A stretch of 64,000 bases of DNA from an archaeon (GTDB taxonomy: Archaea; Thermoproteota; Nitrososphaeria; Nitrososphaerales; Gagatemarchaeaceae). The stretch covers positions 124,001 through 188,000 of the forward strand of contig CP066694.1 of the NCBI GenBank assembly GCA_016432545.1. The letters run 5' to 3'. Positions 1 to 64,000 of the stretch are shown here, one piece after another (the stretch's first letter is position 1; each line of letters opens with the position of its first letter). Position numbers and translations under genes: made by a program. The notes beneath the pieces are model-generated. The model saw only the letters and a list, made by a program, of their open reading frames with translations, was not told where the DNA came from and ran no database searches.

Positions 1-19
1 ACCTCTATTCAAGGCCTCG

Positions 20-1219
20 ATGGACGAGGTCAAGGCCCTCTTGGGCCTCTCAGACGAAGAGGTCAAGATACTCGAAGACGCAGACCTTGCTGCCACCGAG
101 CTAATCGTCTCCGAGTTCGAGCGCTACGTGGAGCGCAAGTACAACCCAGAGGTGCCCATCGTTCTCAAGCGCCACGACCTGATGGGAGTTCCCATCGCCA
201 AGAAGTATGGTGGGCGAGGCGCAAGACAGCTAGTCCAGTCGCTCTTCCTCGAGCGCCTGGGGCAGGCCGGCTTGGGGGTGATAACCTTCGTCGACGTCCA
301 CCAGTGCCTGGGCAGCCTCACTATCCAAGACTGGGGCAGTGAGGAGCAAAAAGCCCGGTACCTCCCAAAGGCCGCAAAGGGGGAGGCGGTGCTCGCTTAC
401 GCCCTCACCGAGCCTGAGGCTGGGAGCGACCCGGGCTCTCTCAAGACTACCTACGAGCGGGACGGGGACTCCTACCTTCTGACCGGCTCGAAGTATCTCA
501 TCTCGAACGGATCGGTCGCTACGAACCTTATCGCCTTCGCCTATCCGAAAGAGGGTGGAAAGGGCCCCAGTGCTTTCATCGTCGACGCAAAGCAAGAAGG
601 GTTCTCCGTCGACATGAAGCTCGAGGAGAAGATCGGGCTCTTCACCTCGGACACTTCGATGCTCTCCTTCGACCGCCTGCGCGTTCCAAAAGAGGACCTC
701 CTAGGGCAAGAAGGCAGAGGGTTTGCCGTAGCCTACTCGGCCCTCCTCAACGGAAGGATCGGGATCGGTTCCGGATGCGTCGGCGTCATGGAAGACTGCC
801 TCAATCAGGTCAAGGAGCGCGCTACCTCGAGGGTACAACACGGAAAACCAATCGGAAGGCACCAGCTCATCCAGAGGCACATAGCGTACATCGAGTCAAG
901 CCTCGAGGCATCGCGCTGGCTGGTCTACCGGGCCGCCATCAAAAAGGACGAGTACGAGAAGGCCCCCGCCGACCTGGCCCTCAGGGCGGACGCAGACAGG
1001 CTCTCTGCGGTCGCGAAGTACGTGTCCTCAAAGTCTGCCTTCGAGTCCGCGGACAGGGCCGTCCAAGCCTTCGGCGGTTTCGGATATTCGATCATGTCTC
1101 CAGTCGCAAAGCACTTCCTGGACACCAGGGTCGCCCGGATTTACGAAGGGACGGACGAGATCATGGAGCTCAAGATAGCCTCGTCGGTCCTCGGCAAGGA
1201 ATTCGAGGCCTACAAGTGA
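20..1219 (+). CDS. Acyl-CoA dehydrogenase
   Basis: Predicted cytoplasmic FAD-dependent acyl-CoA dehydrogenase that introduces the alpha-beta double bond in an acyl-CoA and passes electrons to an ETF-type carrier. The 399 aa match the family length (about 380-400). Visible motifs are the FAD/substrate segment ALTEPEAGSDPGS (about residues 127-139), the central GRIGIGSGCVG segment (about 241-251), and the C-terminal QAFGGFGY followed by RIYEGTDEIME, where the catalytic-base Glu falls near residue 376. The exact substrate (short-chain, glutaryl or other) cannot be read from sequence. The ATG start lies only 19 nt into the window, so an upstream promoter or partner gene cannot be judged. A CoxG-like gene follows after 34 nt. 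Confidence 0.9.
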   Translation: MDEVKALLGLSDEEVKILEDADLAATELIVSEFERYVERKYNPEVPIVLKRHDLMGVPIAKKYGGRGARQLVQSLFLERLGQAGLGVITFVDVHQCLGSLTIQDWGSEEQKARYLPKAAKGEAVLAYALTEPEAGSDPGSLKTTYERDGDSYLLTGSKYLISNGSVATNLIAFAYPKEGGKGPSAFIVDAKQEGFSVDMKLEEKIGLFTSDTSMLSFDRLRVPKEDLLGQEGRGFAVAYSALLNGRIGIGSGCVGVMEDCLNQVKERATSRVQHGKPIGRHQLIQRHIAYIESSLEASRWLVYRAAIKKDEYEKAPADLALRADADRLSAVAKYVSSKSAFESADRAVQAFGGFGYSIMSPVAKHFLDTRVARIYEGTDEIMELKIASSVLGKEFEAYK

Positions 1220-1253
1220 CCTTTTTACCGCCGACAGACGGCCGGGCTCCCTG

Positions 1254-1703
1254 ATGCAGATCCACCTCGAAGGCTCCAACAAGATCAACGCCCCCAGGGA
1301 GAGGGTCTTCTCCATGCTGACGGACCCACACTTCCTCGCGAAGACACTCCCGGACGCCGAGGACGTTCGTGTCCTCGACGCTTCGAGCCTCGAAGCCAAG
1401 CTCAAACTCAGAGTCGCGGTCGTGTCGAGCACCCTCAAGGTCAGGATGTCGATAGCCGACAAAACCCCCCCTTCCAAGGCTACACTTTTGGCCGAAGGCT
1501 CTGGGAGCGGGAGCAACATGAGGATCAACAGCACCTTCACTCTTGAAGGCGACTCCCCGACCACGATGTCTTGGTCCGCGGACGCCGACATTACCGGAGT
1601 AATGGCAGGGCTGGGCTCGGCACTCCTGAAGGGCTTCGCCACAAAGAAGGTCGCAGAAATCTTCTCTGGCATAACGAAGGCCGTAGAGCAGGCCTCCGCC
1701 TGA
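1254..1703 (+). CDS. CoxG-like SRPBCC protein
   Basis: 149-aa protein resembling carbon monoxide dehydrogenase subunit G (CoxG), a START/SRPBCC helix-grip fold. It opens with the typical MQIHLEGSNKINAPRERVFS, then DPHFLAKTLPDAEDV, and ends with an amphipathic helix containing KKVAEIFSGI. In aerobic CO dehydrogenase clusters CoxG helps anchor the enzyme, but many archaeal paralogues stand apart from cox genes and bind unknown hydrophobic ligands. No coxLMS genes are visible here, so a CO-oxidation role is not supported. It lies 34 nt downstream of the acyl-CoA dehydrogenase and may be cotranscribed with it. Confidence 0.7.
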   Translation: MQIHLEGSNKINAPRERVFSMLTDPHFLAKTLPDAEDVRVLDASSLEAKLKLRVAVVSSTLKVRMSIADKTPPSKATLLAEGSGSGSNMRINSTFTLEGDSPTTMSWSADADITGVMAGLGSALLKGFATKKVAEIFSGITKAVEQASA

Positions 1704-1719
1704 AGTCCTCCCTTTCCCG

Positions 1720-1727
1720 TTAAATAC
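1720..1727 (+). promoter_or_regulatory. TATA-like box of the metallophosphoesterase gene
   Basis: TTAAATAC lies 23 nt upstream of the TTG start at 1750, the usual TATA-to-start spacing of an archaeal leaderless transcript. It supports the TTG as the true start. Confidence 0.5.
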
Positions 1728-1749
1728 CTAGAAGGCCCGCGCGGCCCTG

Positions 1750-2694
1750 TTGCCGAGGCTCTTCTTCATCACCGACGTCCACGCGTCAGACAGGTGCTTC
1801 CGCAAGTTCCTCAACGCTGCCAAGGCTTACAAAGCCGACGTACTCATCCTGGGTGGCGACATCACCGGCAAGGTCATGATACCGATTGTCGAGCAGGCCA
1901 AAGGCACCTACGCCCTCTCCCTGTTCGGAAAGCAGACCACGATCAGGAGAGAGCGCCTTGCGGAGACGCGGAAGTCCCTACTCGATGCGGGCCAGTATTC
2001 CTTCGTCACTACGCCGGCCGAACTCCAGGAAGTCACGGCCGACAAGTCGAAGGAGGACGCAGTATTCAACCAGGCCATGCTCTCGCTCCTGGATTCTTGG
2101 CTCGCGCTCGTGGAAGAGAGGCTCAAGGGGACGGACGTGCAGTGCTACATCTCCCCAGGTAACGACGACAGGCTCGAGCTTGACGCCCGACTCAGGGATT
2201 CGGGCCACGTCGTGAACCCTGAGGGAAGGATAGTCGAGATCGGCAGCGACAATGAGATGATCACCGTGGGATTCGCCAACCCCACCCCATGGAAGAGCCC
2301 CAGGGAGCTACCGGAAGACCAGCTCGCGAAGGTGATCGAGGGCCTCGCGCTGCGAGCAAGAAGGCCCGAATCCGCGATCTACAATCTCCACGTCCCTCCG
2401 ATAGGGACGGAGCTCGACAAGGCCCCTGCTGTCTCGAAGGACCTGAGCTACGTCAAGGAAGGTCTAGGATTCAAGTTCATCCACGCGGGGAGCACCGCGG
2501 TCAGGGAGGCCATCGAGAAGCACGCGCCCCTCCTTGGGCTCCACGGCCACATCCACGAGTCGAAGGGGTTCGTGAAGCTCGGCAGGACGCTCTGCCTGAA
2601 CCCAGGCTCCGAGTACGCGGACGGCATCCTGAGAGGAGCGATAGTCAACCTGCAAGACGGCAAGGTCAAGGACTTCCTCCTCACCAGCGGCTGA
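1750..2694 (+). CDS. Calcineurin-like metallophosphoesterase
   Basis: 314-aa predicted dinuclear metal phosphoesterase. The metal-binding motifs appear in order: FITDVHASD (D-x-H) near residue 6, LILGGDITGK (GGD), SPGNDDR (GND), the single His in YNLHVPP, and LHGHIHESKG (GHxH) near residue 262. The insert between the GGD and GND motifs (about residues 45-130) is longer than in minimal members and is helical/charged, perhaps a substrate cap. No signal peptide is present, so it is probably cytoplasmic. The start is TTG, supported by a TATA-like box 23 nt upstream. Its stop at 2694 directly abuts the stop of the convergent ABC permease at 2695. Substrate unknown. Confidence 0.8.
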   Translation: MPRLFFITDVHASDRCFRKFLNAAKAYKADVLILGGDITGKVMIPIVEQAKGTYALSLFGKQTTIRRERLAETRKSLLDAGQYSFVTTPAELQEVTADKSKEDAVFNQAMLSLLDSWLALVEERLKGTDVQCYISPGNDDRLELDARLRDSGHVVNPEGRIVEIGSDNEMITVGFANPTPWKSPRELPEDQLAKVIEGLALRARRPESAIYNLHVPPIGTELDKAPAVSKDLSYVKEGLGFKFIHAGSTAVREAIEKHAPLLGLHGHIHESKGFVKLGRTLCLNPGSEYADGILRGAIVNLQDGKVKDFLLTSG

Positions 2695-3555
2695 CTAGGT
2701 CAGCTCTTTCTTCTCGAAGAGAAACAGCCCAAGAAGCCCAGAGACCACGAAGTAGGCAGCCATTATGACCAGTCCCTCAAGGATTGAGGCCGAGAAGACG
2801 GTGACCCTGAACCCTGGCGGTCCGGGAGGGGTCTGAACTCCTTGCGGATACGGGATGTGGAGGACGTTCGAGATTATCCCCCCGGCATAGGTGATGGAGA
2901 ACCACGGTTCAATTCCTGCGATGGAGGCGACGATGGTGTCCACTATGTTCAGTGCGAAGAGCAGCACGATGACAGTCATGAGGACCGAGAGGGCGCTGCT
3001 CTTGAACAGGGAACTGAATAGAAATGTCAGCGTGAGGACGGCCACCAGGTTGACGTAAGCAAAGGCGACGGATTCGATGAACTCGAACTGGACAGGAAAC
3101 CCGAAGAAGTAGGTGGCGTTCGCGAGAGCTATCAGCGCGAAGACCCCGAGGACGAGCCCAGCCGCCCCGAAGGCCGCCAGCCACTTGCCCACGTATATCG
3201 CAGACCTCCTGACAGGATTCGGGACCAGGAAGTAGCCCGTCTTGTTCTGGAACTCTCCCGAGATGGCGTCTCCCCCGAAGAAGACGGCGGAGAGAAGGGT
3301 CACCAGGGGCACGAAGCTTCCCCACCAAGCGGAATAAAATGCGAGCTGCGGGTGGTTCTCCTCAGGAAGGCCGAACCCAAAGAAGCCCGACCTGAAGTAG
3401 GCCGCGGCGAATGTGAGTAGCGCGCTCATCGCGAGCACGATTGCGAGTATCACGTAGAACCTCCTCGCCCTGAAGTAATTCAGGAAGGCGTACTTCGCCA
3501 TCGTGCGGACGTGGGCGAAGGTCGAGACCCTGAGCGAGGCCGTCGCCTGGGTCAA
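2695..3555 (-). CDS. ABC-2 type transporter permease
   Basis: 286-aa integral membrane protein with about six hydrophobic helices: an N-terminal FYVILAIVLAMSALLTF segment, a central block including LVTLLSAVFFGGDAISGEF, and a C-terminal helix ending in LFLFEKKELT. The phrase GGDAISGEFQNKTGYFLVPNPVRRS is characteristic of GldF/ABC-2 permeases. It is the last gene of a four-gene minus-strand set and begins 2 nt after the ATPase encoded at 3558-4496, with which it presumably forms an export complex. Substrate not determinable. Confidence 0.8.
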   Translation of the reverse strand: MTQATASLRVSTFAHVRTMAKYAFLNYFRARRFYVILAIVLAMSALLTFAAAYFRSGFFGFGLPEENHPQLAFYSAWWGSFVPLVTLLSAVFFGGDAISGEFQNKTGYFLVPNPVRRSAIYVGKWLAAFGAAGLVLGVFALIALANATYFFGFPVQFEFIESVAFAYVNLVAVLTLTFLFSSLFKSSALSVLMTVIVLLFALNIVDTIVASIAGIEPWFSITYAGGIISNVLHIPYPQGVQTPPGPPGFRVTVFSASILEGLVIMAAYFVVSGLLGLFLFEKKELT

Positions 3556-3557
3556 TC

Positions 3558-4496
3558 CTACAGAGTCTCCTTGATCAGCTTCAGGTAGGCCTCTTCAAGG
3601 CCGCCAGACACTTCTTTCATCGAGACCGCACCCAGCTTCAGGCTGGCCATCCTGTTGAAGATGGCCTCTTGAGCTTGAAGCCCTCCTGAGTATCTTAGGA
3701 CCAGATGCCTGTCGTTCGACCTCGCGACCGAATCTACGTTCTCAATCGCCCCTACCTTCCTTGCCAGCTCGTCGTCGACCGGCCGCGCGAACCCCACCTC
3801 CACGGAGGTTCCATGACCACCGAATTGAGAGGTCACGTTTGCTATGGAGTCGTAGACCAGAAGCTTTCCATGGTCTATCATCGCGACCTCCTGGCAGACG
3901 TCCGTGACCTCGGCGAGCAGGTGGGAGCTCATGAAGACGAGCCTGTCGCTCAGTGACTTCACGATCTCTCTGACCTCGGTCATGCCTCTGGGGTCCAGCC
4001 CGGTGGTGGGCTCGTCCAGTATGATTACCTCGGGCTCGCTGACCAGAGTCGACGCTATTGCGACCCTCTGCTTCATCCCCTTCGAGAAACTCCCGACCTT
4101 CTTGTCCTCCCACTCTTGCATCTTCACTCTCCCGAGGGCCTCCTGGGCCCTCTTGGACCTCTCCTCCCGGGGGACCCCCCTCAGCTCCCCGACCATTCTC
4201 AGCGCCTCCATGGGGGTGAGGGCTGGATAGATCTCCGGCGTCTCGATCAGGGAAGCGCAGCCCGCCAGAGCTCTCTTCTTGTCCTTCCGCACATCGATTC
4301 CGTTGACCAGCGCCTCTCCCTTCGTGGGGGAGATCAGACCTGTGAAGATCTTCATGGTGGTCGTCTTCCCGGCCCCGTTTGGGCCTAGGAACCCCACGCA
4401 CTTCGTCCCATCGAGCCTCAGCTCGAGGCCGCTGAGGGCTGCGAAAGACCCGTACGACTTGGAGAGCCCCACAGCCTGCAGCGACGGTCCAGTCAA
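3558..4496 (-). CDS. ABC transporter ATP-binding protein
   Basis: 312-aa ABC ATPase of the DrrA/CcmA export class. Walker A is GPNGAGKTTTMK (about residues 38-49), the signature is SFSKGMKQRV (about 138-147), and Walker B is VIILDEPTTGLDP (about 161-173). The H-loop SSHLLAEV follows. A roughly 90-residue C-terminal extension is typical of drug-exporter ATPases. Partner permease is the adjacent gene at 2695-3555. The spacing and shared strand indicate one operon with the second exporter at 4509-6301. Confidence 0.88.
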   Translation of the reverse strand: MTGPSLQAVGLSKSYGSFAALSGLELRLDGTKCVGFLGPNGAGKTTTMKIFTGLISPTKGEALVNGIDVRKDKKRALAGCASLIETPEIYPALTPMEALRMVGELRGVPREERSKRAQEALGRVKMQEWEDKKVGSFSKGMKQRVAIASTLVSEPEVIILDEPTTGLDPRGMTEVREIVKSLSDRLVFMSSHLLAEVTDVCQEVAMIDHGKLLVYDSIANVTSQFGGHGTSVEVGFARPVDDELARKVGAIENVDSVARSNDRHLVLRYSGGLQAQEAIFNRMASLKLGAVSMKEVSGGLEEAYLKLIKETL

Positions 4497-4508
4497 CCCG
4501 CACCGCTC

Positions 4509-5288
4509 CTAGGATACGACTTTCCTGAACAGGTAGAGCGTCGCACCCATCGTCAGAACGGTCAGGCCGCCGATGAACGCGTAGTCTGCTCCAATGACGC
4601 CCCAATCGAAGCCAGTCAGCGATAAGACGCGCACGGCATTGACCGTGTAGCTTATTGGATTGAGCTGCGAAACGTTCTGTATCCACGCAGGCATGAACGC
4701 CTGCGGGGTGAGCGCCGTACTCATGAAGAGCAGGGGAAAGGTGAGGAACGCTCCAATCCCGAAGACGGTCTCCGCGTTCTTCGTCTTCAGGCCCAGGGTC
4801 AGCGATATCCCCGACCAGGCCAGCCCGAAGAACGCTATCGTAAAGAGCATCAGGAGGACCCCCGGCACGCCAGTCTTGAAGTCGGCCCCGAGGAAGAACG
4901 CCATTACCAGGATTATCAGCGACTGGGCGACCACCCTGACGGCGTCAGTGACAAGCCTGCCCAAGAGAATCGCCGCCCTGTTGACCGGGGTTACGAGCAT
5001 CTTCTGAAGCATCCCGCTGTCGAGGTCCGATACCACGGACGTGCCCGACTGAAGTGCGCTGCTGAATGCGTTCTGAAGCAGTATCCCCGGGGTGGCGAAC
5101 GCAAGGTAGGTGGCTGCGCCGGTGACTTGAGTGAAGTTCCTTATGCTCGCGTAGCTCGAAAACAGCTGCGTGAAGAGCAACAGGAAGATGATCGGCTGGA
5201 AGAGAGAGAAGAACAGGAGTATCGGGTTCCTGAGCAATTTCTTCATCGACCTCACGAAGAGGAAGTACGTGTCCGAGAAGAGGCTCAC
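4509..5288 (-). CDS. ABC-2 type transporter permease (DrrB-like)
   Basis: 259-aa ABC-2 permease with about six membrane helices. Family landmarks are LLRNPILLFFSLFQPIIFL near the N-terminus, SDLDSGMLQKMLVTPVNR (the conserved cytoplasmic loop), and PLLFMSTALTPQAFMPAW towards the end, which match daunorubicin-type exporters. Its start overlaps the end of the upstream ATPase (5285-6301) by 4 nt, showing translational coupling. Likely exports drugs, lipids or glycoconjugates; substrate unknown. Confidence 0.85.
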   Translation of the reverse strand: MSLFSDTYFLFVRSMKKLLRNPILLFFSLFQPIIFLLLFTQLFSSYASIRNFTQVTGAATYLAFATPGILLQNAFSSALQSGTSVVSDLDSGMLQKMLVTPVNRAAILLGRLVTDAVRVVAQSLIILVMAFFLGADFKTGVPGVLLMLFTIAFFGLAWSGISLTLGLKTKNAETVFGIGAFLTFPLLFMSTALTPQAFMPAWIQNVSQLNPISYTVNAVRVLSLTGFDWGVIGADYAFIGGLTVLTMGATLYLFRKVVS

Positions 5289-6301
5289 CGACGTCGGCGC
5301 CTCCCCATGAACATCGAAGGAGCGTTCGCCTTGCTTACCTCCTCGGGTCTTATCCTCCTCCCAGTGTGCTGCAGAAACACGTCGTCCAGGGTCGGGGATG
5401 AGAAGCTCACCGACGAGAGCTTGATGCCCCTCGAGTCGAAGGCCCTGACGATGTCGGGGATGATTAGCCCCGCGTTCTTCGCATACACCGTTATCCCTTC
5501 GTCCGTGTCTATCACGCTGCTGACTCCCTGGAGCCCCTTCAGGGCCTCCCTTGCCGCTTCCTTGGGAGACGAACCCGCGACTCCGTTCTCCAGGGCCATC
5601 TTGATCGAGTCGGCCCCGACCTCTCTCTTCAGGGCCTCCGGCGTCCCGTTGGCAACGACCTTTCCCTGGTCGACTATGTAGAGCCTGTTGCAGAGCCGGT
5701 CAGCCTCTTCCATGTACTGCGTCGTCAGGAAGATCGTGATTCCCTCCTCGCGGTTGAGCTTCGAAAGGTACTCCCAGATGGTGGCCCTCGACTGCGGGTC
5801 GAGCCCAGTCGTAGGCTCGTCCAAGAAGAGCAGCCTAGGCTTGTGGACCAATGCGGAAGCCAGGTCGAGCCTCTTCTTCATACCCCCCGAATAGTGGCCT
5901 GCCCTCTTCTTTGCGACGTCCGAGAGCTGAACAAGCTTCAGCAGCTCCTCCACCCTCGACTTCAGCTCCTGCCCTCCCATCTGGTGAAGGCGACCCTGTA
6001 GCATCATGTTCTCTTCCCCGGTCAGGTCCGGGTCGATAACAGTCTCCTGGCTCGCCACCCCTATCAGCTTCCTGATGCCCTGTGGATCCTTCTCAAGGTC
6101 TATACCACAGACCCACACCTTCCCGGAGGTCTTCCTGAGCAGGGTGGTCAGAATCTTGATCGTGGTGCTCTTCCCCGCCCCGTTTGGACCGAGGAACCCG
6201 AAGAACTCCCTGTCGGAGACATTGAACGAAATCCCGTCCACCGCTTTCGTCCCGTCTGCATAGACCTCTACGAGGTCCTGGACCGAAATGATGTCCGCCA
6301 A
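5285..6301 (-). CDS. ABC transporter ATPase (daunorubicin-resistance type)
   Basis: 338-aa ABC ATPase. Walker A is GPNGAGKSTTIK, the signature HYSGGMKKRLD, Walker B LLFLDEPTTGLDPQS, and the H-loop is TTQYMEEADRLC, where His is replaced by Gln as in the DrrA subfamily (TTQYLEEADxL). The start is TTG at 6301. It is the first gene of the minus-strand exporter operon and is divergent from the PadR regulator across a 108-bp A+T-rich gap, which is the likely site of control. Confidence 0.9.
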   Translation of the reverse strand: MADIISVQDLVEVYADGTKAVDGISFNVSDREFFGFLGPNGAGKSTTIKILTTLLRKTSGKVWVCGIDLEKDPQGIRKLIGVASQETVIDPDLTGEENMMLQGRLHQMGGQELKSRVEELLKLVQLSDVAKKRAGHYSGGMKKRLDLASALVHKPRLLFLDEPTTGLDPQSRATIWEYLSKLNREEGITIFLTTQYMEEADRLCNRLYIVDQGKVVANGTPEALKREVGADSIKMALENGVAGSSPKEAAREALKGLQGVSSVIDTDEGITVYAKNAGLIIPDIVRAFDSRGIKLSSVSFSSPTLDDVFLQHTGRRIRPEEVSKANAPSMFMGRRRRR

Positions 6302-6333
6302 GCGGACGCTCCCGTCGCCGCGTTGTGATTTAA

Positions 6334-6387
6334 GGATATCTTATACGATATATGTAGTGATATCTGGATAGACATACATTTAATACC
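6334..6387. promoter_or_regulatory. Divergent promoter and candidate PadR operator
   Basis: The gap between the exporter operon and padR is strongly A+T-rich. It holds an inverted repeat ATATC-TTATAC-GATAT (6336-6351) and a further GATATC at 6359-6364. A TATA-like TTTAATAC at 6379-6386 precedes the padR TTG start by 23 nt. PadR dimers typically bind such ATAT-rich palindromes next to the exporter they repress. Binding itself is inferred. Confidence 0.5.
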
Positions 6388-6409
6388 TGAACAGCTCCCT
6401 CCGCCAACG

Positions 6410-6982
6410 TTGACCGGTCCGTTCTCCAAGAAGTGGCTCCACCCTCAGACCGTACCGAGGGGGTTTCTCAGGCTGTACATTCTGACACTTCTCTCAAAGG
6501 GCCCTGAGACGGGCTACTCGATCATGCAGAAGATAGACGAGAGAACCGATGGGGCCTGGCGCCCGGGCGCAGGGACCATGTACCCACTGATGAAGAACTT
6601 GGTTCGTTCGGGACTGGTGAAAGCGGCGGCGCCGAGTGGAAGGCTGAGGACGAAGGTCTACTCCCTGACCCCGAAGGGACAGGGAGAACTGGAGGAGATA
6701 AGGCGCTCAATAGCCACAGTAGGGAGGAAGGACCGGGTCATGATGCGTCTCTTTTCCGAGCTTCTGCCGGGCACAGCCTTCGTCCCGATGATGCTCAGGC
6801 GCTTTCGGGAAGGGAACGAGGTCTTCCGCGAGAAGTTCGCGGAGATCCCGCAGCCCCAAAGGGCGGAGCTCCTGAAGGAGATGCGGCTCAACCTTGAGCT
6901 ACAGCTCGACTGGGTCGACGCTCAGATGGGAGCTGCCCTTCCGAGCCTCAGAGAAAGGACCGCCCGTAAGAGGAAGCCGTAG
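6410..6982 (+). CDS. PadR-family transcriptional regulator
   Basis: 190-aa PadR regulator. The winged helix spans about residues 15-100: LRLYILTLLSKGPETGYSIM, then the recognition region GAWRPGAGTMYPLMKNLVRS and the wing SGRLRTKVYSLTPKGQGELE. The C-terminal 80 residues form a helical dimerisation/effector part. PadR proteins usually repress adjacent multidrug exporters, and this one is divergent from two ABC exporters. The start is TTG 23 nt after a TATA-like box, indicating a leaderless mRNA. Pyruvate kinase follows after 36 nt but has its own TATA-like sequence. Confidence 0.85.
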   Translation: MTGPFSKKWLHPQTVPRGFLRLYILTLLSKGPETGYSIMQKIDERTDGAWRPGAGTMYPLMKNLVRSGLVKAAAPSGRLRTKVYSLTPKGQGELEEIRRSIATVGRKDRVMMRLFSELLPGTAFVPMMLRRFREGNEVFREKFAEIPQPQRAELLKEMRLNLELQLDWVDAQMGAALPSLRERTARKRKP

Positions 6983-7018
6983 CTTTATTCCGCTCCTCGG
7001 CGGAGCGGGGGCAGGGCA

Positions 7019-8425
7019 TTGAGAGCCACAAAGATCGTCTGCACCATCGGGCCCGCGAGCAGGGACCCGAAAGTGCTGAGGCGCCTCGTGCAGCTGACAG
7101 ACGTCTTCAGAATCAACTTCTCACACGGAGACGAGGAAGGCCACAGGGAGGAGATCGACCGCATCCGAAGGGCGGCGAGACTCTCAAGGAGGACGGTCGC
7201 CATCCTCCAAGACCTCCCCGGACCAAAGATTAGAGTTGGGAGGATCGCCGGAGGCTCCGTCGACCTCCAAAGGGGTTCCAGGCTCTCGCTCGTCGGGTCG
7301 GACGAAGAGGGGACCTCCCGCAGGATTCCGGTCAACTACCCTGACATCCTGAGGTCGGTCGTCAAGGGGAACCTCCTTCACCTCGCTGACGGTCTCATCA
7401 GGCTGAGAGTAGAGGAAGTGCTGGCTGGTGAAGTCAGGTGCACGGTGGTAGCAGGGGGCGTACTAAGCTCCGGCAAGGGCCTCAACGCCCCAGGCGTCAA
7501 CCTCAGGCTCCAATACCCTACCCAAGCAGACGTCGCCCACCTCAAGTTCGGGCTCCGCCAAGGGGTCGACTTCGTGGCCGCCTCTTTCGTCCGGACCCCC
7601 TCCGATATCAGGGAGGTGCGCCGCCTGCTTCCTTCCGGCGGCCCTCGCCTGATCGTGAAGGTGGAAAAGCGCGAGGCCGTCGAGGACTTCGACGCGATCC
7701 TCGAGGAAGCAGACGGAGCGATGGTCGCGCGCGGGGACCTCGGCATCGAAGTCCCCATCGAGCGAGTACCGCTCATCCAAAAGAAGATCATCTCCAAGTG
7801 CAACGCATCGGGCAAACCTGTCATAGTCGCCACCCAGATGCTCGTCAGCATGGTCAACTTCCCGGTCCCGAGCAGGGCCGAGGTGACCGACGTCTCAACA
7901 GCCATCCTCGACGGGACCGACGCGGTGATGCTCTCTGACGAGACGACCGTCGGCAAGTACCCAGTCGAATCGGTGAGGATGCTCGACCGGATCGCGCGCT
8001 CCACCGAGTCCGCCTTCCCCTCGCGGCCGTCCATCGCATCCGACGACGGGTCCCGCGAGACGAGCGAGGCGATCGGGAGGGCGGCCTGCAGGCTCGCAGA
8101 CTACGTCGGGGCCAAGGCCATAGTGGCGCCCACCCAGACGGGGTCGACGGCTAGAAGGGTGGCGATGTACCGCCCAAGGCAGCCCATCGTCGCCATGTGC
8201 ACCGACTCCAAGGTCGCCCGTGCGATGAAGCTCTACCGCGGAGTGATACCGGTGGTCTCGAAGCGGGCCAAGACGGTCGACTGGCTCTTCGCTCGTGCCG
8301 ACACGGCGGTCCTGAAGCTTGGGCTCGCCAGGAGGGGCGACCGCATAGTCGTGACTTCAGGGACCCCGGGCCTCAGGGGGACGACCAACGTGATCAAGGT
8401 CTCGGTCGTGGGCAGCCGAGCCTAG
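7019..8425 (+). CDS. pyk: Pyruvate kinase
   Basis: 468-aa pyruvate kinase, which converts phosphoenolpyruvate and ADP to pyruvate and ATP. Motifs in order: TKIVCTIGPASRDP at the N-terminus, RINFSHGDEEGH, LQDLPGPKIRVG (start of the B domain), the active-site IVKVEKREAVEDFD and GAMVARGDLGIEVP, then IVATQMLVSM and DGTDAVMLSDETTVGKYP. The C-terminal allosteric-type domain (about residues 340-468) is complete. The start is TTG; a TATA-like CTTTATTC lies about 30 nt upstream. Its stop overlaps the convergent helicase gene by 4 nt. Confidence 0.95.
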   Translation: MRATKIVCTIGPASRDPKVLRRLVQLTDVFRINFSHGDEEGHREEIDRIRRAARLSRRTVAILQDLPGPKIRVGRIAGGSVDLQRGSRLSLVGSDEEGTSRRIPVNYPDILRSVVKGNLLHLADGLIRLRVEEVLAGEVRCTVVAGGVLSSGKGLNAPGVNLRLQYPTQADVAHLKFGLRQGVDFVAASFVRTPSDIREVRRLLPSGGPRLIVKVEKREAVEDFDAILEEADGAMVARGDLGIEVPIERVPLIQKKIISKCNASGKPVIVATQMLVSMVNFPVPSRAEVTDVSTAILDGTDAVMLSDETTVGKYPVESVRMLDRIARSTESAFPSRPSIASDDGSRETSEAIGRAACRLADYVGAKAIVAPTQTGSTARRVAMYRPRQPIVAMCTDSKVARAMKLYRGVIPVVSKRAKTVDWLFARADTAVLKLGLARRGDRIVVTSGTPGLRGTTNVIKVSVVGSRA

Positions 8426-9987
8426 GCCGCTTCCCCCGGCACGAAGTCCATCAGCGTGGGCGCTTTGGTGCGCCTCCTTGCCGGTTTCTCGTCGGCGTGC
8501 TTCACCAGTTCCCTCATCCTGTTCTCTTTGAAGAGGGTCGAGTAGTAGTAGGACTCGTCGATCGTGCCCTCCGCGAGCAAGATCACGACCCTTCCTTCTC
8601 TTGTGCGGCCTGTCCGACCTCTCCTCTGTATGTACCTGATCTCCGACGGGACAGCTTCGTAGAAAACGACCAGGTCCACGTCCGGCACGTGGAGGCCCTC
8701 CTCCCCGATGCTGCTGCTCACCAGCACCTTGAACTCGCCCCTTTCGAATGACTTCAGGGCCTCGGACTGCGTCTCCTGGTCCATGCCCTTGCTTCCGGTC
8801 CTGTCCGACTGTCCGACGAAGCGGCTCGCGGTGTGTCCGGCCTCGCCCAGAGCAGTAACGATGTCCTCGATGGTGTCCCTGTACTGCGTGAAGACGATGA
8901 CCCTCGAATCTTCCTTCTTCGAAAACTGGGTCTTGACTATCGACAGCATCGCCGGAATCTTAGAATGTGGGACTGCCGAGATCTTCAGGGCTTCATCCTC
9001 TATCCTCAGCCACTTCGGGTCCTTGATCAGCGACGAGGCGGACTTGCCCTTGTCGGGCCGGTCCCGGAGCTTCTCAAGGTACTTGAGCAGGGGGGACGCT
9101 CCCTGGGTCTCCACGACTTCTATCGCGTGTAGTATGGTGACCGCCTGGGCCTGGTTCATGATCGCTCCGAAGATGTACCCTCGCTGCCCTCCGCTCGCCT
9201 GGGCGCTCTTCAGGCGCGCCGAGATCGTGGCCCTGGCTTCAAGGAGCGCCTTCTTGGAGACCTTGTTGCTCCTCAGGAATCCTCCGTTCAGGAGCCTCTT
9301 GACCTTCTCATTGAAGAGCTCCCTCAGCCTGAGAGTCACCTCGTAGTACTCCTCCGGCACCCTCACCCTCACCGTCTCCATCTTCGTCTCCTCGACGTAC
9401 TCGCTTACGTCGTCGCTCTCCTCGCTCCGTGCCTCTACCTTCTCGATGAACAGGTTCCTCTTGATCTCGTTCACCTTCTCCTTGGTCGCCCCCGGGGACG
9501 CGGTCAGCCCAAGTATCAGGGGACGGTCCGCGCTCTCCTTGTACGCCTGTGCCAGCCCGGTGTAGGTGTAGTCCTTGACGCTCCTGTGGGCTTCGTCGAA
9601 GACCATTAGCGCCACTTCTCTCAGGGAGACCCGCCCATGCTTGACGTCGTTGAAGACAGTCTGGGGGGTAGCAAAGACCACCCTCGCCTTCAGCCAGGCC
9701 ACCTCTCTGTCTCCAGGGTCGACCGTACCCGTCAACAGTACGAACGAGCCTTCAGGGAGTTCGAGCTGGGCCTTGAACGCGTTGAGGTGCTGGAGGACGA
9801 GGGGCCTTGTCGGCGCCAGCACCACGACCTTCGAGCGTGCCCCCTCCCCTAAGATCCTGGAAGCGACCAGCATGGCGATCATCGTCTTCCCCAGCCCGGT
9901 CGGGAGCACCACCAGGGTGTTGACCTTTGAGGCGACCTCGGCTATCTGTTCCTGGTACTTCCTCGGCGAGAGGCCTTCTCTCAGCAA
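8422..9987 (-). CDS. Hef-like superfamily 2 helicase
   Basis: 521-aa SF2 helicase matching the helicase half of archaeal Hef (FANCM-like). It shows the Q-like start PRKYQEQIAE, Walker A VVLPTGLGKTM, DEAH box LMVFDEAHRSV, motif III GLTASPG, an insert domain (about residues 200-340), and motifs IV-VI with VIVFTQYRDT and IQRRGRTGR. The XPF-type nuclease domain of euryarchaeal Hef is absent; the protein ends about 50 residues after motif VI. Expected role is processing stalled forks or branched DNA. The start is TTG. It is convergent with pyk (4-nt overlap). Confidence 0.85.
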   Translation of the reverse strand: MLREGLSPRKYQEQIAEVASKVNTLVVLPTGLGKTMIAMLVASRILGEGARSKVVVLAPTRPLVLQHLNAFKAQLELPEGSFVLLTGTVDPGDREVAWLKARVVFATPQTVFNDVKHGRVSLREVALMVFDEAHRSVKDYTYTGLAQAYKESADRPLILGLTASPGATKEKVNEIKRNLFIEKVEARSEESDDVSEYVEETKMETVRVRVPEEYYEVTLRLRELFNEKVKRLLNGGFLRSNKVSKKALLEARATISARLKSAQASGGQRGYIFGAIMNQAQAVTILHAIEVVETQGASPLLKYLEKLRDRPDKGKSASSLIKDPKWLRIEDEALKISAVPHSKIPAMLSIVKTQFSKKEDSRVIVFTQYRDTIEDIVTALGEAGHTASRFVGQSDRTGSKGMDQETQSEALKSFERGEFKVLVSSSIGEEGLHVPDVDLVVFYEAVPSEIRYIQRRGRTGRTREGRVVILLAEGTIDESYYYSTLFKENRMRELVKHADEKPARRRTKAPTLMDFVPGEAA

Positions 9988-10048
9988 CGAACGCCGACCA
10001 GCTCTTAATTGGCTAAAAGACTTGTCCGGGAGGCAGGGCCGACCCCAT

Positions 10049-10633
10049 TCAGCTTCCAGAAGACCGCTGCCGTATCAGCGCGGCGATGTCTTCCATCTTT
10101 CGCTCTTCCGCGAGGACTAGCGCGGTCTTTCCTTCGTAGTTCTTGGCTTCCAGGCTCGGGGATGCGTTTTCGAGCAGCCATGCCGTCGCCTCCGCCCTTC
10201 CCCTCGAGACTGCGTTGTGGAGAGCGAGAGTTGCTCCCTTCGTGGCGCCCTTGTCCCACACCATCCTGCAGAGCTCGACGTCGCCGCTCAGGGCCGCGTG
10301 GGGAAGCAGTGGAATCCCGTGAGCGCCGACTGCCTCAGACATGCTCGGGTCTCTCGAAAGCATCTCTTCTACAACCTTTTTCTTGCCTAACATCGCCGCC
10401 GTGCAGATGCTCAGGGGAGCGCCCTTCTCTAGGAGGAACTCTGCCACTGGCGCCGCTCCAGTCTGAGCCGCAGCCTGAATCGCCGACTCGAAGTCGTTCT
10501 CCCCCCACTGGTAGACCACGTTGAGCAGGGAAGGGTTCTCTTCGAGCATCGCCTTGACCCTCGGCAGGTTCCCGTGCCCCATTATCACGAACTGCTTTAC
10601 GACCTCCGATTTCGGCCCCAAATCGTCCGCCAA
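10049..10633 (-). CDS. Ankyrin-repeat protein
   Basis: 194-aa soluble protein built of about five ankyrin-like repeats, for example a segment ending AAPVAEFLLEKGAP, then HAALSGDVELCRMVWDKGA, ALHNAVSRGRAEATAWLLEN and NYEGKTALVLAEERKMEDI. No enzymatic domain or membrane segment is visible. Ankyrin proteins bind other proteins; the partner is unknown. TTG start. It sits between the helicase and the DUF885 gene on the same strand. Ankyrin repeats are uncommon in archaeal genomes but not unprecedented. Confidence 0.75.
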   Translation of the reverse strand: MADDLGPKSEVVKQFVIMGHGNLPRVKAMLEENPSLLNVVYQWGENDFESAIQAAAQTGAAPVAEFLLEKGAPLSICTAAMLGKKKVVEEMLSRDPSMSEAVGAHGIPLLPHAALSGDVELCRMVWDKGATKGATLALHNAVSRGRAEATAWLLENASPSLEAKNYEGKTALVLAEERKMEDIAALIRQRSSGS

Positions 10634-10656
10634 CTCTCTCGATCCACTCCCCGGAC

Positions 10657-12357
10657 CTACTTAGACTTCGCGTAATCTCCAAGGATCTGCCTCAGAGACT
10701 CGAGGGGAACCGCTCCGTCGCTCAAGACCGCGTCATGGAACTTCTTGATGTCGAACGAGCTTCCCAGGGACTCTTCCGCTGCGGCTCTCAGGCGGCGGAT
10801 CTCGAGCTGCCCTGTCTTGTATGCGAGCGCCTGCCCGGGCCAGGTGATGTACCTATCCACCTCGTTCACGATGTTGTTCTCGGCCAGCGCGGAGTTCTCC
10901 AACATGAACTTGATCGCCTGTGCCCTCGTCCAGCCCATCGCGTGCATCCCGGTGTCGACCACCAGGCGACACGCCCTCCAGGAGTCATAGGAGAGGACGC
11001 CTATCCTGTCCAGGTCGGACGAGTACAGGCCCATCTCGTCCGAGAGCCTCTCAGTGTACAGGCCCCAGCCCTCGATGAACGCAGTCACCCCGCTGTTCTT
11101 CCTGAACTCCGGTATCCCCTCCAGCTCCTGGGCGATCGCAATCTGAAGATGGTGCCCAGGGATGGATTCGTGATAGGCCAACACCTCCGCTTCGTACCTA
11201 GGCCTTGTCTCGGGGGCATAGGTGTTGATGAAGTACTGCCCCGGCCTCGAGCCGTCCGCTGCCGGCTGCCTGTAGTACGCGATAGTCGAGTGCTTCTCCT
11301 CGTGCTCGCCCATCCGGACGACCACGCAGTCGGTCTTGGGGAGCCGCCCGAACCACTTCCCCATCGCCGCCTTGGCTCTGGCCAGCGCAGTCTCCGCCTT
11401 TTCCTGGACCTCGTCCCTGCTGCTGAAATAGAGCGAGGGGTCGGTCCTCAGCTTCTTGAGAATCTCTGGCCTGTCCCTTGTGCCAAAGACCTTCTCGCCC
11501 AGGACCTCCATCTCCCCGTTGATCCTCGCGACCTCCCTGAGCCCTGTCTGGTGCAGCTCTTCGGGGGCGAGGTCCAGCGATGTGTGATATCTTATCAGCT
11601 TGGCATAGGCCTCTGCGCCCCCCGTGATGTGAACGATTCCCGGCTTTTCCTGCGGTCGCGCATGGAGCAGGATGTCGCCCCGCAGAAACTCCAGGTATTT
11701 CCTGAACGCAGGGCGGACCGAACTGTCTACGGCACCGGCGACAGATTCCCTGAACGCCTTTAGCTCGGACTCCTTCCAGTCCGGATGTGCGACTTGCAGA
11801 GCCTTCAGCATGGGCCAGTTCCCTTCCGGCTTTGAGAGCGTCCCTTCAAGCTCGTCGATGACCTTCGCGACGCAGTCTCGGACAGCAACCCTTCCGGACT
11901 TGTACCCTCTGCTTAGGTTCGAAATGTGCTGGTCCATGTACGGTCCGAAGGCACTCAACCTCGCGGCGAACGCGGTCCCTTCCACGGGGCTCCGGACGGG
12001 CTGCAGCCCTTCGAGGTTCAGCAACTCGACCTGTATCCCCTGAAGGGGGTCGACCGTCCACTCTTCGAGAGAACACTTCGAGTAGTCGGCCTGCGCGCGG
12101 GCCTCAACGACCAGTGCGGAGAGAGTCAGACGCCCCGAGCCGGTAAGGGCTTCCGCCCTTATCCTTGAGCACCTCGCCAGGATCTCCTCGTAGGCGCTCT
12201 CGCGCCTGCTCCTTCCCGCTGGAGAGATGTCTGAGAGTCGGGAGTCGAACCTCCTGTCTCCGATCACGGTCGCGAAGATGGGGTTCTCCTCGAGGACGGT
12301 CTCCCAATAGTCTGCAGCCGCCGTGGCCAGTTCTGCTGCCTGGTCCGAAGTCTTCAC
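10657..12357 (-). CDS. DUF885 family metalloprotease-like protein
   Basis: About 566-aa member of the DUF885 family, predicted zinc-dependent hydrolases/peptidases. The diagnostic motif EVLAYHESIPGHHLQIAIAQ (HExxPGHHLQ) lies about two thirds along, followed by FIEGWGLYTERLSDEMGLY. The open frame extends upstream to 12579, but the first 74 codons look non-coding. I chose the GTG at 12357 because the protein then begins with a normal helix (VKTSDQAAELATAAADYW) and a TATA-like AAAAATAC (12381-12388, minus strand) lies about 24 nt upstream. No signal peptide is seen with this start, so it is probably cytoplasmic. Substrate unknown. Confidence 0.8.
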   Translation of the reverse strand: MKTSDQAAELATAAADYWETVLEENPIFATVIGDRRFDSRLSDISPAGRSRRESAYEEILARCSRIRAEALTGSGRLTLSALVVEARAQADYSKCSLEEWTVDPLQGIQVELLNLEGLQPVRSPVEGTAFAARLSAFGPYMDQHISNLSRGYKSGRVAVRDCVAKVIDELEGTLSKPEGNWPMLKALQVAHPDWKESELKAFRESVAGAVDSSVRPAFRKYLEFLRGDILLHARPQEKPGIVHITGGAEAYAKLIRYHTSLDLAPEELHQTGLREVARINGEMEVLGEKVFGTRDRPEILKKLRTDPSLYFSSRDEVQEKAETALARAKAAMGKWFGRLPKTDCVVVRMGEHEEKHSTIAYYRQPAADGSRPGQYFINTYAPETRPRYEAEVLAYHESIPGHHLQIAIAQELEGIPEFRKNSGVTAFIEGWGLYTERLSDEMGLYSSDLDRIGVLSYDSWRACRLVVDTGMHAMGWTRAQAIKFMLENSALAENNIVNEVDRYITWPGQALAYKTGQLEIRRLRAAAEESLGSSFDIKKFHDAVLSDGAVPLESLRQILGDYAKSK

Positions 12358-12722
12358 CGCCCGATAGACCCTCGCACCTCGTATTTTTGCTCGGCGGTCA
12401 TAGGCAATGCGCCAGCAGACCCACCGGCTCGGTCGAAATACCCCGATTCTCGCCGTTCTTGATGAGAAGGCCCGTAATGGAGGGATACCACGAGAGAAAG
12501 ACGCGTCCAAAGCCCTATATGCGCACCGAGAACAGGAACAATTCATGACATACGCACGCCGTAGAAAGTGGGCTGTCATCCGAAGGCGAAGGCATTCATC
12601 CCATCAACACGCCCTAGAACAGCGTGCTTCCCGCGGACAAAAGACAGCCTAGGCACAGCGCCCGCTGACGGGTCTGCTAGTCAGTCTCCTCTCACTTCCT
12701 GGCCAGACAGGTGAGGGCCGCG

Positions 12723-13640
12723 TCAGGAGACCGTGTTGGGTGTACCGCCGGGCTCCTTCTGCAACTCACCCCTTGAACTGTTGGTGAATATTCCCGCCAA
12801 AACCAGAGCACCGCCCACCAAGAGCGACATTGAGAGCCTCTCGGCGAGGATGAGGACGCCCATGACCGCCGTGACAACGGGGATGAGGAGCTGAGCTAGT
12901 CCGCCGAGTGAGGAGGCGACTTTCCTCAAGACGCCATTCCAGACAACGTAGCTCAGTGCAGTGCTGACCGTCCCCATATAGAGAGCCAGGGCAAGGCTCG
13001 AGGGAGCTATGTCCGTCCACTGGGCGGTCCCCGCAATCGCGGTCCCAAAGACGCCTAGAGCAGCTGCCGCGATCCCGAAGAAGAGAAAACTGTTGTAGGT
13101 GTATCCGAACGAACCTCCAGAACTTCTCCCGTAAACGGAGTAGAGTCCCCAGGAGATCCCGGTCAAAGCCATCAACGCGACCCCCTCCAGCGAAGCCGTA
13201 CCAAGTCCGCCGAAAGTCAGGACTAGGATCCCGAGCAGTCCCAGAACGAGCCCTAGGACGACGCGGAAGGTAAGCCTCTCCCGCTCTTCCACCACCGAGT
13301 ACGAGGTCATCGTTATCACCACTGCCCCGTAGAAGACCAGGGCCCCGACGCTCGCAGGAATGAAGGCGTACCCGAACGAGATTGCGAAGGCGTACACTCC
13401 CAGGAAGAGCGCGCCGACCAAGTCACGACCGCCCGGCCTAGCCTTCTTGGTCTCTTTCGGAAACGCGGCGACCATCAGCTGGAGCGTCAGAAGCCCGCTG
13501 AGGAACCTGATCACCGTCAGGGGGAACGGACCGACGAGAAGGCTCGAGACGAGGTACCTCGTGATCACGCTATTGACTGCGAAGCTGGCTACTACGATGA
13601 CCAGAGCAGCAGGGACCAGGAATCCGCGCCGGACGGCCAT
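12723..13640 (-). CDS. EamA/DMT-family transporter
   Basis: 305-aa integral membrane protein with ten predicted helices in two EamA halves (about residues 8-145 and 155-290). Landmarks are ITRYLVSSLLVGPFPLTVIRF in the first half, and GTVSTALSYVVWNGVLRKV and LLIPVVTAVMGVLILAERL in the second. The family exports metabolites such as amino acids or moves drugs; the substrate is not readable. The 143-bp gap between this gene and the end of the intergenic run below DUF885 shows no clear feature. Confidence 0.85.
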   Translation of the reverse strand: MAVRRGFLVPAALVIVVASFAVNSVITRYLVSSLLVGPFPLTVIRFLSGLLTLQLMVAAFPKETKKARPGGRDLVGALFLGVYAFAISFGYAFIPASVGALVFYGAVVITMTSYSVVEERERLTFRVVLGLVLGLLGILVLTFGGLGTASLEGVALMALTGISWGLYSVYGRSSGGSFGYTYNSFLFFGIAAAALGVFGTAIAGTAQWTDIAPSSLALALYMGTVSTALSYVVWNGVLRKVASSLGGLAQLLIPVVTAVMGVLILAERLSMSLLVGGALVLAGIFTNSSRGELQKEPGGTPNTVS

Positions 13641-13694
13641 CGGACTCAGAGGTCCTCTGGACCGAAAGTTAAGCCCGACGGCTTCGTTCCTGTC

Positions 13695-15104
13695 CTAGGC
13701 TGCGGGTGATATGTTCTGGTTGATCCGGAAAATGTTCTCAGGGTCGTACTTCTTCTTCGCCGCCTGCAAGCGGCCGTAGTTCCCCCCGAAGTTGGCGGCG
13801 ACCCGGTTCATGTCGTCCCCGGCAGCGAAGTTGATGTATCCTCCCTCCTCTGAATACGGTGTCAGCGCCTTGTAATAGTCGCGGACCCACCGGGTGTTGC
13901 TCTCGTTCTGGGCGGGGTCAGGCCACATACCTGCAACCACGACCGCGTACTTCGCCTCTCTGTGTCCGAACGCGGTCGCGTCGGGCGCGACATCGTGCAC
14001 CGCGCCGTTGATCGAATAGATGTGGGTCGTCGAGTTCACGACCGGTACCTTGGGGCCGAATTTCATGTGCGCCTCTATCGCGCCATCGGTGAGGTCGCCC
14101 GCGAAGACTGCCTTCCAGTAGTGCTGAAGGCCTGGCGGAAGCAGCCCGTCAAAGAGGCTATTCAGTGCCGGAAAAGGCATGGGCTGGACGTACTCGGCCA
14201 CGACCGGGGCGGCGTCCCTCAGTGGCGCGATGGCCTTGCTCGCCTGGTCGGGTGGGCCCGTCCAGCAGACCACCATCGCGCAGAGCGTGTCTCCATGGCG
14301 ATTCTGCGGGATGAATGGCAGGGGAGGCGCGATCTGCCAGGCGAAGAAAGCACCCAGCTGCCGCGGGGCGCTCGCGATGTACTTGTCGTAGGCCCTCATC
14401 ACTGCAGGAGCGTCCTTCACCTCGAAGAAGATGGGCCCTCCAACGACGTCCTTGACCTTGTGCAGCCTGTACTCGAAGCTCGTGACCACCCCGAAGTTTC
14501 CGCCGCCTCCTCGAATGGCCCAAAACAGCTCAGGGTTCCCCTTCTCGCTCGCAGTGACGAACGACCCGTCGGCTAGCACGAGGTCGGCAGAGATCAGGTT
14601 GTCCAAAGTGAGGCCGGCGCCCCTAGAGAGATAGCCTATCCCTCCTCCCAACGTCAGCCCTCCGATGCCGGTCGTGGAGATTATTCCTCCGGGCGTCGCA
14701 GTTCCGAAGCCGTAGGTGGCGTGGTTCAGGTCCCCCCATGTGCAGCCTCCCTCGGCCCTCACGGTCATGGAAGCAGGGTCGACCCTGATGCCTTTCATCC
14801 TCGACAGGTCGATTACAAGAGCGTCATCGGCAGTGCCGAAACCGGGAACGCTGTGCCCTCCGCCGCGCATGGCCAGCGCCAGGCCGTCCTTCCTAGCGGC
14901 CTTCACGGCCACCATCACGTCCCCTGCATCCACAGGTCTGACGACGGCTGCGGGCTTCTTGTCTATCATAGCGTTGTAGACCTTCCTTGCCTGGTCGTAC
15001 GACCCTTCTCCGGGCAGGACGACGTCTCCTCTGAACTCTCCTTTCAGGGCAGCGACTGTGGCCGGGCCCATGGGCGCCTTCCCGGGTTGCATGGGCTCTA
15101 TCAA
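13695..15104 (-). CDS. FAD-linked oxidase (berberine-bridge-enzyme-like)
   Basis: 469-aa FAD-dependent oxidoreductase of the PCMH/BBE type. The FAD-binding PCMH domain (about residues 30-215) contains the covalent-FAD His in MRGGGHSVPGFG and the loop IGGLTLGGGIGYLSR. The C-terminal BBE segment reads KKKYDPENIFRINQNI. At the position where bicovalent members carry a Cys (before GGLTLGGG) the sequence is STTGIG, so attachment is probably through His only. Start TTG at 15104 overlaps the upstream fusion gene's TGA; an ATG four codons in is an alternative. Coupling to that gene suggests a shared redox or detoxification context. Confidence 0.85.
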   Translation of the reverse strand: MIEPMQPGKAPMGPATVAALKGEFRGDVVLPGEGSYDQARKVYNAMIDKKPAAVVRPVDAGDVMVAVKAARKDGLALAMRGGGHSVPGFGTADDALVIDLSRMKGIRVDPASMTVRAEGGCTWGDLNHATYGFGTATPGGIISTTGIGGLTLGGGIGYLSRGAGLTLDNLISADLVLADGSFVTASEKGNPELFWAIRGGGGNFGVVTSFEYRLHKVKDVVGGPIFFEVKDAPAVMRAYDKYIASAPRQLGAFFAWQIAPPLPFIPQNRHGDTLCAMVVCWTGPPDQASKAIAPLRDAAPVVAEYVQPMPFPALNSLFDGLLPPGLQHYWKAVFAGDLTDGAIEAHMKFGPKVPVVNSTTHIYSINGAVHDVAPDATAFGHREAKYAVVVAGMWPDPAQNESNTRWVRDYYKALTPYSEEGGYINFAAGDDMNRVAANFGGNYGRLQAAKKKYDPENIFRINQNISPAA

Positions 15105-16786
15105 CTCTCCGGCTTGCCCGCGGCTATGACGACAGACTCGGCACCGAAGGTCCTCGTCAGACGCTTTGTATTCTCCGAGGGACTGGACGCAAAGTAGTCC
15201 AGCCTCTTCACTATCTTGACGTCCTTGAACCCCGCGTCCTTGATGGTCTTGAGGTACTCGCTCTCGACCGCCGCTCCCCCGATGCAGTCGGCCCAGAGCT
15301 GGGGGACGAGGCCGCAGACCTTCTGGACGTTGCTCTGCACCACGATGTCAGAGATCTGGATTCTGCCTCCTGGCTTCAGCACTCGATAGATCTCACCAAA
15401 TGCTCCCTTCTTGTCAAGCACGAGGTTGAGAACGCCGTTGCTCGTCACCACGTCGACGCTTTCGTCCTCTAGTGGGATCTTCGTGGCGTCTCCCTTGAGA
15501 ATCTTCACGTTCTTCGCCCCCATCTTCTCGATGTTGGCGTTCGCTTTCTCTATCATCGCCTCCGTGATGTCGAGGCCGAAGACCTTGCCCTTGGGCCCGG
15601 TCCTAAGCGAGGAGAAGAGGACGTCTGTCCCAGACCCCGACCCTACGTCGAGGACCGAGTTCCCGGGCTTGATGGCCCCTGCTGCGTGAGGAAAGCCCAC
15701 CCCTGCGAAGGACTCGAGGGCCGACTCGGGTAGCTTCTCTATCTCGTCGGTATACCCAACGAACTTCAGGGCCTCTCTGCCGAGCGGAAAGTGGTACTTC
15801 TTCCTGGGGTTCGTGGCGACCTCAGTGTAAAGACCCTTCACCGCATTCGTAATGACCTCGTTGATCTTGCTTCCAGGCTGCGCCTCCGTTGTGCCCCCGA
15901 CGTGAGAGGCCTTCGCCTGTTCGATCGTCATGCTTGCCTTCTTTGAGGAGTACCTCCATCCCGCAATCCCGGAGCCGAACTCCCTCCTGTCTACGAGTCC
16001 GCCGTCCGCGAGTTTCTTCATCCTCCCTTCAATGTCGAAGGGCGAGACACCGAAGACCACCGCGAGTTCCTTGGGGAAGATGGTCTCCCATGAATGCCGC
16101 TCGAAGTACTCCAAGATGTCCACGGGGACCCGCTTGGTGAGTCGAGAGCCAGCCACCTTCTCGAGCGCCTCCTCGTGTTCCGCAGAATCGAAGACATTGC
16201 TGACCGCGAGCCCTCTCCCCGACTGCCTGTTCACGTACTTCAAAGTAAGGAAGCTCACGTCCATTTCCCCCTTGTCTTCTTCGAAGAGAGCCTTCGCCTT
16301 GCCCGATCTTATGTCGCGGACAAGTCGTTCGGGGTCAAGCCCTACCTCCTTTCCGACCCGGGCGAGGGCCTCCTCGCCCGACACGTCTCTGGCTTCTACT
16401 GCGACAATCTCCATCAGTCTGCGAAGGAACCTCTCAGCACCCTCCTCTCCCTGGAGTTGGGCGGCCTTGAAGGCGACGCAGGCGGGCCACGTGGACTTCA
16501 CTCCCGACTTCAGGTAGTAGCCAGGGTCGGCGGGCATCCCTGTCATTGAAACGCTCTCTGTCACCCACGCACGCAGCGCCTTGTCGTCGATAACATCGTA
16601 CTCCCTCCTCCACTCTGAGAGGTCGTTGGTGATTCCTCCCATCTTGTAGGTGACGCTGATCTGTTCCCCATACACCTCCCGAAGGCGGTTGAGGACTGGC
16701 TCGAGTCCCCAGCTCCACCAACACGACGGGTCTGCGAAGTGTATGACATCCACGAGAGCCTTCGTCCGCGCCATCTTGCTACTCAT
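15101..16786 (-). CDS. DsbA-like / winged-helix / ArsM-like methyltransferase fusion
   Basis: Three domains in one chain of about 561 aa. Residues 10-205 resemble DsbA/FrnE oxidoreductases (FADPSCWWSWGLEP), but the CxxC is CWWS, lacking the second Cys. Residues 215-285 look like a winged helix (ELAVVFGVSPFDIEGRMKKL). Residues 300-561 are a SAM methyltransferase like arsenite methyltransferase ArsM: GNSVLDVGSGSGTDVLFSS, GLDITEAMIEKA, RVLKPGGRIQISDI and LWADCIGGAAVESEYLKTI, with the Cys typical of ArsM. ATG 16786 is chosen because a TATA-like GCATATAA (16811-16818) lies 24 nt upstream; GTG 16792 is possible. Arsenic or other thiophilic metalloid handling is inferred. Confidence 0.75.
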   Translation of the reverse strand: MSSKMARTKALVDVIHFADPSCWWSWGLEPVLNRLREVYGEQISVTYKMGGITNDLSEWRREYDVIDDKALRAWVTESVSMTGMPADPGYYLKSGVKSTWPACVAFKAAQLQGEEGAERFLRRLMEIVAVEARDVSGEEALARVGKEVGLDPERLVRDIRSGKAKALFEEDKGEMDVSFLTLKYVNRQSGRGLAVSNVFDSAEHEEALEKVAGSRLTKRVPVDILEYFERHSWETIFPKELAVVFGVSPFDIEGRMKKLADGGLVDRREFGSGIAGWRYSSKKASMTIEQAKASHVGGTTEAQPGSKINEVITNAVKGLYTEVATNPRKKYHFPLGREALKFVGYTDEIEKLPESALESFAGVGFPHAAGAIKPGNSVLDVGSGSGTDVLFSSLRTGPKGKVFGLDITEAMIEKANANIEKMGAKNVKILKGDATKIPLEDESVDVVTSNGVLNLVLDKKGAFGEIYRVLKPGGRIQISDIVVQSNVQKVCGLVPQLWADCIGGAAVESEYLKTIKDAGFKDVKIVKRLDYFASSPSENTKRLTRTFGAESVVIAAGKPES

Positions 16787-16810
16787 CCTCACGTGATTGC
16801 CGTTCGTTGG

Positions 16811-16838
16811 TTATATGCTGGGCGGGAGTGGTCCGCCC
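16811..16838. promoter_or_regulatory. Promoter with perfect hairpin between divergent genes
   Basis: On the minus strand GCATATAA (16811-16818) is a TATA-like box for the fusion gene. Directly behind it GGGCGG (16820-16825) and CCGCCC (16833-16838) form a perfect 6-bp inverted repeat with a 7-nt spacer, in the position of a B-recognition element/operator. A regulatory role is inferred. Confidence 0.35.
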
Positions 16839-16904
16839 GCAATCTACAGGGTCCTGATTGTTCTCCGCCAGGAGTGAGAACTGCTTTGGGCAAAAGAATG
16901 AATT

Positions 16905-17333
16905 ATGGGAGCCGAAGACCACGAGAGGCAACGCTTGATCGACCATCTCAACGCCTACGTCATCCCGGTGAGAGACTTGGAAAAGTGCATCTCGTTTTAC
17001 CGAGACACACTTGGACTGCAACTCAAGAACAAGGAAGACGACTTCGCCTATTTCGTCTTCGAAAAGACGGGCGCGCCTGGACTAGGGTTGCTAAAGATCG
17101 AAAGCGCCGCCAAGCTAATCTCGGAGGCACAGGTGCGGTCAGCCGAGGAAACGGTCCATCGGACGTACTTCGCCGTCTTCGTCGAAGACGTCGACAAAGA
17201 GTACCTGGAACTGGAGGCAAAGGGGGTACACTTCGTGAAGCCGCCTACGACTCAACCCTGGGGTCAGCGGATTGCGTACTTTGAGGATCCTGAAGGGAAC
17301 CTGTGGGAAATCTCCCACTTCCTCAAGAAGTAG
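16905..17333 (+). CDS. VOC-family (glyoxalase-like) protein
   Basis: 142-aa vicinal-oxygen-chelate protein with paired beta-alpha-beta-beta-beta units. First unit: HLNAYVIPVRDLEKCISFYR and DTLGLQLKNKEDDFAYFVF. Second unit: YFAVFVEDVDKEYLELEAKG, WGQRIAYFEDPEGNLWEISH. The terminal DPEGNLWEI carries the usual metal-ligand Glu. Members are glyoxalases, dioxygenases or drug-binding resistance proteins; substrate unknown. It faces away from the ArsM-like fusion and marks the left edge of the repeat-punctuated accessory region. Confidence 0.8.
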   Translation: MGAEDHERQRLIDHLNAYVIPVRDLEKCISFYRDTLGLQLKNKEDDFAYFVFEKTGAPGLGLLKIESAAKLISEAQVRSAEETVHRTYFAVFVEDVDKEYLELEAKGVHFVKPPTTQPWGQRIAYFEDPEGNLWEISHFLKK

Positions 17334-17474
17334 TGTTACTCCAAGACCAATTGTGTTCTCAGGGTCAGAGCGGTTCTTGTCAGGCATCGGGATGGGTCCT
17401 TCCGTACCAGAGTCTCTCGCACTTAGACGGGGACTTGTCCCTCTCGCTGGCGATCCGCGAGCATGTCCTGAACC

Positions 17475-17522
17475 AGTGTGCGGTGGGGTGGGACTTCAGC
17501 ACAGTGAATTGTGTCGAAACCT
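17475..17522. repeat. tRNA-Leu 3'-end-like repeat, copy 1
   Basis: AGTGTGCGGTGGGGTGGGA (17475-17493) matches the plus-strand image of the tRNA-Leu 3' end (23313-23330) with one extra T. It is followed by CTTCAG, an imperfect hairpin CACAGTGAATTGTG (17500-17513) and TCGAAA. The same block-hairpin-purine order recurs in copies at 18758, 21102 and 22521. It lies between two VOC genes. Confidence 0.6.
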
Positions 17523-17576
17523 AGGTCTGGTAGCCCGAGGAAAACCCTTTTCCTCTAGAGCTACGTAATAGATTTG

Positions 17577-17939
17577 ATGGCGAAATTCAGTCACATCCAC
17601 ATCAATGTCTCCGATCTCAGCAAGTCACTAGAATTCTACGGCGAAAAGCTAGGCCTGAAGACCGACAAGATAACTGACACAATGGGTTCAGTCAGTCTGG
17701 AACCTGGTTCTCTGGACCTCGACCAGGTGCCAATAGAGAAACTCTCGGAGGTTTCGACGACAAAACACACAACGTTGGCTTTTTCCGTCCCGAGCATAAA
17801 CGATTACTACGATGAAATCAGTCTTAAGGGCGTTCAGACACTGGACAAACCAACGCGTAGGGCATGGGGTTCCTTCAACTTCTACCTGAAGGATCCTGAC
17901 GGGTACATGCTAGAAGTCGAGCAGCAGGAGAGCAGTTAG
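17577..17939 (+). CDS. VOC-family (glyoxalase-like) protein
   Basis: 120-aa VOC protein: KFSHIHINVSDLSKSLEFYG with a first-strand His, EKLGLKTDKITDTMG, then FSVPSINDYYDEISLKGVQ and WGSFNFYLKDPDGYMLEVEQ, where the last Glu is the usual metal ligand. It differs clearly from the VOC gene 240 bp upstream, so it is not a recent tandem copy. The start is one of ATG 17577 or TTG 17574. It lies between repeat copies 1 and 2 and has lower GC than the flanking housekeeping genes. Function beyond the fold is unknown. Confidence 0.78.
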   Translation: MAKFSHIHINVSDLSKSLEFYGEKLGLKTDKITDTMGSVSLEPGSLDLDQVPIEKLSEVSTTKHTTLAFSVPSINDYYDEISLKGVQTLDKPTRRAWGSFNFYLKDPDGYMLEVEQQESS

Positions 17940-17996
17940 TTTTGCTTATCCTGGCTATCGCAAGAGTCCAAAGGCCTGGGTGAAACTCATATTCGA

Positions 17997-18031
17997 GGGC
18001 TGGGACTTTGGCCCGGCATGCTGGGCAGAAA
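17997..18031. repeat. Repeat copy 2 (GC-hairpin class, partial)
   Basis: GGGCTGGGACTTTGGCCC continues into GGCATGCTGGGC and GAAA. The stretch from TGGGACTTTGG to GGGC is nearly identical to copy 4 at 20096-20126. The quasi-palindrome GCCCGGCATGCTGGGC can fold on itself. Only the GGGACTT part of the tRNA-like block is kept. A frame through this repeat gives a spurious N-terminal extension to the following gene. Confidence 0.5.
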
Positions 18032-18090
18032 TTCAGGCATGGTCAAGTCGCCACATCAGCGATAAATATCAAGTCCTTCTATTTCCACTC

Positions 18091-18558
18091 GTGGCCGAAC
18101 CAAGAACGGAGAAGGCGTACGTCAAGTACGCTTGGGTTATCTTTTTCATATTCGGCTTGCTTTCCGTGATATCCTCCCCAATCGGGCTCCTGGGCATACC
18201 GCCCAATCCGCCATCGCCAGAAAGTGCGACGGGCCTGACCTCCAGCCAGATTGCGGCTCGAATCCCGGGCATATCGGACTACATAGGCTCGATTGCGAGG
18301 CAACTCGGAAATTTCATGCTTGCGATGGGGGTCTTGACTATGGGCATCGCGGCTGTCCCATTCAGGAGAGGAGAAAAATGGGCTTGGTACATCTTCTGGA
18401 TTCTTCCCATCTTGCTCATCATCCAACTAACCAATAGCTTCCTTTCAACTCCGGGTGGTGGGTTCGGATGGCAATTTGACTTCGCCTTCATCTTCATCAT
18501 ACTGCTTGGGCTTTTCCTTCCTTACCGCAAGTTCTTTCCGAAGAGACGACAGGACTGA
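18091..18558 (+). CDS. Small integral membrane protein, unknown
   Basis: 155-aa protein with about four hydrophobic helices: KYAWVIFFIFGLLSVISSPIG, a second around SIARQLGNFMLAMGVLTMGI, then WYIFWILPILLIIQL and FDFAFIFIILLGLFLPYRKF. It ends with a basic tail. The open frame extends to a GTG at 17980, but that extension only translates repeat copy 2, so I place the start at GTG 18091, about 22 nt after a TATA-like ATAAATAT (18062-18069). No recognised family. It sits between repeat copies 2 and 3. Confidence 0.6.
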   Translation: MAEPRTEKAYVKYAWVIFFIFGLLSVISSPIGLLGIPPNPPSPESATGLTSSQIAARIPGISDYIGSIARQLGNFMLAMGVLTMGIAAVPFRRGEKWAWYIFWILPILLIIQLTNSFLSTPGGGFGWQFDFAFIFIILLGLFLPYRKFFPKRRQD

Positions 18559-18757
18559 ACTGAGAGCAGCTCTGGGACCTGGCCGCAGAATATTGGGTTC
18601 AGGGTACACGGTCCCGTCGGCAGCCAACCCAATCTCTTCAACGCAGTCGAAGAACCCCATCAGGTGACGTGCTGATTTTTTCATCGCTCGCTCAGGAAGA
18701 TCCCGGCAATTTGGTGGACGGCCCGTATTCTGGGGCAGAATCCTCACAGCAATAAGG

Positions 18758-18805
18758 AATGTGCGGGGGGTGGGATTACAGGACAATTCATTGTGTTGAA
18801 AGGCT
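18758..18805. repeat. tRNA-Leu 3'-end-like repeat, copy 3
   Basis: AATGTGCGGGGGGTGGGATT differs by one base from tRNA-Leu positions 23313-23332. Similarity continues into the tRNA's own flank (CAATAAGG here versus CAATAAAG). It is followed by ACAG, the hairpin ACAATTCATTGT (18784-18795), and GTTGAAAGG. The 200 bp to its left hold no gene I can support. Confidence 0.7.
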
Positions 18806-18866
18806 TCTTGAGCTGAATCGCCCAGTTGGGTTGCGCGGGTCCCCTGGAAATTCCAAGGTCAATTCC

Positions 18867-19043
18867 TTACTTTTCAGGTTCGCGGAGTTCTCGGCGCAAC
18901 ACCTTGACGCTCTCTAGGAGCAGGATCTCCTCCGGAAGAGTTTCGGGCGAAAGCCTCGAGGCTAAGATTACCCTCTTCATCATGATTGGGTCGAGCTGTG
19001 AAAGGAGAGATTGAATCTCATCTCTTTCGTTTCCATCACCCAT
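18867..19043 (-). CDS. Small soluble protein, unknown
   Basis: 58-aa ORF beginning MGDGNERDEIQSLLSQLDPI and ending LLLESVKVLRRELREPEK, highly charged and helical. Its ATG lies inside the stop region of the upstream 51-aa ORF (8-nt overlap), a translational-coupling arrangement that supports both as real. No family recognised. Both genes lie between repeat copies 3 and 4. A toxin-antitoxin-like or small regulatory pair is conceivable but not supported by motifs. Confidence 0.5.
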   Translation of the reverse strand: MGDGNERDEIQSLLSQLDPIMMKRVILASRLSPETLPEEILLLESVKVLRRELREPEK

Positions 19044-19191
19044 CCTTCCTCACAGGCCTTGTAGCCTTGCGCCTAGCGACCCAAGCGTCAACAATTGAAT
19101 TCAACCATCTCTCCACTTCGGGCTGAGACCGTGATAGCTTGATCCTCAAGTACGCCAGGGCTTCCTGATACTCCTGCTCCGAGGCCTTCAT
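19036..19191 (-). CDS. Small soluble protein, unknown
   Basis: 51-aa ORF, MKASEQEYQEALAYLRIKLS and then a Trp-containing helix (VERWLNSIVDAWVARRKATR), basic C-terminus. A TATA-like sequence, CATATATC on the minus strand (about 19211-19218), lies about 22 nt upstream of the ATG, fitting a leaderless transcript. It overlaps the downstream 58-aa ORF by 8 nt. No family recognised. Confidence 0.5.
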   Translation of the reverse strand: MKASEQEYQEALAYLRIKLSRSQPEVERWLNSIVDAWVARRKATRPVRKDG

Positions 19192-19299
19192 TTCGGACTT
19201 TCATTCGTTAGGAGATATATGAATCTAGAGTGCCAATCGCCTTTTCCAGCAATAAGATGCTCGAAAGTGTTCCCGAATTCTCCAATGGGTGACTGTTCG

Positions 19300-20058
19300 T
19301 CAGAGCTTCTCGTAGACGTCCAGCCACCCTGACCACTTCACAAGGGAGCGTCTGTTCACTAGTTCCCAGCCGTTTGATGCCATGATGGGTTCGAGTATGA
19401 ACGGCGCCCAGATAGCGTGCCTGAACTCCACCCTGTTCGTTCCGTCTTCCCATTCACTCTCGACTATCAAGTCTCCCCTTTCTGAGTCGTAATCCCTGGT
19501 CCTGCTTACAACCGACTTTCCTTTGTCCTTTTCGATGAGTTTAGGCTTCCATTTTCTACGAAACAGGAGACCTGCTACGTCACGATAATCGGTTATGAAA
19601 TGGGAGCCTTTCCCAACGACTGGGTCGACTCTACTAATCAATCTGACGAAGTCTCGAGTGTCAAAGTGGCACATTGCATTTCCAAGGAGTGTCACGGAGT
19701 CAAAGGATCCTTCAACTCCACAGCTGATTATGTCGCCCAGGATGAACCTGTTACGCGACCGTATCTTCTTTGCGAATGCGGTCGCTGATTCGATCATGTC
19801 TCCGTTGATATCAATCCCTACGTAACCATGACCATCCTTTTCGATGATGAAGCCGAGAATGCCTCCTCCGCAGGCCAAGTCCAAGACCTTTCGCCCGAAG
19901 TACTTGCGATTCGCACGGTAGAGTTCGGAGAGCTCTTTCACCCGCCTTCTGTTTGACATCAAGTATCTCCCGAAGTCGTCGTGCTTGCGGTAGTAGACTT
20001 CGATATCCTGACGAGCCACACCTATCAGCAAAGCTTGCACGCTAAATTTCTTGTCCAT
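19300..20058 (-). CDS. Class I SAM-dependent methyltransferase
   Basis: 252-aa methyltransferase. Motif I is KVLDLACGGGILGFIIEKDG (about residues 63-82), then YVGIDINGDMIESATAFAKK for motif II, NRFILGDIISC, and FDSVTLLGNAMCHF for the post-I region. The last third is beta-rich (DLIVESEWEDGTNRVEFRHA) as in small-molecule methyltransferases. Substrate unknown. Start set at ATG 20058; a TTG at 20076 is in frame. The upstream region runs straight into repeat copy 4, so its promoter (TATTTTGC at 20073-20080) adjoins the repeat. Confidence 0.8.
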   Translation of the reverse strand: MDKKFSVQALLIGVARQDIEVYYRKHDDFGRYLMSNRRRVKELSELYRANRKYFGRKVLDLACGGGILGFIIEKDGHGYVGIDINGDMIESATAFAKKIRSRNRFILGDIISCGVEGSFDSVTLLGNAMCHFDTRDFVRLISRVDPVVGKGSHFITDYRDVAGLLFRRKWKPKLIEKDKGKSVVSRTRDYDSERGDLIVESEWEDGTNRVEFRHAIWAPFILEPIMASNGWELVNRRSLVKWSGWLDVYEKL

Positions 20059-20081
20059 CCAGGAATTCTTGAGCAAAATAG

Positions 20082-20132
20082 AGTGTGCGGGGGGTGGGAC
20101 TTTGGCCCGGCATGCTGGGCGGAAACAGGCTA
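20082..20132. repeat. tRNA-Leu 3'-end-like repeat, copy 4
   Basis: AGTGTGCGGGGGGTGGGA (20082-20099) is identical over 18 nt to 23313-23330, which covers the tRNA-Leu 3' end and 4 nt of its flank. It is followed by CTTTG, the GC-rich quasi-palindrome GCCCGGCATGCTGGGC (20105-20120) and GGAAACAGG. This right half is shared with copy 2 rather than with copies 1, 3 and 5. Confidence 0.75.
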
Positions 20133-20137
20133 TGATG

Positions 20138-20284
20138 TCCTAGGAAATCGATGCTTGTCCATGCTCCAGCGTACACATGGGCCCCGATCTGTTCCATCAG
20201 CCCGAGGTCTTTTCTGTAGTTCCAGATTTCTGCAACTTTGCTTTTCCCGAAGCGGAAGATGCTTGCTCTAGGGGACGATGGACG
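20138..20284 (-). pseudogene. C-terminal fragment of a SnoaL-like protein
   Basis: The minus strand encodes IFRFGKSKVAEIWNYRKDLG followed by LMEQIGAHV. This has the shape of the C-terminus of SnoaL/ester-cyclase proteins and parallels IFRIANGRLAEHW...LGMMEQLGV of the intact gene at 22695-23123. An in-frame stop lies just upstream (20285-20287), no start codon precedes the fragment, and the frame runs on through repeat copy 4. I read it as a truncated remnant. Confidence 0.45.
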
Positions 20285-20345
20285 CTATCTGCTCATCCAA
20301 TCTCTCTATGAAGGCTTCGGCCATCGAGAGGTTCACGTTCCTAGA

Positions 20346-20753
20346 CTAGGCATTTGCAACCATGGTTGGGGAGCGAACCTGGGATTCCGAATAGACCAAT
20401 GGAGCGCAGAGGAGAACTGCCACTGAGGAGATCAGTACTATGAGTTCACTCAGACTTATTGGAGGAGGTACGGGCCTCAAGAAGAAGAGCCCGGCTTGGT
20501 CTCCTGGGACCAAGAAGATATACGAGATGGCCGCGATGCTCCCGAGAATCGTCGCGGTTCGGGGTCTCTTGAAAATGAGGACGAAGGAAGCGATGCCCAG
20601 TATTACTGTGGCCAAGAAAATAGGGATCAATGCGTAGGACCTAAGCGTTGAGGGAGGGCGAGTCTCCAATCCGGCAGGGGTCAAAAGGAAGCCGGTTACT
20701 GCCATCACACCGAACGCGACCACAAGGATCTTGCGGTTTCTAGAGAATTCCAT
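20346..20753 (-). CDS. Small integral membrane protein, unknown
   Basis: 135-aa protein with four hydrophobic helices: ILVVAFGVMAVTGFLLTPAG, ALIPIFLATVILGIASFVLI, TATILGSIAAISYIFL and LIVLISSVAVLLCAPLVY. Layout resembles many archaeal four-helix proteins of unknown role. ATG start. A TATA-like CTTATAAC (minus strand, about 20793-20800) lies about 40 nt upstream. It sits between repeat copies 4 and 5; the 200 bp upstream contain no gene I can support. Confidence 0.6.
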   Translation of the reverse strand: MEFSRNRKILVVAFGVMAVTGFLLTPAGLETRPPSTLRSYALIPIFLATVILGIASFVLIFKRPRTATILGSIAAISYIFLVPGDQAGLFFLRPVPPPISLSELIVLISSVAVLLCAPLVYSESQVRSPTMVANA

Positions 20754-20958
20754 CTGATTGTCTGGGCGATTGATTGAGAGTGGTTATAAGTATCTCCGTG
20801 CGCTATTCAGATCAAGACCTTCTAGGCGCCCTCCTCCGATCCTGCAGAACCTATTTCAACCCACCACAATATCAAGATGCTGGGAATTTGGATTAAGCCG
20901 CGGACGGGGTAAGGTTGAGGATTAGAGCAGAAGCGAACTTCCCGCTATTGGTAGTTGC

Positions 20959-21042
20959 CTAACGTCCCAGCGAGGAGACTATCACAAAGAGTATGCCAAC
21001 CAGCCCTATGACCGAGGCGGCGATAAATCCTCCTGGTCGCAA
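20959..21042 (-). CDS. Possible 27-aa single-helix membrane peptide
   Basis: TTG-started ORF reading LRPGGFIAASVIGLVGILFV then IVSSLGR and a TAG stop: one hydrophobic helix with a basic end. It resembles other tiny archaeal membrane peptides, but no promoter is clear and so short a frame may be chance. Reported as tentative. Confidence 0.25.
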   Translation of the reverse strand: MRPGGFIAASVIGLVGILFVIVSSLGR

Positions 21043-21101
21043 CCATATCGTCTGAAATTCATCACCCTAATGACAGTCTAAGTGGAAACTTTACGGCCTT
21101 A

Positions 21102-21147
21102 AGGATGCGGGGGGTGGGACTTCAGCACAATTTATTGTGCTCAAAGC
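21102..21147. repeat. tRNA-Leu 3'-end-like repeat, copy 5
   Basis: AGGATGCGGGGGGTGGGA (21102-21119) matches 16 of 18 positions of the tRNA-Leu 3'-end block. It continues with CTTC and a perfect 8-bp hairpin AGCACAAT-TT-ATTGTGCT (21124-21141), then CAAAGC. It lies just past the stop of the epoxide hydrolase pseudogene. Confidence 0.7.
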
Positions 21148-21279
21148 AGGAGCGACCACGGCCCGGAACGCCATGCAGTCGACGGGACTGCTGAACTCCA
21201 TGTACATAGGAAATACTCAGAACTCGAATTGAGGCTGGGGAATTTGGGACGGGTCTCGAAATGAGGTGATGCAAAGGGC

Positions 21280-22443
21280 TCACCGAAGGGGCCTGAAGAA
21301 GGTCCTGATCTCGTCCGCAAGGAGACGAGGCTCTTCCGTTGCTGCAAAGTGACCGCCAGTGGGATGACCTTCCAATATCGGATGTTGTACACCCGTTCTG
21401 CCAGCTCCCTGGGATGAGCATGTGGAAAGACGTAGTCGTTCGCAAACAGAGAAGCGCCCGTGGGCACTTCGATCCTTCCTTTCCTCCAGGGCATGGGAGG
21501 GCTATGGTACCCTTCGTAGTATCCACGAATCGTTGAGCCGATTGTCTCGGTCGTCCAGTATATCATCACAGTTGTCAGGAGTTCGTCCTTGGTGAACCTG
21601 GTCTGCACATCCCCATTCGTGTCTCCCCAAGCTCTGTACTTCTCGACGATGTACGCCGCCAGTCCGACCGGCGAATCGTTCAACCCGTACGATACGGTCT
21701 GGGGCTTCGTTCCCTGGATGTGGCCGTATGCCCCTTCTTCCCGCTCCCACTCGTCGAGCAGGCTGAGAAATTCCCGTTCCGGCTCGGAGAGCTCCGACCT
21801 GTCTGGCAACGGAACGGGGAAGCGCAGGTCGTTGTTCATGTGGATCCCAATCAAGTCCCTTGGGTAGAGATAGGCTAGGTCGGTGGTTACTCCTGCACCC
21901 ACATCTCCACCTTGAGCACCGAATCGCCGATAGCCCAACACGTCGGTCATCAGGGAATGCAGGATTTCAGCCCTGTTGGTCCAACCCTTCTTGGATTGTC
22001 TATCGGAGAAACCATAGCCTGGGAGAGAAGGTATCACTACGTCGAACGAATCTTCCTTCTCGCCGCCGTTCGAAACCGGATCGGTCAGGTATGGCACCAG
22101 CTTCAGCATCCCGGCAAAGCTATCAGGCCATCCGTGCAACAGCAGAATTGGCATCGGTTTGGGGCCCTTGCCCCTCATGTGAACGAAGTGTATGTTCCAT
22201 CCCAGTGCTTTGGCCTTGAATTGCGGGAAGCTGTTCAGTCTCCTTTCCTGAGACCGCCAATCGAATTTGTTTAGCCAGTAGTTCGTGAGTTCCTTCATGA
22301 AAGACAGGTGACGTACCTTGATCCCAGTCGGCACCCTCCGCTTCATCTGGCCAGCGGGTTCTGAACAGCCTTGTCTTCAGGTCGTCTATTATTTCCTGTT
22401 TGACATGTATTTCGAACGGCTCAGCGACCTGACTATCCGTCAC
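21280..22443 (-). pseudogene. Epoxide hydrolase, broken by two frameshifts
   Basis: An N-terminal-domain epoxide hydrolase (alpha/beta hydrolase) spread over three frames. Frame 1 (GTG 22443 to about 22315) has the EHN start PFEIHVKQEIIDDLKTRLFR and TRWPDE. Frame 2 (to about 21375) has the body: FDWRSQERRLNSFPQF, LLLHGWPDSFAGM, the nucleophile region QGGDVGAGVTTDLAYLYP. Frame 3 ends with the catalytic-His region PTGGHFAATEEPRLLADEIR and TFFRPLR, stop at 21280. Single-base indels near 22305-22325 and 21360-21385 would restore one chain of about 387 aa. A TATA-like sequence (ATAATTAT, about 22467-22474) lies at promoter distance. Sequencing error is the alternative explanation. Confidence 0.75.
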
Positions 22444-22520
22444 GGCAGAGGAGGGTTCTAGAGTCTGATAATTATGTGTCGAGTTGCCAGTCGGATACTT
22501 GGCCCTAGACCTACGTTACT

Positions 22521-22570
22521 GTGCGGTCGCCGGGACTACAGCTCTACATGTAGAGTTGAAATCCCACCGC
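22521..22570. repeat. Repeat copy 6, full cruciform form
   Basis: GTGCGGTCGCCGGGACTACA leads to a perfect 14-nt palindrome CTCTACATGTAGAG (22542-22555) and then TTGAAA. The outer arms also pair: GGGA (22532-22535) with TCCC (22562-22565) and GCGGT (22523-22527) with ACCGC (22566-22570). The order GTGCGG...GGGAYTACAG-hairpin-TTGAAA is the same as in copy 3. A weaker relative (TGGGACTTACGCA, TTTGCG) follows at about 22612-22656. The rest of 22444-22694 has no gene I can support. Confidence 0.5.
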
Positions 22571-22694
22571 CATGCCAGGCCTCATCCGACTGAGAATGAC
22601 GTGAACCCATGGTGTTGGGCGGAGAACTGGGACTTACGCAGGATGATTTGCGGTCCCTGGAACTTTGAACCCGTGAAGGAAAAAGATAGCTCCT

Positions 22695-23123
22695 TCAAGT
22701 AGAGCGGGGTCGCTGGGTCACTCCCAGCTGCTCCATCATCCCCAACCGATCAATCACGGTCCAGTGTTCTGCCAATCTGCCGTTCGCAATCCTGAAGATG
22801 TCAATGACCTCCATCTGGAGGTGCTTTCCTGTGGGCGCCACGCCCATGTATTCCCCTTGGTGCGTCGCATAGAGAGTCTTCCTAGTCGCCACCATATCTT
22901 CCTCCGCAATCATGTTGTTGATGACCATGTGAAAATCGGGAAACGACTTACGGACATACAAGAACATCTGTTTCGTTCCATCACGGTTAGGTGGGAAACT
23001 TGGAAGAGGATTGTGATCCACGAAGTCGGGCGCAAAGATCTCCTCGATTAGCTCGCTTCGCCCTGCGTTTTGGATCTCCTCGATAAATCGCTGCACTACA
23101 CCCTTATTCTCTTCTAGCGTCAT
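22695..23123 (-). CDS. SnoaL-like / ester cyclase family protein (NTF2 fold)
   Basis: 142-aa NTF2-fold protein of the SnoaL/ester-cyclase group: helix ENKGVVQRFIEEIQNAGRS, EEIFAPDFVDHNP (conserved D-x-x-x-HNP), RKSFPDFHMVINNMIAEEDM, then GKHLQMEVIDIFRIANGRLA and EHW. Bona fide SnoaL proteins close polyketide rings, but most archaeal and soil-bacterial members have unknown substrates. No polyketide genes are nearby. ATG start; a TATA-like CATATATG lies about 30 nt upstream. Intact counterpart of the fragment at 20138-20284. Confidence 0.8.
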   Translation of the reverse strand: MTLEENKGVVQRFIEEIQNAGRSELIEEIFAPDFVDHNPLPSFPPNRDGTKQMFLYVRKSFPDFHMVINNMIAEEDMVATRKTLYATHQGEYMGVAPTGKHLQMEVIDIFRIANGRLAEHWTVIDRLGMMEQLGVTQRPRST

Positions 23124-23316
23124 TAGACATCAATCAAAGCTGGCTTTCAGACCCATATATGTATAGGTCGAACGCTAGCCTTGCGACAAAATTAGTTCCG
23201 CACCGGGCTGATGAATTCTGGCTGAATGTACGTCATGTAGACGTACCTCCTCATGTTGTGCCTCACCGGGTGTGAAGGACGGGACTTCGACTTGCCGCTT
23301 TGAGACCAATAAAGTG

Positions 23317-23401
23317 TGCGGGGGGTGGGATTCGAACCCACGAACCCCTGAGGGACGAGGTCCTAAGCCTCGCGCCGTTGACCAGGCTGGGCGACCCCCG
23401 C
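23317..23401 (-). tRNA. tRNA-Leu (UAG)
   Basis: 85-nt class II tRNA on the minus strand. Acceptor GCGGGGG (5' end at 23401) pairs with CCCCCGC, discriminator A at 23317. T-arm GTGGG-TTCGAAT-CCCAC, anticodon stem CGAGG/CCTCG with loop CTTAGGA, giving anticodon UAG, and a long variable arm (TCCCTCAGGGG region) as expected for leucine. The 3' CCA is not encoded. Its 3' end faces the accessory region, and partial copies of this end recur there. A weak repeat-like stretch (GGGACTTCGACTTGCCGC, 23281-23298) lies immediately downstream. Confidence 0.92.
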
Positions 23402-23427
23402 AGCGTTTCGCCCGCCGCTTCATGAAA

Positions 23428-24045
23428 CTATAATCGTTTACCTTGCACCCCGGCGTTGCTCCGACTGCGGCTTCCCTTCAGCCAGGCAAACGTCTTCCCC
23501 CAGTCCAACTTGTAGATTGCGATTCCGATGAGTAGGAAGACCGCAGACAGAGCCACGGTCGCCTCGATGCTGTTGAACCCAAAGGCGTCGCCCACATCCC
23601 GAAGTATCGCGAACTCCAGGGCCACCTCGACCGCGCTCTTCACGACCTTGGCGGCCATCGTCACCGCCGACATGATGGCGATGGACGCTCCCGTTGCTCC
23701 TGCCCCGATGAAGATGAAATCGTCCAGTGGAAGAATCGGGAGTAGTGCAGTCCCAAAGAGCACTGCGTAGAACTTCCCTGTGGATGCGTTCCTCCCGATC
23801 AGCTGGATGTTCTTGTTCCTCTTGAGCTGCTTCTTGAGCCCGAACGCCCCGTAGTAAATCACGACCTTGGCGAGAGTCGCCCCAAGCGCAGACGCGAATA
23901 CAATCGCCGCGAAGTTCGCAGGCGTGTAGCCGACGTATCCTAGCTGCAGGGCCGCGAGAAGCGTGTACGAGGCTCCGAAGAAGGGTGACACGTTGGCAAG
24001 GAATGCCGCGACGAACACGAAACCCAGAGCATACGCCAGGCTCAA
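23428..24045 (-). CDS. VTT/DedA-like membrane protein
   Basis: 205-aa integral membrane protein with about five helices. The N-terminal half resembles the VTT (SNARE-associated/DedA) domain: NVSPFFGASYTLLAALQLG, a second segment with ASALGATLAKVVIYYGAFG, and GTALLPILPLDDFIFIGAGA with the re-entrant-loop Gly/Pro pattern and acidic residues. Helices end in a basic cytoplasmic tail. DedA/VTT proteins are lipid scramblases/transporters; whether this divergent member does that is inferred. First gene to the right of the tRNA. Confidence 0.6.
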   Translation of the reverse strand: MSLAYALGFVFVAAFLANVSPFFGASYTLLAALQLGYVGYTPANFAAIVFASALGATLAKVVIYYGAFGLKKQLKRNKNIQLIGRNASTGKFYAVLFGTALLPILPLDDFIFIGAGATGASIAIMSAVTMAAKVVKSAVEVALEFAILRDVGDAFGFNSIEATVALSAVFLLIGIAIYKLDWGKTFAWLKGSRSRSNAGVQGKRL

Positions 24046-24141
24046 CTCGACCCTCGAAGGTCACTCAGCGTATTTATCCATGGGAAGCGTTAAATCGGCG
24101 CCCCGAACGCGCCCGACCTCAACCGGAGAGTGCTGTGATGC

Positions 24142-25593
24142 TTGTCCCAAGCCCAACAGGAAGATGTCCAGGAACTCAAGAGAGACATCGGGACGTGGGG
24201 CTCCTTCTCGATGGGCTACGCCGACGTAGGGGCTGACATCTACGTCGTCCTCGGAGTAATCGCCCTATTCGCCGGCCTCGCCTCGCCGTTCGCATTCCTC
24301 ATGGCCGCGGTCGTCTACGTCTGCACCGGCCTGTGCTACGCCGAGCTGGCCACGAAGTACCCCGTGGCTGGAGGCGGACAGTTCTACTCCCTGAAGGCCT
24401 TCGGCAACATACACGGGTTCGTCGCGGGGTGGGGCCTCATGCTCGGGTACACCGTCGACATCGCGCTCTTCTCGCTCGCCACGGTGGGCTACCTGGGGGT
24501 CGTAACCAAGCCCTTCATCCACGCATTCATGGTCACCGAGCCCCCCTACTATGTCATCATCGCGATCGCCCTAATCCTCCTGCTACTTGCTGTCAACCTT
24601 GTGGGCATCAGGTACTCTTCCAAGCTCAACGAGCTGATCGTCGCCGTAGACCTGGTCACAGTCGCGATCTTCCTCGCCTTCGGGCTGCCTTCTATCGTTG
24701 CCTCTGGGGCCCTCTCCGCGTGGGCCTCCGCCCTCCCCCAGGCCTTCTCCACCGGGGTCTTCGGCGGCTCCGCGAACTACTCCACCTTCGTCTACGCCCT
24801 CTCGCTGGCGACCGCCTCATACATCGGGATTGAGTCCATCTCCCAGGCAGCCGAGGAGACAAAACGGCCCGCCCGCGTAATCCCCAAGGCGACCAAGGCC
24901 GCTATAGTCTCGGTGGTGGTCGTGGCTGTCTCCCTCTCACTACTGTCGGTCACGCTCTCTTCGTTTTCGAAGGTCGCTTCCAACTCGACCGCGCCTGCAG
25001 TCTCAATCGCGGCCGACCTCCCGGTCATCGGGGGGATCTTCGCCATCTGGGTCGCCCTGATGGGGACCCTCGTGTGCTACATCTCGACAAACACTGGCGT
25101 AATCGGCGTCTCAAGAGTCACCTTCTCCATGAGCCGGCTCGGTCTCCTCCCCAAGAACTTCTCCCGCGTAAGCAGCCGATTCAGGACCCCCTACACGACT
25201 CTGATCATCTTCTCGACGATCGCCTGCCTCCTCCTGGTTGCGGGCGCAGAACTTCCGAACTACAACCTGCTCCCCCTCATTGCATCCGTGTACAACTTCG
25301 GGGCCCTCATCGCGTACATGTACGTAAACGCGGCCGCGATCGTCCTGAGAGTCAAGGACCCTGAGAGGTCCGGGTGGATCATGCCTCTGAACTTTCCCAT
25401 CGGCTATCGCGGGAAGAGGTACAGGATCTCCGTGATCCCCTTCATCGGACTGATTTCGACTGTCTTGATCTGGCTGATCCTCGTCGGGGTCAACCCGGAG
25501 GGCAGGACCCTGGGAACGGCGTGGTTCGTCGTAGGGATCGCTGGCTACCTTATCTATCGGAAGTACAAAGGAGGCCGAAAGACAGATGCTTGA
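24142..25593 (+). CDS. APC-family amino acid permease
   Basis: 483-aa permease with about 12 helices. The N-terminus has GTWGSFSMGYADVGADIYVV, where the helix-1 substrate loop normally lies, followed by FAGLASPFAFLMAAVVYVCT and ELATKYPVAGGGQFY. Helix 6 region is ATASYIGIESISQAAEE. These match the amino acid-polyamine-organocation superfamily. Start TTG at 24142. Its last 8 nt overlap the following universal-stress-like gene, so the two are translationally coupled. Substrate is probably an amino acid, not further defined. Confidence 0.87.
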   Translation: MSQAQQEDVQELKRDIGTWGSFSMGYADVGADIYVVLGVIALFAGLASPFAFLMAAVVYVCTGLCYAELATKYPVAGGGQFYSLKAFGNIHGFVAGWGLMLGYTVDIALFSLATVGYLGVVTKPFIHAFMVTEPPYYVIIAIALILLLLAVNLVGIRYSSKLNELIVAVDLVTVAIFLAFGLPSIVASGALSAWASALPQAFSTGVFGGSANYSTFVYALSLATASYIGIESISQAAEETKRPARVIPKATKAAIVSVVVVAVSLSLLSVTLSSFSKVASNSTAPAVSIAADLPVIGGIFAIWVALMGTLVCYISTNTGVIGVSRVTFSMSRLGLLPKNFSRVSSRFRTPYTTLIIFSTIACLLLVAGAELPNYNLLPLIASVYNFGALIAYMYVNAAAIVLRVKDPERSGWIMPLNFPIGYRGKRYRISVIPFIGLISTVLIWLILVGVNPEGRTLGTAWFVVGIAGYLIYRKYKGGRKTDA

Positions 25594-26482
25594 GAAGGAA
25601 GCAGCTGTCGAGTGGTCCTGGAGCGACGCGCCAGTCGTGCTCCCCCTCGCCTTCCAGCCCCGTGAATGGAACGCGGTCTTCATCGCATTCTACATCGCAG
25701 AGTACTCCGGCTCGACCGTCTACGTGACTCACGTCCTCGAAGGGCAGGAGGACCACGCGTTCGAAGAGAAGATGAAGAAAGACATCGCTGAACTCGCCTC
25801 CAGCCTCTCGGTGAAGTACGAGCACGTCGAGACGAAGCCATCCTCCCAGCCACCTGGGGTGGAGGAGATCGCGAAGGCCCTTGTCGACACTGCCACGAGC
25901 AAGGGTGCGCAAGCGATAGTGATGTCCGCGCACCGCGAGCCGCTCTTCCGCGAGCTCTTCGGGAGGGTCTCCGACCACGTAGCCAAGACATCTCCGACGC
26001 GGGTCGTCCTGGTGGAGACTCCCCAGGAGGGTGTCACAATACCGAAGAACCCGAAGAGGATACTCGTCCCGGTCTTGAAGATCGAAGCTCCCGACCCTTA
26101 CATCATAGCTGCGGCCCTGACCTCATCAGCGTCAGCCGCCGACGTCGAGATCACTGCCGCGAAGGTGATCTCCCTTCCACCCACTGTGCCCCTGGACGCG
26201 ATCGACATGGTCCTGCCGCTAAGGAAGGAAGAGCGCGAGTTCTCAGCCTTCACTAGCCTTGCGATCAAGACCCTGGGCCGCCTCATCAACCCCAAGATCC
26301 TGCCCGTCAGGGAGGTCGGGTCCGATGTCGCGCAGTTCATTCGCGAGAGGGGCATCGACGTGCTGGTGATGTTCAGCGAGAGAGAGACGGGCTTCTACAG
26401 CTTCCTTACAAAGGACGAGTATGAAATCGTCAGCAAATCACCCTGCGTGGTGATTGTGACGCTTCCGGCCGCTAGTGCTTAG
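25586..26482 (+). CDS. Universal-stress-protein-like tandem domain protein
   Basis: 298-aa soluble protein that looks like two USP-type alpha/beta domains. First: an NAVFIAFYIAEYSGSTVYVT strand-helix, ending GAQAIVMSAHREPLFRELFG and SPTRVVLVETP. Second: PKRILVPVLKIEAPDPYIIA to the end CVVIVTLPAASA. The nucleotide-binding Gly motif of classical USPs is degenerate. Coupled by 8 nt to the APC permease; USP domains fused or linked to APC transporters are known and suggest regulation of transport. Convergent with the gene at 26472 (11-nt overlap). Confidence 0.6.
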   Translation: MLEKEAAVEWSWSDAPVVLPLAFQPREWNAVFIAFYIAEYSGSTVYVTHVLEGQEDHAFEEKMKKDIAELASSLSVKYEHVETKPSSQPPGVEEIAKALVDTATSKGAQAIVMSAHREPLFRELFGRVSDHVAKTSPTRVVLVETPQEGVTIPKNPKRILVPVLKIEAPDPYIIAAALTSSASAADVEITAAKVISLPPTVPLDAIDMVLPLRKEEREFSAFTSLAIKTLGRLINPKILPVREVGSDVAQFIRERGIDVLVMFSERETGFYSFLTKDEYEIVSKSPCVVIVTLPAASA

Positions 26483-26771
26483 TTTCCTTCTTCCGCTTCT
26501 TTTCGTCCTTCTCGGCCTTCTTCCTCTTCTCTTCTGCTCTCATCTTGTCGTAGTCGCCCAGCTTCGCTTCGTGCTCGACGTAGCCGTGATAGATCTCGAT
26601 CGCGCGCTTCACTACTCCCTCTGTCTTGGGGTCCCTCTTCTCGAACCTGACGGAGAGGTTCCTTCTGTCCAGAACGACCCACTCGAACCCCTCATGCTTC
26701 TTGAGTTCCTCGATCGTCTGCTCCATCGCCAACTCATTCCCGAAAAGGCCCCTGATCTCCCACGTGGTCAT
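26472..26771 (-). CDS. Conserved-looking hypothetical, charged protein
   Basis: 99-aa protein starting MTTWEIRGLFGNELAMEQTI, with a compact alpha/beta first half (HEGFEWVVLDRRNLSVRFEK) and a very lysine/glutamate-rich tail. The open frame extends to 26858, but ATG 26771 is chosen because the earlier part covers the start of the neighbour's intergenic space and is proline/arginine-rich. No family recognised. The tail suggests nucleic-acid or ribosome binding, which is only inference. Confidence 0.55.
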   Translation of the reverse strand: MTTWEIRGLFGNELAMEQTIEELKKHEGFEWVVLDRRNLSVRFEKRDPKTEGVVKRAIEIYHGYVEHEAKLGDYDKMRAEEKRKKAEKDEKKRKKETKH

Positions 26772-26803
26772 GCTCCGACCGCCCACGGGGCCCCGATAAA
26801 ACC

Positions 26804-28801
26804 CTAACCGGCGAGCTGTGTCCGCAAAGCCTGCACGGAGTCTGCTGGAAGCTTGCATGTGAAGTTCTGGCAGACGTAGGCCCTAGGCTTCGAGAGGACT
26901 TTCCTGCCTTCCAGCAGCTTCGAGATCTTCGAGAGCTCTTCATGGGTGTCAGAGGTGGAGACGAGCACAACCGCATTCGGGGAGAAGGTCCGGAAGGCCT
27001 CCTCAATCATCGGCCGGACCTCGACTCCCGTCTTCCCCGTTATCACAATCTCCCTCATGCCCCTTGACGCCAGGTCGAGCGCCACCAGCAAGTTCGCATG
27101 GGCCGAAGGCTGTTGCTCGAGTTCAGCGGCAAACGCATTGAGAGCTTTGTCAGCAGAAGCCCTGAATTCCTCGTCGCCCGTGAGCTCCGCAAGCCGGATC
27201 AGAAGGTTGACTGCGACGGAATTTCCCGAGGGGGTCGGCCCGTCGTAGACCTCCTTGATCCTCACCGGCTCTGCCTTCTCAGTCAGGTAGAAGCCGCCGG
27301 CCTCCCTGTCCTCGAAGAGCTCTCTCATCAGTCCAGTCAGGCGCAGGGCCTCGCGCAGCCACCTCGGCGCTGACGTGGCCTCGAACAGGTCTACCAGCCC
27401 CTGGGCGAAGAAGGCATAGTCCTCCAGCGTCCCCTCGAGCCCCGCCTCGCCGCCCGCGAATCGCCTCATAAGACGACCGTCGCGGCTCACCTTCTCTAGA
27501 ATGAACTGTGCAGCTGCAGAGGCTCTCTTCGCGTACTCGGACCCTCCGAGAACCTCACTCGCCAAAGAGAGTGCGGAGATAGCAAGGCCGTTCCACGAGG
27601 TCAGCACCTTAGTGTCGGTTGCGGGCCTGGGTCTCCGAAGACGCGCTCTGTACAGCGAGTCAAGCCACTTCTTCTCGACAGTGCCCCCAGAAACTGCGTG
27701 CAGGATGTTGCGATCTTCGAAGTTCCCATTCTTGGTGACCCCGAACGCCTGCGCCGTCGCCGACCCGGCTTCCCTGCCGAGCACCTCATCCAGCTCGTCA
27801 GGAGTCCAGGTGTAGTACGTGCCCTCCCCCTCTTCGGTGTCTGCGTCTTGCGCAGAGTAGAAGCCACCCTGGGCGTCCCTCATCTCTCCAGTGATCCAGC
27901 CGAGCGCCCCCTTCGCTACATCCGAGTAGCTGCGCTTCCCAGTCACCTGGAAGGCCTCCAGGTAGAGTTTGGCCAGGAGTGCGTTGTCGTAGAGCATCTT
28001 CTCGAAGTGAGGCACGAGCCAGATCCTGTCGGTCGCGTACCTGTGGAACCCGCCGCCCACATGGTCGTGAATCCCTCCCGCAGCCATGACCTCCAGCGTC
28101 TTCTCGACTGCGCGAAGGGCGAGTTCTCGTTGGTTCCTGAAATGGTACAGCAGCAGGAACTCCGAGGTCAACGGGACAGGAAACTTGGGCGATCCCCCGA
28201 ACCCGCCGTGCTCAAGGTCAAAGGTGGATACGATGGAAGTGTAGGCTTCGTCCAGGGTCTTAGGCCCGAGCTTCTCGCCCGATGCCGCCGCCTGCTGCTG
28301 CGTTATCGCCTTCGCGACTCCCTCCGCGTTCCCTACGATCTCCTCCCTCCTGTCCTTCCAGACCTTCGCGACGAACTCGAGCACCTGCATGAAGCTCGGC
28401 ATCCCGTACCTCGGCTCTTTGGGGAAGTACGTCCCTCCGTAGAACGGCTTGAGGTCGGGAGTCAGGAAGACGCTCAGCGGCCAACCGCCTCCACCGGTCA
28501 TAGCCTGGACCGCGCGCATGTAGTACGAATCCAGCTCGGGGCGTTCTTCTCTGTCGACCTTTATCGAGATGAAGTGCTTGTTAAGAAACGCCGCGGTCTC
28601 CAAGTCCTCGAAGGACTCCCCTTCCATCACCGTGCACCAATGGCATGTAGAGTACCCGATGCTCAGGAAGATCGGCTTGTTGTCATTCTTGGCCTTCGCC
28701 AGGGCTTCCTTTTCCCACGTGAACCACTCTACAGGATTGTGAGCGTGCTTGAGAAGGTAGGGGCTCTTCTCCCTGATCAGCCGATTGTTCTTCCCCTCCA
28801 A
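26804..28801 (-). CDS. YyaL-type protein: thioredoxin domain plus (alpha/alpha)6 barrel
   Basis: 665-aa DUF255/YyaL (SPATA20-like) protein. The N-terminal thioredoxin-like domain has [18 protein letters not shown], the CxxC in [10 protein letters not shown], then [10 protein letters not shown] and [18 protein letters not shown]. The rest is a glycoside-hydrolase-like helical barrel (about residues 210-640) with [17 protein letters not shown] and [15 protein letters not shown]. Biochemical role in archaea is unknown; redox-linked. TTG 28801 is chosen as start since a TATA-like TAATTACTTAG stretch lies about 25 nt upstream; the frame itself extends to 28864. Confidence 0.85.
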
Positions 28802-28911
28802 AGCTCGTTTCCGCTGCTGCCCTAAGTAATTGAAGTTTGTTCGAATCAACAAGCCTTTACACAAGTCGCTGGGGCGGCCTGTCGGTAGTCTCCAGGAGAA
28901 TCTCGTCAGCT

Positions 28912-30387
28912 TTGGAATACAAGTGGACTGTGATGACGGTCACTACCGTCGGGGTCCTAATGAGCGGCATAGACGGGAGGATAGTGGTCATAGGCCTCCC
29001 TACGCTCGCGAGCGCGCTCCACGCGGATGCGGAGCAGGCCATCTGGTTCACCCAGGCCTACGTGATAGGCAGCACCGTCGCCCTTCTCTTCATCGGGCGC
29101 GCGAGCGACATCTTCGGGCGGGTCAAGGTCTACTCCGCCGGGTTCGTCATCTTCACGGTCGGCTCCGCCTTGACGGCCCTCTCGGTCACCCCCGAGACGT
29201 TCATCGCCTCCAGGCTCTTCCAGGGCCTAGGTTCCGCCGCGCTCTTTGCCAACTCGGCGGCCATCGTGACGGACGCGTTCCCCTCGAACGAGCTCGGCAA
29301 GGCGCTTGGAATCAACTCGGTCGCTTTCCGCACCGGCTCGATGCTCGGCCTCACCCTCAGCGGCCTGATCCTCGCCTTCGCGGACTGGAGGTATCTCTTC
29401 TACATCAACATCCCAGTCGGGATCTTCGGGACCCTGTGGGCCCGCTGGAGGCTCAAGGAACTCGGCCAGAGGGACGTCGGGGCCCCGATGGACTGGCAGG
29501 GCTTCGCGGCGTTCTCCGCATTCATCGCCTCCTTCTTGCTCATGCTCACCTTCGCGGCCTACGGACAGGCAGAGGCGGCAACCGTCGCCTCCCTCGCCCT
29601 CACCGCGGCGGTGTCGCTTGCTTCATTCATGCTCATCGAGAGGAGGCGGTCCCATCCCCTTCTCGACCTCGGCCTTTTGAGAATCCGCGAGTACGCCGGA
29701 GGAGTCATCGCCCTGTTTCTGAACGCGATCGCGTGGGGAGCCTTCATCCTCCTCTTGAGCCTCTACCTGCAGCTCGTCGAGGGGCTCTCACCCCTCGAGG
29801 CAGGCTTTCGTATCATCCCCTTTGACGTCGCCTTCCTCTTGGTCGGCCCTCTGAGCGGGCGACTCTCCGACAGGTACGGGCCTATCCGCTTTACAGGCCT
29901 AGGCCTCCTGGCAATCAGCGCCTCTTTGTCGCTCTTTTCGACCATAGCGCCCTCGACACCCTATCAGGTCATTGCGCTCTATCTCGTGCTAGGGGGGGCA
30001 GGGATGGGTCTCTTCGTAAGCCCGAACATGAGCTCAATCATGGGCTCAGTCCCACCACACCGTCGCGGGGTCGCTTCGGGGCTCAGGGGCACGGTCTTCA
30101 ACGTCGGTTTCACCATGAGCTTCAATCTGGTGCTGCTCTCTCTGTCGCTCTTCCTTCCCTACGCGCTGGTGAGCAAGGTCATCTCCTCGACTGGCGGGAT
30201 ACCGGCGACCGTGGCTGAGCGGGCCGCCTTCGCCTCAGGGCTCGACGGCGTCTACAGAATACTCGCGGTCATCAATGCGGCCGCGATAGTCCCTGCCCTC
30301 CTCCGAGGTCCTCGCGTGACCCAGGTCTCGTATGCCAAATTACTCTCAGGTTCAAATAGCGGCGGAGAGGCCGCGACACCGGACTGA
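28912..30387 (+). CDS. MFS transporter, DHA2/EmrB-like
   Basis: About 491-aa, 14-helix major facilitator. Helix 1 [20 protein letters not shown] matches the DHA2 signature region, the loop 2-3 motif is [15 protein letters not shown], and helix 5 has [20 protein letters not shown]. Probably a proton-driven drug or metabolite exporter. The frame opens at 28837, but a TATA-like CTTTACAC (28853-28860) and the family N-terminus favour TTG 28912. It overlaps the start of the aconitase frame by 56 nt if that gene begins at 30332. Confidence 0.85.
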
Positions 30388-33300
30388 GAACGCTTTGCAC
30401 GACCTCGACGCCCTCTGGGAGAAAATCGAGTCTCCCGCGGGCCTAGCAGACGCGGTCAACGTCAACAGGCTGAAGGCATCGGGAAAGGACGTCGACGCCC
30501 TACCCTATTCGATCAGGGTCCTCCTCGAGAACGCGGCCCGTCATGCTGGAGCCGTCCACGGAGCGTCTGAAGCTGCGACCCTCCTCTCCGAGTGGCCCTC
30601 TTCGGTGGGCAAGGAGACCCCGTTCATGCCCTACCGCGTCCTCCTCCAGGACTACACTGGCGTGCCTCTGATAGTGGACCTCGCGGCCATGAGGGATGCC
30701 GCCAAGTCTGCCGGCATTGACCCTAAGAAGGTCAACTCGAAGGTCCCGGTGGACCTGGTCATCGACCACTCCATTCAGGTCGACGCCTGGGGAGACCAGC
30801 TCGCGTTCTCCGTGAACCTGGAGAAGGAGTACGAGAGGAACTCGGAGAGGTACGCGCTCCTGAAGTGGGCGCAGTCCTCCTTCGAAAACATGCGCGTCTT
30901 TCCTCCTGGGAAGGGGATCTGCCACCAGTTCAACCTCGAGTATTTGTCGAAGGTAGTCGCTACATCCTCTGGAACAGGCGGCAGGCTCACGGCCTTTCCC
31001 GACACCCTCGTGGGAACCGACTCCCACACGACAATGGTCAACGGCGTCGGCTGCCTCGGATGGGGTGTCGGCGGAATCGAGGCCGAGGCGGTCATGCTCG
31101 GCGAGCCCTACCACATGCCAATCCCGAAGGTCCTCGGAGTCAGGCTCACGGGGCGCCTCCGAGAGGGCGTAACCCCGACCGACCTCGTCCTCACAGTCAC
31201 AGAGAAGCTCCGGCAGAGGAACGTCGTGGGCTATTTCGTCGAGTACTTCGGCGACGGATACCGCCACCTCACAGTCCCCGACCGCGCGACCCTCGGGAAC
31301 ATGTCTCCTGAGTACGGCGCCACCGCGAGTTACTCCCCGGTCGACGAGGCGACCCTGAGGTATCTCCTCGGCACGGCAAGGCCAAGAGCCCACGTCGAAT
31401 TCGTGGAGAGGTACGCGAGACAGTTCGGGTTCTTCGTGACCGAGGCGGAACCAAAGTACTCCGAAGTGATCGTGATCGACCTAGACAAGATCGAGCCCTC
31501 CATAGCCGGCCCGAGGAACCCCGAGGAGCGCCACGTCCTCACCTCGGTCCCATCCTTCACGAGGGCGATGCTCGACCAGAGGAGCGCGGCGGGCGGAGGG
31601 GGAGCCACAGCCACCCGCAACCAGCTCATGCTCGAGGAGGACGGGCCGATTCACTCCGGCCTCCAAGACGGCTCGGTTGTCATCGCGGCGATCACCAGCT
31701 GCACCAACACTTCGAACCCGACCGTGATGGTGGGTGCTGCCCTCATCGCGAAGAAGGCTGTCGAAGCGGGCCTGACAGTCAAACCGTGGGTCAAGCCGAG
31801 CCTGGCGCCGGGCTCGACTGTTGTCACAGACTACCTCCAGAACTCGGACCTCCTCCAATACCTCGACAAGCTCGGATTCAGCCTCGTAGGCTACGGGTGT
31901 ACTACCTGTATCGCTCAAGGGACGCCTGTGTTGCTTGCAAACGGTACCTACAGGCCCATCGAACACCTTCCTGTGATTGGCGGGGCTATGGTCTTCGGCC
32001 CAACCTCAGACGGCAGACTGGGAGTCGGCCGACAGTCGATGCTCTTCAAGAACGGCATCCGTGACTGCGTTGAAATCGTGCTCCAGGACGGGCGGACCCT
32101 CACTTGTACGCCTGACCACATGATTCTCTGTTCCGACGGCCGATGGGTCAGAGCGGACGAACTCGCTCCGGGGACTGACCGGGTTGTCGCAGGCCTCGAC
32201 GGGCCCCTGGACACCCCAGGTGATGACGAACCTGGATACGTCCTGAGGGTTGGAACCTTCACCTTCGACCTGAAGACGGAACAGAATCGCTCCCGAACCC
32301 TGGCCTTCGCGCGACTGCTAGGACATCTTCTCGATGATGGCTCGATAAGCGTGTTGGGACAAGGACGCATGAACGTCGGTCAAGCCATCGATCGCGAGCT
32401 AATCCTCAACGACGTAGAATTGCTCACGGGACTTCGCCCGACTGCCAACCGCTACGATGACCTCAAATGGACTATCGTGCTCCCATCGTCACTCACTAGG
32501 GCAATTGTGCAGATTCCGGGAGTGCAGGTAGGCAGACGGAAAGGTCAGGCTCCCTTGCTTCCGGACTTTGTGCGCCGGAACGAGTGCCCCGTGTCCGTTG
32601 TCCGGGAATTCATGGGCGGGCTATTTGGTGCGGACGGCCACGCCCCTGGACTTCATCGTCGCGGGGCGCATCAAGAGCAAGCGTCACTTTCACCCATCGC
32701 TTACTCTCGAAGCACTACCCCAATTCACTTGAGTCGCACAAAGGAGTTGATGCAAGAGTTGACTCGACTCCTGGCGCGATGTGGTGTCGAGACCGAAGGC
32801 GCCAAGGTCTACGATTATCCGACAAGAAGGAGCAGTTCAACGTACCCGCCCGCTCTTGATGGCGTTCCAAGGATTGAAGTTCGCCTCGTCCTCCCCAACG
32901 GGCTCTCATTCGTCGAGCATGTCGGATTCCGTTTCAGCGTTGACAAGGCGATGCGGGCAAGCGCAGCATGTGTGTATTGGCGGATCCTCGACGGCATCCA
33001 CAAACAGCGTCTAAGTATGGCTGACCGACTGAGGGCACTGCATCAGGACCAGCCCGAGTTGTCTTTCACCAAGGCGAGGCAATTGGTGGTGCTGTCGATG
33101 GCCGGTCACGAGGCGGAAGAGTCGCTCCCCCTAATAGTCTCTCATCACTACGCCCTGCTTGAGGGCTACGACCGATTCTCTCGTCTACCGAACTCAGCAG
33201 GTCGTGAATTCAGACCACTGCACCGTGATAGCTACGACTTCCAGTCACCCGTGGCACTGTTCAAGGAGATGGGCGTTCGTGATTGGTTCTCTCCGCTCCT

Positions 33301-34651
33301 GGAAAGAGAGGAGGGGGATTACTCGAAACGGTATTGCACAAAGAAGGAATCGATGACGCTTCCGACGTTCTCGCTCGCCGTTGTAGATCGTCGCCCCTCA
33401 GGGCAGAGGCCGGTGTACGACCTGACGGTGGATGACTTGCATTCATTCATTGCCGGAGGAGTGTCCGTCCACAATTGCATCGGGAACAGCGGCCCGCTCT
33501 CGAAGGAGGTCGAAGACCAAATCATGGCTCGCGACCTCTACTCGGTCGCAGTCCTCTCTGGCAACAGAAACTTCGACGGCAGGATCCATCCGCTTGTCAA
33601 GGGCTCCTTCCTAATGTCCCCGATGCTGGTGGTGGCGTACGCCCTCGCCGGTCGCATCGACTTTGACTTTGAATCCACTCCCTTGGGCCTCGGCAAGGGA
33701 GGAAAACTCGTCAGCCTGAGGGACCTCTGGCCCACCATGGAGGAGATACGAACGACCGTAGAGTCTTCTCTGGATTCCAAGCTCTTCGAGGTGCGTTACT
33801 CGGACGCGATGAAAGGTGACGACCGGTGGAACGCCCTCACCTCCTTCAAGGACGAGGTCTACCACTGGGACGGCGCGTCGACATACATCCGCCGGCCTGA
33901 CTGGTTCGGACAGAGCTTTGCGACCAGCGCCCTTGAGGACTTCGAAGGCGCCAGGGTCCTGGCCTTCCTCGAGGACAAGGTGACCACCGACCACATATCC
34001 CCGGCAGGGACGATTCCTGTCGACAGCGCCGCCGGGTCCTATCTCAAGACGAAAGGCGTCGACCTCGTCCAGCTCTCCACGTACGGAGCGCGGAGAGGGA
34101 ACCACGAGGTTATGGTCCGCGGGGGATTCAGCAACATCAGGCTCAGGAACCTCCTTGCGGGCGGCAAGGAGGGGGGTTTCACCGCCCACCTCCCAGACGG
34201 CAACGTAGCCACTATCTTCGAAGTAGCCGAGCAGTACGCGAGCGAGAGAGTTCCTCTCATCGTCCTGGCCGGAAAGCAATACGGTGCTGGAAGCTCGAGG
34301 GACTGGGCCGCAAAAGCGCCCAAGATGCTGGGCGTCAGGGCCGTCATCGCGGAGGACTACGAGAGGATCCACAGGAGCAACCTCGTCGCCATGGGGGTCA
34401 TCCCCCTCCAGTTCGGCGAAGGAGTGAGCGCGAAGTCCCTGGGCCTGACCGGGAGGGAGAAGTTCTCAGTCACAGGACTGTCAACGATGAGCGGACCAAA
34501 GCAGTGGGTCGACGTCGAGGCCGAGGGGAACGGCGGGAAGATCAAGTTCAAGGCCCTCGCCCGGGTCGACAACGACACGGAGATGAGCTACGCAAAGGTC
34601 GGCGGCGTCCTGCCCTTCGTCTTCGGGAAGTTGCGCGACTCTGTGCACTAG
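30332..34651 (+). CDS. acnA: Aconitate hydratase (AcnA type) precursor containing an intein
   Basis: 1439-aa precursor: residues 1-525 and 1049-1439 together form a 916-aa AcnA/IRP-type aconitase (citrate to isocitrate, TCA cycle, 4Fe-4S enzyme). The N-half has LPYSIRVLLENAARH, VVGTDSHT-type loop LVGTDSHTTMVNG, and cluster Cys457 in ITSCTNTSNPTVM. The C-half has GAGSSRDWAAKAP and RSNLVAMGVIPLQF. The cluster motif GCTT|CIGNSGPL is split by the intein before its last Cys; splicing restores Cys523-x-x-Cys. The first 21 codons overlap the MFS gene, and TTG 30395 (LHDLDALWEKI) is a credible later start. Confidence 0.93.
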   Translation: MPNYSQVQIAAERPRHRTENALHDLDALWEKIESPAGLADAVNVNRLKASGKDVDALPYSIRVLLENAARHAGAVHGASEAATLLSEWPSSVGKETPFMPYRVLLQDYTGVPLIVDLAAMRDAAKSAGIDPKKVNSKVPVDLVIDHSIQVDAWGDQLAFSVNLEKEYERNSERYALLKWAQSSFENMRVFPPGKGICHQFNLEYLSKVVATSSGTGGRLTAFPDTLVGTDSHTTMVNGVGCLGWGVGGIEAEAVMLGEPYHMPIPKVLGVRLTGRLREGVTPTDLVLTVTEKLRQRNVVGYFVEYFGDGYRHLTVPDRATLGNMSPEYGATASYSPVDEATLRYLLGTARPRAHVEFVERYARQFGFFVTEAEPKYSEVIVIDLDKIEPSIAGPRNPEERHVLTSVPSFTRAMLDQRSAAGGGGATATRNQLMLEEDGPIHSGLQDGSVVIAAITSCTNTSNPTVMVGAALIAKKAVEAGLTVKPWVKPSLAPGSTVVTDYLQNSDLLQYLDKLGFSLVGYGCTTCIAQGTPVLLANGTYRPIEHLPVIGGAMVFGPTSDGRLGVGRQSMLFKNGIRDCVEIVLQDGRTLTCTPDHMILCSDGRWVRADELAPGTDRVVAGLDGPLDTPGDDEPGYVLRVGTFTFDLKTEQNRSRTLAFARLLGHLLDDGSISVLGQGRMNVGQAIDRELILNDVELLTGLRPTANRYDDLKWTIVLPSSLTRAIVQIPGVQVGRRKGQAPLLPDFVRRNECPVSVVREFMGGLFGADGHAPGLHRRGAHQEQASLSPIAYSRSTTPIHLSRTKELMQELTRLLARCGVETEGAKVYDYPTRRSSSTYPPALDGVPRIEVRLVLPNGLSFVEHVGFRFSVDKAMRASAACVYWRILDGIHKQRLSMADRLRALHQDQPELSFTKARQLVVLSMAGHEAEESLPLIVSHHYALLEGYDRFSRLPNSAGREFRPLHRDSYDFQSPVALFKEMGVRDWFSPLLEREEGDYSKRYCTKKESMTLPTFSLAVVDRRPSGQRPVYDLTVDDLHSFIAGGVSVHNCIGNSGPLSKEVEDQIMARDLYSVAVLSGNRNFDGRIHPLVKGSFLMSPMLVVAYALAGRIDFDFESTPLGLGKGGKLVSLRDLWPTMEEIRTTVESSLDSKLFEVRYSDAMKGDDRWNALTSFKDEVYHWDGASTYIRRPDWFGQSFATSALEDFEGARVLAFLEDKVTTDHISPAGTIPVDSAAGSYLKTKGVDLVQLSTYGARRGNHEVMVRGGFSNIRLRNLLAGGKEGGFTAHLPDGNVATIFEVAEQYASERVPLIVLAGKQYGAGSSRDWAAKAPKMLGVRAVIAEDYERIHRSNLVAMGVIPLQFGEGVSAKSLGLTGREKFSVTGLSTMSGPKQWVDVEAEGNGGKIKFKALARVDNDTEMSYAKVGGVLPFVFGKLRDSVH
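31907..33475 (+). mobile_element. Intein with LAGLIDADG endonuclease in aconitase
   Basis: 523-residue in-frame insertion (precursor residues 526-1048). Block A is CIAQGTPVLLANGTYRPIEH with the nucleophile Cys1; block B is LTCTPDHMILCSDGRW (TxxH); block F/G is VYDLTVDDLHSFIAGGVSVH ending His-Asn, with Cys as the +1 extein residue. All residues needed for class 1 splicing are present. A homing endonuclease is embedded: LLGHLLDDGS (about residue 665) and FMGGLFGADGH (about residue 760) are the two LAGLIDADG-like motifs, both keeping an acidic residue. Base composition looks less GC-rich than the exteins. Confidence 0.93.
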
Positions 34652-34690
34652 CGCAACCGTTTTATTGTCGAAAACTTCGGTTTCACATCG

Positions 34691-35599
34691 ATGGACAAAG
34701 AGCTCCTGGTCTACATCGACGGCGACTTCGTGGAGAAGTCCAAGGCCGTCGTCTCCGTGTTTGACCACGGTCTTCTTTACGGAGATGGCGTCTTCGAAGG
34801 AATCAGGGTCTATGGCGGGAGCGTTTTCCGGCTCGTAGAGCACATCGAGCGGCTGTATGACTCTGCGAAGTCGATCCACCTGAAGGTCCCCCTCACGAAG
34901 CACGAGATGTCCGAGGCTGTCCTGGAGACGCTGAGAAAGAACCATCTCAAGGACGCCTACGTCAGGCTCGTCGTCTCACGGGGACCCGGAGACCTGGGCG
35001 TTGACCCGGCTCTCTGCAAGGACCCGACGATCTTCATTATCGCAGAGCCCATGACCACTGTGCTCGGTCCGAGGGAACCGAGGGTCGTCAAGGTCATCCT
35101 CGCCTCCACCAGACGAGACCCTGTCGACGCCGCCTCCCATGAAATCAAGTCGCTCAACTACCTCAACAGCATCCTCGCCAAGATAGAAGCGAACAACGCA
35201 GGGGTCGACGACGCGATTCTTCTAGACCACCGCGGGTTCGTCTCCGAGGCGACCGTCAGCAACATCTTCATCGTAAAGGAGACCAAGATAGCGACGCCCT
35301 CCTCCTCCGCAGGGATCCTCCACGGGATTACGAGGGGCAGGATCATACGTCTATGCTCTGACCTCGGGATGGACGTGGACCAGAGGGACGTGACGCCGTT
35401 CGAACTCGTGACCGCCGACGAAGTCTTCCTGGTGGGGACGAAGTCAGAGATCCTGTCGGTGGGCACTGTCGCCGGGACCAAGATCGGGAACGGAGGGGTA
35501 GGTCCCCTCACGAAGCGCCTCTACCAGGAGTTCAGCAAGGTCGTCCAGCGGCCCGAAGAAGGGACCTCGGTCTACGAGGCCGAATCAGTCAGCGTCTAG
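34691..35599 (+). CDS. ilvE: Branched-chain amino acid aminotransferase family (class IV)
   Basis: 302-aa PLP enzyme of fold type IV. N-terminus VYIDGDFVEKSKAVVSVFDH and GLLYGDGVFEGIR are typical, the PLP Lys lies in HEIKSLNYLNSIL (about residue 158), followed by DAILLDHRGFVSEATVSNIF and GILHGITRGRII. Best fit is IlvE, the last step of Val/Leu/Ile synthesis; a D-amino-acid aminotransferase or ADC lyase cannot be fully excluded. A TATA-like TTTTATTG (about 34660) lies 25 nt before the ATG, so it has its own promoter after acnA. Confidence 0.85.
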   Translation: MDKELLVYIDGDFVEKSKAVVSVFDHGLLYGDGVFEGIRVYGGSVFRLVEHIERLYDSAKSIHLKVPLTKHEMSEAVLETLRKNHLKDAYVRLVVSRGPGDLGVDPALCKDPTIFIIAEPMTTVLGPREPRVVKVILASTRRDPVDAASHEIKSLNYLNSILAKIEANNAGVDDAILLDHRGFVSEATVSNIFIVKETKIATPSSSAGILHGITRGRIIRLCSDLGMDVDQRDVTPFELVTADEVFLVGTKSEILSVGTVAGTKIGNGGVGPLTKRLYQEFSKVVQRPEEGTSVYEAESVSV

Positions 35600-35670
35600 T
35601 CGAGCCCTCGACTGACAACCTTGAGAGCCGATGGGCTCCACAATGACGCTCCGCTTTGCTCCGAGCAAAA

Positions 35671-35763
35671 TCTAAATACGCGTCGGCGGGCCCGTCTCAT
35701 TGGGCCCTGCGCATTGTATTGTGCACGTCAGCTACTGTATGTTTTGAATGGGGGTAAGACGGA
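35671..35763 (+). promoter_or_regulatory. Promoter and leader of the RNA polymerase operon
   Basis: TCTAAATAC (35671-35679) is a good archaeal TATA box. The predicted transcript would start near 35705 and carry a stem-loop TGCGCA-TTGTAT-TGTGCA (35708-35725), then a G-rich stretch ATGGGGGTAAG (35748-35758) shortly before rpoH. Most genes here look leaderless, so a roughly 60-nt structured leader stands out. Any regulatory function is inferred. Confidence 0.5.
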
Positions 35764-36087
35764 ATAGCACCCAGCAAGACGACCACCAAGACCACCGCCA
35801 AGACCACCGCCAAGCGGACGGTAAAGCGGAAGAAGGTCGAAGACGAGGTCCCGCCATTCAAGGTAAGCACCCACTTTCTCATCCCAAAGCACGAGCTCCT
35901 GACCAGGGAAGAGGCCACCCAGGTTCTCGCAAGGTACAACTCCTCCCCCGGACAGTTCCCCTACATCGTGTCGACGGACGCGATAGCGAAGGAGGTCGGG
36001 GCCAAGCCCGGAGACCTCGTAAGGATCACAAGGAACAGCGAGACCGCAGGCACCAGCACCTACTACCGCTACGTGGTGGAGAATTGA
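35764..36087 (+). CDS. rpoH: RNA polymerase subunit H, apparent ATA start
   Basis: 107-aa subunit H (Rpb5 C-terminal homologue) of archaeal RNA polymerase. It has a Lys/Thr-rich tail (APSKTTTKTTAKTTAKRTVK) and the core FKVSTHFLIPKHELLTREEA, then a segment reading AKEVGAKPGDLVRITRNSE. In this frame the nearest upstream stop is TAA at 35755 and no ATG, GTG or TTG occurs before the conserved core. The only codon that fits the expected N-terminus (M-A-P-S-K) is ATA at 35764, so either AUA initiates, an ATG was miscalled, or a frameshift from the ATG at 35748 is used. Stop is 1 nt before the rpoB ATG. Confidence 0.8.
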   Translation: MAPSKTTTKTTAKTTAKRTVKRKKVEDEVPPFKVSTHFLIPKHELLTREEATQVLARYNSSPGQFPYIVSTDAIAKEVGAKPGDLVRITRNSETAGTSTYYRYVVEN

Positions 36088-36088
36088 C

Positions 36089-39000
36089 ATGAGCAAACAG
36101 ATCGTCTCTTCCAACTCCTGGGTCGTCCTCAGCGACCTCCTGCAGCGCGAAGGAGTCGCCCGCCAACACCTGAACTCCTACAACGAGTTCGTCTCCAGGG
36201 GCCTCCAGAACATCGTCGACGAGATCGGAGAGGTGGAGGTCGAAACAGTCAGCACCCCGTACAAGATAAAGTTCGGAAGGCTCACCCTCGGGTCGCCCCG
36301 GGTGGTCGAGATCGACGGCTCGGTGAGCAGCATACTCCCCATGGAGTCCCGCCTACGCAACCTCACCTACTCCGCCCCCATCCTCCTGGAGATGACGATC
36401 GAAGAGGAGGGCCTTCCACGCGACACGACGCGCCAGCACATCGGCGACCTCCCGGTGATGGTGAAGTCAGAGCTCTGCCAGCTCTCGAACCGCTCCAAGG
36501 AGCAGCTCATCGAGTCCGGCGAGGACCCGAACGACCCCGGCGGCTACTTCATCATCCACGGCGCCGAGCGCGTCATAGTCGGCCTCGAGGACCTGTCACC
36601 CAACAAGATCTTGGTCGACTCCGAGAAGCTCTCAGGCTCGACCACCTACAAGGCCCGGGTTTACTCCTCCGTGGTCGGATACCGCTCGAAGCTCGAGCTG
36701 ACACTCAAGCAGGACGGCGCGATCAACGTGAAGGTCCCAAGCTGCCCGGTGGACATCCCGTTCGTGATCGTCATGCGCGCCCTCGGAGTCAAGCTGGACA
36801 AAGAGATCGCGGACGCCGTCTCCCCCAAGCCCGAGATCCAGGACCTCCTCGAAGTCTCCTTCGACAAGGCGGGAGAGGCCCCCGGTGAGAAGGAGTCGCT
36901 GGTCTTCATAGGGAACAGGGTCGCCCACGGCATGCTCGAAGAGTTCAGGGTCAAGCGCGCACAGTCCATGCTCGACTGGGGCCTCCTTCCCCACCTCGGC
37001 AAGACCGATGACCGCCGCTTCGATAAGGCGATGTTCATGGGCGAGGCAGTCTGTAAACTCCTCGAGCTCAGGCTCGGCTGGATCGGCGCCGACGACAAGG
37101 ACCACTACGGCAACAAGGTAATCAAATTCGCCGGCCAGATGCTGGCCGACCTCTTCCGGACCGCCTTCCGGAACCTAGTCCGCGACATGAAGTACCAGCT
37201 CGAGCGGACCGGCCAGAAGCGTGGCGGCAACGTAGTCGGCGCTGCCATCCGCACGGGTATCATCACTGACAAGCTCAACAACGCCATCGCGACCGGCAAC
37301 TGGGGCCGCGGTAAGGTCGGAGTCACGCAGCTCCTCGACCGCACCAACTACCTCAGCACTCTCAGCCACCTCAGAAGGGTTCAGTCCCCCCTGAGCCGCA
37401 GCCAGCCCAACTTCGAAGCCAGAGACCTCCATGCGACCCACTTCGGGCGCATCTGCCCCTCCGAGACTCCTGAAGGCGTCAACTGCGGCCTGGTCAAGAA
37501 CCTCGCCCTCTCAGCGATAATCTCGGTCAGCGTCCCTTCACAGGAGATAGAGGAGAAACTCTGGGAACTTGGCGCCAAGCAGATCCGCGACACCGACCAG
37601 AAGACCCAGGTAGAGGGCTGCAGGATCTTCATGGACGGCAGGTTCCTCGGGTACGTGGACGACGGCGAGCGCCTGGCAAAGGCCTTCCGAAAGCTCCGCC
37701 GCGAGGGCCAGATCAACCCCGGCGCCAGCATCCTTTACGTTTCCCCGGTCAACGACAAGGCCTACCCGAGGCTCTACATCAGCCTCAGCTCGGGTCGCGT
37801 ACTCCGTCCCCTCATCCTTGTCGAGAGCGGACGCCCCAAGCTCAACTCCGAGCTCAACGACAAGGTGGCCTCCGGCTCGCTGGGCTGGCGCGACCTCGTG
37901 GAGCAGGGGGTCATTGAGCTCATCGACGCCAACGAGGAGGAGAACTGCCTCGTGGCAATGAGCGAGGAGGACGTGGCGACCAAGAACACCCACATGGAGC
38001 TCTTCCCGGCCGCCATGTTCGGCATCGCCGCCTCGATCATACCCTTCCCCGAGCACAACCAGTCGCCAAGGAACACCTACGAGTCCGCAATGGCGAAGCA
38101 GAGCCTCGGCTTCAGCTCTCCGACATACCCGATCTCGCCTCACGTCAGGCAGCACCTACTAGTCAGCCCCCAGGCCCCGGTCGTCAGGACCCGGACCCTC
38201 GACCTCCTGAAGATCGACGAGCGGCCTCTGGGGCAGAATTGCGTCGTCGCGGTCCTCTCCTTCGAAGGCTACAACATCGAGGACGCGATCATCATGAACA
38301 AGTCGAGCGTAGAACGCGGGCTCGCAAGGTCATTCTTCTACCGTCTCTACGAGGGCGAGGCCAAGCAGTACCTCGGCGGCATGCGCGACACCTTCGAGGT
38401 GCCCTCCGCCGAGTCCAACATCCGCGGCTATCGCGGCGAGAAGTTCTACCGCCTCCTAGAAGGCGATGGCGTGGTCGCCCATGAGTCTCCGGTCGCCGGT
38501 GGCGATGTGGTCATCGGCCGGACCAGCCCTCCTCGATTCATGGAGGAGTACAAGGAGTTCGAGATCAAGGGCCCCTACCGCAGGGACACTTCGACCGCGG
38601 TCCGCCCCTCCGAGGCCGGGGTAGTCGACTCGATCTTCATGACCGAGAACGTAGAGGGTGGAAAGATGTTCAAGGTCCGCGTCCGCGACATGCGCGTCCC
38701 TGAGATCGGCGACAAGTTCGCCTCGAGGCACGGGCAGAAGGGAGTCATCGGCCTCGTGGTCCCGCAGGAGGACATGCCCTACACCTCCGACGGGATCGTC
38801 CCCGACGTCATAATCAACCCGCACGCCTTCCCTTCGAGGATGACCGTCGGCCAGTTCATCGAGTCGATCGCTGGCAAGGCCGGGGCCTTCAGGGGCTCCC
38901 CCGTCGACGGCTCTGCCTTCGCAGGCGAGAGCATCGAGGAGATGGAGAAGGTCCTCCGGGGACGCGGTTTCGAGCCGACCGGCAGGGAGGTCATGTACGA

Positions 39001-39445
39001 CGGCAAGACGGGCAAGAAGTTCGCAACAGACGTCTTCGTCGGCGTCGTCTACTACCAGAAGCTCCACCACATGGTCGCCGACAAGATCCACGCAAGGGCG
39101 AGAGGCCAGGTCCAGATGCTCACAAAACAGCCCACAGAAGGGAGGGCCCGCGGCGGCGGCCTCAGATTCGGCGAGATGGAGAGGGACTGCCTCATCGCCT
39201 ACGGGGCCTCGATGGTCCTCAAGGACCGCCTCCTTGACGAGGCAGACAAGACTGAGGTCTACGTCTGCGAGAAGTGCGGCCTAATCGCCTACTACGACGC
39301 CAAGCAGCGCAAGTACACCTGCAAGATCGACGGCGACCAGGCCAAGATCTCCACAGTTGTGGTGGCCTACGCCTTCAAGCTCCTACTCCAGGAAATGATG
39401 AGCCTGAACATAGCGCCCAGGCTCAAGCTAAAGGACAAGGTGTAG
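36089..39445 (+). CDS. rpoB: DNA-directed RNA polymerase subunit B (unsplit)
   Basis: 1118-aa second-largest RNA polymerase subunit, in one piece (many euryarchaea split it into B' and B''). Landmarks: HGAERVIVGLEDLSPNK (fork region), ARDLHATHFGRICPSETPEG, FEGYNIEDAIIMNKSSVERG, DKFASRHGQKGVIG near the active centre, ending with the zinc-binding CEKCGLIAYYDAKQRKYTCK. Length is normal for the unsplit form. It starts 1 nt after rpoH and is followed within 4 nt by rpoA, a tightly packed operon. Confidence 0.97.
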   Translation: MSKQIVSSNSWVVLSDLLQREGVARQHLNSYNEFVSRGLQNIVDEIGEVEVETVSTPYKIKFGRLTLGSPRVVEIDGSVSSILPMESRLRNLTYSAPILLEMTIEEEGLPRDTTRQHIGDLPVMVKSELCQLSNRSKEQLIESGEDPNDPGGYFIIHGAERVIVGLEDLSPNKILVDSEKLSGSTTYKARVYSSVVGYRSKLELTLKQDGAINVKVPSCPVDIPFVIVMRALGVKLDKEIADAVSPKPEIQDLLEVSFDKAGEAPGEKESLVFIGNRVAHGMLEEFRVKRAQSMLDWGLLPHLGKTDDRRFDKAMFMGEAVCKLLELRLGWIGADDKDHYGNKVIKFAGQMLADLFRTAFRNLVRDMKYQLERTGQKRGGNVVGAAIRTGIITDKLNNAIATGNWGRGKVGVTQLLDRTNYLSTLSHLRRVQSPLSRSQPNFEARDLHATHFGRICPSETPEGVNCGLVKNLALSAIISVSVPSQEIEEKLWELGAKQIRDTDQKTQVEGCRIFMDGRFLGYVDDGERLAKAFRKLRREGQINPGASILYVSPVNDKAYPRLYISLSSGRVLRPLILVESGRPKLNSELNDKVASGSLGWRDLVEQGVIELIDANEEENCLVAMSEEDVATKNTHMELFPAAMFGIAASIIPFPEHNQSPRNTYESAMAKQSLGFSSPTYPISPHVRQHLLVSPQAPVVRTRTLDLLKIDERPLGQNCVVAVLSFEGYNIEDAIIMNKSSVERGLARSFFYRLYEGEAKQYLGGMRDTFEVPSAESNIRGYRGEKFYRLLEGDGVVAHESPVAGGDVVIGRTSPPRFMEEYKEFEIKGPYRRDTSTAVRPSEAGVVDSIFMTENVEGGKMFKVRVRDMRVPEIGDKFASRHGQKGVIGLVVPQEDMPYTSDGIVPDVIINPHAFPSRMTVGQFIESIAGKAGAFRGSPVDGSAFAGESIEEMEKVLRGRGFEPTGREVMYDGKTGKKFATDVFVGVVYYQKLHHMVADKIHARARGQVQMLTKQPTEGRARGGGLRFGEMERDCLIAYGASMVLKDRLLDEADKTEVYVCEKCGLIAYYDAKQRKYTCKIDGDQAKISTVVVAYAFKLLLQEMMSLNIAPRLKLKDKV

Positions 39446-39449
39446 AGAA

Positions 39450-42400
39450 GTGTCGATGGAACAGGCGCTCAAGACGATCGGCGGAATCGACTTCTCGGTC
39501 TTCTCCCCCAGCGAGGTCCGGAAGTACTCGGTCGCAGAGATCACCCAGCCAGAGACCTACGACGAGGACGGGATGCCGGTCCAGGGCGGCCTCATGGACA
39601 GCAGGCTAGGTACGCTCGAGCCAGGCCAGAAGTGCGGGACGTGCGGGAGCACGGCCGGACGGTGCCCCGGCCACTTTGGGCACATCGAGCTCGCTGAGCC
39701 TGTCCTCCACATCGCGTTCGTCGACGAGATCAACAAGCTGATCCAGACCACGTGCCGCACCTGCGGCCGGATCCTCCTTACCCAACAGGAGCTTGACGCC
39801 TACAGGGTAAGGCTGGCGAGCAAAACCGAGTTCACGCCGACCCTCCTGGAGGTCGTAGCCAAAGAGATCACCACCAAGGCGAAGAAGGTCAAGCTCTGCC
39901 CCCACTGCGGCAAGCAGCAATACCAGATCGAGTTCACAAAGCCCACTATCTTCCACGAGATCACGGAGGAGGGCGGCGCCACCCGCCTCCTCCCGGTCGC
40001 CATCCGCGAACGCCTCGAGCGCTTGACAAACGAGGACCTCGACCTCCTCGGCTTCAACGCCAAGGCCGCCCGCCCCGAGTGGTTCGTCCTCCAGGTCCTA
40101 CCCGTCCCGCCCCTGACCGTCCGCCCCTCCATCACCCTCGAGTCCGGGATCCGCTCCGAGGACGACCTGACCCACAAGGTCGTGGACATCCTCAGGGTCA
40201 ACCAGCGCGTCCGCGAAAGCAAGGAGTCGGGGACACCGCATCTCATCGTCCAGGACCTGGTCGACCTGCTCCACTACCACGTAACGACTTACTTTGACAA
40301 CGAGGTCTCCGGCATCCCCCAAGCCCACCACCGCTCCGGCCGCCCACTCAAGACCCTCTCACAGAGGCTGAAGGGCAAAGAAGGCAGGTTCAGGGGCTCC
40401 CTCTCAGGAAAGCGCGTCGACTTCTCCAGCCGCACTGTCATCAGCCCCGACCCCAATCTCGACATCGGCGAGGTCGGGATCCCCTTCGAGATCGCCAAGA
40501 AGCTGACCATCCCCGAGAAGGTTTCTCCCATGAACCTGGAGAACCTGAAGGCCCTGGTCAACAGGGGACCCTTCGAGCACCCGGGCGCCAACTACGTGAT
40601 CCGCCCCGACGGCGTCAAGATCAGGCTGGACTTCGCGAGCGACCGCAAGGCCCTAGCAGACTCGCTCACTTTCGGATACATCGTGGAGCGCCATCTCATG
40701 GACGGCGACGTCGTCCTCTTCAACAGGCAGCCATCTCTCCACAGGATGTCGGTCATGGCCCACTTCGTCCGCGTCCTCCCCTTCCGCACCTTCCGCCTCC
40801 ACCCCTCGGTCTGCCCGCCCTACAACGCAGACTTCGACGGCGATGAGATGAACCTCCACGTCCCCCAGAGCGAGGAGTCCCGGTCCGAGGCCCTCATGCT
40901 CATGAAGGTCCAGGACCAGATCCTCACCCCGAGGTACGGAGGCCCCATCATCGGGGGGATCCGCGACTTCATCACGGGCGCATTCATGCTCACCCGCGAC
41001 GAGACGACCCTGACCCCCGCCGAGTTCTCCAACCTCGCCCTCGTAGGCGACTACTCAGGGGACCTGCCCGAACCCTCGACCAAGGGCTCCCACCCTACCT
41101 ACACGGGGCGCCAGCTCTTCTCGCTGTTCCTGCCGGCCGACATGAACTACGTCCTCACCTCAAAGTGGGCCAAAGCCCAGAGGACCGGGACGACCAACGA
41201 CGTAGTGATCCGGAACGGGCAGCTGATCTCCGGCGTGGTCGACAAGGCGGTCATCGGGGCCGAAGAGCCAGACTCCCTCCTCCACCGCATCGCCAAGGAC
41301 TACGGCAACGAGGAGGCCCGCAACTTCCTCAACTCCATCCTGAAGGTCCTCAAGACCTTCCTGACCCGCCGCGGCTTCACCTACGGCTTCAACGAGCTCG
41401 AGCTGCCCGCCGAGGCGAAGAAGGGGATCACCGACACCCTCGACGAGGCGTACACGAACGTCTTCGACCTCATCAAGAAGTACAAGGCCGGGACCCTCCA
41501 GTTGACCAAGGGCCTCTCCGCCGAGGACGCGCTCGAGGCGCTCATAGTCAACGAACTGGCCAGGGCGAGGGACCGGGCCGGCCGCATCGCAGACCGCTCC
41601 TTCCCAGCCGAGAACTCCGGCATGATTATGGCACGCACCGGCGCCAGGGGCTCCAGCCTCAACGTCGGCCAGATGACCGCCGCCCTCGGACAGCAGTCAG
41701 TCAGAGGCAAGAGGATCGACCACGGCATGAAGGGCCGGGCACTGAGCCACTTCGCCTGGAACGACCCGTCCCCCGAGGCCAAGGGCTTCGTCCGCAGCAA
41801 CTACCGGGATGGCCTCTCGCCCACCGAGTTCTTCTTCCACGCGATGGGCGGCCGCGAGGGCCTTGTGGACACGGCGGTCAGGACGCAGCAGAGCGGCTAC
41901 ATGCAGCGCAGGCTCGTCAACGCCCTCGAGCACCTCAAGGTAGAGTACGACCTCACCGTGAGGGACCCCCACGGGCACGTCATCCAGTTCATCTACGGCG
42001 AAGACGGCGTCGACCCCGCAAAGTCGGACCACGGGCGACCCATCAACCTTGACAGGCTGATCGAGACTGAGGAGCTCTCCCACAAGGCCAAGGCCAAGCC
42101 GGACACCGAATCGGTCGAGAAGCAGGTCAAGAAGTACCAGGCCTCACTCAACGAGCGCCTCGTCAGAGAGCTCAACGAGAAGCTTAGCGCCTCCCACCTC
42201 AGCGAGGAAGGGGTCAAGGAGACAATGGAGAAGGTAGCCGAGGCCCTCGACTACTCGCGCGTCGAGCCGGGAGAGGCCTCAGGAATAGTCGCCGCCCAGT
42301 CCATCGGCGAGCCCGGCACCCAGATGACGCTGAGGACATTCCACTTCGCAGGAGTCAGGGAGCGCGACGTCACCCTCGGGCTCCCCAGGCTCATGGAGTT

Positions 42401-43238
42401 GGTGGACGCCCGCAAGATTCCGGCGAAGCCCTCCATGGACATCTACCTGACCAAGGAGTACGGGACCAGCAACGAGAAGGCGGTCAAGGTCGCAAAGGAA
42501 ATCCTCTTCACCAAGGTCGGCAACATAGTAAGCTACAGCGAGGTCGACCCTACCGAGGGAATCAAGCTCCACCTCAGCCCCGACATGATGACCGACCGCG
42601 ACACCAACGCGGAGGAGATCTCTAAAGTCATAGAGACCGGCAAGAGGAACGTCCAGCCGGACAAGAAGAACAAGAACATAATCCACGTCAGCATGGAGAA
42701 CGCCGACCTCTCGACCCTCTTCACCCTGCGCAACAAGATCCTCAACATGAAGCTGAAGGGGATTCCAGGGATCACCCGGGTCACGGTCGTGAAGGAAGGA
42801 GAGGAGTGGTTCATCCAGACCGCCGGCTCCAACCTCGGGAAGGTAGTCATGATCGTCGGGGTCGACCCGACGCGCGTCTACACCAACAACGTCCATGAAG
42901 TCGCCCAGGTCCTGGGAATCGAGGCAGCCCGAGCGACGCTCGTGCGCGAGGTAATGTCCACCCTCGACGAGCAGGGCCTCGAGGTAGACATCCGCCACAT
43001 CTTCCTCGTCGCCGACCTAATGACGTCGAAGGGCTACATCCAGCAGATCGGCAGGCACGGAATCGCAGGGACCAAGGACAGCGTCCTCGCCCGCGCAGCC
43101 TTCGAGATCACAGTCCCCACCCTGGCCGAGGCCGCTGTCAAGGGCGAGACCGAGGACCTCAAGGGCGTCACTGAGAACGTAATCGTCGGCCTCCCGATCC
43201 CGGTGGGCACCGGCATGATCGACCTCTACATGAGCTGA
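39450..43238 (+). CDS. rpoA: DNA-directed RNA polymerase subunit A, A' and A'' fused
   Basis: 1262-aa largest RNA polymerase subunit carrying both the A' and A'' regions in a single chain. N-terminal zinc site CGTCGSTAGRCPGHFGH, catalytic NADFDGDEMNLHVP near residue 459, bridge/trigger helix region in the middle, and the A'' landmark ASGIVAAQSIGEPGTQ with FHFAGVRERDVTLGLPRLME near residue 945. Most archaea split this gene; unsplit rpoA is described for Thaumarchaeota and close relatives. GTG 39450 or ATG 39456 may be the start. rpl30e follows after 5 nt. Confidence 0.97.
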   Translation: MSMEQALKTIGGIDFSVFSPSEVRKYSVAEITQPETYDEDGMPVQGGLMDSRLGTLEPGQKCGTCGSTAGRCPGHFGHIELAEPVLHIAFVDEINKLIQTTCRTCGRILLTQQELDAYRVRLASKTEFTPTLLEVVAKEITTKAKKVKLCPHCGKQQYQIEFTKPTIFHEITEEGGATRLLPVAIRERLERLTNEDLDLLGFNAKAARPEWFVLQVLPVPPLTVRPSITLESGIRSEDDLTHKVVDILRVNQRVRESKESGTPHLIVQDLVDLLHYHVTTYFDNEVSGIPQAHHRSGRPLKTLSQRLKGKEGRFRGSLSGKRVDFSSRTVISPDPNLDIGEVGIPFEIAKKLTIPEKVSPMNLENLKALVNRGPFEHPGANYVIRPDGVKIRLDFASDRKALADSLTFGYIVERHLMDGDVVLFNRQPSLHRMSVMAHFVRVLPFRTFRLHPSVCPPYNADFDGDEMNLHVPQSEESRSEALMLMKVQDQILTPRYGGPIIGGIRDFITGAFMLTRDETTLTPAEFSNLALVGDYSGDLPEPSTKGSHPTYTGRQLFSLFLPADMNYVLTSKWAKAQRTGTTNDVVIRNGQLISGVVDKAVIGAEEPDSLLHRIAKDYGNEEARNFLNSILKVLKTFLTRRGFTYGFNELELPAEAKKGITDTLDEAYTNVFDLIKKYKAGTLQLTKGLSAEDALEALIVNELARARDRAGRIADRSFPAENSGMIMARTGARGSSLNVGQMTAALGQQSVRGKRIDHGMKGRALSHFAWNDPSPEAKGFVRSNYRDGLSPTEFFFHAMGGREGLVDTAVRTQQSGYMQRRLVNALEHLKVEYDLTVRDPHGHVIQFIYGEDGVDPAKSDHGRPINLDRLIETEELSHKAKAKPDTESVEKQVKKYQASLNERLVRELNEKLSASHLSEEGVKETMEKVAEALDYSRVEPGEASGIVAAQSIGEPGTQMTLRTFHFAGVRERDVTLGLPRLMELVDARKIPAKPSMDIYLTKEYGTSNEKAVKVAKEILFTKVGNIVSYSEVDPTEGIKLHLSPDMMTDRDTNAEEISKVIETGKRNVQPDKKNKNIIHVSMENADLSTLFTLRNKILNMKLKGIPGITRVTVVKEGEEWFIQTAGSNLGKVVMIVGVDPTRVYTNNVHEVAQVLGIEAARATLVREVMSTLDEQGLEVDIRHIFLVADLMTSKGYIQQIGRHGIAGTKDSVLARAAFEITVPTLAEAAVKGETEDLKGVTENVIVGLPIPVGTGMIDLYMS

Positions 43239-43243
43239 TTCGC

Positions 43244-43546
43244 ATGGTGGACAACGCCCTCCTCGCAAAAATCCTCAAGGACGCCATGAAGGCAGGCAAG
43301 TCCCCCATGGGGGCCAAGGAGAGCATAGCCGGCATGAAGGGCAGCAAGGCCCTCCTCTTCACCCGCTCCGTCCCGCCAGAGCTGGCTGCGAAGCTCAGGG
43401 CCGCAGCCGAGGAACACGGCGTCCCAGTCGTCGAACTGGACAAGACTTCAGTCGAGCTGGCCCGCCTCGTGGGCAGGCCCTACCGGATCTCCGCGATCGC
43501 GCTGCGTTCTGTCGGCGAGTCCGACGTCAAGCAGCTGATGAGGTAA
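43244..43546 (+). CDS. rpl30e: Ribosomal protein L30e
   Basis: 100-aa L7Ae/L30e-fold RNA-binding protein. It has LAKILKDAMKAGKSPMGAKE, then a strand SKALLFTRSVPPELAAKL and the VGRPYRISAIALRSVGESDV C-terminus. In archaea rpl30e commonly sits between rpoA'' and nusA, exactly as here, 5 nt after rpoA and 5 nt before nusA. Confidence 0.9.
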   Translation: MVDNALLAKILKDAMKAGKSPMGAKESIAGMKGSKALLFTRSVPPELAAKLRAAAEEHGVPVVELDKTSVELARLVGRPYRISAIALRSVGESDVKQLMR

Positions 43547-43551
43547 CCGCG

Positions 43552-43995
43552 ATGACTGAGATCAAGCTCTCCTCCGACCAGCTCTCCCTGATGTCCATGT
43601 TCCAGGGAATGACCGGCGCCACCGTCAAGGACTGCCTCGTGGACGACAAGCGCAACCGCGTGATATTCGTGGTCGCACGGGGCCAGATGGGCCTCGCGAT
43701 CGGGAAGGAAGGGATCTCAGTCAAGAAGATCGAGCGCGCCGTCCGCCGACCCGTAGAGGTTGTGGAGTGGTCGGACGACGTCGAGGGCCTCGTCAAGAAC
43801 TCCCTGGGCGCAAAGTACGTCCTCGAGGTCAAGGTCTCGGAGCGCCTCGACGGCTCGAAGGGAGTCACGGTCACCGTGGACGCTCGCAAGAAGGGCGCAG
43901 TCCTGGGCCTTGAAGGGCGCAACGCCGAGAAGGTCCGCCTCCTCGCGAAGAGGTACTTCGACGTCGAAAACCTCCAAATCACCAGCGACTTCTGA
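43552..43995 (+). CDS. nusA: NusA-like transcription factor (KH domains)
   Basis: 147-aa archaeal NusA made of two KH domains only, without the S1 and N-terminal domains of bacterial NusA. KH1 includes [20 protein letters not shown] (GxxG loop GKEG); KH2 includes [20 protein letters not shown]. Expected to bind RNA in transcription elongation or termination. Part of the rpo operon; the next gene, rps12, has its own TATA box after a 38-bp gap. Confidence 0.9.
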
Positions 43996-43999
43996 ACTG

Positions 44000-44008
44000 C
44001 TTAAATAC
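44000..44008 (+). promoter_or_regulatory. TATA box of the rps12-rps7 genes
   Basis: CTTAAATAC lies 25 nt before the rps12 ATG (44034), giving a leaderless or nearly leaderless transcript. The same 9-mer precedes EF-1A at 51386. It suggests rps12-rps7 can be transcribed independently of the rpo operon. Confidence 0.6.
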
Positions 44009-44033
44009 GAACAGGAGGGGCTTCGACCGAAAC

Positions 44034-44471
44034 ATGGCCGGTTCACCTCGCGGCGAGTTCGCTGGCCGCCAGATCGCTCTCAAGCGGCAGCGCTTCCGCT
44101 GGTCCAACAGATGGTACAATCGGCGAATGCTAGGCCTTGAGTACAAGGCAGACCCGCTCGAGGGTGCGCCCCAGGCGCGGGGTATAGTACTCGAGAAAGT
44201 CGGGATCGAGTCCAAGCAGCCCAACTCCGCGATCCGGAAGTGCGTGAGAATCCAGATAGTCAAGAACGGCAAGCAGGTCACAGCCTTCCTCCCAGGCGAC
44301 GGCGCCCTCAACTTCGTGGACGAGCACGACGAAGTCTTGGTTCAGGGGATCGGTGGTTCCATGCACAGGGCCATGGGCGACATCCCGGGCGTCCGGTGGC
44401 AGGTCTTCAAGGTCAACGGAGTCTCTCTCAACGAGTTGGTCTACGGCCGAAAAGAGAAGCCGAGAAGATAG
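44034..44471 (+). CDS. rps12: Ribosomal protein S12
   Basis: 145-aa archaeal S12 (uS12), decoding-centre protein. Recognised by [20 protein letters not shown], the segment [20 protein letters not shown] and [20 protein letters not shown], then [13 protein letters not shown]. The conserved PNSAIRK loop is intact. rps7 starts 2 nt after its stop. Confidence 0.95.
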
Positions 44472-44473
44472 GC

Positions 44474-45085
44474 ATGAGCAGGCAGTCCCTCGAGTACCCC
44501 AACCTCCTCCTCTGGGAGCGCTGGGACATCTCCGGCGTCAAGGTCACCGACCCTGGCCTCCAGACTGTCATCAGCCTGAAGCCCATGCTCGTCCCCCACT
44601 CCGGCGGGCGCCACGAGCACAAGAAGTTCGGCAAGACCCACGTAAACATCGTCGAGAGGCTCGTCAACGAATCGATGCACTTCGGCAAGAAGTTCGCGAA
44701 GAACACCGGTAGGCAGGGCGGGAAGAAGCAGAAGGCCCTCAACCTCGTCAAGACCGCGCTCATCATAATCGAACTCAAGACCGGGCAGAACCCGGTCCAG
44801 CAGCTGGTCCGCGCAGTGGAGAACGCCTCGCCCAACGAGGACACGACCCGGCTGAGCTACGGAGGGGTCGTCTACCACCAGTCGGTCGACATCTCGCCGG
44901 TCCGAAGAGTGGACATCGCCCTCCGCTTCATCTCAGAGGGGGTCCGCGAGGCTGCCTTCACCTCCCCGCGCCCCGTGGAAGAGATCATGGCAGAGGAGAT
45001 AATCCAGGCCGCGGCCGGGGACTCAAACAGCCACTCCGTGAAGAAGAAGAACGAACAGGAACGCGTCGCTATGGCCTCTAGGTAG
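44474..45085 (+). CDS. rps7: Ribosomal protein S7
   Basis: 203-aa archaeal S7 (uS7), which nucleates assembly of the 30S head. Landmarks: KPMLVPHSGGRHEHKKFGKT, NIVERLVNESMHFGKKFAKN, GRQGGKKQKALNLV and the segment YGGVVYHQSVDISPVRRVD. The frame is open upstream to 44240, but ATG 44474 directly after rps12 gives the family N-terminus. Fusion/EF-2 (fusA), which follows rps7 in many archaea, is absent. The end overlaps the convergent hydrolase gene by 8 nt. Confidence 0.95.
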   Translation: MSRQSLEYPNLLLWERWDISGVKVTDPGLQTVISLKPMLVPHSGGRHEHKKFGKTHVNIVERLVNESMHFGKKFAKNTGRQGGKKQKALNLVKTALIIIELKTGQNPVQQLVRAVENASPNEDTTRLSYGGVVYHQSVDISPVRRVDIALRFISEGVREAAFTSPRPVEEIMAEEIIQAAAGDSNSHSVKKKNEQERVAMASR

Positions 45086-45815
45086 AGGCCTCCCCGCCCT
45101 TCTCCGCTTCCTTCCTCAGCGCCATCCCCTTCAGCTCTTCCTCAAGCTGGGGCGGCTCCGCGACCATCTCCTCAGGCTTCGCCAGGAAGAGCCTTACCAG
45201 CTGCATAACCTGCGGCCCCCTGAAGCCCTGGAGCCTGTGCGACATGCGGAAGTCGAACTTCGGGTCGCGCGCTACCGGGTCCAGGACCTCGAGGCGCGAG
45301 GTTCCGATGGCGTCCCTCAGAAGATACCCAGCCTTCAGCTGGGTCACCATGTCGTCCTCTGCAAAGACTATCAGCGTCGGCCTTCGAAGCTTCTCCAGCC
45401 GCCTCAGCTGGTCCTTGTCGTACGAGCTCGCCAGGAGCACGACCGCCCTCACCATCTCCGGCCACGTGAGGGCCAGCTCCAGCGCGACCTGCCCTCCCCA
45501 GCCGCTGCCCACGATGCTCCCCTTCGCGACCGAGAGGCCCTCCGCCAGGTCCCTCACCGCGTGGGCCTGCGCCACGTAGTCCGGTGTCTCCGCCGGCCTC
45601 GTCGACTTTCCGAACCCGACCAGGTCGGGCGCGATCAGCTTGTAGGTGTCTGCCAGCCCGAGCATCGGCTCCCAGACCTTCCACGTCTCGGCCGGCTCGC
45701 TCCCGTGCAGCATGAGCACCGCCTCTCCCCCGCCCGCAGTCGCGTAGTTGATCGTGAACTCTCCCGCGCCCGCCTGCCTCTCAACCGCCTGCATTCTCTC
45801 CCCGCCCCGGGCCAT
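45078..45815 (-). CDS. Alpha/beta hydrolase
   Basis: 245-aa alpha/beta hydrolase. Oxyanion region VLMLHGSEPAETW, nucleophile elbow IVGSGWGGQVALELAL with Ser in G-S-G-W-G, and the acid strand LIVFAEDDMVTQL. A C-terminal catalytic His in the usual GHxxxxE context is not obvious; the candidate is in MSHRLQGFRGP. The last 20 residues are Glu/Lys-rich. ATG 8 codons in (MQAVERQ) may be the true start. Next to purine genes on the same strand with 6 nt to add; substrate unknown. Confidence 0.75.
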   Translation of the reverse strand: MARGGERMQAVERQAGAGEFTINYATAGGGEAVLMLHGSEPAETWKVWEPMLGLADTYKLIAPDLVGFGKSTRPAETPDYVAQAHAVRDLAEGLSVAKGSIVGSGWGGQVALELALTWPEMVRAVVLLASSYDKDQLRRLEKLRRPTLIVFAEDDMVTQLKAGYLLRDAIGTSRLEVLDPVARDPKFDFRMSHRLQGFRGPQVMQLVRLFLAKPEEMVAEPPQLEEELKGMALRKEAEKGGEAST

Positions 45816-45821
45816 CGGCTT

Positions 45822-46823
45822 TCAAGCCTTTCCCCTGAGGAAAGACGCCCCGAAGGCCACCCCGTTCGCCTTGAGGAGGTCAGACTCGTCCAGGGCCTTC
45901 TCCCTGAGAAGGTACTCCATCTCCCCCCTCAGGTTCGTCCCCAGCATCTCCGGCCCGTCCGTGTTGATAGTGAACTTGACCCTGTGTTCCTTGAGCGCCC
46001 TGAAGACCCTCCTCATCTCCGCGGGTCCTTTCACTATTCCTGTGTTCAGGTTGGACGTCGGGCAGACCTCCAGGACCAGGTCCCTCTCAGCCAGAGCGTC
46101 GAGCGTCCTCCCGTCCTCCGTCGCCCTCACGCCGTGCCCGATCCTGTCCGGCTCGAGGTGCTCCATTACGTCCCTGACGGACCTCCACCCTTCGTCCTCC
46201 CCCGCGTGGACAGTGAGGCCCAACCCCGCCTTCCGCGCCCTCTTGAACAGCGGCGCATACTCCGCGTACCTGAACCCCTCCTTCGCAGGCCCGGCCATGT
46301 CCACCCCGACCACCCCTCGCCCCGAGAAGAGGATTGCCTTCTCCACGAGGATCTCGTTGAGCCTCTGCCCGAAGCTCCTGTCCAGGCAAACAATGATCCC
46401 GGTCCTGACCGGATACTCAAGCGACGCCCTGTCGAGGCCCCTGACCGCTGCCATCATGATGTGGTCCAGGTCCTGCTCCCCGCCCCTGTTGCGCTTCATC
46501 GGGTTGAACCTGAGCTCGAGGAGGGTGATGTTGTTCTTCCTGTACGCCCCGGCGATCGTCTGGTAGACCGACCTCTCAATCGCGGTCGGGCTGGACTGGA
46601 TCAGCTCCGTCCACTTGAAGAGCGACAAGTACTCTGCGAAGGTCTTCCTCTTCATCTTCGAGACTGTGACCAGGTCGACGAACTTCCAGTAGTCCTTGGT
46701 CGGGAGCCTGATCCCCTGCGCATGGGAGATCTCCCACATCACCGACGGGTCCACCGAGCCCCCAAGGTGCACGTGGAGCTCAGCAAGCTTCGTGCCGGGG
46801 CCCAGCCTTGCCATCCGACTCAC
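45822..46823 (-). CDS. Adenosine deaminase family protein
   Basis: 333-aa metal-dependent (beta/alpha)8 deaminase. Metal ligands HxH in KLAELHVHLGGSVDP, the His in LGLTVHAGEDEGWRSV, the substrate-base RIGHGVRA, EVCPTSNLNTG, and the metal Asp in FTINTDGPEMLG are all present. Expected to convert adenosine (or adenine) to inosine (hypoxanthine), feeding IMP/GMP synthesis by the guaA and guaB genes next door. The GTG start overlaps the guaA stop by 4 nt. Whether it acts on adenosine, adenine or another aminopurine cannot be told. Confidence 0.85.
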   Translation of the reverse strand: MSRMARLGPGTKLAELHVHLGGSVDPSVMWEISHAQGIRLPTKDYWKFVDLVTVSKMKRKTFAEYLSLFKWTELIQSSPTAIERSVYQTIAGAYRKNNITLLELRFNPMKRNRGGEQDLDHIMMAAVRGLDRASLEYPVRTGIIVCLDRSFGQRLNEILVEKAILFSGRGVVGVDMAGPAKEGFRYAEYAPLFKRARKAGLGLTVHAGEDEGWRSVRDVMEHLEPDRIGHGVRATEDGRTLDALAERDLVLEVCPTSNLNTGIVKGPAEMRRVFRALKEHRVKFTINTDGPEMLGTNLRGEMEYLLREKALDESDLLKANGVAFGASFLRGKA

Positions 46824-48364
46824 TGCGGCTCGATTGTCGCGGGAGGCTTGGACGAAATGGAATACCCGACCGAAACGACGCCCTCCACCTCGTTGGTGAT
46901 CCTGTCGGAGATCCTGCCGAGGACCTCATGGGGGAGCTTCGCCCAGTCCGCGGTCATCGCGTCGACAGACTCCACAACCTTGACTGTCACCAAGAACCCG
47001 AGCCTCCTCTCGTCCCCCAAGACCCCCGTCACCCTGTCGTCGCCGACGAAGGCGAACGCCTGCCAAACCTTGTCGTAGAGCCCTTCCTCCTCCAGGACCT
47101 CCTCGACGATCTTACCTGCCCCCCTTACCACACTCAGTTTCTCCTCTGTCACCTCTCCCACGACCCTCACCGCGAGCCCAGGCCCTGGGAACGGATGCCT
47201 CATCAGGACCTTCCTGGGGATCCCGAGGATCGCCCCCAGCTCCCTCACTTCGTCTTTGTACAGCTCGCGCAGCGGCTCCACGACTTTCATCGACAGGTCC
47301 TTCGGGAGCCCCCCCACGTTGTGGTGGGTCTTGATGACCGCGGCCGGTCCGGTCGACCGCCCGCTCTCTATCACGTCAGGATACAGCGTCCCCTGCGCCA
47401 GATGCGCGAAGGGCCCGTGCCTCCTCGCATACTCCTCGAAGGCGTCAGCGAACGCCTTCCCCACGATCTTCCTCTTCTCCTCCGGGTCGGAGACTCCCTT
47501 GAGCCTCCGCAGGAACTCCCCCGCCGCATCCACGACCTCCAGCGTGACCCCGATGTCCTTCCCCAGGAACTCCCTGACGTACTCCGCCTCCCCTGCCCTC
47601 AGCAGGCCAGTCTCGATGAATACGCACCTCAGCCTCTCACCCAGGGCCTTGTTCAGCAGCACCGCCGTCACCGACGAGTCGACGCCACCCGACACGGCGC
47701 AGAGGACTCCTCCCTCCAGCTTCGAGAGGCTCTCGACCGACCTCTGCATGAACCCCTCCATGCTCCAAGCCTTCCTGGCCCCGCAGACCCCCAGCGCGAA
47801 GTTCGAGAGCAGCGTCTGTCCCTGCTCCGTGTGCGTCACCTCCGGATGGAACTGGACCCCGAACTGTTTCCCCCCCGCGACCTCCACCGCCGCGTAGGGC
47901 GACCCCTCAGTCGCAGCCAGGACCTTGAGCGAGCCGGGTATCTTGGTCGCCGAGTCAGTATGGCTCATCCAGCACACGAGCCTCTCCCCCTTGACCCCCT
48001 CGAAGATCCCCTCCCTCTGGACTATCCTGACGCTCGAGCGCCCGTACTCCCTCCTGTCAGCCCTCCTCACCTCCCCCCCATGGGCCCTCACCAGGAGCTG
48101 GTACCCGTAGCAGATCCCGAGGACCGGCATCTCGCCTTCGAAGAGCCTCTCGTCAGCAAGGGGCGCCCCATCCGCATACACGCTCGCCGGGCCCCCTGAG
48201 AGTATGACCCCGGCGACCCCCAGCCTCTTCAATTCCTCGGTCTTTGTATCATGGGGCAGCAGCGCCGCGTAGACTCCCAGCGCCCTCACCCTCCTGCAGA
48301 TCAAGTGCGCGTACTGGCCGCCAAAGTCGAGGACCGCGATCCCCCCGGCCAGGTCCGGTTCCAA
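46820..48364 (-). CDS. guaA: GMP synthase (glutamine-hydrolysing)
   Basis: 514-aa two-domain GMP synthetase, XMP plus Gln plus ATP to GMP. The GATase domain (about 1-195) has LDFGGQYAHLICRRV, VILSGGPASVY, the catalytic Cys in LGICYGYQLL, and VQFHPEVTHTEQG. The synthetase domain has the PP-loop AVSGGVDSSVTAVL, and the C-terminal dimerisation domain has MRHPFPGPGLAVRVVGE. Fused GATase and synthetase differ from euryarchaea, which usually have two genes. TTG start, 4 nt after guaB. Confidence 0.95.
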   Translation of the reverse strand: MEPDLAGGIAVLDFGGQYAHLICRRVRALGVYAALLPHDTKTEELKRLGVAGVILSGGPASVYADGAPLADERLFEGEMPVLGICYGYQLLVRAHGGEVRRADRREYGRSSVRIVQREGIFEGVKGERLVCWMSHTDSATKIPGSLKVLAATEGSPYAAVEVAGGKQFGVQFHPEVTHTEQGQTLLSNFALGVCGARKAWSMEGFMQRSVESLSKLEGGVLCAVSGGVDSSVTAVLLNKALGERLRCVFIETGLLRAGEAEYVREFLGKDIGVTLEVVDAAGEFLRRLKGVSDPEEKRKIVGKAFADAFEEYARRHGPFAHLAQGTLYPDVIESGRSTGPAAVIKTHHNVGGLPKDLSMKVVEPLRELYKDEVRELGAILGIPRKVLMRHPFPGPGLAVRVVGEVTEEKLSVVRGAGKIVEEVLEEEGLYDKVWQAFAFVGDDRVTGVLGDERRLGFLVTVKVVESVDAMTADWAKLPHEVLGRISDRITNEVEGVVSVGYSISSKPPATIEPQ

Positions 48365-48368
48365 GCCT

Positions 48369-49472
48369 CTACCTCTTGAGCTCCAGCGAATGGGCGCCGA
48401 GCTCGCCGGCCCCTATGGGACTCATCAGCCCGAAGTTCGCGACCTTCCACATCCCTTCCACGCTGGTCGCCCCTGCGTAACCGAAGGCCGCCCTGACCCC
48501 GTTGTCCATCCTCGCGACCACGTCCGAGGTCTTGCCCACGTATGGAACGTACGCCTCGACCCCCTCGTCCAAGCCCTTTGCCGGGACTGAGTACCTGTCC
48601 AGTGCGAACCTGACCTTCCTCGCGGCCGCGCTCGCCATCCCTCTGTGGATCTTGAACTTCTTCCCGTCCCTCACAAGCACTTTCCCCGGGGACTCGTCAG
48701 TCCCGGCTATCATCGAGCCCAGCATAGCCGTGGAGGCCCCCGCTCCGAACGCCAGCGCCGCGTCCCCTGGCCCCCTTATCCCCCCGTCCGCTATCACCGG
48801 GATCTTCAGGCCCCTCTCCGCGACCCCGCTCGCGACCTCCGCCACAGCGAAGAGAGTCGGCGCCCCAACCCTGGTCACCTCTGAAGTGATGCAGATCGAG
48901 CCCGACCCTATCCCGGCCCTGAACCCGTCGACCCTCGGGAGCTCGTCGATGATGTCGAAGACCGCCTTCCTGGTCCCCACGCTCCCTGCGATGAAGTCCG
49001 CGGTCAGGTCCGGGAGGATCCTCCTCGCCGCCGCTATGATCTTGGAGTTGTGGAAGTGCGCGACGTCAGCGACCAAAAAGTCCGCGACCCTGTCCAGGGC
49101 CCTGCACCTCTCCGGGTCGAGGGGCGAAATCGACGCTCCCACCATCGGCCTCCCCTTCCCGTCCTTCGTGACGACTGTCACCCTCGAGGCTTTGACCTTC
49201 CTGACCTGCTCTACCTGGGCCTCGGTCGACATGTTCCTGTGGATCGCCCCCACTCCGCCCAGCCTCGCCATCTCGAGCGCCATCGTGGACTCGGTGACTG
49301 TGTCCATCGGTGACGATATCAGAGGGACCTTGAGCCTGATCTTCTTGGTCAGCCTGGAGGCGAGCTCGATCTCCTTCGGCTCCGCCTCGCTTCGCCCCGG
49401 AAGGAGGATGAAGTCGCGGAAGGTGTACACGCTGGACGCTGTCTTCAGCTTGGAGAGAAAACTTTGTGGCAA
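48369..49472 (-). CDS. guaB: IMP dehydrogenase lacking CBS domains
   Basis: About 367-aa (beta/alpha)8 IMP dehydrogenase, IMP plus NAD to XMP. N-terminal TFRDFILLPG, LISSPMDTVTESTMALEMA, then VADVAHFHNSKI, and the catalytic Cys loop GIGSGSICITSEVTRVGAPT, with the flap region RFALDRYSVPAKGLDEGVEA. Between EQVRKVKA and KDGKGRPMVGA, where the two CBS domains normally insert, only a short link is present. TTG 49472 is chosen as start; the frame is open to 49577, but that part shows no family similarity. Pairing with guaA favours IMPDH over GMP reductase. Confidence 0.87.
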   Translation of the reverse strand: MPQSFLSKLKTASSVYTFRDFILLPGRSEAEPKEIELASRLTKKIRLKVPLISSPMDTVTESTMALEMARLGGVGAIHRNMSTEAQVEQVRKVKASRVTVVTKDGKGRPMVGASISPLDPERCRALDRVADFLVADVAHFHNSKIIAAARRILPDLTADFIAGSVGTRKAVFDIIDELPRVDGFRAGIGSGSICITSEVTRVGAPTLFAVAEVASGVAERGLKIPVIADGGIRGPGDAALAFGAGASTAMLGSMIAGTDESPGKVLVRDGKKFKIHRGMASAAARKVRFALDRYSVPAKGLDEGVEAYVPYVGKTSDVVARMDNGVRAAFGYAGATSVEGMWKVANFGLMSPIGAGELGAHSLELKR

Positions 49473-49618
49473 AGGTGACGCCTTTGCCGAACTAGTGACC
49501 CCAACTCGGTATATCAATCCTCTCCCGGGTCGCCAATTGTTGACCCCCTGCGGCCCACCGTGGGACGGCAACTCCACAAGCGTTAACTAGCCCGAAGCCT
49601 TCTTTTTGGCCATCTGAG

Positions 49619-49792
49619 TTGCCTCCAGACCCGGGTTCAATCTTCGGGAGCCTCTTGCGCGGGTGCATCAGGGACGATTATGTCAGTGAGGGAAAGAAGG
49701 AGATGGCGGAAAGCATCCTCTTCCTAGGGTTGGGCGTCTTCAGCAGCGTCGCGACCACCTACGCCCTGTCCCTGGCCGGATTCTTCGTGTAA
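49619..49792 (+). CDS. Small membrane protein, unknown
   Basis: 57-aa ORF: MPPDPGSIFGSLLRGCIRDD, a charged YVSEGKKEMAE, then one long hydrophobic helix SILFLGLGVFSSVATTYALS and LAGFFV. TTG start about 31 nt after a TATA-like GTTAACTAG (49581-49589). No family recognised. The single C-terminal helix suggests a tail-anchored membrane peptide. Confidence 0.55.
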   Translation: MPPDPGSIFGSLLRGCIRDDYVSEGKKEMAESILFLGLGVFSSVATTYALSLAGFFV

Positions 49793-49869
49793 ACAATTCC
49801 ACTACTGCGTAAAGTAATCCTATCTTCCCCGCATTTACCGATTTTTGCCTCCTCGTATCATGACAACGC

Positions 49870-50076
49870 ATGGGAAGAAGGACTGTCCTAGTCGGATTCT
49901 GGCTCCTAGGCTACGCCCTAGGCTTCTTCGCTTGGCTCGTACGCAACCCCGTGATCAACTTCATCACGAGCTTCGGGCTCAGCGCAGATGCGGCAGGAGC
50001 ACTGATCACAGGCTTCGCAGGCTCTGTGGTGATGCTCGTGGGCGTCATCCTCTGGAGCTACATGTCATCGAGCTAA
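49870..50076 (+). CDS. Small two-helix membrane protein, unknown
   Basis: 68-aa protein, MGRRTVLVGFWLLGYALGFF as first helix and ALITGFAGSVVMLVGVILWS as second, joined by a short loop. ATG start. No recognised family; two-helix proteins of this size are common in archaea and often species-specific. Confidence 0.55.
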   Translation: MGRRTVLVGFWLLGYALGFFAWLVRNPVINFITSFGLSADAAGALITGFAGSVVMLVGVILWSYMSSS

Positions 50077-50137
50077 CCGCAAAGCCGCAAGCAAGAGTAG
50101 GCAACGGAGAGCTCGATGCCTCCTCTTTTGCCCTGAA

Positions 50138-50617
50138 GTGCGAACCGTTGGGGTTCTGAATCTTCATCAACCCGCAGCGACCCGGCGTCACTTCGTAGAC
50201 GGCTTGGGCAATTGGACTCTCCTCCTGGGAATCTACCTTGCAGGGTCTTCCCTTGGAGGTCTGGTAGTCGTCTCGGTTCTCCCTTCGAACTCCCTTGGCG
50301 GATCACTCTTTGGAGACCCCCTGTCAATCTTGTTGGCTCCCTACGCAACAGTCGAGGAGAGTGTGAGGCAAACTGTCTTCCCGTACTTCTGGACGAGCAC
50401 ATCCTGCAGTCCCAACCCTCCGCCCCTGAGCGGGCAGTACTGCTACGGTGACTTTCACCTTGTTTATGGGATGAGCATCTTGCTTGCTAGTGCCCTCATC
50501 ACCTCGGTCGCATTCGCGTCAGCCTCGACGATTGTATTTGTCAGGGAGGTCCGCCGAAGGCGAGCCAACGATCGCGCAAGGGCCGTTATCAGCAAAACTC
50601 CTACGAAATTCGACTAG
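50138..50617 (+). CDS. Membrane protein with extracellular loop, unknown
   Basis: Up to 159 aa with two helices (WTLLLGIYLAGSSLGGLVVV and ILLASALITSVAFASASTIV) that flank a roughly 75-residue loop rich in Pro, Ser and aromatics with two Cys (SCSPNPPPLSGQYC), perhaps a disulfide outside the cell. A basic cytoplasmic tail follows. The start is unclear: the first ATG adds a non-membrane stretch, and TTG 50204 directly before the first helix is plausible. No family recognised. Overlaps the end of the convergent zinc-ribbon gene by 4 nt. Confidence 0.5.
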   Translation: MRTVGVLNLHQPAATRRHFVDGLGNWTLLLGIYLAGSSLGGLVVVSVLPSNSLGGSLFGDPLSILLAPYATVEESVRQTVFPYFWTSTSCSPNPPPLSGQYCYGDFHLVYGMSILLASALITSVAFASASTIVFVREVRRRRANDRARAVISKTPTKFD

Positions 50618-50955
50618 TCCCCGGTGTACCCTGCAGCCTCGCCGCCCATGACCTCCCCGACCTCTGACTTGAACTCCTTCCATTCGTGCCCGCAGCTCTC
50701 GCACTTGTACGTGTACTGATACTGGACCGTCGCCACGACCGAAGGAGTCTGCAGGCCCTCTCCCTGTGGCAACTCCATCATCCTCGACCTCCCCACCACC
50801 AGCCATCTGGGCGCCAACCCGAACCTCCTTGTCTGCACCTTGACCTCCTCCCCTTTCCCGACTTCCTCACCCAGTAGCTTTTCGTCAACGACCTTGATGT
50901 GGAACCTCCTCCCGCACTGCGGACAATGCCTGAAGAAGTCCTGGACCGAATCCAC
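50614..50955 (-). CDS. Zinc-ribbon protein
   Basis: 113-aa protein with two CxxC pairs, CPQCGRRF near residue 11 and CESCGHEW near residue 85, which can form one zinc ribbon with a 70-residue insert (basic, beta-rich: VKVQTRRFGLAPRWLVVGR). ATG start; a TATA-like GTCAAATAG on the minus strand (about 50975-50983) lies about 20-25 nt upstream. Might be a nucleic-acid-binding or protein-binding factor; function not assignable. Confidence 0.6.
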   Translation of the reverse strand: MDSVQDFFRHCPQCGRRFHIKVVDEKLLGEEVGKGEEVKVQTRRFGLAPRWLVVGRSRMMELPQGEGLQTPSVVATVQYQYTYKCESCGHEWKEFKSEVGEVMGGEAAGYTGD

Positions 50956-51015
50956 ATCGCAAACATGGCTCTGGGCTATTTGACCGTTGGCCGGGCCCGT
51001 CGAACTTGGGCCTCG

Positions 51016-51261
51016 TCATTCCAGGAACGGAGACGGAGGGCCATTGCAGCCAAACCGCAGGTCCCAGATCCCAGGCGAGTACGTGTCCCCATACCCCAAG
51101 AACATGCATCCCAAAGACCTGTACACCGGGTGCGCCGCACACCCTCCGTACGCCACTAGCCCCCCGCAGGCCCAATCGTACCAATAGCTGACCGGCGCGA
51201 GGAAGAACACTCCGACGGCCGCGACAGCCACCAGCGAAGCCGCCAGCCAACGCCTCTCCAT
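51016..51261 (-). CDS. Small exported or membrane-anchored Cys-rich protein
   Basis: 81-aa protein whose N-terminus is a basic tip plus hydrophobic helix (MERRWLAASLVAVAAVGVFF), like a signal peptide or anchor, followed by a short domain with four Cys (WACGG, GGCAAH, LGCMF, FGCNG). ATG 51261 is preferred over the upstream ATG 51309 because a TATA-like ACCATATCC (about 51283-51291) lies about 25 nt before it. No family recognised. Confidence 0.5.
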   Translation of the reverse strand: MERRWLAASLVAVAAVGVFFLAPVSYWYDWACGGLVAYGGCAAHPVYRSLGCMFLGYGDTYSPGIWDLRFGCNGPPSPFLE

Positions 51262-51385
51262 CGCAAACCAGTGGTGGATCTTCGGATATGGTTCTAGTCC
51301 CGAGAACACACTCTAAGGTCTGACAAGGTCCAACCCCGGACAAACGGACGACGGGCCCACCAAAATTCGCTACATCGACATTAGG

Positions 51386-51394
51386 CTTAAATAC
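51386..51394 (+). promoter_or_regulatory. TATA box of the EF-1A gene
   Basis: CTTAAATAC, identical to the box upstream of rps12 (44000-44008). The transcript would start near 51418 and leave a leader of about 15 nt before ATG 51433. Confidence 0.6.
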
Positions 51395-51432
51395 AGTCGG
51401 CCAAGGTCTTTTTCCGTAAGTGAAAGCGTAGC

Positions 51433-52758
51433 ATGGCCAATAAGCCTCACCTGAACCTCATCGTCTGCGGCCACGTGGACCACGGCAAGTCCACCTCCAT
51501 GGGCCACTTCCTCTATGACATGGGAGTAGTCGACAACAGGATGATCGAGGAGTTCGCGAAGGAGTCCGAGAAGACGGGTTCGGGCGACTCTTTCAAGTAC
51601 GCATGGGTCCTCGACAAGCTCAAGGACGAAAGGGAGCGCGGCGTCACCATCGACCTCGCCTTCGAGAGGTTCGAGACTCCGAAGTACTTCTACACTCTTA
51701 TCGACGCCCCCGGGCACCGCGACTTCATCAAGAACATGATCACCGGCGCCTCCGAGGCGGACGCAGCCGTACTGGTCGTCTCAGCCAAGAAGGGCGAAGC
51801 CGACGTCGCACTGGGCCCAGGCGGGCAGGCAAGGGAGCACGCCTTCCTCCTCCGCACCCTCGGCGTCACCCAGATGGTGGTGTGCATCAACAAGATGGAC
51901 GACCAGACCGTGAAGTACTCCGAGGAGAGGTTTAACGAGGCGAAGCAGGACGTGGAGAACCTCCTGAAGACAGTCGGCTACGACATCAAGAAGATCAACG
52001 TGATCCCGATCTCCGGCTGGACGGGCGAGAACGAGGTCAAGAAGTCCACAAACATGCCCTGGTACAAGGGGATGACGCTCCTCGAGGCTCTCGACACCTT
52101 CACAGAGCCCCCGAAGCCCATCGAAAAGCCGCTGCGGCTCCCTGTCCAGGACGTCTACACGATCACCGGCGTCGGCACGGTCCCGGTCGGAAGGATCGAG
52201 ACGGGCAAGATCAAGGTGGGCGAGAGCGTTTCAATCATGCCGGAGGGCCTGACGGCCGAGGTAAAGTCCATCGAGACCCACCACACGCAGATGACCGAGG
52301 CGATGGCCGGCGACAACATCGGCTTCAACCTGAGAGGCGTGTCCAAGACCGACTTCCGCAGGGGGAGCGTCCTCGGCCCGTCCTCGAACCCGGCTACCAT
52401 CGCGAAGGAGTTCCAGGCGCAGATCATTGTAGTCTTCCACCCGACGGCCATAGCTCCGGGCTACACCCCGGTCCTGCACGCTCACACCGCCCAGGTCGCA
52501 GCCACCATCACCGAGATCGTGGCCAAGATCGACCCCAGGACTGGCCAGCCCACGGAGGAGAAGCCAAAGACGATCAAGACCGGAGACTCTGCGATCGTGA
52601 GGATACAGCCCCTCAGGCCCATCGTCCTTGAGACGTTCAAGGAGTACCCTGAGCTCGGGCGTTTTGCCCTCCGAGATATGGGGGCCACCGTCGCTGCGGG
52701 AATTGTCCGCGAGATAACTCAGAAGGGCCAAGTCGAGAAAGCCGTAGCGAAGGCTTAG
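51433..52758 (+). CDS. tuf: Translation elongation factor EF-1A
   Basis: 441-aa archaeal EF-1 alpha, the GTPase delivering aminoacyl-tRNA to the ribosome. G1 is CGHVDHGKSTSMGH, switch region DERERGVTIDLAFE, G3 DAPGHRDFIKNM, G4 CINKMDD, and the C-terminal domains are complete through RDMGATVAAGIVREI. No intein is present in it. In many archaea it is followed by rps10; here rps10 is absent and a homing-endonuclease-like gene abuts it, stop to stop, 5 nt apart. It is also unlinked from rps12-rps7 by about 6 kb. Confidence 0.96.
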   Translation: MANKPHLNLIVCGHVDHGKSTSMGHFLYDMGVVDNRMIEEFAKESEKTGSGDSFKYAWVLDKLKDERERGVTIDLAFERFETPKYFYTLIDAPGHRDFIKNMITGASEADAAVLVVSAKKGEADVALGPGGQAREHAFLLRTLGVTQMVVCINKMDDQTVKYSEERFNEAKQDVENLLKTVGYDIKKINVIPISGWTGENEVKKSTNMPWYKGMTLLEALDTFTEPPKPIEKPLRLPVQDVYTITGVGTVPVGRIETGKIKVGESVSIMPEGLTAEVKSIETHHTQMTEAMAGDNIGFNLRGVSKTDFRRGSVLGPSSNPATIAKEFQAQIIVVFHPTAIAPGYTPVLHAHTAQVAATITEIVAKIDPRTGQPTEEKPKTIKTGDSAIVRIQPLRPIVLETFKEYPELGRFALRDMGATVAAGIVREITQKGQVEKAVAKA

Positions 52759-52763
52759 ACTGC

Positions 52764-54107
52764 TTAGATTCCGTACTTAGACGGTCGAATTCCCTCCTTA
52801 ACTAAAGCGTCGTACCTGTAGCCCTTCACGTGCTCGTTGAAGATAGGAAGGTGCGAAGCCTCTCTTCTATTCACCATAGTTCTAAGCGGGACACCTCCCT
52901 CGATGATGGTGTGTGCGCTCGTCATTCCAAGGCTCAACAACAGTTTGGTTACGAACTCCGCATTCGGCACACTGGTAACGACCACTTCGGAAGGCTTTAC
53001 CCCAGCATCCGAATCCGCAAGGCCTTGGACAAATCGTAGCCTGAAACTGAAAGGGGCTGAGAAAATCCAGTCCATTTTCAGTGGATCGTAGCTGGTTCTC
53101 TCTTCCCAGCCTAGACCCATGCAAACCGAGAACATCCACGCGAGCAGTGGTGATCGTTCCGAAACCCACCGATATGCACCAGTTGGTGTCTGAGAGTATT
53201 TGGAATCGCCAGTTGGTTGCTTGTCGGAGATGCGCTTCATCTTGATGCCAATAGTGTTTGCACACATGCAAACATACTTCCCCAGCCGCTCATTGCTATT
53301 GCGTTTGAGGGAAAGCTGAAGGTCGAGACCCATGGACGCGAACCTCTCTTGAATACCACCGGACTTGCTGGAGTCTCCAGACATCATCGCAAGAAGATAT
53401 CCAACGAGGTCTAACCGTATCTCATCTAGTGTTTTGATTCCGAAACCATCTGCCAGTTCCTTAGCCTCTTGGAGGAATGGCAGTTGCGCCACGACCCTGG
53501 CCAGATCGTCGAACACCCTGATAGACTCCGGGACTTCTACCCAGTCGGACTGAGTGTTCCCTCCTGAACCAAGGTGAATGGGGAGAATTTTCCAGCCTGG
53601 CTCTAGATGCTTCGACTTGGCCACGACGGCGACCTTCATAAGGTAAGGCAGGTCCTCTCCACTCCTCCATCCGAGAATCGTCGAACGATGCACGCCCAGC
53701 ACCCCGGCGGTTTCCTCGACTCCCTTGCCCTCAGAGTGCATGACAACAAACTTGCAGAACTTGTCAAGCTGGCTCAGACCTATCCCTGACGCTGAGACTC
53801 CCCACACTCTCTCCCTGATCAGTGCCTCCACTTTTGCCGTGCCCATCATTGCGAGTTCCACCACTTCGGCCCCTAGAGATAGAGTGGGCTGGCTAACCCT
53901 GTGACTGCCTTGCTTTGTCGTGATGCCTAGCCTCCTGAGCCAATCGCTGACGAGCTTTGGGTCAGTGCCATCCTCCTGCGCTATTCGCAGCATTGACTTC
54001 CCTTCCCGAAACTTATCCGCCCATCGCCTCGCGTCGGCTTCAGTCCTCCTGATGTGCTGTCGTTTTGCGCGTGGAGTCTCCTTCTCCTGGTCTTCAGGGA
54101 GCGGCAC
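52764..54107 (-). CDS. HTH protein with LAGLIDADG-like homing endonuclease domain
   Basis: 447-aa protein. The N-terminal 160 residues hold two HTH-like units, one around KSMLRIAQEDGTDPKLVSDW and one around VEETAGVLGVHRSTILGW. The C-terminal 230 residues resemble a monomeric LAGLIDADG endonuclease: motif 1 RLDLVGYLLAMMSGDSS (about residue 232) and motif 2 FVQGLADSDAGVK (about residue 360), each ending with the acidic residue expected in the active site. No intein splicing motifs flank it. GTG start; TTCATAAGC (about 54138-54146) is TATA-like. Base use is more A+T-rich than its neighbours, suggesting transfer. Free-standing homing endonuclease is the best guess; a WhiA-like regulator is the alternative. 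Confidence 0.7.
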   Translation of the reverse strand: MPLPEDQEKETPRAKRQHIRRTEADARRWADKFREGKSMLRIAQEDGTDPKLVSDWLRRLGITTKQGSHRVSQPTLSLGAEVVELAMMGTAKVEALIRERVWGVSASGIGLSQLDKFCKFVVMHSEGKGVEETAGVLGVHRSTILGWRSGEDLPYLMKVAVVAKSKHLEPGWKILPIHLGSGGNTQSDWVEVPESIRVFDDLARVVAQLPFLQEAKELADGFGIKTLDEIRLDLVGYLLAMMSGDSSKSGGIQERFASMGLDLQLSLKRNSNERLGKYVCMCANTIGIKMKRISDKQPTGDSKYSQTPTGAYRWVSERSPLLAWMFSVCMGLGWEERTSYDPLKMDWIFSAPFSFRLRFVQGLADSDAGVKPSEVVVTSVPNAEFVTKLLLSLGMTSAHTIIEGGVPLRTMVNRREASHLPIFNEHVKGYRYDALVKEGIRPSKYGI

Positions 54108-54253
54108 GGGTAGACAGACCTTCAGGGTGCTTATGAAGCGAAATCCACATGTGACACGTTTGGTCGGGACTTCGCCGAAAGTGATCCGATGGCGGGGCCC
54201 GGATGCGAAAGACGGCGAACCGTTTAGTAATCATCCAACGACATCGGCCTACC

Positions 54254-55099
54254 TTGTCCTTCCTCAGGGTCGTCGAAGTCTTTCCTCCACTCTTTCCAAA
54301 GGCAGCCACCGACGGGCCTCCCAAGGACTCTGAGATAGACAGGTTCGTCGACAGCATTCGTTCGATAAGGGTGCACGCAGACATCGTCCTGGTGAGCAGT
54401 TTGAAGCGGGCGGACGTAGTCATGCTTCCCCCGGTCCACTCGGCTGCGATCCTCGAAGAGAGGGCCGGGGTCAAGGCAGCGCCGGTCATCGTCGTCCGCA
54501 GGATGACGCGCGACGAGTTCGATTCCACAGTCCTCGAGTCGCTCGCCCTGGGCCTAGACGCCGTGATGCTGGCGTGGGGCGACCCAGACCCTCTCCTGCC
54601 AAGGGTTCGTTCCCCGGAGGGCCATGCGACGCTCTCGGAGGCCATAGCCCGGGCGAAACTCCTTGCGAAGCGGGCTGGGCGCGACCTGAGGGTCCTCTCT
54701 CCAGTGGACCTGCGGACCCTGTCGACCCGCCCAGGCGGCACTATTGTCTCCTCCCGCCTGGCCGCAGGTGCCGACACTCTCCTTGCCCAGCCGCCTACTA
54801 CCGACGCAGGCGTGACTTTCGAGGAGCACGCGGCCGCTGTTGGTATGGCCAGACTCAAGGAGAAGGTCATGCTGAGCGTCTTCCCGTTCTTCAGCGCGGA
54901 GGACGTAACCAAGAGGGAGGCGGCGTTCGGGTGGAGGCTCTCAGAAGAAGTCCACAGGGCTGCGGAACAGGGCGCGGATGCCCTCGTGGGCGAGTCGAGG
55001 AGGATAGTCGGGAGGCTTAGAACAGATGGATTCCCGGGCGTCTATCTCTCCACAAGAGGAGACCCTTCAATCGCTGAGAGGATTCTCTCTCAGGCATAA
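54254..55099 (+). CDS. Methylenetetrahydrofolate-reductase-like protein
   Basis: 281-aa probable TIM-barrel protein. The start SFLRVVEVFPPLFPKA resembles MTHFR (FEVFPP), followed by VSSLKRADVVMLPP, VKAAPVIVVRRMTRDEF and ALGLDAVMLAWGDPDPL, similar to the folate-binding region (GGD in MetF becomes WGD). No zinc or corrinoid domain is seen. It could reduce methylene-tetrahydrofolate or methanopterin, but the second half diverges. The frame opens at 54203, but GTTTAGTAATC (54220-54230) fits a TATA box for a leaderless TTG at 54254. Confidence 0.5.
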   Translation: MSFLRVVEVFPPLFPKAATDGPPKDSEIDRFVDSIRSIRVHADIVLVSSLKRADVVMLPPVHSAAILEERAGVKAAPVIVVRRMTRDEFDSTVLESLALGLDAVMLAWGDPDPLLPRVRSPEGHATLSEAIARAKLLAKRAGRDLRVLSPVDLRTLSTRPGGTIVSSRLAAGADTLLAQPPTTDAGVTFEEHAAAVGMARLKEKVMLSVFPFFSAEDVTKREAAFGWRLSEEVHRAAEQGADALVGESRRIVGRLRTDGFPGVYLSTRGDPSIAERILSQA

Positions 55100-55135
55100 T
55101 CGTTATATCGAGTCCTCCTTTCGGAGGTGCGTTTC

Positions 55136-55372
55136 ATGGCCAACGACCGAGCCATCGGAGGGGCGATCTTCGGAGGCAGCATCCTCGGGATCATCGTCTA
55201 CGCCCTTCTTCTCTGGTTCGCGTGGGAGGAGACCCTCAAGGTGACAGCCTTCGTGGGCGTCGCCCTGCTCCTCGGGATTCTCGCGTGGATTGGGTACACC
55301 ATGGCCACCACCCCGCCTCCGGAGCCGATAACCGACATCCCAGACGTCCCTGAGTCGAAGCCGAAGGCGTAG
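55136..55372 (+). CDS. Small two-helix membrane protein, unknown
   Basis: 78-aa protein with two hydrophobic helices (GGSILGIIVYALLLWFAWEE and VTAFVGVALLLGILAWIGYT) and a proline-rich tail (TTPPPEPITDIPDVPESKPK). Start ATG 55136; GTG 55127 is in frame. GGAGGTG (55124-55130) just upstream resembles a Shine-Dalgarno site, but TTATATCG (55103-55110) would place transcription start close to the ATG. No family recognised. Confidence 0.6.
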   Translation: MANDRAIGGAIFGGSILGIIVYALLLWFAWEETLKVTAFVGVALLLGILAWIGYTMATTPPPEPITDIPDVPESKPKA

Positions 55373-55433
55373 TCTTCTCAACGATTAAAGGCGGACACAT
55401 TCACGATATCGCGCATGCCTCGGTGGAACCACA

Positions 55434-56654
55434 ATGGGTGACGCGAGGACCTACGCCGCAGCCCTGATTTCAGACAACCTCGGACTCGCGGAGGGGGCGC
55501 TCAAACCCGTGGACGTCCCGAACGAGATGGTCCACCTCGTAGGCTCCACGCTCAGAGGCGAGGTCCCGGGCACGCCGGAGCCGGTCATCGAGGAGGCGAT
55601 TCTGAGGTTCTCTTCCCGCCTGAGGGATGAAGCTCTCGAGAGGGACGGGCACATCGTGAGGAAGGCAAGGTGGCCCGGTGCGGCTCCCTTCGCACTCTGC
55701 GTGACCCACGACGTGGACAACGTCGCCAGGCCCCGGAGCCACATCCTCGCGCGCCGGGAGAGGTTCTCAGGTTCGGGCCTGGCTCTCGCGCTGCTCGGCC
55801 TCCGTTCGCTCTACGACAACCTCTCCTACGTCTCGGACCTGGAGAGGAAGAGGGGCCTAAGGTCTTCGTTCTACCTGCTAAGCTCGGAGTACGACCTGTC
55901 GAAGCTCAGGTCCAGGGCCGAGAAGCTGCTGAAAGAAGGATGGGAGGTGGGCCTCCACGGAGACTTTGAGACGCACGACTCGAAGGAGAAGATGGACGAG
56001 GCTGCGTCCAGGTTTTCTGGTTCGTTGGGGTTCAAGCCCGAGGGCCTGAGGGAGCACTATCTGCAGTTCGACTACTCGAAGACCTGGGGCATCGCGCAGG
56101 AGGCCGGTTTCCTCTACGACTCCTCGGTGGGGAACCGGGACAAGCTCGGGTTCAGGGTCGGCCTCTGCACCCCCTTCAGGCCTCCGGGTCCGGACTGGGA
56201 GCCGATGAAGTTGGTAGAGCTGCCCCTAGTTTTGATGGACACGACTCTGTGGGGATACCTGAAGCTCGGAGAAGAGGAAGGCGTCAAGGAGGCGGCGCGC
56301 CTTGCAGAGAGGGTCCTCGGGCTGGGGGGCCTCTTCACCCTCCTCTGGCACCAGGAGTCAGTCAGGATGCGCGGAGGGAGGGTCTTTCCGAAGGTCCTAG
56401 ACTTGCTGCTCAAACGCGGGCCTTACTCGGCGACCGGCGTCGAGGTCGCCAGGTGGTGGGGCTCGAGGAGCGTCCCTCTGTTCAGGGAGGGCGGGGAGTA
56501 CAGGCTCGGCGGTCCCGCCCCGAAGGGCCTCTGTCTGGAGTTCGAGGGGAAAGAAGGACTATTACCGCAGGTCGTCGGGGGAACGGTCGAAGAGAGGAGA
56601 GACAGGGTCCTGGTCAAGGTCGAGTCCGACGGCTTCAGGATGAAGGTGGGCTAG
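55434..56654 (+). CDS. Polysaccharide deacetylase (NodB-like) family protein
   Basis: 406-aa protein with a NodB-like fold: metal Asp pair in CVTHDVDNVARPRS (about residue 84), RKRGLRSSFYLLSSEYDLS, the WEVGLHGDFETHDSKEKMDE motif with two His, and the C-terminal LFTLLWHQESV His. About 80 residues before the fold and 90 after it are extra. Likely removes acetyl groups from a surface glycan or acts in glycan maturation. No signal peptide, so an intracellular substrate is probable. First gene of a tightly packed set (1 nt to the ATP-grasp gene). Confidence 0.75.
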   Translation: MGDARTYAAALISDNLGLAEGALKPVDVPNEMVHLVGSTLRGEVPGTPEPVIEEAILRFSSRLRDEALERDGHIVRKARWPGAAPFALCVTHDVDNVARPRSHILARRERFSGSGLALALLGLRSLYDNLSYVSDLERKRGLRSSFYLLSSEYDLSKLRSRAEKLLKEGWEVGLHGDFETHDSKEKMDEAASRFSGSLGFKPEGLREHYLQFDYSKTWGIAQEAGFLYDSSVGNRDKLGFRVGLCTPFRPPGPDWEPMKLVELPLVLMDTTLWGYLKLGEEEGVKEAARLAERVLGLGGLFTLLWHQESVRMRGGRVFPKVLDLLLKRGPYSATGVEVARWWGSRSVPLFREGGEYRLGGPAPKGLCLEFEGKEGLLPQVVGGTVEERRDRVLVKVESDGFRMKVG

Positions 56655-56655
56655 A

Positions 56656-57741
56656 GTGGCGAAGGAGAGGATCCTGGTGACCGGGGCGGGCGGGATTGCC
56701 GGGGTCAACTTCGTCCGGGCGCTGAGGGCGTCGGCTCAGGGGTACTACATCGCCGGCGCGGAATACAACAAGTACTACATCGAGCTCCCCGACCTGGACT
56801 CGAGGCACAGGTCGCCGAGGCACGACAGCAAGGAGTTCGTCGAGACGATCTCAGGGATAGCGAAGAAAGAGAGGGTGGACTTCATCCACCCCCAGCCCTC
56901 GAGCGAGGCGCTCGTGCTGACCGCGGCCAAGAAGGAGCTCCCGGCCCCGGTCTTCCTCCCAGGCGCGGATGTCATGGAGCTGGGACAGGACAAGCTCCTG
57001 ACTCAGGAGAGGCTGACCAAGGCCTCGGTGCCGGTGGCCGAGACCCGGACCGTGACGACGATGGACGGAGTGGAGACCTCCTTCAAGGAGCTGGGGAGGC
57101 CGGTCTGGGTCAGGGCGAGGCATGGGGCGGGAGGGAGGTTCAGCCTTCTCTGCCAGAAGCCTTCAGAGGCGAGGGAGTGGATCTCGCTCTGGGTCGACAG
57201 GGGGACCCCCCTGGACGAGTTCATCCTGCAGGCCTACCTCCCGGGCAGGAACATCGCGTGGGACAGCATCTGGAAGGACGGGAAGCTGGTCACCTCGTAT
57301 TGCAGGGAGAGGATCGAGTACCCATTCAAGCACATCTCTCCTTCGGGGATCACGGGGACCCCTTCGGTCGCGAGGACGGTCCACGACGCGAAAGTCAACA
57401 AGGCGTCCGAGGAAGCGGTGCTCGCAGTCTCTCAGAGGCCCCACGGCGCGTTCTCAGTCGACGTGAAGGAAGACGCGGAGGGAAGGCCCTGCGTCACCGA
57501 GGTGGACTCGGGCAAGTTCCACACCACGATGCCCCTGTGGGGCTACGTGGGCGTCAAGCACCTCCGCCTGCCGTGGTGGTCCAACCTTGCCGACCTCTAC
57601 GTCAGGCTCGGGCTGGGCGAAGCTCCCCCTAAGGACGTGGTCAGGAGCGACCTCTTCCCCGCCGGATACTACATGATCAGGAACATGGACTCGGGTGTGA
57701 TACTTTGGAGAGAGGACGGCTGGAAGGAGAGGGTCCTGTAG
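56656..57741 (+). CDS. ATP-grasp carboxylate-amine ligase-like protein
   Basis: 361-aa ATP-grasp protein similar to carbamoyl-phosphate-synthase-like ligases of polysaccharide clusters. N-terminal Rossmann motif ILVTGAGGIAGVNFVRAL, the lid GRPVWVRARHGAGGRFSLL, and FILQAYLPGRNIAWDSIWKD with the metal-binding FSVDVKEDAEGRPCVTEVDS. It would couple ATP hydrolysis to forming an amide or similar bond, for example adding an amino acid to a sugar. GTG start, 1 nt after the deacetylase. Substrates unknown. Confidence 0.8.
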   Translation: MAKERILVTGAGGIAGVNFVRALRASAQGYYIAGAEYNKYYIELPDLDSRHRSPRHDSKEFVETISGIAKKERVDFIHPQPSSEALVLTAAKKELPAPVFLPGADVMELGQDKLLTQERLTKASVPVAETRTVTTMDGVETSFKELGRPVWVRARHGAGGRFSLLCQKPSEAREWISLWVDRGTPLDEFILQAYLPGRNIAWDSIWKDGKLVTSYCRERIEYPFKHISPSGITGTPSVARTVHDAKVNKASEEAVLAVSQRPHGAFSVDVKEDAEGRPCVTEVDSGKFHTTMPLWGYVGVKHLRLPWWSNLADLYVRLGLGEAPPKDVVRSDLFPAGYYMIRNMDSGVILWREDGWKERVL

Positions 57742-57744
57742 ACC

Positions 57745-58347
57745 ATGATGGTCGCGGCGCGCTTCGGCGCCTTCGTCTTCGACCTGGACGGGACTCTCGT
57801 GCGGCTCCCGGTCGACTGGGACGCGGTCAGGGCGAGGCTCAAGGCGCTCTTCGAGACCGACTCTGCGTTCGTCCCGCTCTTCGAGAGCCTCAAGGAGCAC
57901 CTCGCGCTCGAGCCCGGAAAGAGGACCCTCGCCTTCGGAGTCGTCGACGAGGCTGAAGCAAAGGCTGCCGCGGCTTGCGAGCCGGTGGGAGGAGCGTTGG
58001 AGTTGGTGAAGAAGCTGGGGGCGAAGAGCAGCGTAGGCCTGGTCACGATGCAGGGACGGAGGGCGGTGGACAGGATCGCGGAAGACCACGGGCTGGTCCA
58101 TGCCTTCGCGGCCAGGGCGACGAGGGAGGACTCGCTCGACAGGGCCGAGCAGCTCGGGCTAGTCCTTCAGAAGATGTCGGCCACCGCCGCGGGGACCCTC
58201 TTCGTGGGAGACAGGGCGAACGACGCGGTCGCGGGGCGGAAGGCTGGGGTCAGGGTCGCGATCATCGGGAAAAAGGTGACCGGGGAGGCAGCCCCCGACT
58301 ACGCCTTCGGGACGATCTTAGAGCTGGCGCAGTTCCTCGGGGCCTAG
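57745..58347 (+). CDS. HAD-superfamily hydrolase
   Basis: 200-aa HAD phosphatase. Motif I FVFDLDGTLVRLPVDW, motif II in LVTMQGRRAVDRIA (Thr), motif III Lys in LVLQKMSATA, motif IV LFVGDRANDAVAGRKAGVRV. A small helical cap lies between I and II. Substrate probably a sugar phosphate or nucleotide linked to the surrounding glycan genes. Starts 3 nt after the ATP-grasp stop. Confidence 0.85.
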   Translation: MMVAARFGAFVFDLDGTLVRLPVDWDAVRARLKALFETDSAFVPLFESLKEHLALEPGKRTLAFGVVDEAEAKAAAACEPVGGALELVKKLGAKSSVGLVTMQGRRAVDRIAEDHGLVHAFAARATREDSLDRAEQLGLVLQKMSATAAGTLFVGDRANDAVAGRKAGVRVAIIGKKVTGEAAPDYAFGTILELAQFLGA

Positions 58348-58362
58348 TGCGGGGTCTTCGGC

Positions 58363-59298
58363 TTGATAATGAAGCCCACCGCCCTCGTAGCGGCTGGGGT
58401 CTCGGCAATGATGTCCCTGCGGAGTCCGGTCCTCGGGGGTCTCTTCGTGGTCTTCTTCGTCCTCTTCTTCGGTGTCCTCGGGATTGCGAAGTCCAGGGCC
58501 GCCCACGTGCGGGTCCTCAACGACGCTCCCAACGCCTTCCGCGCCCTCCTCGCGGCATCAGGGGGGCTCCTCCTGACCTTCGGGGGTCAGTTCCTGCTGC
58601 AGTCCGCGGGCCTTTTTCTCATAGGAGGCTCCCTTCTATTGAACGACGAGTACCAAAGGAGAGCCTTCAGGGCAGCAAGGCAGGGAAGAAGAGGGGGGAC
58701 GGTCGCTCTCCTCGGGATCGACGGGAGCGGCAAGTCGACCCATGCGAAGGCGCTGGCGCGGTGGCTGGAGGCTCGGGGATACGCGTCCGAGGTCGTGCCC
58801 TTCCACAAGTACCTGTTCGTGGGTGCGCTCGCCGGGCGCGGGAAGGGGGACCTCGAGGCCAGGGGAAGGAGGCGCAGAGGCAATCCACTTCGTCCCGCTC
58901 TCTCGCTCGCTGACAACCTGATGCTCCATGTCGCGCGGGCCCTGGGCGTCGGACTGGAGGGAAAGGTCGCGGTCTTCGACAGGTACGTCTGGAGCACCTT
59001 TGTCAAGTATCAGGCGCTCGGCTACCCGGTCAGGCCGCTCAGGGGGCTCTACCTCTTCCCGAGGCCTACGAGGGCACTGGTCCTCGACGTCCCGGTGGGC
59101 AAGTCGCTCGGGGTGATAGGAGACAGAGAGGCGCACATCAGGTACCGGCCAGAAGTCCTCGAGGAAGAGAGGGCCGAGTACCTCCGCATAGCAAGGACGA
59201 GGGGCTACCCCGTGATCGATGCAACGCGCGCGTTCGATGTCGTCCAGAGGGACCTGGAAGCAGCTCTCGCCGATGCGTTCTCGCAGGGGAAGGCCTAG
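58363..59298 (+). CDS. Membrane-anchored thymidylate-kinase-like P-loop protein
   Basis: 311-aa fusion of a membrane domain and a kinase. Residues 1-95 contain about three hydrophobic helices (LGGLFVVFFVLFFGVLGIAK; AFRALLAASGGLLLTFGGQF). Residues 108-305 are a thymidylate-kinase-like domain: Walker A LLGIDGSGKSTHAKALA, VAVFDRYVWSTFVKYQALG and a lid-like RYRPEVLEEERAEYLRIA. dTMP kinases are normally soluble, so a lipid or polyprenol/glycan substrate at the membrane is plausible. Same strand as the HAD and GT2 genes with 15- and 3-nt spacing. Confidence 0.75.
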   Translation: MIMKPTALVAAGVSAMMSLRSPVLGGLFVVFFVLFFGVLGIAKSRAAHVRVLNDAPNAFRALLAASGGLLLTFGGQFLLQSAGLFLIGGSLLLNDEYQRRAFRAARQGRRGGTVALLGIDGSGKSTHAKALARWLEARGYASEVVPFHKYLFVGALAGRGKGDLEARGRRRRGNPLRPALSLADNLMLHVARALGVGLEGKVAVFDRYVWSTFVKYQALGYPVRPLRGLYLFPRPTRALVLDVPVGKSLGVIGDREAHIRYRPEVLEEERAEYLRIARTRGYPVIDATRAFDVVQRDLEAALADAFSQGKA

Positions 59299-59301
59299 GC
59301 C

Positions 59302-60108
59302 TTGCCAAGATACGAGACGGTGACGATAGCCCGGGACGAAGAGGCCAACCTCGGGGCCACGCTCGAGGCTCTCGCACGTCAGTCGCTGCCGCCGGGACAG
59401 AGGGTGGTGGTGGACGACGGCTCAAAGGACGGAACCGGGGCAATCGCCGAGAAGGCAGGATGCACGGTAGTGCGGCTCCCTTCCCATGAGGCGAGCTATC
59501 TCGGGCGGCCCGAGCTGGCGTCTGTGATCAACGCCGGGCTTGAGAAGGTGTCCCCCGCGGCCGACTATGTGCTCATCGTGGATGCGGACAACCAGCTTGA
59601 CGAGGACTATGCAGGCGACCTGATCGCAGAGATGGAACTTGACCCGAAGGTCGCAGCCGCGAGCGGGGAGATCCAGGGCGAAAGGGGAGACCTGGAGACC
59701 CCGAGGAATTCGGGGTTCACAGTCAGAACAAGTGCCTGGCGGGGACTCAACGGAATGAGGTACCCTGTGATGTACGGGTACGAAGGCTGGCTGAGGTTCA
59801 AGTTCGCGCAGTCGGGGCTCTCCACCAAGGTCTACCCGGGGATCAGGTCTGTGGTGAGAAGGAAGACTCGACTGAAGGGCGTCTACGACGGCCGGGCGAT
59901 GTTCGTTCTAGGCTACAGCCCCCTCTACGCCCTCGGAAGGGTCGCAGTGAACTTTCCCAGCCAGCCCTCAGAGTCTCTCAGAGTACTGGCAGGGTACCTC
60001 GCGCGCGGGGGTCTCGAAAGGTCCGATGTCGCCGACTGGGTCGGGAAGCGCCAGAAGAGCCTCTTGTTGGAGAAGGCGAGGCAGAGCTTTGCGCGAGGCC
60101 TACGCTGA
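59302..60108 (+). CDS. Family 2 glycosyltransferase
   Basis: 268-aa GT2 (GT-A fold). ETVTIARDEEANLGATLEAL, nucleotide-binding VVVDDGSKDGTGAIAEKAG, the DxD-like LIVDADNQLDEDYAGDL, and MYGYEGWLRFKFAQSG. No transmembrane helix. Transfers a sugar from a nucleotide or polyprenyl donor; acceptor probably the surface glycan made by this cluster. TTG start; ends overlapping the convergent flippase by 9 nt. Confidence 0.85.
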   Translation: MPRYETVTIARDEEANLGATLEALARQSLPPGQRVVVDDGSKDGTGAIAEKAGCTVVRLPSHEASYLGRPELASVINAGLEKVSPAADYVLIVDADNQLDEDYAGDLIAEMELDPKVAAASGEIQGERGDLETPRNSGFTVRTSAWRGLNGMRYPVMYGYEGWLRFKFAQSGLSTKVYPGIRSVVRRKTRLKGVYDGRAMFVLGYSPLYALGRVAVNFPSQPSESLRVLAGYLARGGLERSDVADWVGKRQKSLLLEKARQSFARGLR

Positions 60109-61659
60109 GGCTTCGGGGGCTCTGGGGCCGGACACTACCTCGGGCGCAGGTCCGGGAGATGGAGCTTCTGCGTCGGGCCCTCCTCTGAGCGACGTGAGTA
60201 TGCTCCGCACCATCTTCCTGAAGTTGACGTCTGCTGCGTAGACGACTCCGAAGTAGACCGCAGCGGAAACGAACACTATGAGGATCAGCCTAGCCCCGAA
60301 GGCCGCAGGGTCTGGCCCGTAGTCCAGGACGACCAGGCCTAGGCCGTAGGCGACCGCCCCCATGGCTACCGAGGCGGCCAGGTACCTTGGAAGCGAGCGA
60401 GGGAAGGCGACGACTCCTCCTCTGCCGGCCCTCCTTGCCTTGATTGCGACCATGACTATGGTCGCGACGAGCTGCACCAGTGCCCAGGCCTCTACTATCT
60501 CTCCGACAGGGAGAGAAGCGGTGAGCAAGAGGACGACGTAGGTCGATGCGATGTAGACTGCAGCGTAAGCAAGGTTGACAGTGGGGACGAACGCGAGGGC
60601 CGTCCCCCTCAGCTTCGGCGCCGCGCCCTCAGTTGCGTCGGCTGACTCGAGGCCCAGCAGGGTCGAGTCGAAGACGAAGGAAAGGGAGAGGAAGAGCGCT
60701 GAGAGGCTGAGAATCGAGAGCCCCGCCTCTGCTGCGATGTATGCCGGCTTCAGGAGGAACAGGAGGGGCCTGGAGAGGACGAAGGCCCCGGCGACCATCG
60801 GGAGGCCGAAGAGGAGGGTGAAGTCGAGGGCCAGCCCGGTCACGTTGCCCTTCTTTCCGCTGAGGAGGAGGGGATAGAGGGCGATCGACAAGTAACTCGA
60901 GTAGCTCACGATTATCGCGACGGAGTAGGCGGCCTGGTAGTAGCCGACGACGGTAGTGCTCGCGAAGACGAGCGGCGCGACGAACGTGTCGGAGATGAGG
61001 AGGAGGGACGCGAAGCTGTTGACGAGGGGGACCCAGGAGCCGACGAACCAGCGCCTGGTCTCGGCGAGGTCGACTCCGCCCCTGATTATCGAGCGGCACA
61101 TGTACGTGGCCACGGCCGACTGCGCGAGGTAGGCGACCTCGACCGCTATTATCACCCCGTCCGTCCCGAACGAGTACACGACGAGGAGGAAGTAGGCCGC
61201 AAGAACCTTCGCGACCTCTGAGATGATCAGCGAGTACCCTGTGATGGTGGGGCGGTGCCCGTAGGCCACCGAGATCGACGCCGCGTTCCAGTAGGACAGC
61301 GGCACCATTATCGCCGCTATCAAGAAGTGCGAAAGGTCGGAGCCCACGCTCCCGTGAAGGACCAAAGAGGCAGCCAGGAAGAGGGCCGCCCCGCCTGCGC
61401 TGAGGCCCGCGCTGACCACGATTGCGGTCTTTGCGACCAGGGCCCCTCTGGCGACCTTCCGGAGGGCCCAGAACCCGATGACGGAGGCAGGATAGGAGGA
61501 GAACGCGACCAGGTCGTAGATGAACTCCCAGAGGCCGAAGGACTGAGGGGTCAGCGACCTCGTCACCATGATGAGGAACAGGAGCCCGGTGAAGATGCTG
61601 GCCAGCCTGCTCCCGAAGACGATGAAGCCAGTCCTCCTGAGCGAGACTCGAGAGACCAA
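60100..61659 (-). CDS. Oligosaccharide flippase (Wzx/MATE-like)
   Basis: 519-aa polytopic protein with 12-14 helices matching polysaccharide-export flippases: FGSRLASIFTGLLFLIMVTR, LTPQSFGLWEFIYDLVAFSS at the start, then YYQAAYSVAIIVSYSSYLSI and GLPMVAGAFVLSRPLLFLLK. The family flips lipid-linked oligosaccharides across the membrane. Long Ala/Pro-rich C-terminal tail. It ends 9 nt inside the GT2 gene and likely serves the same glycan pathway. Confidence 0.85.
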   Translation of the reverse strand: MVSRVSLRRTGFIVFGSRLASIFTGLLFLIMVTRSLTPQSFGLWEFIYDLVAFSSYPASVIGFWALRKVARGALVAKTAIVVSAGLSAGGAALFLAASLVLHGSVGSDLSHFLIAAIMVPLSYWNAASISVAYGHRPTITGYSLIISEVAKVLAAYFLLVVYSFGTDGVIIAVEVAYLAQSAVATYMCRSIIRGGVDLAETRRWFVGSWVPLVNSFASLLLISDTFVAPLVFASTTVVGYYQAAYSVAIIVSYSSYLSIALYPLLLSGKKGNVTGLALDFTLLFGLPMVAGAFVLSRPLLFLLKPAYIAAEAGLSILSLSALFLSLSFVFDSTLLGLESADATEGAAPKLRGTALAFVPTVNLAYAAVYIASTYVVLLLTASLPVGEIVEAWALVQLVATIVMVAIKARRAGRGGVVAFPRSLPRYLAASVAMGAVAYGLGLVVLDYGPDPAAFGARLILIVFVSAAVYFGVVYAADVNFRKMVRSILTSLRGGPDAEAPSPGPAPEVVSGPRAPEASA

Positions 61660-61719
61660 GGAGACCCTCCTGCTCTTCGCGCCTCAATGGCGGATTATAA
61701 CAATGTGAGCGGTTCGGCG

Positions 61720-62535
61720 TCAGGCGGAGGTCCGGTTGACCAGAGCGAGGAGTTCGGAGTGGAGTGTCCCGTTGCCCGATGCGACCAACCCGAACCTGGC
61801 CTTCAGGTCGAGCGGCGGGTCTAGCTCGGCTCCGTCTTCATCGGTCACCCTGCCACCGGCCTCTCTCACGATCAGGTACGCGGCGGCGACGTCTGTGACC
61901 CGCATCGTCCTCCTAAGGTCGACGAAAGCGTCCAGGGTCCCGTCTGCCACCATCGAGGCCTCCAGGGCGTTCGCGCCGAAGTGCACCTGCCTCCTGACAT
62001 GCGGGATCAGCGCGGTTGACCTCGAGAGGAGTGCGCCTTTCGACCTGGAGAGGTCTAAGCCCACTATCGCGTCTTCTAGTTTCTCCTCTTTGGATGGCCG
62101 GACCCGCCTTCCGTCTCTCATCGCCCCTCCGCCCCGTTTCGCGTAGTACGTCCGGCCGCTCTGAAGGTCGGTGACGATTCCGAACTCGACGTCGGAGAGT
62201 CTTGGGCCTCTCGCTACGGCGATCGAAGCACAGTAGAAAGGGATCCCCTGCGAGTAGTTGCTTGAGCCGTCGAGCGGGTCTACGACCGCGACCCAAGTGG
62301 ACTCCCGAGGCCCGACCTCCCCTGCCTCCTCGCTCAGCACTCTGACGCCCGGGAGCCTGAGGGTCTTGATGATGGCGTCCTCCGCGGCCCGGTCCGCGAC
62401 GAGGGTCGTGTCGCCGGAGGCCCCTTTTCCGAGTCGCCTTGACCTCTGCGACTGGTGTATCTTAGAGACAGCGGCCCTGGCCCGCCCGACGGCGAGCGAG
62501 AGCGTCGTGTCCCAGTCGACCCGGTCTGACTTCAA
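61720..62535 (-). CDS. Inositol monophosphatase family protein
   Basis: 271-aa Mg-dependent phosphatase. Motifs: GDTTLVADRAAEDAII, RVLSEEAGEVGP, the signature VAVVDPLDGSSNYSQGIPFY, and the late DVAAAYLIVREAGGRVTDED. Archaeal members hydrolyse inositol-1-phosphate and/or fructose-1,6-bisphosphate. In this context it may supply inositol for lipids or act on sugar phosphates. Starts 4 nt inside the upstream kinase gene, so coupled. Confidence 0.87.
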   Translation of the reverse strand: MKSDRVDWDTTLSLAVGRARAAVSKIHQSQRSRRLGKGASGDTTLVADRAAEDAIIKTLRLPGVRVLSEEAGEVGPRESTWVAVVDPLDGSSNYSQGIPFYCASIAVARGPRLSDVEFGIVTDLQSGRTYYAKRGGGAMRDGRRVRPSKEEKLEDAIVGLDLSRSKGALLSRSTALIPHVRRQVHFGANALEASMVADGTLDAFVDLRRTMRVTDVAAAYLIVREAGGRVTDEDGAELDPPLDLKARFGLVASGNGTLHSELLALVNRTSA

Positions 62536-63122
62536 CTCAGGCCCAGTCCCTTTCTCTTCAGCAGGCTCACAAGGGCAGTCAGGGTGATCGGGTGGTCCCT
62601 GTCCGTCAGGAGGCGCTCGACGTTCGTCTGGGCCAGGTCTTCGTGGAGCCCGGTGAGCACATCATAGTAGCTTCTGCGGAAGTAGCTGTTCTGGTTGCGC
62701 TCGCGGGCGTCCTTCTCTGCCTGCCTTCGGCCGATCGTCTCCGGACGGGCCTCGAGGAGGACGTAGAGGTCTGGGACCATCGCCGGCTCGGAGAGAACGC
62801 TCTTGCACATCGCAAGCATTCCCGGGTAGGCCCTGCTCTTGCCAAGGTCGTAGCGGATGCGGGCGTAGGCCAGGTCGGAGAGGAGGTAGCCCTCTGAGAC
62901 GATCATCGACCCCGTCCTCAGGCGAGAGATCGCCGAGCAGTAGGACATCGTCGAACCGAATAGCGTCAGGTCGGAGTACGTGTCGGCCCCTTCGCCGACT
63001 GGGACGCTCGCGGGGACCGCGTGCGCAGACTCCGGGAGCCTTACCCAGCCCTTGGTCTCCAGGCCCCTCGCCAGGGTAGTCTTGCCGCTCCCCGAGAATC
63101 CCTCCAGGACTACGAAAGTCAT
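62532..63122 (-). CDS. Thymidylate-kinase-like P-loop protein
   Basis: 196-aa P-loop kinase. MTFVVLEGFSGSGKTTLARG carries Walker A at the N-terminus; SEGYLLSDLAYARIRYDLGK holds the DRx-equivalent region; ARPETIGRRQAEKDARERNQ looks like the lid. It resembles dTMP kinase and deoxynucleoside kinases but lacks a clear DR(Y/F) motif. Second such kinase in this cluster besides the membrane-anchored one at 58363. Substrate unknown. Coupled by overlap with the IMPase gene. Confidence 0.7.
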   Translation of the reverse strand: MTFVVLEGFSGSGKTTLARGLETKGWVRLPESAHAVPASVPVGEGADTYSDLTLFGSTMSYCSAISRLRTGSMIVSEGYLLSDLAYARIRYDLGKSRAYPGMLAMCKSVLSEPAMVPDLYVLLEARPETIGRRQAEKDARERNQNSYFRRSYYDVLTGLHEDLAQTNVERLLTDRDHPITLTALVSLLKRKGLGLS

Positions 63123-63173
63123 CTTGTGGCGGCGCTGCCAGCACTCCGGATTTAACCTAACCCGGTGGCAGAC

Positions 63174-63794
63174 CTAGGGGAGGCCGAAGAAGACGTCCGG
63201 CGCGAACACGAGCAGATAGACCAGGAACGCGGCGTATCCGACCCCCAAGTACGCCACTGTCGGCACCCCATAGCTCACTTCGACGCTCGCGCCTGGGTCC
63301 TTTGCTGCTTCCACCTCGTCCCTCGCCACGTTGACGTCGCCGCTGACCTCCTTCCTGATTCCGCCGGACAGTATCGCCTTTGGAATCCACTTTTGTTCCC
63401 GGAGGAACCTGTCCATCGGGACGGTGAGCCCCTTCTTCGTGTCCCCGGTCGCGAACACGTACCCGATGTGCCCCAACGCGACCACGGCCGCGGCGAGGAC
63501 CGCGGGTATCGGCGAGAGGGGGTAGGGGTCGGCGGCGATGATGGCCATCGCTATGGCGTCTGCCTGGCCTATGAACCCGAAGAGGGCGAAGGCGAGCGCA
63601 ATCCCGCCGAGCAGTCCGACCTTCAGGAGCTCGAGCTCGAGGCCAGGAAGGAACCTCTGAGTCACGAAGGCGTAGAAGACGAGCGCGATGCCCGCGACCG
63701 AAGGAAGCCACACCAGGTCGTTGACCGACCTCTGCCTCACGTCCTGGACGGCCGCTGTCGCGAACGAGACGAGGATGAGGGCCTGGGAGTACAA
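63174..63794 (-). CDS. Type IV prepilin / archaellin peptidase (A24 family)
   Basis: 206-aa polytopic aspartyl protease. First catalytic Asp in TAAVQDVRQRSVNDLVW near residue 17, second in IGQADAIAMAI (GxAD in place of GxGD) near residue 78, with six helices overall and a charged cytoplasmic segment after about residue 117. Cleaves class III signal peptides of pilins or archaellins at the membrane. No pilin genes are visible in the window. An adjacent TATA-like GATTTAAGG (about 63818-63826) lies 25 nt upstream. Confidence 0.8.
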   Translation of the reverse strand: MYSQALILVSFATAAVQDVRQRSVNDLVWLPSVAGIALVFYAFVTQRFLPGLELELLKVGLLGGIALAFALFGFIGQADAIAMAIIAADPYPLSPIPAVLAAAVVALGHIGYVFATGDTKKGLTVPMDRFLREQKWIPKAILSGGIRKEVSGDVNVARDEVEAAKDPGASVEVSYGVPTVAYLGVGYAAFLVYLLVFAPDVFFGLP

Positions 63795-63843
63795 CGGCCC
63801 GACGGCTGGGGAGGGCGATTTAAGGAGCGCAGGAGACGTCCGT

Positions 63844-64000
63844 TCAGGGCTCGACCTTGAGCTTCTGGGAGGAGAAGATCTCAGCGACCCTCTCGAGCGT
63901 GTCGACCTGGTCCGGGGCCTTGTCAGTCCGGATCCTCTTGATCCTGGGGAACCTGAGAGCGTACCCGCTGTCGTGCCTGCTGCTCTTCTGGACGCTGTCG
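63844..64000 (-). CDS. ATP-dependent DNA ligase, C-terminal fragment (cut by window edge)
   Basis: The last 51 residues of a minus-strand protein: SGYALRFPRIKRIRTDKAPD then QVDTLERVAEIFSSQKLKVE and P before the stop. The ALRFPR motif is motif VI of archaeal and eukaryotic DNA ligases, followed by the usual DKxPxxxDTLE(R)V tail. The rest lies beyond position 64000. Confidence 0.75.
   Translation of the reverse strand, partial: DSVQKSSRHDSGYALRFPRIKRIRTDKAPDQVDTLERVAEIFSSQKLKVEP

Follow-up and report, generated by a model that had tools for sequence, protein, structure and literature searches.

A probable tRNA-anchored, integron-like cassette array behind tRNA-Leu(UAG) in a thaumarchaeal genome

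Introduction

What process could repeat the 3' end of a tRNA gene several times beside the gene itself, with small genes lying between the copies? We addressed this question for a 64,000-nt stretch (hereafter, the window) of a circular, 1.5-Mb thaumarchaeal genome, whose host belongs to an archaeal group from soil and groundwater. A first-pass annotation had proposed that repeated integration at the tRNA 3' end built an integron-like array. This proposal is supported by variable gene order, co-oriented arrays and cassettes bounded by copies of the tRNA end. We consider it likely that the locus is a tRNA-anchored cassette array, integron-like but not an integron, which would have formed as an integrase captured cassettes without an integrase of their own, one after another, at tRNA 3' ends.

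Results

Anatomy of the repeat sites

The anchor tRNA lies on the minus strand and its 3' end therefore faces the array, as had been claimed. The last 16-22 nt of this gene constitute the core copied across the window array. An Rfam scan of the window matched tRNAs and nothing else.

23316..23401, minus strand: tRNA-Leu(UAG), anchor (ARAGORN; Rfam RF00005); the conserved backbone of relatives stops exactly here

We could reproduce the 18-mer repeats of the tRNA end described in the first-pass annotation: the sequence is exact at 23313-23330 and 20082-20099, has one mismatch at 18758-18775 and two at 21102-21119, and a further copy at 17475 carries a one-base insertion. Four such matches in the window compare with 0.10 expected from shuffles, and 0 of 100 shuffles got to four. 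The copies at 17997 and 22521, described as partial relatives, prove to be full members (17988-18036 and 22518-22566), the latter with a core of the tRNA-Gly type instead of the Leu type. All six window sites are oriented the same way, off the tRNA-Leu(UAG) 3' end, as noted earlier. The view of the repeat as a copy of the tRNA 3' end is true of its left ~16 nt, but it overlooked a distinct conserved arm that occupies the following ~30 nt. The repeat site is thus ~46 nt long and consists of two parts, the tRNA 3'-end copy (core) and an arm whose hairpin covaries. The arm is laid out as GGGAYTW, an 8-bp stem with a 4-nt loop, and AAA, with compensatory changes in the stem.

17475..17524, plus strand: site 1, Leu-type core with 1-nt insertion and hairpin, the distal limit of the recognisable array (covariance model R1, 45.1 bits)
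17988..18036, plus strand: site 2, degenerate Leu-type core and intact hairpin (R1, 48.9 bits)
18758..18806, plus strand: site 3, Leu-type core and hairpin CAGGACAA/TTGTGTTG (R1, 50.1 bits)
20082..20130, plus strand: site 4, Leu-type core (18/18 with the tRNA end) and hairpin TGGCCCGG/CTGGGCGG (R1, 54.9 bits)
21102..21150, plus strand: site 5, Leu-type core and hairpin CAGCACAA/TTGTGCTC (R1, 55.9 bits, E 1e-14)
22518..22566, plus strand: site 6, tRNA-Gly-type core and hairpin CAGCTCTA/TAGAGTTG (R1, 54.5 bits, E 2e-14)

Within window positions 9500-24000, covariance model R1 recovered these six sites at E values of about 1e-11 to 1e-14 and no seventh site at that level. The hairpin arms covary both in the Leu/Gly and in the Lys classes of sites, with covariation scores above those of every slid version and of each of 500 shuffles. 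When sites were picked by their left half alone, at least 6 of the 8 stem pairs could form in 41 of 98, against 12.8 (maximum 21) for shuffled arms.

Units and their cargo

The sites divide the region into the following units.

17525..17987, plus strand: VOC unit; glyoxalase/VOC gene 17574-17939, plus strand (PF00903, E 1e-17)
18037..18757, plus strand: membrane protein unit; listed ORF 17980-18558, its start overlapping site 2
18807..20081, plus strand: tiny-ORF and methyltransferase unit; two tiny conserved ORFs within 18867-19191 and methyltransferase gene 19300-20076 (PF13649), all on the minus strand
20131..21101, plus strand: small membrane protein unit; gene 20346-20753, minus strand
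21151..22517, plus strand: epoxide hydrolase unit; gene 21141-22443, minus strand (PF06441 and PF00561)
22567..23315, plus strand: tRNA-proximal unit; SnoaL-like gene 22695-23123, minus strand (PF07366, E 4e-37)

The membrane protein of the unit at 18037..18757 has no Pfam match, and the epoxide hydrolase gene appears frameshifted, its N-terminal part being in a different frame. The unit at 18807..20081 probably represents two fused cassettes, because in two relatives a site comes 86-87 bp after the tiny-ORF part. Positions 20272-20840 match two genomes from a different genus at 92% identity, where no cassette sites surround the match; this supports gene transfer, not cassette transfer.

The locus in relatives

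8422-9987: conserved helicase gene bounding the variable region (PF00270/PF00271)
9988..23315, no strand: whole variable region, from the helicase gene to tRNA-Leu(UAG), differing in content in relatives

The tRNA-Leu(UAG) gene and the genes upstream of it are syntenic in relatives, and homology halts at the tRNA 3' end (window 23315-23317). The distance between this tRNA and the next conserved gene ranges over 2.9-13.3 kb, relatives having 2.9-8.0 kb with other genes. A gene order fully conserved in relatives would speak against cassettes, but the order behind tRNA-Leu(UAG) is not conserved. The nearest syntenic loci are about 70% identical. That the window's own cassettes may be mobile, we infer from one shared cassette, 72% identical, together with the arrays at other tRNAs.

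Arrays at other tRNAs

The same layout occurs elsewhere in the host genome at tRNA-Lys(UUU) and tRNA-Gly(UCC), and is patchy in relatives. tRNAs of at least three classes serve as anchors, with cores that match the 3' ends of tRNA-Leu, tRNA-Gly(UCC) or tRNA-Lys(UUU). Arrays next to tRNA-Gly have Gly-type cores only, and those next to tRNA-Leu mostly Leu-type ones. Leu- and Gly-type cores can nevertheless mix in adjacent sites at one tRNA, which simple same-core exchange leaves unexplained. Neighbouring sites are co-oriented in 19 of 21 Leu/Gly pairs (p 1e-4), the other 2 facing opposite ways, and in all 26 Lys pairs. Median site spacing is 789 bp (Leu/Gly) and 893 bp (Lys), unit sizes cluster at ~0.6-1.0 kb, and some site pairs are only 57-70 bp apart. 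Most Lys-class cassettes examined carry toxin-antitoxin genes, which are intact. The sites are hence not a family scattered over the genome, but form co-oriented arrays mostly off tRNA 3' ends, and not only that of tRNA-Leu.

One host array (array B) encloses a large block of conjugation-like genes; a tRNA-Arg called by ARAGORN was rejected as its anchor, the real one being an intron-containing tRNA-Lys. For host sites at C1:540-544 kb and 808 kb, no matching tRNA anchor was found in the stretch examined. Viral contigs had no exact match to the site pattern used. Among five genome-collection matches, one (in a record titled Acidobacteriota) is without the hairpin and looks like a chance match.

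Breakpoints and shared cassettes

In a BLAST comparison across genomes, 42 homology blocks ended inside a core in both loci, against 0.05 expected. A 1,019-bp PIN toxin cassette, flanked by a 20-bp core at each end, is shared by three genomes at 99.4% and 95.3% identity amid unrelated neighbours; its tRNA-proximal neighbour differs (763 versus 983 bp) despite a 92.9% identical tRNA backbone. Likewise, a host cassette and one from a relative (G025) are 95.6% identical up to the core, beyond which tRNA-Gly follows in one and a hairpin arm in the other. The gain, swap and sharing of cassettes at exact core boundaries anticipated for such a system can thus be seen between genomes, better for the tRNA-Lys and tRNA-Gly classes than for the window's own cassettes.

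Tyrosine recombinases

As stated earlier, no integrase lies within the window; tyrosine recombinases do occur at tRNA 3' ends or sites in several genomes, the host included. A search of the host genome yielded a candidate integrase ORF that overlaps a Lys-class site (C1:247-1677), with two further sites lying outward of it. A core-like match occurs no more than 800 bp from the integrase in 19 of 52 cases, against 5 with reversed patterns, and several of the integrases abut a tRNA 3' end. Loci with a neighbouring integrase include L120 (47 bp from tRNA-Leu CAA), L156, L271, L147 and L256. The genes adjoining the targets, which are tRNA-Leu, -Gly and -Lys, match a tyrosine recombinase profile. 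Profile A5 found no integrase in three site-bearing genomes (G016, G061 and G063), all of them draft assemblies.

Discussion

Based on these observations, we propose that a tyrosine recombinase would act on the ~16-20-bp core, that is, the 3' end of the tRNA gene from the T-loop start outward. A small circular cassette, consisting of a core followed by its own hairpin arm, would recombine with the tRNA gene's core; the incoming core copy would rebuild the 3' end of the tRNA, and the previous copy would be displaced outward, joined to the cassette's arm. After repeated rounds, the cassettes would form a stack whose sites all point the same way and whose youngest member is the one nearest to the tRNA. 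Since most cassettes contain a single gene or a toxin-antitoxin pair but lack an integrase, the enzyme would probably come in trans from integrase genes located elsewhere, next to tRNA ends or sites. Judged from sequence, such action in trans is plausible, any of these integrases being a candidate for the acting enzyme, and the hairpin is probably an element-side binding arm.

Other processes might leave a similar pattern. Full-size elements could have inserted repeatedly at the tRNA and then been stripped of most of their genes; the remaining 3'-end scars and stray genes would mimic cassettes, and the hairpin would be just the attP arm of one integrase lineage. Such accretion and decay differs from serial cassette capture mostly in the smallness of the mobile unit. 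Integrases targeting tRNA 3' ends are known in Thaumarchaeota (PMC6563490), some of these tRNAs hold integrase-bearing elements, and both the broken-looking epoxide hydrolase gene and the conjugation-like block inside array B are in keeping with it. However, small units with exact core boundaries are kept across genomes at up to 99.4% identity and therefore move at that size, and the clustered unit sizes and intact toxin-antitoxin genes also argue against decay, which we regard as unlikely. Without any dedicated site-specific enzyme, homologous recombination between repeated tRNA ends could shuffle genes, since the tandem cores would allow unequal exchange to delete or duplicate units. Yet the cores are just 16-20 bp, tyrosine recombinases abut the same tRNA ends, and neither the uptake of unrelated cassettes exactly at core edges nor the conserved arms beside the core would be predicted; this explanation is very hard to sustain.

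It is just as improbable that the 46-nt core-plus-hairpin is a REP/MITE-like repeat which inserts alone between genes and so mimics cassette punctuation. Its hairpin with a conserved foot, its intergenic position and the closely spaced site pairs might suggest so, but orientation follows the tRNA, core type follows the neighbouring tRNA, and Y1 (HUH) transposases are absent from the host genome and most array-bearing relatives. We rejected this reading because the Y1 search of the host genome was empty and the genome-to-genome breakpoints at cores (42 versus 0.05 expected) take in cargo. An element that inserts alone, scattered irrespective of tRNAs, is not what we found, and in a comparison without close strains no orthologous intergenic regions differing solely by the 46-nt element were seen.

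Serial capture at tRNA ends shares features with several known systems. CIMEs and tandem ICE accretion in Streptococcus, to which PMC3146451 refers, provide att-bearing units without integrase, stacked at one site and movable in trans. Our arrays resemble CIMEs in just these att-bearing, integrase-less units stacked at one chromosomal site, in direct repeats of the tRNA 3' end bounding the units with an intact tRNA at one end, and in related elements that encode an integrase beside the attachment site. CIMEs differ in being bacterial kilobase islands derived from conjugative elements, and we know of no conserved hairpin arm in them. Chromosomal integrons, for their part, carry toxin-antitoxin cassettes, as do our arrays. 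Integrons, including archaeal ones (PMC9668308), share with our arrays a co-oriented array of single-gene cassettes that appear to move as units, sites that join a conserved portion to a hairpin whose sequence varies while its pairing is kept, and the frequent lack of an integrase in the array. Unlike in integrons, a tRNA 3' end takes the place of the attC RYYYAAC/GTTRRRY pair as the conserved portion, and docking appears to be at a tRNA gene rather than at attI beside intI; no RYYYAAC (R'')/GTTRRRY (R') pair is conserved in alignments A3 and A6 (18 and 23 sites).

Dehalococcoides ssrA-specific islands (PMC3146451) have a comparable layout: a tRNA-like gene is followed by tandem islands, a ~20-bp copy of its 3' end bounds each of them, insertion falls in the T-loop, the repeat has a conserved motif next to it, and some units have no integration module, all of which recurs here. 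These islands, however, are bacterial, have ssrA as single target and comprise an integration module, with a serine recombinase, plus several genes. The archaeal arrays use several tRNAs, have about one gene per unit and a covarying hairpin arm, and their neighbouring enzymes matched the tyrosine recombinase profile. The tRNA-integrating elements of thaumarchaea (PMC6563490) and the tyrosine recombinases of archaea (PMC8371274) agree in phylum, enzyme family and tRNA 3'-end targets, including intron-containing ones; a term search of the two papers returned no multi-unit arrays of single-gene, integrase-less units and no conserved hairpin arm. The tycheposons of marine cyanobacteria (Prochlorococcus) are cargo elements that target tRNAs and bring a recombinase of their own.

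A bolder and rather doubtful possibility is an independent archaeal integron-like system, in which the tRNA 3' end would serve as attI and the core-plus-hairpin as attC. At several tRNAs per genome, dedicated tyrosine recombinases would gather single genes as well as toxin-antitoxin pairs. They would recognise the hairpin by its shape, perhaps in the form of extruded single-stranded DNA, which would let stems differ from one cassette to the next.

Under serial capture at tRNA ends, plain tRNA-targeted integration could produce integron-lookalike arrays. The hairpin next to the core, with its covarying stem, leads to a testable prediction, namely a recombinase that recognises structure and not sequence. 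Because these arrays are without attC motifs, integron finders are expected to miss them, and core plus arm is a simple rule for finding cassette arrays. A poorly cultured archaeal group would gain a recognisable and searchable route for single-gene acquisition.

Composite sites at tRNA 3' ends

The repeats of the tRNA-Leu 3' end lie where the first-pass annotation had placed them, and each proves to be a composite site of about 46 nt with two parts. The left part, the core, is a plus-strand image of the tRNA 3' end (the T-stem 3' strand, the acceptor strand and a few nucleotides outward). The right part, the arm, consists of GGGAYTW, an 8-bp stem with a 4-nt loop, and AAA. Stem sequences vary among copies while pairing is kept: in 18 sequences, some chosen partly for pairing, 84% of cells were paired, compared with 68% once shuffled, and none of 500 shuffles attained the observed covariation score, 0.50. 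Because of that partial selection, we redid the pairing test on sites located by the left part only; at least six of the eight stem pairs were present in 41 of 98 non-tRNA sites, versus a mean of 12.8 and a maximum of 21 in 1000 shuffles. Leu/Gly-class cores come in two versions, tRNA-Leu and tRNA-Gly. The core of a third class is the tRNA-Lys 3' end, TGCGGGCCCGACGGGAATCG, and its arm, which is longer, contains a covarying hairpin as well as a conserved CTAGAANTGGTATCGAAA box. Elsewhere in the fetched genome stretches, a tRNA-Leu-like core is followed by another repeat type, GGGATTCGAACGTGCCTACCCCCGACAGTGGACAT, in which a hairpin of the Leu/Gly kind is not obvious.

Positions of the GGGATTCGAACGTGCCTACCCCCGACAGTGGACAT repeat
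L123: 2127, 8547, 10089
L124: 914, 3151, 5932
L128: 7866

Distribution and geometry

The genome is a single circular contig of 1,504,237 bp whose ends overlap; the window occupies C1:124001-188000. A covariance model of the Leu/Gly site, with rough E-values, gave six strong sites in the window; more groups are found elsewhere in the same genome, including those behind two further tRNAs. For a few sites at C1:540-544 kb and 808 kb, no anchor was found.

Anchor tRNAs of further site groups in this genome
C1:1446299-1446409, tRNA-Lys(UUU)
L115 8753-8847, intron-containing tRNA-Gly(UCC)

Strong matches to the model occurred in 18 of 400 genomes of the order, 14 of them in the window's own family, patchily. 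One match from another family (L090) has nearly the hairpin of the window site at 21102 and a different left flank. Wherever the anchor tRNA is identifiable, arrays lie beyond its 3' end, their sites being antisense to the tRNA. Adjacent sites point the same way in 19 of 21 cases in the Leu/Gly class and in all 26 of 26 in the Lys class; the median spacings are 789 and 893 bp, respectively. Gene-free doublets 57-70 bp apart, commonly Leu-type then Gly-type, are also frequent, and are possibly empty or nested insertions.

Examples of site doublets
L112: 747/804
L117: 12994/13056
L122: 5691/5757
L124: 2167/2228

Cassettes and their probable movement

The region behind tRNA-Leu(UAG) had been proposed to be divided into cassette-like units, and the gene order there is indeed not fixed. 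Relatives share the tRNA together with the genes upstream of it; homology ends at window 23315-23317, and the distance to a conserved helicase gene (8422-9987) ranges from 2.9 to 13.3 kb among the genomes compared.

Cargo of the window units
Glyoxalase-family protein
Two membrane proteins
Methyltransferase with two tiny ORFs
21141-22443, epoxide hydrolase, apparently frameshifted
SnoaL-like protein

The epoxide hydrolase gene, annotated as broken, has a coding sequence divided between frames and is apparently a pseudogene. Counterparts of the tiny-ORF unit (18897-19191) occur in two relatives, G023 (72%) and G027 (69%), with a core 86-87 bp beyond the unit in both. A membrane-protein segment (20272-20840) has a 92% identical copy in another genus, there without sites. 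A single ORF at 15101-16792 fuses a DsbA/thioredoxin-like domain (PF13743) to a SAM methyltransferase domain (PF13847).

In BLAST comparisons of the fetched stretches, 42 homology blocks ended inside cores of both genomes versus 0.05 expected, a count that mixes cassettes with blocks of conserved tRNA backbone that stop at the core of that tRNA, and whose members are not all independent. The named relatives are metagenome bins, as most relatives probably are. A 1,019-bp PIN-domain unit occurs in G022 and G024 as copies of 99.4% identity, and in G015 at 95.3%; its flanks are unrelated, and a 20-bp core lies at either end. Adjoining it, before the same tRNA-Lys, are a 763-bp cassette in G022 and a different one, of 983 bp, in G024. 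Further Lys-class cassettes are present in more than one array; their copies are 86-93.5% identical and end at cores. The final cassette before tRNA-Gly in this genome matches a G025 cassette at 95.6% identity over 1,162 bp; the two are shared through the core, then continue into the tRNA here versus a hairpin arm in G025. Toxin or toxin-antitoxin matches (PIN, HicA, ParE and partners) were found in 10 of 14 Lys-class cassettes examined, one of them in this genome.

G028, G029 and G015 (L243, L244, L245), which are classed as different species, have a 10.8-kb Lys-class array region in common at 99.9% identity. This may reflect recent transfer or cross-binning, and the region was therefore counted once. 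Array B of this genome surrounds a block resembling conjugation and pilus genes (L111 17469 to L112 11009; C1:1457469-1471009), probably an integrated conjugative-type element inside the cassette array.

Tyrosine recombinases

A search of the called ORFs of the 64-kb window for tyrosine recombinases found none, in agreement with the first-pass annotation. The genome-wide search that it proposed, with a profile built from 14 sequences, yielded two in this genome; at least one is present in 35 of 46 family genomes. Several begin at a tRNA 3' end or within about 60 bp, and a core-like match lies within 800 bp of 19 of 52, versus 5 with reversed patterns. One integrase of this genome (C1:247-1677) overlaps a Lys-class site, with two further sites outward. 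Its catalytic pattern is mostly, not clearly entirely, kept, the usual HxxR reading VLRR. The ORF starts within the tRNA-like site (L256 1628-1677); the N terminus predicted from it, CGPDGTRTRTG, therefore corresponds to a translated tRNA end and is perhaps not genuine protein.

Relation to known systems

The arrays would work much as integrons do, although they lack the attC core motifs of integrons. The nearest published parallel found, the Dehalococcoides ssrA islands (PMC3146451), differs in enzyme, target and unit size. Such arrays were not described in a thaumarchaeal mobile-element survey or an archaeal recombinase review, as far as these are covered by a term search of open-licence literature. 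By membership, judged from sequence, the arrays fit tRNA-targeted integrative elements with tandem accretion.

Follow-up and report, generated by a model that had tools for sequence, protein, structure and literature searches.

What keeps an endonuclease-like gene directly beside a conserved gene, and outside any intron or intein, in an archaeal chromosome? Homing endonucleases in conserved cellular genes usually reside inside an intron or intein and are hence tolerable to the host. The question is raised by a free-standing HTH-LAGLIDADG gene (hereafter HEG) that lies tail-to-tail with the gene for EF-1A in a 64,000-nucleotide stretch of a Gagatemarchaeaceae genome (contig CP066694.1, positions 124,001 to 188,000; hereafter the window). 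Free-standing HTH-LAGLIDADG genes of the same family recur in Gagatemarchaeum-type Thaumarchaeota of soil and groundwater. We consider it moderately probable that the HEG is a free-standing homing endonuclease gene from an archaeal family in which every clade is dedicated to a single conserved gene. For the family as a whole, the best reading is that of free-standing homing endonucleases with the ends of conserved genes as safe harbours.

The HEG is an intact open reading frame (ORF) of 447 amino acids with a GTG start on the minus strand (52764..54107), while EF-1A occupies the plus strand (51433..52758). The two genes are convergent, with 5 nt (52759..52763) separating their stop codons, exactly as the original prediction had it. 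It had further claimed that splicing blocks and an interrupted host gene are both absent, and this agrees with what was found: the Pfam matches of the HEG protein include no splicing domain, EF-1A is uninterrupted and matches TIGR00483 over residues 3-431 (E 5.9e-191), and the HEG is a separate ORF on the opposite strand, outside any intron or intein. On its far side the HEG is followed by a plus-strand gene (54203..55099), a relative of which was found past EF-1A in another genome (G033). The claimed A+T-richness was likewise confirmed, with a GC content of 0.54 vs 0.62 in the surrounding 16 kb and the lowest GC3 (0.607; median 0.796) among the 50 window genes called by a simple ORF caller, and the HEG has a codon score of 0.071 per codon, the window-gene median being 0.322. 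Elsewhere in the window, a cluster of low-GC3 genes (17574-23123; glyoxalase, methyltransferase, epoxide hydrolase-like and SnoaL-like) looks foreign and adjoins a tRNA-Leu (23316-23401); no integrase was found among the six proteins scanned.

The nature of the protein was decided by its predicted fold. Against the window protein, the Pfam profile LAGLIDADG_3 (PF14528) reached E 0.0066 (17.1 bits, cut-off 22.5) and HTH_23 reached E 8.3e-5 at residues 120-149, below its cut-off, and a DPANN relative (L161) scored 21.8 bits to PF05204 Hom_end, just over the cut-off of 21.1. An NCBIfam search with the window protein gave no convincing match, and a PDB sequence search with the family profile returned nine sequences up to E 1, none of them named homing endonuclease. 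The AlphaFold model, built on 9 aligned sequences (pLDDT 82, pTM 0.74), features N-terminal helical HTH-like units followed by a two-motif LAGLIDADG fold at residues 196-447 (52767..53522, minus strand). In the VIA-align comparison the predicted fold was closest to PI-SceI (Z 15.3), with archaeal I-Tsp061I at 13.5 and WhiA at 13.3, and the top Foldseek row, which was also the sole match below 0.001, was an intein endonuclease (E 4.6e-4).

The first LAGLIDADG helix of the model (residues 231-248, 53364..53417, minus strand) contains GYLLAMMSGD with the invariant D245, and the second (residues 353-367, 53007..53051, minus strand) contains RFVQGLADSD with the invariant D367, which bears out the two motifs originally noticed. 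G244, D245, K248, S366 and D367 are invariant in all 26 rows of the family alignment, so that no aligned copy has lost the positions at which metal ions would be expected to bind. Of the two HTH-like units that had also been noticed, both have helices in the model; the second (residues 108-165, 53613..53786, minus strand) additionally has the sub-threshold HTH_23 match, whereas the first (residues 23-59, 53931..54041, minus strand; helices 23-34, 39-46 and 50-59) has no profile match. Membership of the window protein in the LAGLIDADG superfamily is well supported by the model, since the fold decided where the profiles were too weak, and we infer a place for it among the active homing endonucleases. 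A sensitive profile search had been proposed as a check on the LAGLIDADG relationship, and the match is weak, but with a LAGLIDADG fold predicted it does not refute the relationship.

At least one family match was present in 20 of the 46 genomes of the GTDB family to which the window belongs. All 20 positives in a sample of the order (250 genomes) and all 12 in a sample of the class (350 genomes) fell inside this same GTDB family, and the two positives in a sample of the phylum (398 genomes) were the genome of the window itself and one other. The latter, the sole further member in the phylum sample (L278, 1075-2301), has by eye a PGK gene as its head-to-head neighbour and, tail-to-tail at ~320 nt, a gene with an RpiA-like C-terminus. 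Distant members were found in DPANN, in 5 of 371 genomes from the phylum of a Pacearchaeota record and 2 of 156 from the phylum of an Aenigmatarchaeota record, the two starting genomes being included in these counts. Viral, phage and plasmid collections yielded no relative at the sensitivity used, where the viral-contig scan needs short conserved patterns and the phage and plasmid searches used the window protein alone. A literature search, in which subscription journals were mostly not covered, found no description of this family.

Most branches of the family keep an address of their own, and in the majority of cases the HEG adjoins the 3' end of a conserved gene in tail-to-tail orientation. 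The clade of the window protein (45-58% protein identity to it) is tail-to-tail with EF-1A in 10 of 10 members across four genus codes, a placement that is thus not due to chance; gaps between the aligned parts are 12-126 nt in eight genomes, with outlying values of ~0.9 kb (G010) and 1.2 kb (G007, with a called 71-aa ORF in between). Additionally, the HEG at the EF-1A 3' end of G035 is a separate member on a long branch, and two branches of the family therefore share the EF-1A address. In a second clade, the tail-to-tail neighbour is the gene for ribosomal protein S28e in all 11 genomes having S28e on the contig. At six of its loci the next gene on the 5' side of the HEG belongs to one family of 58-62 aa, L24e by profile, so that the HEG is antisense between S28e and L24e (in G006 it precedes L24e at the end of a contig). 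The third clade, which includes a second HEG copy of the window genome, is tail-to-tail with the gene for the tetraether lipid synthase Tes (NF045702) in five of six cases, with gaps of 7-539 nt and, in G016, a 118-aa ORF between HEG and Tes; the exception, in G010, is not beside Tes. A small fourth clade is also found by Tes, at a gap of 157 nt in G012 and 3.4 kb off with other ORFs between in G004. No clear shared address could be assigned to five members (L105, L106, L113, L227 and L278), which the tail-to-tail tallies exclude.

On the family tree with strict neighbour labels (38 rows, nine addresses; L105, L115 and L117 uncounted), the addresses require 9 changes, the minimum being 8, whereas 200 shuffles of the labels, which ignore relatedness, gave a mean of 22.9 and a lowest value of 18. 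A smaller tree with four labels, from which L078 and L113 are absent although present in both larger trees, requires 7 changes (minimum 3; shuffled mean 17.3). With own labels for the exceptions (G035, the Tes-clade copy of G010 and the second Tes clade) the count, at 9 changes for a minimum of 9, looks better than it should. Three broken members (L118, L120, L121) and two short ones at contig ends (L122, L123) are in no tree, and L119, L010 and L117 were entered as their longest open piece. Such address fidelity is equally expected under plain inheritance.

Whether the EF-1A address is constantly occupied was read from 36 EF-1A loci, one of them cut off at the contig end; a 37th (G044), also cut off, was left unread. 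HEGs occupy 11 of the 35 readable 3' ends and are absent from 24, the latter including the near-identical pairs G020/G026, G031/G037 and G028/G039. On an EF-1A DNA tree of 34 rows, HEG presence needs 8 changes, of which the well-supported branches force at least 5, and as the shuffled mean is 8.1, presence is about as scattered as by chance. Some of the empty ends retain traces of a HEG. Within 47-178 nt past EF-1A, G033 has a 22-residue antisense stub of the HEG C-terminus (13.7 bits, vs 8.4 for the best of 20 shuffled sets), and the relative of the far-side gene of the window (ORF 54203) lies 186 nt past EF-1A in the same genome. Up to 100 nt past the stop, the EF-1A 3' flank of G020/G026 shares 88% identity with the flank in the occupied G040, from which it then diverges inside the C-terminal codons of the HEG, a stub read by eye and missed by the HMM stub search at empty sites, which reported G033 alone. 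With two independent cases in three genomes, some empty EF-1A sites are, to judge from these sequences, losses of the HEG. Broken HEG copies were found in G014, G012, G032, G015 and G006; these genomes are drafts, so some of the breaks may have arisen in assembly. Among the 35 readable 3' ends, none could be recognised as a virgin empty site. The comparison of junctions in sister genomes that had been suggested as a check thus gave presence and absence, and an association that is not lineage-wide, but no virgin site, and the only empty ends with a legible history are losses.

The HEG protein shows signs of purifying selection at the sequence level: third codon positions differ more than first or second ones in all six HEG pairs compared, and although dS is mostly saturated, the sole unsaturated pair (G013/G014) has a dN/dS of ~0.3. 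For movement between lineages, the AU test did not reject the HEG topology with the EF-1A data (p 0.0675), and the HEG data rejected the best EF-1A tree (p 0.001), the nine-row EF-1A tree being weakly resolved; these asymmetric topology tests on nine rows do not demonstrate horizontal transfer. The compatibility of the EF-1A data with the HEG tree leaves room for a gene that was inherited vertically over a long time and lost in places, or for a domesticated one. Co-conversion of EF-1A was not found either, as carriers need 8 changes on the tree of EF-1A 3' ends and 7 on that of the 5' ends, and for five of nine carriers the closest EF-1A sequence, whether at the 5' or the 3' end, comes from a non-carrier; G007 is out of register in the 3' comparison, which was ungapped, and is uninformative there. 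Within the EF-1A clade the HEG looks old, and the pattern appears to be one of old association and losses. Homing, if any, would act mostly within populations, and the data here comprise one genome per species. For the proposal of a homing endonuclease at the EF-1A 3' end this means that LAGLIDADG kinship, the free-standing state, the tie to EF-1A and presence/absence stand, while horizontal movement, a virgin site and co-conversion were not found in these comparisons.

How such a gene might persist can be outlined as follows. The protein, a single chain with two LAGLIDADG motifs and extra HTH readers, would recognise and cut, in cells without the HEG, a target located in or close to the 3' end of EF-1A, upon which repair of the break would copy the HEG in, using EF-1A as one homology arm ("intronless homing"). 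A tail-to-tail HEG just beyond the stop codon would leave EF-1A intact, and the target would lie in sequence that the host can hardly change. Cleavage, exact target and copying by repair are the parts of this scheme that we infer. The homing reading is supported by the predicted fold, the motif aspartates, the signs of selection, address fidelity, the tail-to-tail placement, patchiness, the stubs and broken copies and the second EF-1A branch; against it stand the negative outcomes for transfer, co-conversion, a virgin site and viral, phage or plasmid relatives, the Tes-clade member of G010 that is off Tes and four further members without a clear or shared address.

By analogy, the HEG would work most like the seg and mob endonucleases of phage T4, which are free-standing enzymes encoded between conserved genes, spread by intronless homing, belong to the GIY-YIG or HNH type and cut hundreds to thousands of bp away (PMC2988022). 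The HEG resembles them in lying outside an intron or intein and being tied to a nearby conserved gene; it differs from these phage genes in combining LAGLIDADG with HTH-like units, in residing in an archaeal chromosome, in being mostly convergent with its neighbour and in that its cleavage is putative. In fungal mitochondria, mobile ORFs (mostly LAGLIDADG) are described at the 3' ends of atp6, atp9, cox2 and nad3, where they swap the C-terminus of the host gene and leave the old end as a remnant (PMC3630166). The position of an endonuclease gene at the 3' end of an essential gene is shared with those ORFs. Unlike with them, a search with gene ends of 35-50 aa found no convincing remnant of an old end on the far side of the element at 24 EF-1A, S28e and Tes loci, and replacement of the 3' end, as in fungal mitochondria, was rejected on this ground, although the search could miss an old, decayed gene end. 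Among archaeal enzymes, I-DmoI and I-Tsp061I have the fold predicted for the HEG protein, with two motifs per chain, but they are intron-encoded according to their entry titles, whereas the HEG lies outside introns and has the extra N-terminal HTH-like units. WhiA (DUF199) is a bacterial LAGLIDADG-HTH transcription factor with degenerate nuclease residues. The HEG is like WhiA in joining a LAGLIDADG fold to HTH and differs from it in that both acidic motif residues are invariant in the HEG family.

This relation to WhiA is one of the points that speak for a domesticated regulator, the alternative named in the original prediction, according to which these proteins are former homing endonucleases that tune the expression of strongly expressed conserved genes by binding to their 3' ends, possibly having lost the ability to cut there. 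Besides WhiA among the structural neighbours, the alternative draws on the long, possibly vertical association of clade and gene across four genus codes, on the purifying-selection signs and on the convergent placement, which could allow antisense interference. The lack of a HEG at 24 of 35 EF-1A 3' ends, scattered on the tree, the stubs and broken copies, the retention of both motif aspartates in 26 of 26 aligned members and the lack of relation among the neighbour genes (EF-1A, S28e, Tes, kae1) all argue against this role. As the HEG looks old in its clade and the only empty sites with a legible history are losses, this alternative is weakened, and we regard it as rather unlikely.

The stubs and broken copies also speak for an ageing passenger, an ancient insertion at each address that is now immobile and only inherited and decaying, as do the compatibility of the HEG tree with the EF-1A data and the missing co-conversion signal. 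However, frames that are intact at 45-58% protein identity to the window protein, together with the excess of third-position differences, imply continued selection on the protein, and we judge a mere passenger improbable too. That the HEG is an ordinary, unrelated DNA-binding gene, next to EF-1A by chance in the window genome, could be argued from the weak LAGLIDADG profile matches, but is contradicted by the predicted fold and by the fidelity of clades to their addresses and deserves hardly any credence.

The tie of the family to conserved gene sequence can be read as independently supported by the neighbours of its DPANN relatives. Four of the seven (L160, L161, L225, L226) lie directly 5' of kae1 (TIGR03722). 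Among the others, L227 has its HEG 5' of an aminotransferase gene on the same strand, and the HEGs of L228 and L229 overlap tail-to-tail with a neighbour gene by 15 nt (1347-1361) and 4 nt (1495-1498), respectively; this neighbour, a gene for a nucleotide-binding protein with a marginal CobW match in L229, looks the same by eye in the two, which belong to different DPANN phyla. Next to the four HEGs, kae1 is interrupted between GIESTA and HT by 13 (L160), 16 (L161), 18 (L225) and 16 nt (L226). The predicted structure of the inserts comprises a short helix, bulged by 3 nt on its 3' side, a small loop and an outer helix, and removing them restores GIESTAHT in frame. We interpret them as relaxed bulge-helix-loop structures, predicted introns at one conserved codon; such introns of 13-18 nt are predicted at six loci (L160 7195-7300, L161 7165-7290, L225 1300-1500, L226 1380-1520, L249 and L272), where excision gives back GIE-TAHT in frame in all six and the 4-bp core stays paired despite base changes (CTGC/GCAG at three loci, CCGC/GCGG at the other three). 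Four of the six have a family HEG directly upstream and two have no neighbouring HEG, none being found within ~1.5 kb of the kae1 introns of G432 and G270. Of the 194 genomes searched, 183 have kae1, and among the best 30 of these 183 loci an uninterrupted gene was read at 27, while the intron is present at three, namely in the genome of L226 itself and in G432 and G270.

In L160, a second kae1 start-like stretch (MTIILGIESTCHFSHFSGTIIKYL) and a 9-nt tandem repeat were seen by eye upstream of the HEG (5829-5905), giving the impression that the original 5' end of kae1 was displaced by the element. By eye, this case comes closer to the fungal mobile ORFs, but at the 5' end. In L271, where kae1 is uninterrupted, the same strand carries a long ORF (2454-3884) upstream of it that scored a weak 16.9 bits to the kae1-HEG profile. 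With a LAGLIDADG-like middle and, by eye, a GyrB-like end, this ORF is probably an intein and not a member of the family.

More speculatively, the family may have an intron-free lifestyle in which each clade keeps one conserved gene end, mostly convergent, as a permanent safe harbour over genus-to-family time, while for the branch at kae1 the conserved target codons would be split by a bulge-helix mRNA intron of 13-18 nt that serves as an immunity tag, hiding the target in DNA with splicing restoring the protein; we regard this combined reading as rather unlikely. If true, a life just outside conserved genes, with one clade per gene, would be a different mode of persistence for a selfish gene, and the family would allow testing of how HEGs survive without visible horizontal transfer. 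Further, the kae1 mini-introns could reveal how a nuclease and the gene that hosts it come to terms, and enzymes with strict natural targets in the genes for EF-1A, S28e and Tes would be useful tools.

A separate feature concerns S28e, which has a strongly hydrophobic C-terminal tail of 19-24 aa in 13 of 37 loci (L102, L103, L107, L109, L111, L114, L116, L119, L168, L169, L174, L186 and L187), eight with a HEG behind and five without. The tail was considered as a product of HEG insertion and rejected as such, since downstream of five of the 13 tailed loci no HEG was found (the readable stretch being 976-1431 nt at four of them and only 210 nt in G030) and the tail is missing at three of the 11 HEG loci, so that HEG insertion alone does not account for it. 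By eye, G002 also has such a hydrophobic stretch, in frame past the S28e stop.
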